A stretch of 20,789 bases of DNA from Chloroflexota bacterium (GTDB lineage Bacteria > Chloroflexota > UBA6077). This document shows positions 1 to 20,789 of this stretch, piece after piece. The stretch is from positions 1-20,789 of the forward strand of contig JAJZQR010000075.1 of NCBI GenBank assembly GCA_021806765.1. Reading direction: 5' to 3'. The position numbers and the translations under genes are program-made. The notes beneath the pieces are model-generated. The model was not told the DNA's origin and did no database searches. It saw only the letters and a program-made list of their open reading frames with translations. The stretch's first letter is position 1. Each line of letters opens with the position of its first letter.

Positions 1-1035
1 GTTGGTGGTGACCAGCACCGGCGAGTTGGCACCGGGCTCGTTGAACTTGTAGATCCCAGGTTGAACCTGGATCGGCTTCTGCGGGTCGGTGTAGATGTTC
101 TGCCGCAGCGTCAGCAGAGGATAGACGACGCAGGGATTGAAGTGGTCCAGCACCACGATGCCGGCGTACTTGGCGATATGCTGGCCCGCGGCGATAGCCT
201 CCTGCTCGATGGACTCGGCCCCCTCCCCCGGGAAGGTGATGGTGGGATAGCCCAGGGCCCGGAAGTTCTTCTTGATGGCCAGCCGGCGCAGCTGAGTGGC
301 GTGGGCCAGGGTCCCGGCCAGATCTCGAGAGCCCGGATCCAGCACCAGGTCGGCGACCCCGGCCTTCGTCAGTTGATCCGTCAGGGTAGCCAGGGCCTCC
401 AGATCCCCGTTCGCCTTTACCACCAGCGGGCAGTCGAACTTCTTCGCCAGAGCCGCCATCGCCTCCCAGTTCTCGGCATCGGCGGCGTAGATCAACGGCT
501 TATCACCTGCCCCAGCCGCCAGCGCAGCCTCGATGGCGGCGGCATTGTGGGACATCAGGATCAGCGGCTGCTTGGTCTTCGCCTTGGCCGCCTTCACGCA
601 CTCCACGAAGGGCCCCGGCTCTCCCGAGGCGTTCTCCACGGCTATGGCGTCCAGGGCCAGGCTCATGCCCACCCGCTCGACTAAATAGCCTGCCGCCTCG
701 GCCACCGCGGCCGACACCTCCTCCAACGGCTGAGTGTCCTTCACTCGGAAGACCAGACCCGGCTGATGGTAGAAGGTCTTATCGTGGCGGAACAGCACTA
801 CCTCGTTGCCGACCTCGAACTTGTTGTCCCCGGCCCCAACGGTCACCAACCTGATGGGCGGAGCGGAGGCGGACTCCAGAGCAGCCTTGGCCTCCGCCGA
901 GACGTGGGGGCAGGCGCTCAACTCCGCTCCCTTGGCCGCCAACTTCAGGGCAAAGGCCAGACAGGTGGGAAAGCCGCATTCCTTGCAGTTGGTCTTGGGG
1001 AGCAGCTTGTAGATATCCAGTCCAGTTAGAGCCAT
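1..1035 (-). CDS. acsC: Corrinoid iron-sulfur protein large subunit AcsC (partial, C-terminus off the window)
   Basis: This is the large (gamma) subunit of the corrinoid iron-sulfur protein, which carries the methyl group from methyltetrahydrofolate to acetyl-CoA synthase. The N-terminus shows a [4Fe-4S] motif with cysteines C17, C20, C25 and C42 (C-x2-C-x4-C-x16-C). A TIM-barrel region follows and includes GIYKFNEPGANSPVLVTTN near the left edge, typical of AcsC. About 345 codons are present. The family is usually near 445 residues, so the C-terminal corrinoid-binding domain lies outside the window. The ATG at 1035 has GGAGG-type sequence just upstream and follows the acsD stop by 16 nt, so it is co-transcribed as the last visible operon gene. 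Identification is firm; only completeness is unknown. Confidence 0.96.
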   Translation of the reverse strand, partial: MALTGLDIYKLLPKTNCKECGFPTCLAFALKLAAKGAELSACPHVSAEAKAALESASAPPIRLVTVGAGDNKFEVGNEVVLFRHDKTFYHQPGLVFRVKDTQPLEEVSAAVAEAAGYLVERVGMSLALDAIAVENASGEPGPFVECVKAAKAKTKQPLILMSHNAAAIEAALAAGAGDKPLIYAADAENWEAMAALAKKFDCPLVVKANGDLEALATLTDQLTKAGVADLVLDPGSRDLAGTLAHATQLRRLAIKKNFRALGYPTITFPGEGAESIEQEAIAAGQHIAKYAGIVVLDHFNPCVVYPLLTLRQNIYTDPQKPIQVQPGIYKFNEPGANSPVLVTTN

Positions 1036-1051
1036 CTCTCCGTAACCTCCC

Positions 1052-2020
1052 CTACGCCTTCATCAGCTTGTCGATGGCCAGCTTTACCTGTTCCACCGAC
1101 TTGGGGTGCCGCAGCACCAGAATGTCCGCGCCGGCCGCGAGCAGCGTAGTGGCAGTTAGGATCTCCCACGTGACCGACCGCTCCTTGATGTCGCCCCAGG
1201 TCTCCGGGACTCCGTCCAGCGTCTTGGACTCCTTCTGCCGCCAGGACTCCTCCCCCACAGTGCAGATCATGGGGAACTGGGTCATAGGGTCGTTCAGGAA
1301 GGCACTCAGCCTGAGGCGCTCCATGACGGAGTAGGTGTACTCCAGCCCGTAGCCCAACGCACCGGTGGTGGGGTCTATCAGCAACCGATCAGAGGGGAGA
1401 CCCATGTCGGTTGCCAGGATGTTGCACTGCTTGGCCATGTTGACGTCGATGGGCGACTGGGCTATCACCGAGTGGCCGCTGCCCAACGCCGCGGCCACGA
1501 CGGTCCGGTAGTTGGTGTTTTCGATGTCGCCCAGGACGATCCTTTCGCCCGCCGCGGCCTCGGCCACCTTGAGCAACACCTCGTTGTCCTTCTGAGCCTG
1601 GCCCGGGCCGTAGACGATAAGGGGGACACCCACGGCCTTCAGAACCGCTTTCACCGTCTCCGCCCCCTCCTCGGCAGACCGATTCAACCCATCAGGGTTG
1701 GTGCCGGTCAACCTCAGAACCACCAGCTCGGCCCCGGCCTTCACCGCAGCCTTGGCCCACTCGCCGGGGTCGTTCATCACGTCCCCCCACGCCTCCTTGA
1801 GGTGTGCGGGCCAGTCGTCAGGGTTCCAGTCGTGGATCTCGACACCTACCGCGGGCCGGTGAGGCATGGGCGACTCGAAGTGCAGGAAAGGCAGGCTGCC
1901 CTCGCCGCCTACCGTGATGGTGCTGGTCCGCGTGCCCCCCTCGGCGGCAGTGGCACCCAGCGTTACCTCACGCACCTTACCGGCCGCCTTCTCGATAGGA
2001 ATCTGGACCGTCACTCCCAT
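1052..2020 (-). CDS. acsD: Corrinoid iron-sulfur protein small subunit AcsD
   Basis: This is the small (delta) subunit of the corrinoid iron-sulfur protein, a TIM-barrel partner of AcsC that helps hold the corrinoid. The 322-residue length fits the bacterial family. Characteristic stretches are VGVEIHDWNPDDWPAHLKEA near residue 60 and DRLLIDPTTGALGYGLEYTY in the C-terminal third. The reading frame stays open a further 14 codons upstream to 2062, but the ATG at 2020 is preferred because TGGAGG sits about 10 nt before it and because the upstream part overlaps an intercistronic hairpin. It lies 85 nt downstream of acsB and 16 nt upstream of acsC in the same operon. Confidence 0.96.
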   Translation of the reverse strand: MGVTVQIPIEKAAGKVREVTLGATAAEGGTRTSTITVGGEGSLPFLHFESPMPHRPAVGVEIHDWNPDDWPAHLKEAWGDVMNDPGEWAKAAVKAGAELVVLRLTGTNPDGLNRSAEEGAETVKAVLKAVGVPLIVYGPGQAQKDNEVLLKVAEAAAGERIVLGDIENTNYRTVVAAALGSGHSVIAQSPIDVNMAKQCNILATDMGLPSDRLLIDPTTGALGYGLEYTYSVMERLRLSAFLNDPMTQFPMICTVGEESWRQKESKTLDGVPETWGDIKERSVTWEILTATTLLAAGADILVLRHPKSVEQVKLAIDKLMKA

Positions 2021-2043
2021 AGTGTTTTTTCCTCCAGTAAGTG

Positions 2044-2101
2044 CTTCTCGATGGCCAACCATGGCCTGCGAGAAGTAGGGGCGCGGTAACCGCGCCCCTA
2101 C
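2044..2101 (-). repeat. Twin hairpins between acsB and acsD, including a 13-bp-arm palindrome
   Basis: The 85-nt gap between acsB and acsD holds two adjacent dyads. At 2075-2101 the arms GTAGGGGCGCGGT and ACCGCGCCCCTAC are perfectly complementary around one central base. At 2044-2075 arms CTTCTCG and CGAGAAG enclose a GGCC/GGCC inner stem with a 6-nt loop. No T-tract follows, so this is not a classical terminator. The GTAGGGGCG... palindrome looks like a dispersed REP-type element (an impression from memory, not searched). In the mRNA it could stabilise the upstream message or set the ratio of ACS to corrinoid protein; that role is inference. Confidence 0.8.
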
Positions 2102-2105
2102 CCGT

Positions 2106-4289
2106 TTAGAAGATGGGATCCATGGTCAGGGCCGGGTGGCCCTTCTCCTCCAGGAAGGGCAACAACTCCTCTACCGTCGTCGCTACCCGCTCGTCGGCGA
2201 TCTTCTCCAGCATGTCCGGCTCGCCGATCCGATTGCACACCTCCTGAAGTTCCTCTTGCATCGACTCCTTGATGTTCGAGGACATCCAGACTATCCGCTT
2301 GAAGCCGCCCTCGGCCTGGATGAACTTATTGCTGGTCAGGAAGTACTTGCCGATCCCCATGAGACCCGGGGTCTGGATCCCGCCGCCGGCAGTGCCGGCC
2401 AGGGTACTGAAGGTCATCCCTGCGGGCGTCATGCTGGGATCCTCTCGGGACACCACCATCACTCCGTTCGCCTCGGGTATCACCATCATGATGCTCTCGA
2501 AGCAGCCGCACGAGGTCATGGAGGCATCCATAAAGGAGTACATGGTCACTCGTGGAACCGTCTGGTTGGATTTCTGGTAAACGAAGTCGTTGATGGCGTC
2601 CCACTCCCCCTTGACGGGGTCCAGGCAGTTCCCCTTTTGTACAGGCTGGTTGGGACCGGCCGGGTTGATCTCGAAGCCAGCCTTGGAGTCCAGCCAGTTC
2701 ACCGCGCCGCAAAGGCCGAGCCGCTCCGGGGAGACGATGCAGACGTGGTTCGGAGCGAAGCTCTGGCACAGGGTGCAGCTGTAGAAAAGGTCTACCGACT
2801 CGTCGGTCAGGTTCGCCACGCGGATGTTCCGCTCGTGGTAAGTCTGGCGGGCCACCACCAGCAATTCCTCGACCTTATCCGCCGTCGTGTAGAGATCCAC
2901 GGAGATTTTGTCCACGATAGCCGGGAAATCACTCTTCAGCTTGGCATACAGGATGTCGCCAAGGTGCCGGATCTTGAAGCCCTTCCCAGCGGCAGCAGCG
3001 CTTATGCGGATCCAGGCGATGTCCCGCTGTCCGATGTGCTGGACTCCTTCGGCGCCGTTAACGAAGTCGTGGATCTTCCGCTCCAGCACCGGCTCGAAGT
3101 CCTTCTGCATCTTCCGACCGGCCACGTTCACCATGATCCCCAGGGGCAACGACCCGCCTTCTGGCACCTCGTCGATCTCCGGCCCATGCACGGTGATCTT
3201 GCCGTCTTCCACCTCGCTCATGTCCCGCATGCGGAGGTACTCGAAGCAGGGGCCACGGCGACCGCCGAACTCGATCCGGAGGTTATCCTTCCGCACCCGC
3301 TCCCCCTCGAAGGCGGGACCATAGGCTACTGGTATCGGGATCTTCGTGATGAGGATCTTCAGGCCACGGACCTCGATCGCCTTGGCGACGATCTCCTCAC
3401 ACGCGACGTCGCTCACCACGTGCTCGTAAGTGGTGACACCCCTCGGCAGGATCTGCGGGATGTTGGTGTGGGCGATAGTGGGGAACCCGTAACTGATGGC
3501 TCCCGCGGCCGTCGCGTACTTCTCTCGATCCACCTGGTCCAGAGCCAGGACGAAGGCGAAGATGCGGTACTTGTTGTAGCGCAGCATCTTCTTATAGTCG
3601 CCGGGGGCAACGCCGCCGAAGGAGAGAGCCGCCCGGGTCGCGAAGCCCAGGGAGTAGATGTGGGCCGATACCTCCCGTCCGAAGGGGACGAGACGCGTCT
3701 CCCATCCCAGCTGCACCCGCTCTTCGTCCAGCTGGTCCGCGAAGGTTCGGCCGTTTTGGTCGCTGCCGGCGATGAAGACGTACAGGTTCTTCTCCTGCAT
3801 CTCTCGGGCAAGCCTGACGGCCATCTCGTTGGAGGGAGCCGGGCCGACCACGGCGGCGAAGCCGGGGGCTGTGCCGTCCACGAACTCCACACCCCTCTGC
3901 CGCAGGATCACGTCGTCAGCCGCGCCCAGGTAGATCCCGTCCACCGGATTCGGGCCGATGACGTACTTGAGGGCCTCGATGGTCTCCTCGGCGAAGAGGG
4001 TAGCTACACCGGCATCCAGGGTCTCCCCCAGATAGGGGAGCCACAGCCGTTCCGTGGGCACGGCAGGCAACAATTCCTTCGCCTGCTCGATCACCGGCTC
4101 CAGATCTGACAGCTTGGCCACCTTGCGGCCGGTGAACCCGTAGATGACCGGCAGAAAGTAGCCGGTATTGGGCAGAACTACCGGCTCGTTAGGCCCCTTG
4201 GCGTCGATGGCCTCGTGCAGCTTGGCTTCAGCCCTGGCGACGAAGGCGTGGGCTCCCTCTATGGCAGCGGTAGCAATGATCTTAGACAC
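2106..4289 (-). CDS. acsB: Acetyl-CoA synthase catalytic subunit AcsB (bacterial type)
   Basis: AcsB condenses CO (tunnelled from AcsA), the methyl group from the corrinoid protein and CoA into acetyl-CoA at the nickel-containing A-cluster. Counting from the GTG at 4289, all A-cluster cysteines are present: C505, C508, C517, C527, C594 and C596, in the contexts SCTLCQSFAPNHVC and TSCGCF. The spacing equals that known for the Moorella thermoacetica enzyme. The 727-residue length means the N-terminal CODH-docking domain is kept, as in bacteria and unlike the shorter archaeal beta subunit. An ATG at 4307 is in frame, but the GTG at 4289 has GGAGG 7 nt upstream and gives the N-terminus MSKIIATAAIEGAH. 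The GTG lies within the last codons of acsA, so translation is probably coupled. Confidence 0.97.
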   Translation of the reverse strand: MSKIIATAAIEGAHAFVARAEAKLHEAIDAKGPNEPVVLPNTGYFLPVIYGFTGRKVAKLSDLEPVIEQAKELLPAVPTERLWLPYLGETLDAGVATLFAEETIEALKYVIGPNPVDGIYLGAADDVILRQRGVEFVDGTAPGFAAVVGPAPSNEMAVRLAREMQEKNLYVFIAGSDQNGRTFADQLDEERVQLGWETRLVPFGREVSAHIYSLGFATRAALSFGGVAPGDYKKMLRYNKYRIFAFVLALDQVDREKYATAAGAISYGFPTIAHTNIPQILPRGVTTYEHVVSDVACEEIVAKAIEVRGLKILITKIPIPVAYGPAFEGERVRKDNLRIEFGGRRGPCFEYLRMRDMSEVEDGKITVHGPEIDEVPEGGSLPLGIMVNVAGRKMQKDFEPVLERKIHDFVNGAEGVQHIGQRDIAWIRISAAAAGKGFKIRHLGDILYAKLKSDFPAIVDKISVDLYTTADKVEELLVVARQTYHERNIRVANLTDESVDLFYSCTLCQSFAPNHVCIVSPERLGLCGAVNWLDSKAGFEINPAGPNQPVQKGNCLDPVKGEWDAINDFVYQKSNQTVPRVTMYSFMDASMTSCGCFESIMMVIPEANGVMVVSREDPSMTPAGMTFSTLAGTAGGGIQTPGLMGIGKYFLTSNKFIQAEGGFKRIVWMSSNIKESMQEELQEVCNRIGEPDMLEKIADERVATTVEELLPFLEEKGHPALTMDPIF

Positions 4290-6258
4290 GGAGCTCCCTC
4301 CTTGCATCCATGTCGAAGAGGACGCGCTCTTGCTTGGTGTCGATACCTAGCGCCTTCCTCTTCTTCTGGATGTGGTCCACGGCCTTCTCGTAGATCTTTG
4401 CCGGATCGATCTCGAACTCCATCTTGCCGCCGAACTTCTCTTCCCAACCGGTTGACATCAGGTCTACGACGGCCTTGCTCGCCTTGATCGGCGAGGTTAC
4501 GCCGAAGAGAACGTAAGCACCGCTGGCGGCAAAGTAGGTACCGATAGCCAGAGCCTTCTCGCTCATCCACTCGGGGGCGATACCGACGGCCGGCAGTTCG
4601 CTGATGTCGTCACCCAGGCCGCCCTCCGCCACCACAGCCGATAGGATGGTGAGGATGCGGCTGTTATCCACGCAGGATCCCAGGTGCAGCACCGGCGGCA
4701 TGCCGGTAGCCTCGCAGATGGACCGGAGACCGGGTCCCGCGTACTCCATCGCCTCGCCCGTCAGCAGTCCGTACTTGGCGCTGGCCAGCGACCCGCAACC
4801 CGTTTGCACCACCAGATAGTCGTTGGCGATGAACTCCCTGACCAGGTTGAAGTGAGCCTCGTCGTGAACGACCCGAGGGTTGTTGCAGCCCACTATGCCG
4901 ACCGCGCCCTGGATCCGACCGTCGATGATGGCATCGTTGAGCGGCCGGAAGGAGGCCCTGTAGCGGCCTCCCAGCATGTACTCCACGTACTCGTGGGAGA
5001 AGCCGGCCACCAGGTCGGAGGCGTAGTTGGGGATGTGAACACGCTTCGCGCGGTTCGGGTAGTTGTCTATCGCGGTCCGTATTATCAGCTTGGCGATGGC
5101 CAGCGCATCGTGCTCGTTGAACTGGATGTGGGTGGCACCTTGGATCCTCGCCTTGGGCGAGGTGGTGATCAACTTGGTGTGGAAACGCTCGGACAGAGGC
5201 ACCAGGGCCTGCATGACACACTGGATATCCACCACCATAGCGTCGACCACGCCGGTCAGTATGGCCAGCTCCTGATCCAGGAAGTTGCCCGCGGGTGGAA
5301 TGCCGTGCCGCATCAACACTTCGTTGGCGGTGCAGCAGATGCCCGACAGGTTGATCCCCGTCGCCCCCTTGGACTTGGCGTAGGCAATCAACTCGGGATC
5401 CATGGCTGCCACCACTATCATCTCGGATAGGGTGGGCTCGTGGCCGTGGACGACGACGTTGACCTGGTCTTCTTTCAAGACGCCGAGGTTGGCTTGACTC
5501 CGGATAGGTTCGGGGGTCCCGAAGAGGATGTCGGAGATATCGGTGGCCAGCATGCTGCCGCCCCATCCGTCCCCCAGGGCTGTCCGCACGGTCTGCATCA
5601 GGATGTGATCGGCGTCCTGATCTGCCCCCATGTGAGTGGCGTGCATGCTCTGGACGATCTCTCGATCTATGCCCCGAGGCACCACCCCCAACCGGCGCCA
5701 CAACTCCTGGCGCTTCTTGGGGGCCCGAGAGGCATATATGATCTCGCCCGTCTGCTGACCGAAGTTGGACAGGGCGCGATTCGCCACGTCGAGAGCTATC
5801 TCCGAGGTGCTGCGACCGTCGACCGGTATCCCCATCAGTTCCGCGACGGCCTTCAGTTTGGGCACGTCCTTCATCTGGTAGTCGGGGGCTTCGCCCTTAG
5901 CCGCCGCCATGAGGGCCATGGCCAGGTCGCGGCCATGGTCGGAGTGCGCTGCGCTCCCAGCTGCCACGGCTCGGGAAAGGTTCCTGGCCACGATGGTCGG
6001 GAGGGTCGCACCGCAGACCCCTGTCATGACGTCGGGATTCTTGCCTACCAGACGGCACGGCCCCATATAACAGACCCGGCAACAGGCGCCGTCTTGTCCG
6101 ATGGGGCACGGCTTCATCTCCCCCGCACGACTGAAGGCGGTGGAGATCTCCTCCACATCGGCTATCTCCAGCATCTCAGCTGCGGCGGGGTCGATAGTCT
6201 TGCCGTTCCCTTTGCCCAGCCATTGGGGCGGGGGAATGCTTCTGCCTAGATCACCCAT
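4282..6258 (-). CDS. acsA: Carbon monoxide dehydrogenase catalytic subunit AcsA (CODH/ACS type)
   Basis: This nickel-iron CO dehydrogenase reduces CO2 to CO for AcsB, and can run in reverse. Counting from the ATG at 6258, C51 and C59 match the D-cluster, C60, C63, C68 and C82 the B-cluster, and H273, C309, C347, C458, C488 and C529 the NiFeS C-cluster. All expected ligands are therefore present. It has 658 residues, close to the roughly 670 of the Moorella protein. The interval between the last two C-cluster cysteines is 41 residues, shorter than the 50 in characterised enzymes. The ATG at 6258 has AAGGAG 6 nt upstream; a TTG five codons earlier is less likely. It is the first gene of the operon and its 3' end overlaps the start of acsB. 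Confidence 0.97.
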   Translation of the reverse strand: MGDLGRSIPPPQWLGKGNGKTIDPAAAEMLEIADVEEISTAFSRAGEMKPCPIGQDGACCRVCYMGPCRLVGKNPDVMTGVCGATLPTIVARNLSRAVAAGSAAHSDHGRDLAMALMAAAKGEAPDYQMKDVPKLKAVAELMGIPVDGRSTSEIALDVANRALSNFGQQTGEIIYASRAPKKRQELWRRLGVVPRGIDREIVQSMHATHMGADQDADHILMQTVRTALGDGWGGSMLATDISDILFGTPEPIRSQANLGVLKEDQVNVVVHGHEPTLSEMIVVAAMDPELIAYAKSKGATGINLSGICCTANEVLMRHGIPPAGNFLDQELAILTGVVDAMVVDIQCVMQALVPLSERFHTKLITTSPKARIQGATHIQFNEHDALAIAKLIIRTAIDNYPNRAKRVHIPNYASDLVAGFSHEYVEYMLGGRYRASFRPLNDAIIDGRIQGAVGIVGCNNPRVVHDEAHFNLVREFIANDYLVVQTGCGSLASAKYGLLTGEAMEYAGPGLRSICEATGMPPVLHLGSCVDNSRILTILSAVVAEGGLGDDISELPAVGIAPEWMSEKALAIGTYFAASGAYVLFGVTSPIKASKAVVDLMSTGWEEKFGGKMEFEIDPAKIYEKAVDHIQKKRKALGIDTKQERVLFDMDARRELRV

Positions 6259-6622
6259 AATCGTCTCCTTCAACTAACTGCCCGCCCGCCGGCCAAAGGC
6301 ACGATTCGGCACGTTTGCGGGTCCTGGAGGAAAACGTCGGAAAACGATGGCCATGAGACCCGAGAGGTCCCCAATAATCGTCTCCATTGACGGCATGGGG
6401 TAATCTGGATAGCCTGTCCAGCTCAGCTTCTCTTGTCCTACTGCCCCTCGCCTGCTACCCCCCATTGGATAGCCGAGGAAGCTGCTTTGCTCCTCACCTC
6501 CCTTGGTAACAGACCCAGCGTGGTCGCCCGCCAGGGCATAGCCATCGCCCCGACATCAGACAACGGTCAAGCTGCTGCTGGCACATAAGGCTAGTGCGGT
6601 AACCGGTAAGCTGGGGTTAGAT
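6259..6622 (-). promoter_or_regulatory. Long structured 5' leader of the acs operon
   Basis: About 364 nt separate the predicted transcription start (near 6622) from the acsA ATG. Read on the minus strand, the leader has two copies of GGCTATCCA (6474-6466 and 6414-6406). The second forms a CTGGA/TCCAG hairpin (6421-6405). CGGC plus ATGGGG (6475-6472, 6465-6460) can pair with CCCCATGCCG (6400-6391), and GGGGTA can pair alternatively with TACCCC in the same region. A GAGGA/TCCTC hairpin lies further upstream. I could not match it to a known riboswitch consensus; in particular no cobalamin box is evident. A 63-codon ORF (6465-6274) in the acsA frame ends 15 nt before acsA and has no clear ribosome site. 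Confidence 0.5.
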
Positions 6623-6628
6623 AGGTTC

Positions 6629-6656
6629 AGTATAAGCTTGACGCTTTCCTTGTCAA
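6629..6656 (-). promoter_or_regulatory. Sigma-70-type promoter of the acs operon with overlapping dyads
   Basis: On the minus strand TTGACA (6656-6651) is followed after 16 bp by TATACT (6634-6629), a near-consensus housekeeping promoter pointing at acsA. The dyad CTTGAC-N9-GTCAAG (6637-6657) covers the -35 box and spacer. A second dyad CAAGGTC-N12-GACCTTG (6654-6679) starts in the -35 box and extends upstream. These are plausible operator sites for a dimeric regulator; which one is unknown. Confidence 0.65.
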
Positions 6657-6663
6657 GGTCGCA

Positions 6664-6692
6664 TTGTTTGACGACCTTGCAGGTGTTATCAT
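6664..6692 (+). promoter_or_regulatory. Possible extended -10 promoter of the HisKA-only gene
   Basis: TTGTTT (6664-6669) is followed after 17 bp by TATCAT (6687-6692), with TG one base before the -10, an extended -10 pattern. It points to the membrane HisKA gene and is back to back with the acs promoter, sharing the dyad region between them. The -35 box is weak. Confidence 0.3.
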
Positions 6693-6822
6693 CCTCGATA
6701 GGTCGGGGTCCGAACGAGCAGGACAGCTTCGCTTCACCCCGCAGAACATCCAAGATCGCAACCGCTTCCTCGGCAAGGCAGCGAGGGGTTCAGCGGTCAC
6801 TGCTGTCGTACCGGAGGATCGA

Positions 6823-7320
6823 ATGTCCTTTTCAGTTCGCCTCTGGACAATGACCATCGCCAGCTTCTCCGTCTTCACGGCCTGGGTCTTCGTCCACGAC
6901 CACATAATGCCCGGCCTGAGCGCCGACGCCTACCATGCTATCGTATCAGCCTCGGCCTGGGCCTTCGGCTTGCTGGGAACTTTCCTGATCAACCGATTCC
7001 ATCGGCGCGCCGAGCGGTTGGCCGAGCAGGCGGCCAGGGACGACACCGTCATCCAACTGGCCGGCGGCATCGCTCACGAACTGAACCAACCCCTGACCAT
7101 CATCATCAGCACCGCAGAACTCCTGGCCAGGCGCGACCCGGCGAAAGACGACTTGCGCCCCTACCTACACCAACTGATCCAGGCCTCTGAGCGGGTGTCG
7201 GACACCGTACAGAAACTGGAGAAGGCCACCAGCTATCGTACAAAACCCTACGTGGCCGGCGTAGAGATCGTGGACCTCGACCAGGCCAGTGAAGAGCAAT
7301 CAGTAATGAGTAATGAGTAA
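6823..7320 (+). CDS. Small membrane protein with a HisKA dimerisation/phosphoacceptor domain but no ATPase domain
   Basis: This 165-residue protein has two hydrophobic segments (about residues 8-29 and 36-57). A HisKA-like helix pair follows, with the H-box GGIAHELNQPLTIII and the candidate phospho-acceptor H85. A second helix at about 110-140 precedes a short tail (VEIVDLDQAS). There is no HATPase_c domain (no N, G1, F or G2 boxes), so it cannot autophosphorylate alone. It could accept phosphate from another kinase, dimerise with one, or be a truncated relic. The ATG at 6823 has GGAGG 5 nt upstream; the open frame back to 6664 is unlikely to be translated. The stop lies inside a TAATGAG heptamer repeat. 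Its position between the acs promoter and RACo suggests, without proof, a link to acs regulation. Confidence 0.75.
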   Translation: MSFSVRLWTMTIASFSVFTAWVFVHDHIMPGLSADAYHAIVSASAWAFGLLGTFLINRFHRRAERLAEQAARDDTVIQLAGGIAHELNQPLTIIISTAELLARRDPAKDDLRPYLHQLIQASERVSDTVQKLEKATSYRTKPYVAGVEIVDLDQASEEQSVMSNE

Positions 7321-7397
7321 TGAGTAATGAGTGGCAGTCCTCGACTCATCACTCATCACTCATCACTTCTCACTCGTCACTTCTCACTCATCACTTC
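7299..7397. repeat. Heptanucleotide repeat dyad at the convergent gene ends
   Basis: Tandem TAATGAG heptamers (about 7303-7331) are followed, after about 11 nt, by ACTCATC heptamers and degenerate variants (7342-7397). The two arrays form an imperfect inverted repeat with one mismatch per heptamer, so either transcript could fold into a long hairpin. The HisKA gene takes its TAA and the RACo gene its TGA from the repeats. The pattern resembles the short tandem heptamer repeats known from cyanobacteria. It probably serves as a bidirectional end structure. Confidence 0.75.
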
Positions 7398-9297
7398 TAG
7401 CTGCGGATTGGCTCAGTAGCCTCTCCACCGACGGGAAGGCAGCGAGATTGGTGTGGGGAAGGAAGAGCCCCGAGATGTACTCCTCCATGAAGCGGTTGTC
7501 GGCGGATAACTCCAGGTAGGTCATCTTGCGGGCCCCCTCTTCCGCTACCTCCCGCGCCTCCCGAGAAACCAGGGAGGCATAGGCCCCCAGGGCCGAGGTG
7601 TTGCCCAGGTAGTGGAAGGTCTCCCACGGAAGGTCGGGCAGCAGACCGATTTGGATCGCCTTCTCCACGTTGATGTAGCGGCCGAAACCTCCACCGATCA
7701 GCACCTGCTCGATATCACCGAAGCTCAACCCAACGCTGTTCACCAGTACGGAGAAACCGGCGTAGATGGCAGCCTTGGTCCTGAGCAGGTTGTTGACGTC
7801 TACTTCGGTGATGACTATGTCCTCGCCCTGCCCCGTCTCGCCAGCCCACGCAACCACATACTCGCCGCCATGGTCGCCCCGCCGTATCCTCGGGGTCCCG
7901 AGGTTCCAGTTCATCCGGCCACCGCGGTCGATCACCCCGGCCAGGAACATCTCAGCCAGCAGGTCGATCATGGCAGAACCGCAAATCCCTTTGGGGGGCA
8001 CGTCCCCAATCACATGGAACCGGGGCTCCAGGTCGGTGCGACCGATCTCTACCTTCTCGATGGCCCCAACGGTAGCTCTCATGCCGTGCTGCACCCCCGC
8101 GCCCTCGAAGGCCGGCCCAGCGGAACAGGCGCAGGTCATTAGCCACTCGGAGTTCCCCAGCACTATCTCGCCGTTGGTGCCCACGTCGATGAACATCGTG
8201 AGCTTGTCGGTCTTCCACAGACCGGAACTGAGCACTCCAGCCGTGATATCTCCGCCCACATAGCTGGCGACGCCGGGGATGGCCAGCACCAAAGCGTTCG
8301 GGTTTACGCCGATGCCCAGATCCCGCGCCGGTATCGGAGGGTACTGATTGACCGCCGGAATGTAGGGTTGCTCCCGGAGATATCGAGGGCTGATCCCCAG
8401 GAAGAGATGGCTCATGGTGGGATTTCCAGCAGCCACGACCTGGAGCACCTCCTCCGGCCGCACGTCTGCCTTCTTCAGCACCTCGGCCAACAGTCCATTG
8501 ATGGTGTCCACAACCATCTGCTGGAGTTCCTTCAGGTTGTCGCCCTTGAGGGAGTAGACGATCCTCGAGATCACATCCTCGCCCCGGGCGATCTGTCCGT
8601 TGTAGGCAGACGCCACCTGCAGCAGCTTCGCCGTGCGCAGGTCCACCAGGTATACGACCACCGTGGTGGTGCCGATGTCCACGGCCACCGCAAACATACG
8701 ATCGGTCTTGTCCCCGGGAACGATGGAGATCAACCGCCGCTCATCCACCGAGGAAACGTTATCGTAGAAAACGGTGACCTGCCAGTCGGCGGCCCGAAGT
8801 AGATCGGGGAGAGACCGAAGGGCGGAGAGGTCTACGGAAAGGCTGTTCAGACCCATCCGCGCCATCTGCCGGCGAAGGCGGCTGTAATCGTCGGTATTGT
8901 CTTCCAAACTGGGTGGCTCGATAGTGAGCGCGACGGCTCCCACCGCGGGATCAATGCGCCCCTGCCATGCCGCCGGGAGAGCTACACGGTCCGCCCGCGA
9001 CTCCCCCACGGGAACCTCGCGTCCCTGCTGGGGTGGCACCAGGACCGAGACGTCTCCACGCACCACGCTCTGGCAGGCGAGGACCCATCCCTCCTGAGCC
9101 ATAGCAGGTTTGACCAGCGCCGTGGGAGGAGAGTCTACCTGGCCGAGGGCAACCTGCACCTTGCAGCGTCCGCACCTCCCCTGGCCACCGCAGGGGACCC
9201 CAATCTCGATGCCCGCAGCCTTCGCGGCATCGAGGAGACTGGCACCGGATGGAACCTCTACAGCCTTCTCTTGAGGAAGGAATCTTACAAGCGGAAT
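7384..9297 (-). CDS. acsV: Reductive activator of corrinoid iron-sulfur protein (RACo), ferredoxin-ASKHA ATPase fusion
   Basis: RACo uses ATP to push an electron onto Co(II) corrinoid that has dropped out of the methyl-transfer cycle. The N-terminus is a plant-type [2Fe-2S] ferredoxin domain with C36, C42, C45 and C75 (context PCGGQGRCGRCK and LACQS). The remainder is a DUF4445/ASKHA ATPase with VDIGTTTVVV near residues 206-215, a second phosphate motif FIDVGTNGEIV, and GGGFGRYINVEKA near the C-terminus. Total length is 637, usual for RACo. No ATG, GTG or TTG allows the whole ferredoxin domain. The frame opens after a TAA, and AAAGGAG lies 6 nt before an ATT at 9297 that gives the family-like start (M)PLVRFLPQEKAVEVPSG. 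The first later GTG (9159) would delete three iron ligands. Context favours the acs reactivase over a demethylase activator. Confidence 0.9.
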   Translation of the reverse strand: MPLVRFLPQEKAVEVPSGASLLDAAKAAGIEIGVPCGGQGRCGRCKVQVALGQVDSPPTALVKPAMAQEGWVLACQSVVRGDVSVLVPPQQGREVPVGESRADRVALPAAWQGRIDPAVGAVALTIEPPSLEDNTDDYSRLRRQMARMGLNSLSVDLSALRSLPDLLRAADWQVTVFYDNVSSVDERRLISIVPGDKTDRMFAVAVDIGTTTVVVYLVDLRTAKLLQVASAYNGQIARGEDVISRIVYSLKGDNLKELQQMVVDTINGLLAEVLKKADVRPEEVLQVVAAGNPTMSHLFLGISPRYLREQPYIPAVNQYPPIPARDLGIGVNPNALVLAIPGVASYVGGDITAGVLSSGLWKTDKLTMFIDVGTNGEIVLGNSEWLMTCACSAGPAFEGAGVQHGMRATVGAIEKVEIGRTDLEPRFHVIGDVPPKGICGSAMIDLLAEMFLAGVIDRGGRMNWNLGTPRIRRGDHGGEYVVAWAGETGQGEDIVITEVDVNNLLRTKAAIYAGFSVLVNSVGLSFGDIEQVLIGGGFGRYINVEKAIQIGLLPDLPWETFHYLGNTSALGAYASLVSREAREVAEEGARKMTYLELSADNRFMEEYISGLFLPHTNLAAFPSVERLLSQSAARSDE

Positions 9298-9304
9298 CTC
9301 TGTC

Positions 9305-9330
9305 TCCTTTTACTAGCTGGGAAAACCCAG
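9305..9330 (-). promoter_or_regulatory. Hairpin just upstream of the RACo ribosome binding site
   Basis: On the minus strand CTGGG-TTTT-CCCAG forms a compact 5-bp stem a few bases before AAAGGAG and the ATT start. It may affect initiation at the unusual start codon. This is a weak signal with no T-tract. Confidence 0.35.
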
Positions 9331-9357
9331 GAACCAGGCCGAATAAGTGTCGTGCGG

Positions 9358-9386
9358 ATAGTAGCAAAGGAGAACTCCGTTTGCAA
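9358..9386 (-). promoter_or_regulatory. Predicted RACo promoter
   Basis: On the minus strand TTGCAA (9386-9381) is followed after 17 bp by TACTAT (9363-9358). This would give a leader of about 54 nt for RACo. TTGCAA is its own reverse complement, and the same six bases serve as the -35 of the predicted divergent promoter. Confidence 0.4.
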
Positions 9387-9408
9387 GGCGCTGCGGCGGT
9401 GTTATACT
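9381..9408 (+). promoter_or_regulatory. Predicted promoter of the AfsR/MalT-like regulator
   Basis: TTGCAA (9381-9386) is followed after 16 bp by TATACT (9403-9408). The -10 sequence and spacer length are the same as in the predicted acs promoter. Transcription would start near 9415 and leave a leader of about 160 nt that includes the 18-bp palindrome. Confidence 0.5.
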
Positions 9409-9485
9409 GTCCCCGTCTCTACCGCGGGTAGACCCCTGGACTTTTCAGCAAATCATCCGAGGCCCTGGTGCTAGTGCGCCCGCCT

Positions 9486-9503
9486 TCCCTGAGATCTCAG
9501 GGA
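9486..9503. promoter_or_regulatory. Perfect 18-bp palindrome in the divergent RACo/regulator region
   Basis: TCCCTGAGATCTCAGGGA equals its own reverse complement, and an outer C-G pair plus a T-G wobble could extend it in RNA. It lies about 70 nt downstream of the predicted regulator start point and 70 nt before the coding region. It could be an operator for a dimeric protein or an RNA hairpin; no T-tract follows. Confidence 0.6.
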
Positions 9504-9573
9504 GGTTTGCAGGATAAGCCTTTGGTAGCCCGGCTATCGCGATTCAACTGAGCGCCGGGGGTTGTGCGATCTC

Positions 9574-12500
9574 ATGGATTACCCCGCCTTCCTCACCAAG
9601 GCCAGGCTCCCTCAGCGGCGCCCGGATGTCCTGCGCCGTCCCAGGTTGGTGGACTTTCTCCACCAACAGGTGGACAAACGGCTGATCATCCTGTCGGCTT
9701 CGGCGGGATACGGCAAGACCACCCTCCTGGTGGACTTTGCCCACGAGGTGGACCTCCCCGTCTGCTGGTATTCCCTGGACGCCTCGGATGCCGATCCGAG
9801 GACCTTCTTCGAGTACCTCCTTCTGTCCCTGCGCCAGCGGTTTCCCAGCTTCGGCCGGCAAACCGAATCCCTGCTCCAGTCAGTGGAAGACGTCGGCAGG
9901 GAAGTCAACTCCCTGGTCGCGTCCCTGGTCAACGAGATCCAGTCGGACATCCCCGACTACTTCCTGCTGATACTGGACGACTTTCACTGGGCAGACGGCA
10001 GTGAGGTGGTCAACGCCGCCCTGGATCTGCTGATCTACTACCTGCCCGACAATTGCCACCTGCTGCTCTCGACCCGCACCCTGCCTCAGCTAACCTTCTC
10101 GCGATTGGCGGCCCAACGTCAGGTAGTCGGACTGGGGACCACCGACCTTCGATTCACGCCTGACGAGTTGAGCCGGTTGCTGCGTGAGAACTTCAAGCTG
10201 GCGATGCCGGCCAATCAGGCTGAAGAGTTGATCGAGGCCTCGGAGGGTTGGATCACCGGCATCCTTCTCACCACTCACACCCTTTGGATGGGGTTGGTGG
10301 AGAATCTCCTCAAGGCCAAGGGGGCTGGTAGTCCTCTCTTCGACTACCTGGCCAACGAAGCCTACCTCCTGCAGCAACCAGAGGTTCAGCAGTTCCTGTT
10401 GTGCTCCTCCGTGCTGAACCAGATGACACCGGAGCTGTGCGACCGGCTCTTCGCCAGGGGAACGGCTGCGGACATGCTTCACTACCTGTTGAGGGCCAAC
10501 CTCTTCGTGATGGGACTGGACGGCCCAGGCGAGTGGTACCGTTACCACAACCTGTTCCAGGAGTTCCTCCAGGCGAAGCTAAAGGCCGAGAACCCGGCGA
10601 TGTTCTCCGAACTTCACAGCCGAGCAGGCCAGATGGCTGAGGCACAGCGGGAATGGGATACAGCCTTCGGCCACTACATGGCCGCCGGCGATCACGAGGG
10701 AGCAGTCGCCCTGGCAGAGTTGGTGGGCGAAGAGATGATGCGATCCGGCCGCTGGCGCACCCTTCAGCGCTGGTTGGAAAGCCTTCCGCAGGGGATTGTC
10801 GACACACGACCGAGGCTGTCTCTTTTGAGAGGGCGCACCTCCATCTGGTCAGGCGAATTGGATCGAGCGATCACCTATCTGGACAGGGCATCACAACGGT
10901 ATCGCCTGGACGATGACCATGAGGGTGCAGGGGGAGCGCTCACCGTCAAGAGCATGGCCCTGAGGCTGAAGGGACGCCTGACCGAGGCCCTCGAAGCTTG
11001 CTCTGAGGCCCTGGCACTGCAGGGTGATCATACGTCACAGGTGGCAGCCGAGGCCCACCGCGACAGAGGGATCTGTCTGGCGTCTCAGGGCAAACTCGCT
11101 GAAGGCGCAGCCGAACTCCAGCAGGCTTTGGCCATGTATGAGGCCCTGGGAGACGATGACGGTGTTGCCACTCTGTCCCAATCCATGGGGATACTCTCCG
11201 TACGAACCGGAGACCTGGCTCGAGGCATGGTTTACTACCAGCGGGCTCTCACGCTCTGGCGCCGGTCGGGCAACTCGGCTCTGGAGTCAGGCGTCCTCAA
11301 CTCCATTGGGGTAGTGCACCATTACTCCGGGGAGTATCCACTCGCATTGACCATTCTTAGGGAGGCGACGGAGAAGGCACGGCTCGCCGGGCACCTGCGA
11401 AGCGAAGCCTTCGTGCTCGCAACCACCGGTGACGTGCAGCGGGATTCGGGCGATCTTCGAGCGGCCCTGGACACCCACGAAACGGCGCTGGAACTGGCAC
11501 ACCGAGTCGACGAGGTCCCTCTCATCAACTACCTCCTGGATGCTCTAGCCAATACGCATCGACTATTGGGAGACTACGCAACGGCAGAGCGCTTACTGCG
11601 CCAAGCGCTCCAACAAGCCGAGGATGTCCAGTCCTCCTATGAAGTGGCGACATACTCGGTATCGGCAGGGCTGCTGGCTGAAGAGCAGGGTGATCTCGGT
11701 CGAGCCGAGGCGCTGCTAAGGTCTGCTCTTCAGCAGCTGGCACCATCCGGGGCAAGGCGGGATGAAGCACGCGCCCGTTATCACCTGGCCAGAACTCTTT
11801 TCACAGCGGGCAAGCGGGATGAGACCGCAAGAGAACTCGATGCTTGTCTGGAATTGTGCCGCGAGCTGGGCTACGACGCCTTCATGGTGGCCGAGGGACA
11901 GAAAGCCAACCAGTTGATCACCTGGGCACTCTCGGCAGGTATGGGCGGCAGGCGCCTGGAGCTTGTGGCCGAGCGGCTGCAGGTGAGCCGGCAGCCGCTC
12001 CAGGTACTCCAACGCCAGAACATTCGGCTCGAGCCATCGGCTCCGCAGAGCATAGAAATTGAGTCTTTCGGCGTAGCCAAGGTTCTCGTGGACTCCAGAC
12101 TCGTCACCAGCAGCGATTGGGCAGTGGAGAAGACCAAGGAGCTGTTCTTCTATTTGCTGCGCCAACCTCATGCCCTCCGGAAGGAGCAAATCGTAGATGA
12201 CGTCTGGCCGGAAGTGGAGTTGAGCAAGAGCAACAGCCAATTCCACTCTACCATGTACCGGCTGCGAAGAGCGCTCTTCCCGCAGTGTGTGACTTACAGG
12301 GACGGTAGATATCAACTCACTCTCGGGAAGAGCTACCGCTACGATGCTGAGGCGTTCGTGCGACTACTGACCGAGGCAGAGACAGTAGACCTACCCCTCT
12401 CCCGCAGAATCGAGGCATACGAACAGGCTCTGGCACTGCACAAGGGACCCTATCTCGATGAGTTCTACTCGGACTGGGTGCTAGCACCGCGCGAGGATCT

Positions 12501-12810
12501 CGAGATGCGCTACCTGCAAGGTCTTACTCGGCTAGGAGGGCTCAGGGCACAGAGCGGCGCCCTGGAACAGGCGGTAGAGCTGCTGCGTACGGCAGTCGCA
12601 AAGGACCCCTTCCAGGAGGAGGCTCACTACGGGCTCATTCACTATGCGGCTTTGATGGGGGATAGGGCAGCAGCTCTACGCCACTACAGAAGTTATGTTG
12701 AGTTACTCCGCGACGAACTGAGCGCCAAGCCAAGCTCGTCGATCCTCGACTTGGCCGATCGTATAGCTCACGGCCAACCACTCCCATCGATTCACGGGTC
12801 CACCAGGTAA
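9574..12810 (+). CDS. Large AfsR/MalT-like transcriptional regulator: STAND NTPase, TPR array, SARP-type winged helix and BTAD
   Basis: This 1078-residue cytoplasmic regulator starts with a STAND-type NTPase: Walker A GYGKTT at 45-50 and Walker B LLILDDFHW around 131-139, resembling MalT. A long middle region of tetratricopeptide-like helical pairs (about 370-800) is the likely ligand or partner sensor. Residues about 827-920 form an OmpR/SARP-type winged helix (IEIESFGVAKVLVDSR and YRLRRALFPQCVTYRDGRYQ). Residues about 925-1070 are a BTAD helical domain (YLDEFYSDWVLAPREDLEMR). ATG at 9574 is chosen; an in-frame TTG at 9562 is possible and neither has a strong ribosome site. Such proteins usually activate neighbouring genes, and the peptide, DUF5317 and NHLP genes follow on the same strand. 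The class is clear; ligand and regulon are unknown. Confidence 0.9.
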   Translation: MDYPAFLTKARLPQRRPDVLRRPRLVDFLHQQVDKRLIILSASAGYGKTTLLVDFAHEVDLPVCWYSLDASDADPRTFFEYLLLSLRQRFPSFGRQTESLLQSVEDVGREVNSLVASLVNEIQSDIPDYFLLILDDFHWADGSEVVNAALDLLIYYLPDNCHLLLSTRTLPQLTFSRLAAQRQVVGLGTTDLRFTPDELSRLLRENFKLAMPANQAEELIEASEGWITGILLTTHTLWMGLVENLLKAKGAGSPLFDYLANEAYLLQQPEVQQFLLCSSVLNQMTPELCDRLFARGTAADMLHYLLRANLFVMGLDGPGEWYRYHNLFQEFLQAKLKAENPAMFSELHSRAGQMAEAQREWDTAFGHYMAAGDHEGAVALAELVGEEMMRSGRWRTLQRWLESLPQGIVDTRPRLSLLRGRTSIWSGELDRAITYLDRASQRYRLDDDHEGAGGALTVKSMALRLKGRLTEALEACSEALALQGDHTSQVAAEAHRDRGICLASQGKLAEGAAELQQALAMYEALGDDDGVATLSQSMGILSVRTGDLARGMVYYQRALTLWRRSGNSALESGVLNSIGVVHHYSGEYPLALTILREATEKARLAGHLRSEAFVLATTGDVQRDSGDLRAALDTHETALELAHRVDEVPLINYLLDALANTHRLLGDYATAERLLRQALQQAEDVQSSYEVATYSVSAGLLAEEQGDLGRAEALLRSALQQLAPSGARRDEARARYHLARTLFTAGKRDETARELDACLELCRELGYDAFMVAEGQKANQLITWALSAGMGGRRLELVAERLQVSRQPLQVLQRQNIRLEPSAPQSIEIESFGVAKVLVDSRLVTSSDWAVEKTKELFFYLLRQPHALRKEQIVDDVWPEVELSKSNSQFHSTMYRLRRALFPQCVTYRDGRYQLTLGKSYRYDAEAFVRLLTEAETVDLPLSRRIEAYEQALALHKGPYLDEFYSDWVLAPREDLEMRYLQGLTRLGGLRAQSGALEQAVELLRTAVAKDPFQEEAHYGLIHYAALMGDRAAALRHYRSYVELLRDELSAKPSSSILDLADRIAHGQPLPSIHGSTR

Positions 12811-12847
12811 TCTGGCGAATCTTGCCGGATTGCCCCGTTTACCCCTG

Positions 12848-12881
12848 GTTTTGCGAGCGTTTTGCGAGAATCGGGTAGTAG
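12848..12881 (+). promoter_or_regulatory. SARP-type tandem direct repeat and promoter before the peptide operon
   Basis: GTTTTGCGAG occurs at 12848-12857 and again at 12859-12868, exactly 11 bp apart. A -10-like TAGTAG follows 7 nt later (12876-12881) and there is no good -35 box. SARP activators are known to bind heptamer direct repeats spaced by one helical turn, the last about 8 bp before the -10. The site begins 37 nt after the stop of the SARP-like regulator and precedes the 34-aa peptide gene. Confidence 0.55.
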
Positions 12882-12898
12882 AGTTCCCCAACAGACGG

Positions 12899-12921
12899 GG
12901 CCCCTAGATCCATCGGGGGCC
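12899..12921 (+). repeat. Hairpin upstream of the small peptide gene
   Basis: GGCCCC (12899-12904) can pair with GGGGCC (12916-12921) across an 11-nt loop. It lies in the predicted 5' leader just before the ribosome binding site and may tune expression. No T-tract follows. Confidence 0.4.
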
Positions 12922-12949
12922 AGCACAGAGATGAAGGAGAGTTGGGGAA

Positions 12950-13054
12950 ATGAAGACTGCGCGTTATCTGTACGTCAAGGTCATCTACGTTGCTCTCGCA
13001 ATTGCCGCTCTGGCTATGGCCGCTGGCGCCCCTGATGGCTGGCCTGCCCCGTAG
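12950..13054 (+). CDS. 34-residue peptide with an export-type hydrophobic segment
   Basis: This short ORF has ATG at 12950, with GAAGGAGA about 10 nt upstream. The product has a basic N-terminus (MKTARYLYVK), a hydrophobic core at residues 11-25 (VIYVALAIAALAMAA) and a polar proline-rich end (GAPDGWPAP). An A-x-A pattern at residues 22-24 could allow signal-peptidase cleavage, leaving a 10-residue exported peptide; otherwise it is a tiny single-pass membrane protein. It is the first gene after the SARP-type repeat and is followed by DUF5317 and the NHLP-like gene. I recognise no named family. A role as a signal peptide or small membrane regulator is inference from size, leader-like sequence and a TPR regulator next door. 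Confidence 0.6.
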   Translation: MKTARYLYVKVIYVALAIAALAMAAGAPDGWPAP

Positions 13055-13061
13055 GGATCAG

Positions 13062-13079
13062 TTGGGGCCCTCGCCCCAA
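13062..13079 (+). repeat. Hairpin between the peptide gene and the DUF5317 gene
   Basis: TTGGGG and CCCCAA form a perfect 6-bp stem with a 6-nt loop, 8 nt after the peptide stop codon. With no T-tract it is more likely a processing, stabilising or attenuating element than a full terminator. Confidence 0.45.
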
Positions 13080-13167
13080 AGGTCTTCTGGTTGTGGGTCC
13101 GGCAGGACGGCAGGCGCCATGAGCTTCTGTCATGTCCTCAGACTCCAACTTAGAGGAAGGTTCACAA

Positions 13168-13764
13168 TTGATCCTGGTAGTAGCGCTCATCGTAGGCATC
13201 GGTATCGCCCTGCTAAGGAAGGGCAGGTTGCAGCGACTGGCTGATCTGCCCTTCCGCCTCGGCTGGCTGGCTCTACTGAGCATAGCCGCCCAGGTGTACG
13301 TGATCTACAGCCCTGCAAGCAGGCTGGAACTGGATCGACCCATTCACGCCGCCATAATGATGGGGTCGTACCTCGCCTTGGGTGTCGTTGTGTGGGTCAA
13401 CCGGCGCATCGTAGGGATGCCCATCATCGGTCTCGGTCTATTGTTGAACCTCGCAGTCATGGCCAGCAATGGGGGTTTCATGCCCATTTCGCGGGAGGCA
13501 ATCCTCGCTGCGGGTACGCATCCAGCAAATGAACTGCTGGTAGATGGATCGAGACTCGACAGATCCAAAGATGTGTTGCTTCCAGCCGACCAGACAAGGT
13601 TGTGGATCCTCTCCGACGTGATTGTAGCGTCAAAGATGCCGCTGGCGAGGGTGTACAGCTTGGGTGACCTGATCGTCGCTGTGGGCGCGTTTCTGCTCCT
13701 CCAGGCTGCCATGGTGCCCGGCAGGGAGACGCGTTCTATCGAGCGGGAGGCTCGCACTGGCTGA
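13168..13764 (+). CDS. DUF5317 family membrane protein
   Basis: This 198-residue integral membrane protein begins at TTG 13168, which has AGAGGAAGG about 7 nt upstream and gives the family-like start MILVVALIVGIGIALLRKGR. The ATG at 13132 would add 12 polar residues before the first membrane helix and has no good ribosome site. Hydrophobic helices are visible at about 1-17, 32-48, 60-75, 85-102 and near the C-terminus (170-185). The conserved-looking stretch SNGGFMPIS follows the fourth helix, and VYSLGDLIVAVGAF precedes the end, both as in DUF5317 proteins. Biochemical function is unknown. It sits between the small peptide and the NHLP-like gene, so it may belong to the same regulatory or signalling unit. 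Confidence 0.8.
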   Translation: MILVVALIVGIGIALLRKGRLQRLADLPFRLGWLALLSIAAQVYVIYSPASRLELDRPIHAAIMMGSYLALGVVVWVNRRIVGMPIIGLGLLLNLAVMASNGGFMPISREAILAAGTHPANELLVDGSRLDRSKDVLLPADQTRLWILSDVIVASKMPLARVYSLGDLIVAVGAFLLLQAAMVPGRETRSIEREARTG

Positions 13765-13806
13765 ACGATCCCAGCAATCCCGAACGTTCACTCTACTGGA
13801 GGAACG

Positions 13807-14079
13807 ATGCCGTCACACAAGGAGTTGGAGAGGCTAATTGGGGCCGCTATCGTCGACAGCGAGTTCCGAGCGAGCCTCCTTGAGTCGCCGGCTGCCGCCG
13901 CTTCAGGCTTTAACCTGTCGGCAGAGGAACTAGATGCGTTGAGTTCCGCCGATACCAGTTCCCTGGAGGAACTGGCGACTTTCCTCTATGCCTGGATCAC
14001 CAAGGCTCCCAAACCCAGGCGTGCATCCTTCGGCCGATGGTCGTTGGACGGGTATCAGGCAGTCCGCATCGCGGTGTAG
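13807..14079 (+). CDS. Os1348/NHLP-clan small protein (RiPP-precursor-like)
   Basis: This 90-residue protein has an N-terminal helical domain like the nitrile-hydratase-leader-peptide (NHLP) clan: KELERLIGAAIVDSEFRASL, then PAAAASGFNLSAEELDALSS. The family pattern is residues that start a helix, a 'dpeaaa..G..Ls.eEl..l' core and an LEELA helix. The tail (about 64-90) is basic and aromatic (KPRRASFGRWSLDGYQAVR). NHLP domains act as leader regions of ribosomal peptide precursors, but no cyclodehydratase, lanthipeptide synthase or peptidase-transporter is seen here, so a maturation partner is missing or distant. The tail has no Cys and few Ser, unlike typical cores. ATG has GGAGG 4 nt upstream, 42 nt after DUF5317, so they are probably co-transcribed. 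Confidence 0.7.
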   Translation: MPSHKELERLIGAAIVDSEFRASLLESPAAAASGFNLSAEELDALSSADTSSLEELATFLYAWITKAPKPRRASFGRWSLDGYQAVRIAV

Positions 14080-14108
14080 CCCTTAATCGTGGCACCATTG
14101 AGGGTGTC

Positions 14109-14130
14109 GACCAGTTCCCAGACTGGTCGG
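14109..14130 (+). repeat. Hairpin downstream of the NHLP-like gene
   Basis: CGACCAGT and ACTGGTCG form an 8-bp stem with a 6-nt loop about 30 nt after the stop codon. No T-tract follows. It is probably part of the end structure of the regulator locus, together with the larger dyad 14 nt further on. Confidence 0.5.
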
Positions 14131-14143
14131 TCGCCTGAGGTGT

Positions 14144-14193
14144 TCAGGGGTCAGTGTTCAACCTCCTGCCCTCGGTTGAACACTGACCCCTGA
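14144..14193. terminator. Perfect 19-bp inverted repeat between convergent genes
   Basis: TCAGGGGTCAGTGTTCAAC (14144-14162) is exactly complementary to GTTGAACACTGACCCCTGA (14175-14193), with a 12-nt loop. It lies between the NHLP-like gene (+) and rpsU (-) and probably ends both transcripts, although neither side has a T-run. The TCAGGGGTCAG motif looks like a dispersed repeat family. Confidence 0.65.
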
Positions 14194-14224
14194 CTGCACA
14201 GTCCTCTTTCACGAGCCGGCATGA

Positions 14225-14449
14225 CTACCGACCCCGGGCGCCGCTCCTGTGCCTGCGCTCCGCGGCCTTCTGCCTCCGCCGCTTCAGTTTCCTCGCTGCC
14301 TCTTTCTCCTTCATGCGGCGCTGCTCCGAAGGGCCGACGTAGAAGCGATGCTTCTTCAGCTCCCTCATGATTCCGGACCGCACCATCCCTCGCTTGAAAC
14401 GAGACAGCAGCTCCTCTATCGACTCGCCGTCGCGCGCAACTACCTGCAT
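14225..14449 (-). CDS. rpsU: 30S ribosomal protein bS21
   Basis: This is a 74-residue basic protein of the small ribosomal subunit, near the anti-Shine-Dalgarno region. It is recognised by the N-terminal pattern VVARDGESIEELLSRFKRG, the central MRELKKHRFYVGPSEQRR and an Arg/Lys-rich C-terminal tail, slightly longer than common bS21. The ATG shares one base with the TAA of the upstream zinc-ribbon gene (TAATG), and no separate strong ribosome site is visible, so translation is likely coupled by re-initiation. In the genome context it ends against the convergent dyad at 14144-14193. Confidence 0.9.
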   Translation of the reverse strand: MQVVARDGESIEELLSRFKRGMVRSGIMRELKKHRFYVGPSEQRRMKEKEAARKLKRRRQKAAERRHRSGARGR

Positions 14450-14784
14450 TATCGGCCCCGTCCATAGCCGCTGCTGCGCTCTCTGGCAAAGCAGTCGGAG
14501 CAGTAGACTGGCTTGTCACCACGTGGCTGGAAAGGAACCTCCGTCTCCTTGCCACAGCTGGCGCACACAGCCGGATACATCTGGCGAGGCTCTCGGCTGT
14601 ACCCCGAGCTGTAACCGCCTCGTCCACCACCGTTCCTCTCAGCCCGGCGAGCTGCTCGGCACTCTGGGCACCGCGCTGGGTCGTTGGTGAAACCCTTCTG
14701 AGCAAAGAACTCTTGCTCCTCTACCGTGAAGGCGAACGACCGCCCGCAGTCACGGCACACCAGGGTCCTCTCGGAATAGGGCAT
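14449..14784 (-). CDS. Two-zinc-ribbon protein
   Basis: This 111-residue protein has two separate treble-cysteine pairs. C10, C13, C39 and C42 form the first ribbon (TLVCRDCGRSFAFT to PARCPECRA). C74, C77, C95 and C98 form the second (VCASCGKETEVPF to VYCSDCF). A Gly/Arg/Tyr-rich linker (about 50-68) and an RSSGYGRGR tail resemble RNA-binding RGG segments. The first half matches the probable zinc-ribbon family (zinc-binding, FFAQKGF motif) and the second half the CxxC-x-CxxC type family. ATG at 14784 has AAGGAG 6 nt upstream. Its overlap with rpsU suggests a role in translation or ribosome regulation, which is inference. Confidence 0.85.
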   Translation of the reverse strand: MPYSERTLVCRDCGRSFAFTVEEQEFFAQKGFTNDPARCPECRAARRAERNGGGRGGYSSGYSREPRQMYPAVCASCGKETEVPFQPRGDKPVYCSDCFARERSSGYGRGR

Positions 14785-15061
14785 CTAAAACTCCTTAGGG
14801 AAGACTACGCTCGAACAGAGCTGAACTGTGCGGCCAACGGGGCCGACCCGGATGGAGGGCCAATGACTCCGTGGTTGTGGCTCCGAGAGGGAATCGGATG
14901 GCCACCCCTCGGGGTCAAACGCCACCTCAATCTACCATAGTTTACCAGAAAACGTACTCTTTCTGCGAACATCCGTCCACCGCAATCTGACCTGACAACC
15001 CCGTGGGTGCGAACCCTCACCGTCTGCGGGCCGGCCATCCGCTTCTCCAGATACGACAGTT
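14785..15061. other. Intergenic region without a recognisable gene
   Basis: This 277-nt gap separates the aldehyde dehydrogenase from the zinc-ribbon gene, both on the minus strand. The short ORFs here lack ribosome sites and family features. Only small GC-rich hairpins were seen (for example GGGT-TCGC-ACCC near 15007-15018 on the minus strand). No convincing promoter, tRNA or intrinsic terminator was found. Confidence 0.5.
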
Positions 15062-16552
15062 CTATCCGATACCCTCCACCAGGTCGATCTGCGCCCGCTG
15101 AAGCTTACCGGAGTAGTCCACGTAGACAGTCTTCCACTCGGTGTAGATATCCAGCGACGCCCAGGCCGCCTCTCGGTGGCCGTTGCCCGTCCCCCGGGTC
15201 CCTCCGAAAGGCAACTGAATCTCGGCGCCTATGGTACCGGCGTTGATGTACAGCACCCCGGTAGTCACGTCCCGTATTGCCTCAAAGGCCCTGTTCACGT
15301 CCCGAGTGTAGATGGAACTGGAGAGCCCATAGCGGGTGTCGTTGTTCACCCGGATCGCCTCCTCAAGGCTATCCACGGCCAGGATAGATAGGGTTGGACC
15401 AAAGATCTCTTCCTGAGCAATCCGCATCCCCGGCTCGACCTCCGCAAAGATCGTCGGCGGATAGAAACTGCCCCTGGCCAACTCCCCTTCACGGGCTATC
15501 TGGCCGCCGACCAGCAACTTTGCGCCTTCCCGCAAGCCAACCTCAGTGTACTCGTGGATCTTCTGAAGCTGCCGGGCGTTGATGACAGGCCCCACGTCTG
15601 TCTGCGGATCGATGCCGGGGCCCAGCCTCATCTTTCGGGCCCGATCCACCAACCGATCCGTAAGCTCCTTCTCCGCCGCCCGATGCACTATCACTCGACT
15701 GGCAGCCGTGCAGCGCTGGCCGGTGGTGCCGAAGGCACTCCACAAGATTCCCTCCACCGCCAACTCCAGATCGGCGTCCTCCATCACCATGATGGCGTTC
15801 TTGCCACCCATCTCCAGGGAAACCCGCTTGATCCGGGTGGCAGTCTGGGTCAGCACCCCCCGTCCTGTCTCCGTGGAGCCGGTGAAGGAGATAACATCCA
15901 CCTTGGGGTGATTCACCAGGGCATCCCCGATCTCGCTCCCGCTCCCCATCACCAGGTTCAAGACCCCGCCGGGCAGACCAGCCTCTTCGTACAGCTTCAC
16001 CAGCTCCGCCGCCAGCACCGGAGTGTCGCTAGCGGGCTTGAACACCACGGTATTGCCGCAGATCAGCGCCGCCGACAGCTTCCAGCTTGGTATGGCGATG
16101 GGAAAGTTCCAGGGCGTGATGGCGGCCACCACACCCACCGGATCCCTCATAGAGGTTCCAAACTTGTCTGGCAACTCCGAGGGCACTGTGTGTCCCAACA
16201 GTCTGCGCCCCTCCCCCGCCATGTAGAAAGTCATGTCGATAGCTTCCTGCACATCGCCGCGCCCCTCAGCGATCACCTTCCCCATCTCCCGACTCACCAG
16301 CTGAGACAGCTGCTCCTTCCGCTCCTGGAGAAGCTGTCCCACCCGAAAGAGGATCTCGCCCCGCCTGGGAGCCGGTGTCAGGCGCCATCCCTGGAAGGCC
16401 GCCGCGGCGGCCTCCACGGCCCGCTCCACATCCGCCACCGAGGAGCGGGGAAGGACTCCCACCACTTCGCCGTTGGCCGGATCCAGGCTTTCGAAGGTCC
16501 GGCCGCCCTCAGCATCCACCCACTTACCGCCAACACAGTTCTTGTACTGCAC
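15062..16552 (-). CDS. NAD(P)+-dependent aldehyde dehydrogenase
   Basis: This 496-residue enzyme belongs to the aldehyde dehydrogenase superfamily and oxidises an aldehyde or semialdehyde to the acid with NAD(P)+. From the GTG at 16552 the catalytic cysteine is C281 ([10 protein letters not shown]), the general base E247 (SLEMGGKNA) and the oxyanion asparagine N149 (TPWNFPI). The cofactor motif FTGSTETG is also present. The C-terminus [14 protein letters not shown] resembles the semialdehyde-acting group (alpha-aminoadipate or ketoglutaric semialdehyde type), but the substrate cannot be fixed from sequence. GTG at 16552 has GGAGG 6 nt upstream; the TTG at 16573 lacks one. It follows the radical SAM gene by 401 nt and is probably expressed separately. 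Confidence 0.9.
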
Positions 16553-16953
16553 GCAGCGCCTCCGTAACGTCAACTAAGGGCAGGCGGCCCACCGAAACCA
16601 CCTGCCCCATCGCAAACCACAGCCCCTCAGCCCCCCTGGCCAGCCGATCCGGGCCCATCGAGTCCCGCAGCACTATCGATCCTCTGACGCACAGAGCGTT
16701 CCCTCGCCAAGCGGTAGCCGAAGGAACCCAGGGGACTGAAGGATCGGCAGGGACTCCAGAGGATTCTGGGGTGCCGAAGAAGAGGAAGACACTCCGTGGA
16801 ACTGAGAACAGTTCAGGGGGACTCAGGGCCGGCGACTCTGGGATCCCCGGTCAACTTGGGAGTACTGGGGGGAACCTGGGGAGACGTTGGCAACTCTCCC
16901 CGGGTTCCCCTGGATTCCGTCAGCGCAAACAACCTTTTGACGAGGAGTTCAGC
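16553..16953. other. 401-nt gap between the radical SAM and aldehyde dehydrogenase genes
   Basis: No gene is supported here. On the plus strand the DNA has a loose pattern of GGGGA.., GACTC.. and CCTGG.. words, which makes shadow frames look collagen-like, and a small AACTG-AGAA-CAGTT dyad at 16800-16813. The strongest element is the long hairpin at 16869-16910. No clear promoter for the aldehyde dehydrogenase was found. Confidence 0.5.
16869..16910 (-). terminator. Long GC-rich hairpin after the radical SAM gene
   Basis: GGGGAACC plus GGGGAGA (16869-16876, 16878-16884) pairs with TCTCCCC plus GGTTCCCC (16895-16901, 16903-16910), with one mismatch. The loop itself can form a GTTG/CAAC stem. 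It begins 44 nt downstream of the radical SAM stop. With no T-tract it may be a factor-assisted terminator or a message-stabilising element. Confidence 0.5.
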
Positions 16954-18753
16954 TCACGGGATGATGGGCTTCTTGCTCTGCAGGCCCTGCAGAAGGTCCA
17001 GCTGCCCCTGCAAGCGCCCCGCCACTTCCAGCCGCAGCCCCTGCAGGTCGACTCGCAGGGACTCTACCCGAACCCCGAGCCCCTCACGCACCTCGGCCTG
17101 CAACCCTTCCAGGGGAGACCGCAACCGCTGCCCCAACTCCTGCTGAAGGCTCTCCACCTGGAGCTGCAACCCCTTCAACTCACTCTGCCACCGGCTGCTA
17201 AGTTCGGCCTGCAAACCCCGGACGTCGCCCTGCAGAGCCTCGAACTGACCCTGGACCTCCTCGAGGTGGAGTTGCAGGCGTGCACCCAGCTCGACCTGCA
17301 CCACCTCCACGTCCAGTTGCAGCCGCTCCAGGGTCAACTGGGCCTCTGCCAGCCGCGCCTGGATCCTCTCCCGCAGATCGACCTGCAGGTTGTCCAGGTA
17401 GCTGGCCGGGTCGGTCACCTGCGCCAGCATCGCCTTCGCCCGCTGAAGCCCTCGCCTGGGGATTCGTCCCTGGCGGATCATCTCCTTCATCTGGGAGAAA
17501 CTCATGACTGTCTCGCGGTAGAGGTTGGCCATTTGCTCGTAGAAACGCTCCGGCGGGAGCTTGGTCGGCAGCACACTGTGGAAGAAGTCGAACTTCTCCC
17601 AGCCGCCCTTTATCAGATGTTTCGTTTCCTCGTACAGCTGCGTGCCGGGAAGCGGAGTGAGAATAGTGAACTGAAGAAACTCGATCTTCTTTCGTCTGAC
17701 GTACTCTATCAGCCCTTCGAAATCCCGCTCCTCCCAGTTGGGGTCGATCAGGAAGGCACCCCAGATGTCGATCCCGTTATCGTGCATGATGTCGATGGCT
17801 CGATCGTTGATCGCCAGGGAGGATGACTTGTTGAAGCTGCTGAGATCTTCCTCTCGGTAGGCCTCCAGCCCCATCAGCACCGTGGAGAGTCCGGTTCGCG
17901 CGGCCATGGCGATCCCATTGGGGTCCCTCACCATGGCGTCGGCCCGACCCTGGATCCAGAACTTCTTGTGGATGCCCCTCTCCTCCATCATCCCTACTAT
18001 CCGTCGAGTGCGGGGCATGGAAGCGAGGAAGTTGTCGTCCACAATGCAGAAGTACTCGCAGTCCCCTGGCAAGGCCTCTATCTCTGCGATCACCCGTTCC
18101 GGCGACTTGAAACGGACCTTGCCGCCAAAGAAACGCCATACGGAGCAGAAGTTGCATCGAAATGGGCAACCCCTGGTGGTCTCGATGGTGTAGACATCAT
18201 CCCAAAAACGGAAGAAGTAGCCCTGACGGTACTGGGTTACCAGATCGCGCCGCGGCCATGGAACCTGATCCAGATCCTTCAGGGTTGGACGAGGTGCGGT
18301 CACCCGTAGGTTCCCGTCCTCCCGATAAGCGATGCCCGCCACCTGGGATAGGTCCCCGCCGGACTCCAGGGTGCGCACCAGATGCGGGAAGGTAAGCTCT
18401 CCCTCACCGAACACTATGAAATCCACGTTCGAGCTGTCGAACTCCGAGGGGCTCATGGAGACGTGATGCCCGCCAACCACTACCTTTGTCTCGGGCAGCA
18501 CCCGTCGGGTTGTCCGGCAAATCTCCTGCGCGTGGGGCACCTCGGCGGTGTAACCGGTCGTGCCCACCATGTCCGGTTGGAACTCCTCCAGCACAGCCGC
18601 CAGGTCGGCATCGGCGCGCATATCGAATATCCGCACCTCGTGATCCGGCACTGTTCCGGCTACCGTCTCCAAAGCCAGCGGTTCCGGCCGCGCCAACCTC
18701 TTGAAGCCGATGGCAGTCTTGCTGCTATCAGGCTGGACCAGCAGTATCCGCAT
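16954..18753 (-). CDS. B12-binding radical SAM protein with a long amphipathic-helix C-terminal tail
   Basis: This 599-residue protein has an N-terminal cobalamin-binding Rossmann domain (about 1-135; MRILLVQPD, then VVVGGHHVSMSP) and no DxHxxG motif, so B12 would be bound base-off/His-off. Its radical SAM barrel (about 185-400) has the cluster motif C196-x3-C200-x2-C203 (TTRGCPFRCNFCSVW). The core resembles class B methylases such as the hopanoid C-3 methylase HpnR (SVWRFFGGKVRFKSPERV, VDDNFL), so a lipid or natural-product methylation is plausible but unproven. Residues about 445-595 are an unusual tail of Leu/Gln/Glu-rich helices with recurring LQ-x-E/D-L units, like apolipoprotein helices or a coiled coil. 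ATG at 18753 is preceded by AAGGGGGA. Confidence 0.85.
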   Translation of the reverse strand: MRILLVQPDSSKTAIGFKRLARPEPLALETVAGTVPDHEVRIFDMRADADLAAVLEEFQPDMVGTTGYTAEVPHAQEICRTTRRVLPETKVVVGGHHVSMSPSEFDSSNVDFIVFGEGELTFPHLVRTLESGGDLSQVAGIAYREDGNLRVTAPRPTLKDLDQVPWPRRDLVTQYRQGYFFRFWDDVYTIETTRGCPFRCNFCSVWRFFGGKVRFKSPERVIAEIEALPGDCEYFCIVDDNFLASMPRTRRIVGMMEERGIHKKFWIQGRADAMVRDPNGIAMAARTGLSTVLMGLEAYREEDLSSFNKSSSLAINDRAIDIMHDNGIDIWGAFLIDPNWEERDFEGLIEYVRRKKIEFLQFTILTPLPGTQLYEETKHLIKGGWEKFDFFHSVLPTKLPPERFYEQMANLYRETVMSFSQMKEMIRQGRIPRRGLQRAKAMLAQVTDPASYLDNLQVDLRERIQARLAEAQLTLERLQLDVEVVQVELGARLQLHLEEVQGQFEALQGDVRGLQAELSSRWQSELKGLQLQVESLQQELGQRLRSPLEGLQAEVREGLGVRVESLRVDLQGLRLEVAGRLQGQLDLLQGLQSKKPIIP

Positions 18754-18998
18754 TGGGTCCCCCTTTCTGGAGACAAACCCTCGTCGCTCGATCCCGCTCT
18801 GAGCGTTCCGCGTGGCCGAGAGAGGGCTCGATGCAGAGGATCCCGTGGGGCTGGATGAACCTGGAAGCCCTCAGGCGGCCCAACACCCGGTGCCCCTCAG
18901 GCAGCACCAACAATAACAGCTTACTGCTAGTCATCGGGAGAGTCAATCAACAACAAAAAAGGGGCAGTCTCCGCAGACCACCCCATGGAAGCAGCGGG
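18754..18998. other. Intergenic region between the DUF1646 transporter and the radical SAM gene
   Basis: This 245-nt gap holds the intrinsic terminator of the transporter and presumably the radical SAM promoter. A minus-strand TTGACT with TAAGCT 17 bp downstream is the best candidate, but its -10 is poor. A 68-72 codon ORF here has no ribosome site. Confidence 0.35.
18955..18984 (-). terminator. Intrinsic terminator of the DUF1646 transporter gene
   Basis: On the minus strand GGGGTGGTCT pairs with AGACTGCCCC (two wobble pairs) around a GCGG tetraloop, and six T follow directly. It lies 15 nt after the transporter stop. It is the clearest rho-independent terminator in the window. Confidence 0.85.
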
Positions 18999-19026
18999 CT
19001 AAAGGCCGAGCCGGGGGCTAAAGCCC
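18996..19026. repeat. Two copies of a GGGCTAAAGSCC palindromic motif
   Basis: GGGCTAAAGGCC (18996-19007) and GGGCTAAAGCCC (19015-19026) are 19 bp apart and each is nearly or fully self-complementary. They overlap the transporter's stop codon and encode its last residues (FSPRLGL). They look like a dispersed repeat that has extended or replaced the gene's 3' end. Confidence 0.5.
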
Positions 19027-20078
19027 AGCAGGAAGACCACCACGAAGTAGACAGCATTCAACATGAGGCCCATCGGCACGCCCAGCTTGGCCCATTCGCT
19101 ACTGGTGATGCCCAGTTTGCCGGCCGAGATGATGTTGGGGATGTTACCCGGGATCAGCATCCCGCCCGAAATGAGCAGCCCCATCAACGCCGCGTTGATC
19201 TGAATCTGGGACAGGGCGGGGGCGATCTCGGCGGCGGTCAGGGTGGCGTTATCCAGGATCGCCGAAATCATGTTCACCCAGAACAGGACCTGCGAGGGCA
19301 CCTGGATGAAGTACTTGTTGATGATCACCTCCATGCCGGCACCCAGCAGGAAGAGAGCAGCCACGAAGGCGTACACCTTGGCCGCCCTCACGATAACTTC
19401 TTTGAGGCCGCCTTCCTCAGCCTCGATCTCCACTTTCACCGGTTGATTGGCCGCCTTCTTTCCCACCAAGAAGACGCCAAAGAGACCGCACGCCACCACG
19501 CCAGGCACGATCAGCAGCCCCAGTTGATCCATCAGATACCAGAAGCCGGCGTGGTAAGGAGGTCCGCCCAGATTGGAGATGGCGATGGTGGAGAGGGGCT
19601 CTCCCAGAGGGGTGAGCACCGCACCGAGACCTATGGAGAAGCAGGCGATGATCACCAGGTTTATCTTGTCCTTCCGCTCCAGCGGCATCAGATTGGTGAA
19701 CTCGACCAGCAGCAGGGAAGAGATGATGGCCGTTATGACGCTGGACAGCAACCCCAGGGCAACCACGATGGTGAAGATGACGATCCTCAGGGGGACTCTC
19801 TTCAGAACACTGCGCATAGCGTTACCGAGAGCGCTCTTGCCGTAATAGAACATCAGACCCGCCACCAGCACTGCTGGCACGATGCCCTTCATGACCGGCT
19901 CCTCGGCCGCCTTCTTGACCAGTTCAATTCCCCACTTGCCGGCCACCGTCACGGCAAGGGCGCCCATGACAAAGAGAAAGGCCTCCAGGTTCTCCTCGAC
20001 CAACTTCACTTTGAACGGGGCGACAAGCACGACGAGGACAATGGCAAAGAGGGCCAGGTCGACTGGAGTAGGCTGCAT
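18999..20078 (-). CDS. DUF1646 family ion-transporter-like membrane protein
   Basis: This 359-residue polytopic membrane protein has about ten hydrophobic segments, the first at residues 7-22. Two re-entrant-like motifs resemble the ion transporter superfamily (NhaD, ArsB, CitMHS): GAVLTPLGEPLSTIAISNL in the first half and SAILDNATLTAAEIAPALS in the second half. A polar loop (VEIEAEEGGLKEV) separates the halves. Family members are annotated as putative cation transporters; the substrate is not known, and sodium/proton exchange is a guess by fold. ATG at 20078 has GAGGTGG 7 nt upstream. It lies 82 nt after lipB, and a strong terminator follows. Sodium balance would suit an anaerobe with Wood-Ljungdahl energetics, but no direct link is shown. 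Confidence 0.85.
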   Translation of the reverse strand: MQPTPVDLALFAIVLVVLVAPFKVKLVEENLEAFLFVMGALAVTVAGKWGIELVKKAAEEPVMKGIVPAVLVAGLMFYYGKSALGNAMRSVLKRVPLRIVIFTIVVALGLLSSVITAIISSLLLVEFTNLMPLERKDKINLVIIACFSIGLGAVLTPLGEPLSTIAISNLGGPPYHAGFWYLMDQLGLLIVPGVVACGLFGVFLVGKKAANQPVKVEIEAEEGGLKEVIVRAAKVYAFVAALFLLGAGMEVIINKYFIQVPSQVLFWVNMISAILDNATLTAAEIAPALSQIQINAALMGLLISGGMLIPGNIPNIISAGKLGITSSEWAKLGVPMGLMLNAVYFVVVFLLGFSPRLGL

Positions 20079-20160
20079 CCGTTATCCACCTCGCAACATC
20101 TTGACTTCTCTCTTGCCGTCGAGAGTCACCGCCGGCAAGGAACAGCGTCGTCTCTTTGCA

Positions 20161-20789
20161 TCAGGGCAGAAACGCAGTGGAATCGGTCGGCCCAAAGACA
20201 GCTGCCGCGGCCAGATCGGCCGGACGACACGACACCATCTCCAGACCGAATAGGCGAGAGAAACTCTGTGTCAGCAGGGGCCGGACTTCCGAGACCTGCA
20301 CTGTGCGGCCCAGCAACCTGGCGAGGGAAGTCACGCCCCTATCCGTTATCCCGCAGGGATTGATCAAGCCAAAGTGAGAGAGGTTGGGGTTCACGTTCAA
20401 CGCAAAGCCGTGGGTGGTAATACCCCCGGAGATGGCGACTCCGATAGCAGCAACCTTCTCATCCCGGACCCAGACCCCGACATGCCTGGGATCCTGTCTG
20501 GCCTCGATCCCGAACCCATGGAGCAGATCTATGATCACCAGCTCGAGAGTGTGAACGTAGAGGGACGCACCCATGCCCAGTTGGCGCAGTCCCAGGATGG
20601 GATAACCCACCAGTTGCCCGGGCCCGTGGTAGGTCACGTCACCCCCTCGGGTGCTCTGATACACCGCGATCCCCTCACTCCGCAACAACTCCTCCGAGAC
20701 AACAATGTTGGCCCGGTTGGCCCTGCGCCCCAGAGTGAGAACGGGGGGATGTTCCAGGGTAATCAGGGTGTCAGGGATCACACCCTTCT
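20161..20789 (-). CDS. lipB: Octanoyltransferase LipB (partial, N-terminus off the window)
   Basis: LipB moves octanoyl from acyl carrier protein to the lipoyl domains of glycine cleavage or 2-oxoacid dehydrogenase proteins, the first step of lipoate synthesis. Visible motifs are LEHPPVLTLGRRA, RGGDVTYHGPGQLVGYPI, EKVAAIGVAIS and NPCGITDRGVTSL. The active-site cysteine (codon 20355-20353), lysine (20457-20455) and conserved histidine (20628-20626) are all present. The frame is open to the edge and reads KGVIPDTL there, so the GTG at 20781 is not the real start; about 20-30 N-terminal residues are missing. The transporter starts 82 nt downstream on the same strand. Confidence 0.95.
   Translation of the reverse strand, partial: KGVIPDTLITLEHPPVLTLGRRANRANIVVSEELLRSEGIAVYQSTRGGDVTYHGPGQLVGYPILGLRQLGMGASLYVHTLELVIIDLLHGFGIEARQDPRHVGVWVRDEKVAAIGVAISGGITTHGFALNVNPNLSHFGLINPCGITDRGVTSLARLLGRTVQVSEVRPLLTQSFSRLFGLEMVSCRPADLAAAAVFGPTDSTAFLP

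Follow-up and report, generated by a model that had tools for sequence, protein, structure and literature searches.

What does a 34-aa open reading frame of exported type do between the gene for a 1078-aa regulator and that for a DUF5317 membrane protein? This question is raised by a locus of a Chloroflexota bacterium (GenBank assembly GCA_021806765.1, contig JAJZQR010000075.1, positions 1 to 20,789; this whole stretch of 20,789 nucleotides is referred to as the window). A sequence-only reading had described four same-strand genes here, and all four are present, namely the regulator, the small ORF, the DUF5317 gene and a gene for an Os1348/NHLP-clan protein (Table 1). The gap between regulator and peptide gene measures 139 nt (median over 91 loci, 174 nt). 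For the DUF5317 gene, the TTG at 13168 is a likelier start than the ATG at 13132, because most aligned relatives begin there. An inverted repeat further downstream is, judging by its position, likely the terminator between the peptide operon and a convergent S21 operon.

Table 1. Coordinates of the genes and sequence elements of the peptide locus in the window.
Feature	Position	Strand	Description or basis
Regulator, 1078 aa	9574..12810	+	N-terminal MalT-like STAND NTPase, TPR array, C-terminal winged helix and BTAD; family profiles
Putative SARP-type operator, two 11-bp direct repeats GTTTTGCGAGC / GTTTTGCGAGA	12848..12869	+	
Candidate -10 region TAGTAGAGT, weak TATAAT match	12876..12884	+	sequence reading, spacing rule
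Peptide ribosome-binding site AAGGAG, 10 nt before ATG	12934..12939	+	sequence reading
34-aa 'GAP' peptide MKTARYLYVKVIYVALAIAALAMAAG-APDGWPAP, predicted cut after G26	12950..13054	+	
Predicted mature tail APDGWPAP	13028..13051	+	inferred from -3/-1 residues of relatives
DUF5317 membrane protein, ~198 aa	13168..13764	+	profile match; start by alignment
Os1348-family NHLP-clan protein, 90 aa	13807..14079	+	profile match
Perfect 20-bp inverted repeat, 10-nt loop	14144..14193	.	likely terminator by position

The TPR array claimed for the regulator, which runs over 1078 residues from the ATG at 9574, was borne out by TPR_12 (E 3.1e-25) and other TPR profiles. Its N-terminus matches the MalT structure 8bob (E 3.7e-35), and conserved residues include a Walker A motif around G45-K48 and DD135-136; assignment to the MalT equivalog (NF003420) was rejected, as the score of 278 bits lies far under the 537-bit cut-off. 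The output is SARP-type, i.e., an OmpR-type winged helix, with the recognition helix FHSTMYRLR at residues 890-898, followed by a BTAD domain (70.2 bits versus a cut-off of 22.1), just ahead of which lies a weak Trans_reg_C match (E 0.032). Residues 28-240 of the C-terminal piece match AfsR chains (E 6.7e-4 to 1.1e-3), although designed TPR proteins outrank even the best of these (E 6.7e-4) in the same search. The order of a large AfsR-type SARP (SARP-NOD-TPR) does not apply, the actual order being STAND-TPR-SARP.

The recurrence of a small ORF and DUF5317 downstream of such regulators had been proposed as a test of the locus. Upstream sequence sufficed for this comparison at 121 DUF5317 loci: both a BTAD regulator and the peptide are present in 87, neither of them in 25, only the regulator in six and only the peptide in three. 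In no fewer than 76 of 90 cassettes, DUF5317 is followed by an NHLP-clan protein. Of the 21 peptide loci that scored best in a scan of 400 genomes, 20 lay no more than 1.5 kb from a BTAD regulator, from DUF5317 or from both. In nine loci no DUF5317 adjoins the peptide on the fetched stretch, the former being found only elsewhere in the genome. The outcome that was to speak against the proposal, absence of a conserved small ORF in homologous loci, was not encountered in the loci examined. By sequence comparison, this is thus a conserved peptide-regulator-DUF5317-NHLP cassette of Chloroflexota, with a large peptide family. Bellilinea caldifistulae is a cultured species that carries it.

Members of this family display a basic N-terminus, a hydrophobic core, a near-invariant [AGS]xG followed by AP, and a short tail, over 29-55 aa if one follows the start codons that we chose. 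Among 113 parsed relatives, 112 have A, G or S at position -3, and position -1 is occupied by G in 108 and by A in five. The exported-type pattern seen initially therefore stands, with [AGS]xGAP as the conserved feature in place of a possible A-x-A site; the GxPxGW-type end, to which importance had also been given, is not conserved. The suggested check of dN/dS revealed constraint, with a pN/pS of 0.20 over 19 independent pairs, and conservation at the C-terminal side is tight for the GAP codons (0.02) and does not extend to the tail (0.47). Such values indicate that the peptide family is under purifying selection. Searching both strands of 143 loci (1.55 Mb) with a profile of the family gave 126 matches; 125 share the strand of DUF5317, and 116 lie upstream of this gene at a distance of 1.3 kb or less. 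In all, 581 database proteins match at E 0.1 or better, and among the 120 matches listed the sole protein name is 'hypothetical protein'. Frame disruption, a second outcome anticipated as adverse, was not seen in the loci examined: a stop within the matched stretch was reported six times in one scan and twice in the 400-genome scan, and was read as the peptide's end only in the three loci where the same peptide was read. Export, and cleavage after [AGS]xG, would be in keeping with the signal-like pattern. The hydrophobic stretch could alternatively be a membrane anchor. In two genomes with a peptide-like ORF in which DUF5317 was not found, GAP is absent; this is a hint only, because two loci that do have DUF5317 next to the peptide carry changed versions as well (GAL and GAE).

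How the regulator may be connected to this peptide is indicated by an element that the earlier reading had not described, a pair of direct repeats at 12848-12869 with 9/9 matches at 11-bp spacing. Of 89 loci, 69, the window among them, have direct repeats of 11 or 12 bp ahead of the peptide, versus 3.85 in shuffled sequences, and a clear repeat is absent from the 20 other promoters. Controls yielded 5/74 upstream of the regulator, 3/74 within it, 1/89 after DUF5317 and 12/274 in other intergenic regions. A -10-like hexamer lies 7 or 8 bp past the second repeat in 37 of the 69 (average 6.1 and maximum 13 in 200 shuffles); the candidate -10 of the window is weak. The published SARP operator, as given in the part of PMC10936776 that we consulted, has repeats 11 or 22 bp apart, the 3' repeat being located 8 bp from the -10, a rule with which the peptide-promoter repeats agree; in one large clade the spacing is 12 bp. 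The repeat sequence also varies with the recognition helix of the regulator: FKN-type helices go with GNNGCC repeats (32/37), FHS/FRS-type helices with GTSAGT/GCGAG repeats (11/13, or 12 counting one locus mis-sorted by the pattern), and the FHV helix with the GTAAGCAC repeat (4/5), in classes that were defined after the data were seen and that follow clades, so that these matches represent few independent events. The 12-bp operator occurs in 13 of 400 genomes, 11 of which have it at the peptide-DUF5317 operon, and extra copies lie in some genomes ahead of large exported-type proteins and signalling genes. As the operator precedes the peptide, a regulatory link is supported, and the regulator very probably controls the promoter of the peptide operon, in a direction that we infer.

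The two remaining proteins are what they had been taken for, DUF5317 (PF17248) matching with 107.3 bits versus a gathering score of 25, and the NHLP-like protein matching NF038399 with 65.1 bits versus a cut-off of 40. The structure predicted for DUF5317 (pLDDT 83) has five helices of membrane-spanning length, and a conserved loop, NGG-MP...D...SxGD, is predicted by the positive-inside rule to lie outside the cell. Aspartates D162 and D179 of the protein, numbered in the ORF from 13132, are conserved. Its motifs presumably resemble those of the lipoprotein signal peptidase LspA, a likeness drawn by eye only. In two loci the domain is fused to PAS-GAF-GGDEF, which fits a sensory role, and it also occurs fused to MFS domains. 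A gene for an HD-GYP protein or a kinase often lies downstream of the cassette.

Taken together, we favor, with a probability of roughly 0.55, a self-regulating peptide-signalling cassette. The regulator would bind the paired 11-bp repeats (12-bp in another large clade) upstream of the peptide gene and activate the operon that runs from the peptide through DUF5317 to the NHLP-clan protein; some genomes would have a few additional target promoters. The basic-hydrophobic N-terminus would serve as export signal, and the peptide would probably be cut after [AGS]xG to leave a short tail beginning with AP. The regulator may then sense this tail, or the membrane-bound peptide; its TPR domain, with ATP-dependent STAND switching, would be the simplest route. 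DUF5317, with its predicted outer loop, would most likely process or sense the peptide at the membrane, and the NHLP protein would be a probable cytoplasmic accessory. The promoter circuit is the part of this scheme that comparison supports well; export, cleavage, TPR binding, ligand identity, direction of control and the roles of DUF5317 and the NHLP protein are presumed. Tail and TPR region covary weakly (partial r 0.14, 1/200 permutations; phylogeny not controlled), and the signal part likewise correlates with both TPR and STAND.

The strongest competitor, although somewhat unlikely, is that the peptide is never secreted and remains in the membrane, where, as a small partner of DUF5317, it would modulate a sensor complex whose signal goes either to the regulator or to the HD-GYP/kinase gene. 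The median of 14.5 nt between peptide stop and DUF5317 domain (98 loci), the GGDEF fusions and the nature of the downstream proteins (of 45 scanned, 28 with HD domains and nine histidine kinases) would suit such a partnership. It accounts poorly for the signal-peptidase-like residue at -3, for the tandem peptide copies that differ only synonymously in four loci and thus have identical products, and for the nine loci where DUF5317 lies only elsewhere in the genome.

We consider it improbable that, in the manner of Streptomyces AfsR and AfsS, the regulator turns on the peptide as an effector rather than binding it as a ligand. The likeness is in a STAND, TPR and SARP regulator that controls a small gene, and in an operator of two 11-bp direct repeats ahead of the -10, through which AfsR activates afsS (PMC10936776, PMC10972967, each consulted in part). 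However, SARP is N-terminal in AfsR and C-terminal in the Chloroflexota regulator, whose N-terminus is MalT-like, and the controlled gene encodes an exported-type peptide and has those of DUF5317 and an NHLP protein behind it. The secretion-type sequence and near-invariant GAP also argue against this parallel, AfsS being likened by description only.

A small hydrophobic bacteriocin or toxin with DUF5317 as its immunity protein would explain why the peptide sits directly 5' of a polytopic membrane protein and why two extra operator sites sit ahead of Rhs/SpvB-domain giants, yet it is very unlikely given DUF5317 genes without the peptide, the GGDEF and MFS fusions, the strong GAP constraint and the frequent pairing with a regulator. 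Equally far-fetched is a RiPP cluster with the NHLP-clan protein or the peptide as modified precursor, for although the Os1348/NHLP profile matches and the cluster neighbors of the founder Os1348 are predicted to modify it (PMC7726476, in the part consulted), no maturation enzyme was recognized among the 17 window ORFs scanned, as the first reading had stated, bar a B12-radical SAM protein on the opposite strand 3 kb away, and the NHLP C-termini vary, with neither a core peptide nor a leader-core border apparent by eye.

The proposed signalling cassette also differs from relatives known by its parts. It shares with RRNPP systems of Bacillota a small exported-type peptide gene adjoining that of a TPR regulator, and tandem propeptides occur there too (PMC11343458, in part). 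Of the five RRNPP features listed in the consulted part of PMC10075063 (small propeptide, Sec export by SignalP, a receptor of 250-500 aa, TPRs, adjacent genes), the window has the small propeptide, the TPRs and the adjacency; at 1078 aa the receptor candidate falls outside the size range, being about twice as large. STAND and SARP domains, the extra DUF5317 and NHLP genes and the phylum set it apart as well, and peptide binding is putative here. The N-terminal NTPase and TPR region match the MalT family, whose output is a LuxR HTH instead of wHTH-BTAD. Os1348/Frankia_peptide proteins have the same NHLP-clan domain; the protein of the window differs in being a regular partner of DUF5317, and no modification enzymes were seen in the window.

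Chloroflexota are abundant and mostly uncultured. We found no description of a peptide signal for them, judging by titles and abstract openings, nor the word DUF5317 in the literature searched, which leaves out most subscription journals. The cassette looks like an undescribed peptide-signalling loop, and brings DUF5317, a large set of unnamed small ORFs and large regulators under a single hypothesis that can be tested, with the promoter defined and a candidate ligand at hand. More tentatively, and at somewhat less than even odds, it may represent a widespread, undescribed class of Chloroflexota cell-cell signalling, in which DUF5317 matures or reads a secreted AP-peptide pheromone and a STAND-TPR-SARP activator detects it. 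This activator would switch on its own peptide operon as well as, in certain genomes, giant exported-type proteins with Rhs or lamin-tail domains. If this is true, peptide quorum sensing would extend beyond the phyla known to have it, and would govern proteins of the cell surface or of competition.

The four genes that the sequence-only reading had grouped are real, and its finding turned out stronger than it had stated. The regulator starts with a MalT-like STAND NTPase (matching MalT chain 8bob at E 3.7e-35), continues with TPRs and ends in a winged helix and BTAD domain matching AfsR chains (E 6.7e-4 to 1.1e-3); designed TPR proteins outrank these chains by their better match to the TPR-like part of the BTAD. 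It falls within the definition of a SARP. A ribosome-binding site precedes the 34-aa ORF, and TTG 13168 is the probable start of DUF5317. Upstream of the cassette there are acetyl-CoA synthase/CO dehydrogenase genes, and the B12-binding radical SAM protein beyond it has weak coiled-coil-type matches at its C-terminus.

We compared 143 loci with distinct DUF5317 sequences (L-numbers; G-numbers are genomes), drawn from 67 loci of named genomes, 119 of 400 genomes of a phylum sample and 100 of 396 genomes of a class sample. Of 18,674 small ORFs, an iterated profile from 15 seed peptides picked out 119 at E < 1e-3, and all stop-to-stop segments of both strands yielded 126 matches at E < 0.01. All except one of these lie on the DUF5317 strand (125/126), and 116 end in the interval from 1.3 kb upstream of the DUF5317 start to 60 nt past it; the small ORF predicted to accompany DUF5317 recurs, as a conserved family of genes. 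Since the seeds had been picked by position, a cleaner test was to search 400 whole genomes with the peptide alignment, and 35 of them gave a match at E 0.001 or better; some of these matches are to sequences used in building the alignment, the scan testing the absence of strong matches elsewhere. Of the 21 loci at the head of the results (E up to 4e-7), 20 have a BTAD regulator and/or DUF5317 within 1.5 kb; the exception (L223) adjoins a divergently transcribed STAND gene and lies 3.5 kb from a second copy, which adjoins DUF5317. Weaker matches are mixed: several fall within long ORFs, and among L234-L242 only L237, L238 and L241 have a BTAD regulator or DUF5317 on the fetched stretch. At E 0.1 or better, 581 relatives are present in the protein database, and "hypothetical protein" is the sole name among the 120 listed. 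A literature search, with most subscription journals outside its reach, turned up no paper describing the peptide family, DUF5317 or the cassette.

In the 121 loci with at least 1.5 kb upstream, BTAD regulator and peptide occur together in 87, neither in 25, the regulator only in 6 and the peptide only in 3. Two regulator-only loci (L044, L058) have another hydrophobic small ORF in the peptide's place, and at least one of the loci with neither gene, L134, is accounted for by a peptide that sits separately in the same genome, at L322. By this comparison of sequences, regulator, peptide and DUF5317 belong together. The gap from regulator to peptide start is 87-705 nt (median 174, 91 loci) and that from peptide stop to DUF5317 domain has a median of 14.5 nt (98 loci); peptide and DUF5317 therefore resemble an operon that has a promoter region to itself. 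The NHLP-clan protein, assigned by position in 90 cassettes, follows DUF5317 in at least 76, precedes it in 2 and was counted missing in 12, the 76 being a lower bound because four of the 12 (L004, L047, L138, L156) do match. L143, L149, L150, L151 and L154 form a group without the NHLP gene, and all of these but L151 have, by eye, a stand-alone response-regulator receiver after DUF5317 instead. Among the genes further downstream (45 of 78 scanned), 28 encode HD domains of the HD-GYP kind and 9 are histidine kinases. Nine loci (L321-L324, L326-L329, L334) have the peptide, with SAP for GAP in L329, and no DUF5317 on the fetched stretch; seven of them have NHLP, and their genomes carry DUF5317 elsewhere (G450 and G404 rechecked). 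L325, L330 and L331 end at a contig end.

The peptide motif could be parsed in 113 of 116 positioned peptides, one of them (L192) doubtful; L038 (GAL), one L093 copy and L209 (GAE) were dropped. GAP is present in 105 of the 113. At -3 all but one (112) have A, G or S, and at -1 all have G (108) or A (5); the tail is 7-13 residues long in 97. The pN/pS of the peptide is 0.20 over 19 independent pairs and 0.29 over all 124; in pairs from different loci the GAP codons have 0.02, the signal part 0.28 and the tail 0.47. Some loci carry the peptide in tandem (five copies in L050, three each in L138 and L146), some of these copies having synonymous differences only. On this comparative evidence, the peptide is translated and under selection. 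L093/L233 (G391:C158) carries several tandem peptide-like ORFs and three operator copies, as if one promoter served each copy. A set of small peptides with greater divergence, which end in GA[DEN]xxW or GASxxxF (L176, L194, L195, L197, L212, L234-L236) and mostly lie near DUF5317, HD-GYP or kinase genes, is perhaps a second branch of the family.

The 89 regulator-peptide intergenics are enriched in direct repeats spaced 11 bp (z 11) and 12 bp (z 26; 10 dinucleotide shuffles), with z about 5 at 10 and 22 bp and no more than ~3 at the remaining spacings in the 8-24 bp range. Repeat pairs that agree in 8 or 9 of 9 positions occur in 69 of 89, versus a mean of 3.85 and a maximum of 7 in 20 shuffles; control stretches gave 5/74 upstream of the regulator, 3/74 inside it, 1/89 after DUF5317 and 12/274 in other intergenics. 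The best -10-like hexamer begins 7 or 8 bp past the second repeat in 37 of the 69 (200 shuffles of the same stretches: mean 6.1, maximum 13). In SARP targets, according to PMC10936776, direct repeats are spaced 11 or 22 bp and the 3' one lies 8 bp from the -10. Among 58 regulators with a clear repeat (3 helices outside all classes), FKN-type recognition helices (one LKK included) go with GNNGCC repeats in 32/37, FHS/FRS-type with GTSAGT or GCGAG in 11/13 (L136, mis-sorted by the pattern, being a twelfth agreement) and FHV-type with GTAAGCAC in 4/5; the classes were drawn post hoc and follow clades, and this correspondence is therefore supportive rather than many independent tests. Judged from these sequences, the peptide promoter is very probably a binding site of the regulator.

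When up to 3 mismatches were allowed, 10 of 12 cassette genomes had the 12-bp operator; each of the 10 has it at the cassette, and four have it elsewhere too, at five further places altogether. When no more than 2 were allowed, it occurred in 13 of 400 genomes, in 11 at the peptide-DUF5317 operon (reversed pattern: 3 matches, all in one genome). The 11-bp operator (up to 1 mismatch) was found in 11 of 12 cassette genomes. Each of the 11 has it at the cassette, and eight further places matched as well (backward control: two matches). Among the 13 further places, G615:C572 and G002:C224 appear to be chance matches; the further targets would form a small, clade-dependent set.

Features of the window and genes behind further operator copies
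Feature	Location	Strand	Remark
CdhD, ACS beta, Prismane-type CODH, AcsV-like corrinoid activator	window 1052-9159	-	Wood-Ljungdahl cluster; Chloroflexota-like genome
Direct repeats GTTTTGCGAGC/GTTTTGCGAGA	window 12848-12869		
Ribosomal protein S21 and adjoining double treble-clef zinc protein	window 14225-14784	-	convergent with cassette
B12-binding radical SAM protein	window 16954-18753	-	opposite strand, 3 kb from NHLP gene
2241-aa exported-type protein, Rhs and SpvB domains	L260:4277-10999		behind operator copy
2848-aa exported-type protein, Rhs and SpvB domains	L263:3-8546		behind operator copy
GAF-PAS histidine kinase, then HD-GYP response regulator	L261		behind operator copy
LuxR-type HTH protein, then M23-golvesin protein	L259		behind operator copy
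LuxR-type HTH protein, then 1875-aa exported-type protein	L293		behind operator copy
Giant exported-type protein (1875 aa)	L293:25-5649		first 309 aa without family
LuxR-type response regulator	L277		behind operator copy
1078-aa lamin-tail-domain protein, giant exported-type	L291:2556-5789		behind operator copy
Amidase_6 protein	L280		behind operator copy
223-aa protein without family	L262		behind operator copy; upstream of SNF2 helicase
244/251-aa protein without family	L270, L274		behind operator copy; ahead of membrane gene

In the DUF5317 model (pLDDT 83) five helices are of sufficient length to span the membrane, and the conserved loop is predicted to lie outside the cell. Fusions to PAS-GAF-GGDEF (L060 and L026, Acetothermia/Bipolaricaulota records) and to MFS transporters (L194, L195 and L200, phylum sample) speak for DUF5317 sensing or handling something at the membrane. 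No DUF5317 was found in G228 and G671, genomes that may be incomplete, and there the peptide-like ORF adjoins an NHLP gene and GAP is gone, a hint that DUF5317 may act on the GAP motif. However, GAP is altered also beside DUF5317 in L038 and L209, the G671 peptide is a weak match, and G613 has a GAP peptide, at a contig end, in an assembly without DUF5317. In G007, also without DUF5317 in the genome, the peptide is divergent (GAE). The control genomes of Thermotoga maritima and Thermus composti carry DUF5317.

That the peptide could be the regulator's ligand, as the sequence-only reading had proposed, is plausible and unproven. Tail and TPR part covary slightly once other domains are removed (partial r 0.14; 1/200 permutations; phylogeny not controlled). 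The covariation of tail and DUF5317 loop is 0.015, i.e., none, and the signal part also covaries, phylogeny again not controlled, with TPR, STAND, BTAD and the DUF5317 helices.

We propose that the cassette resembles an RRNPP loop and AfsR-afsS in how it works, yet it is neither: the regulator is twice too long as a receptor under the RRNPP signature of PMC10075063, and AfsR has its SARP part at the opposite end. In AfsR, according to PMC10936776, the SARP part is under inhibition by the NOD and TPR domains that is lifted when ATP binds; by analogy this offers a switch for the regulator. The peptide would be exported and cut after [AGS]xG, and the AP-tail thus freed would feed back on the regulator's TPR domain.
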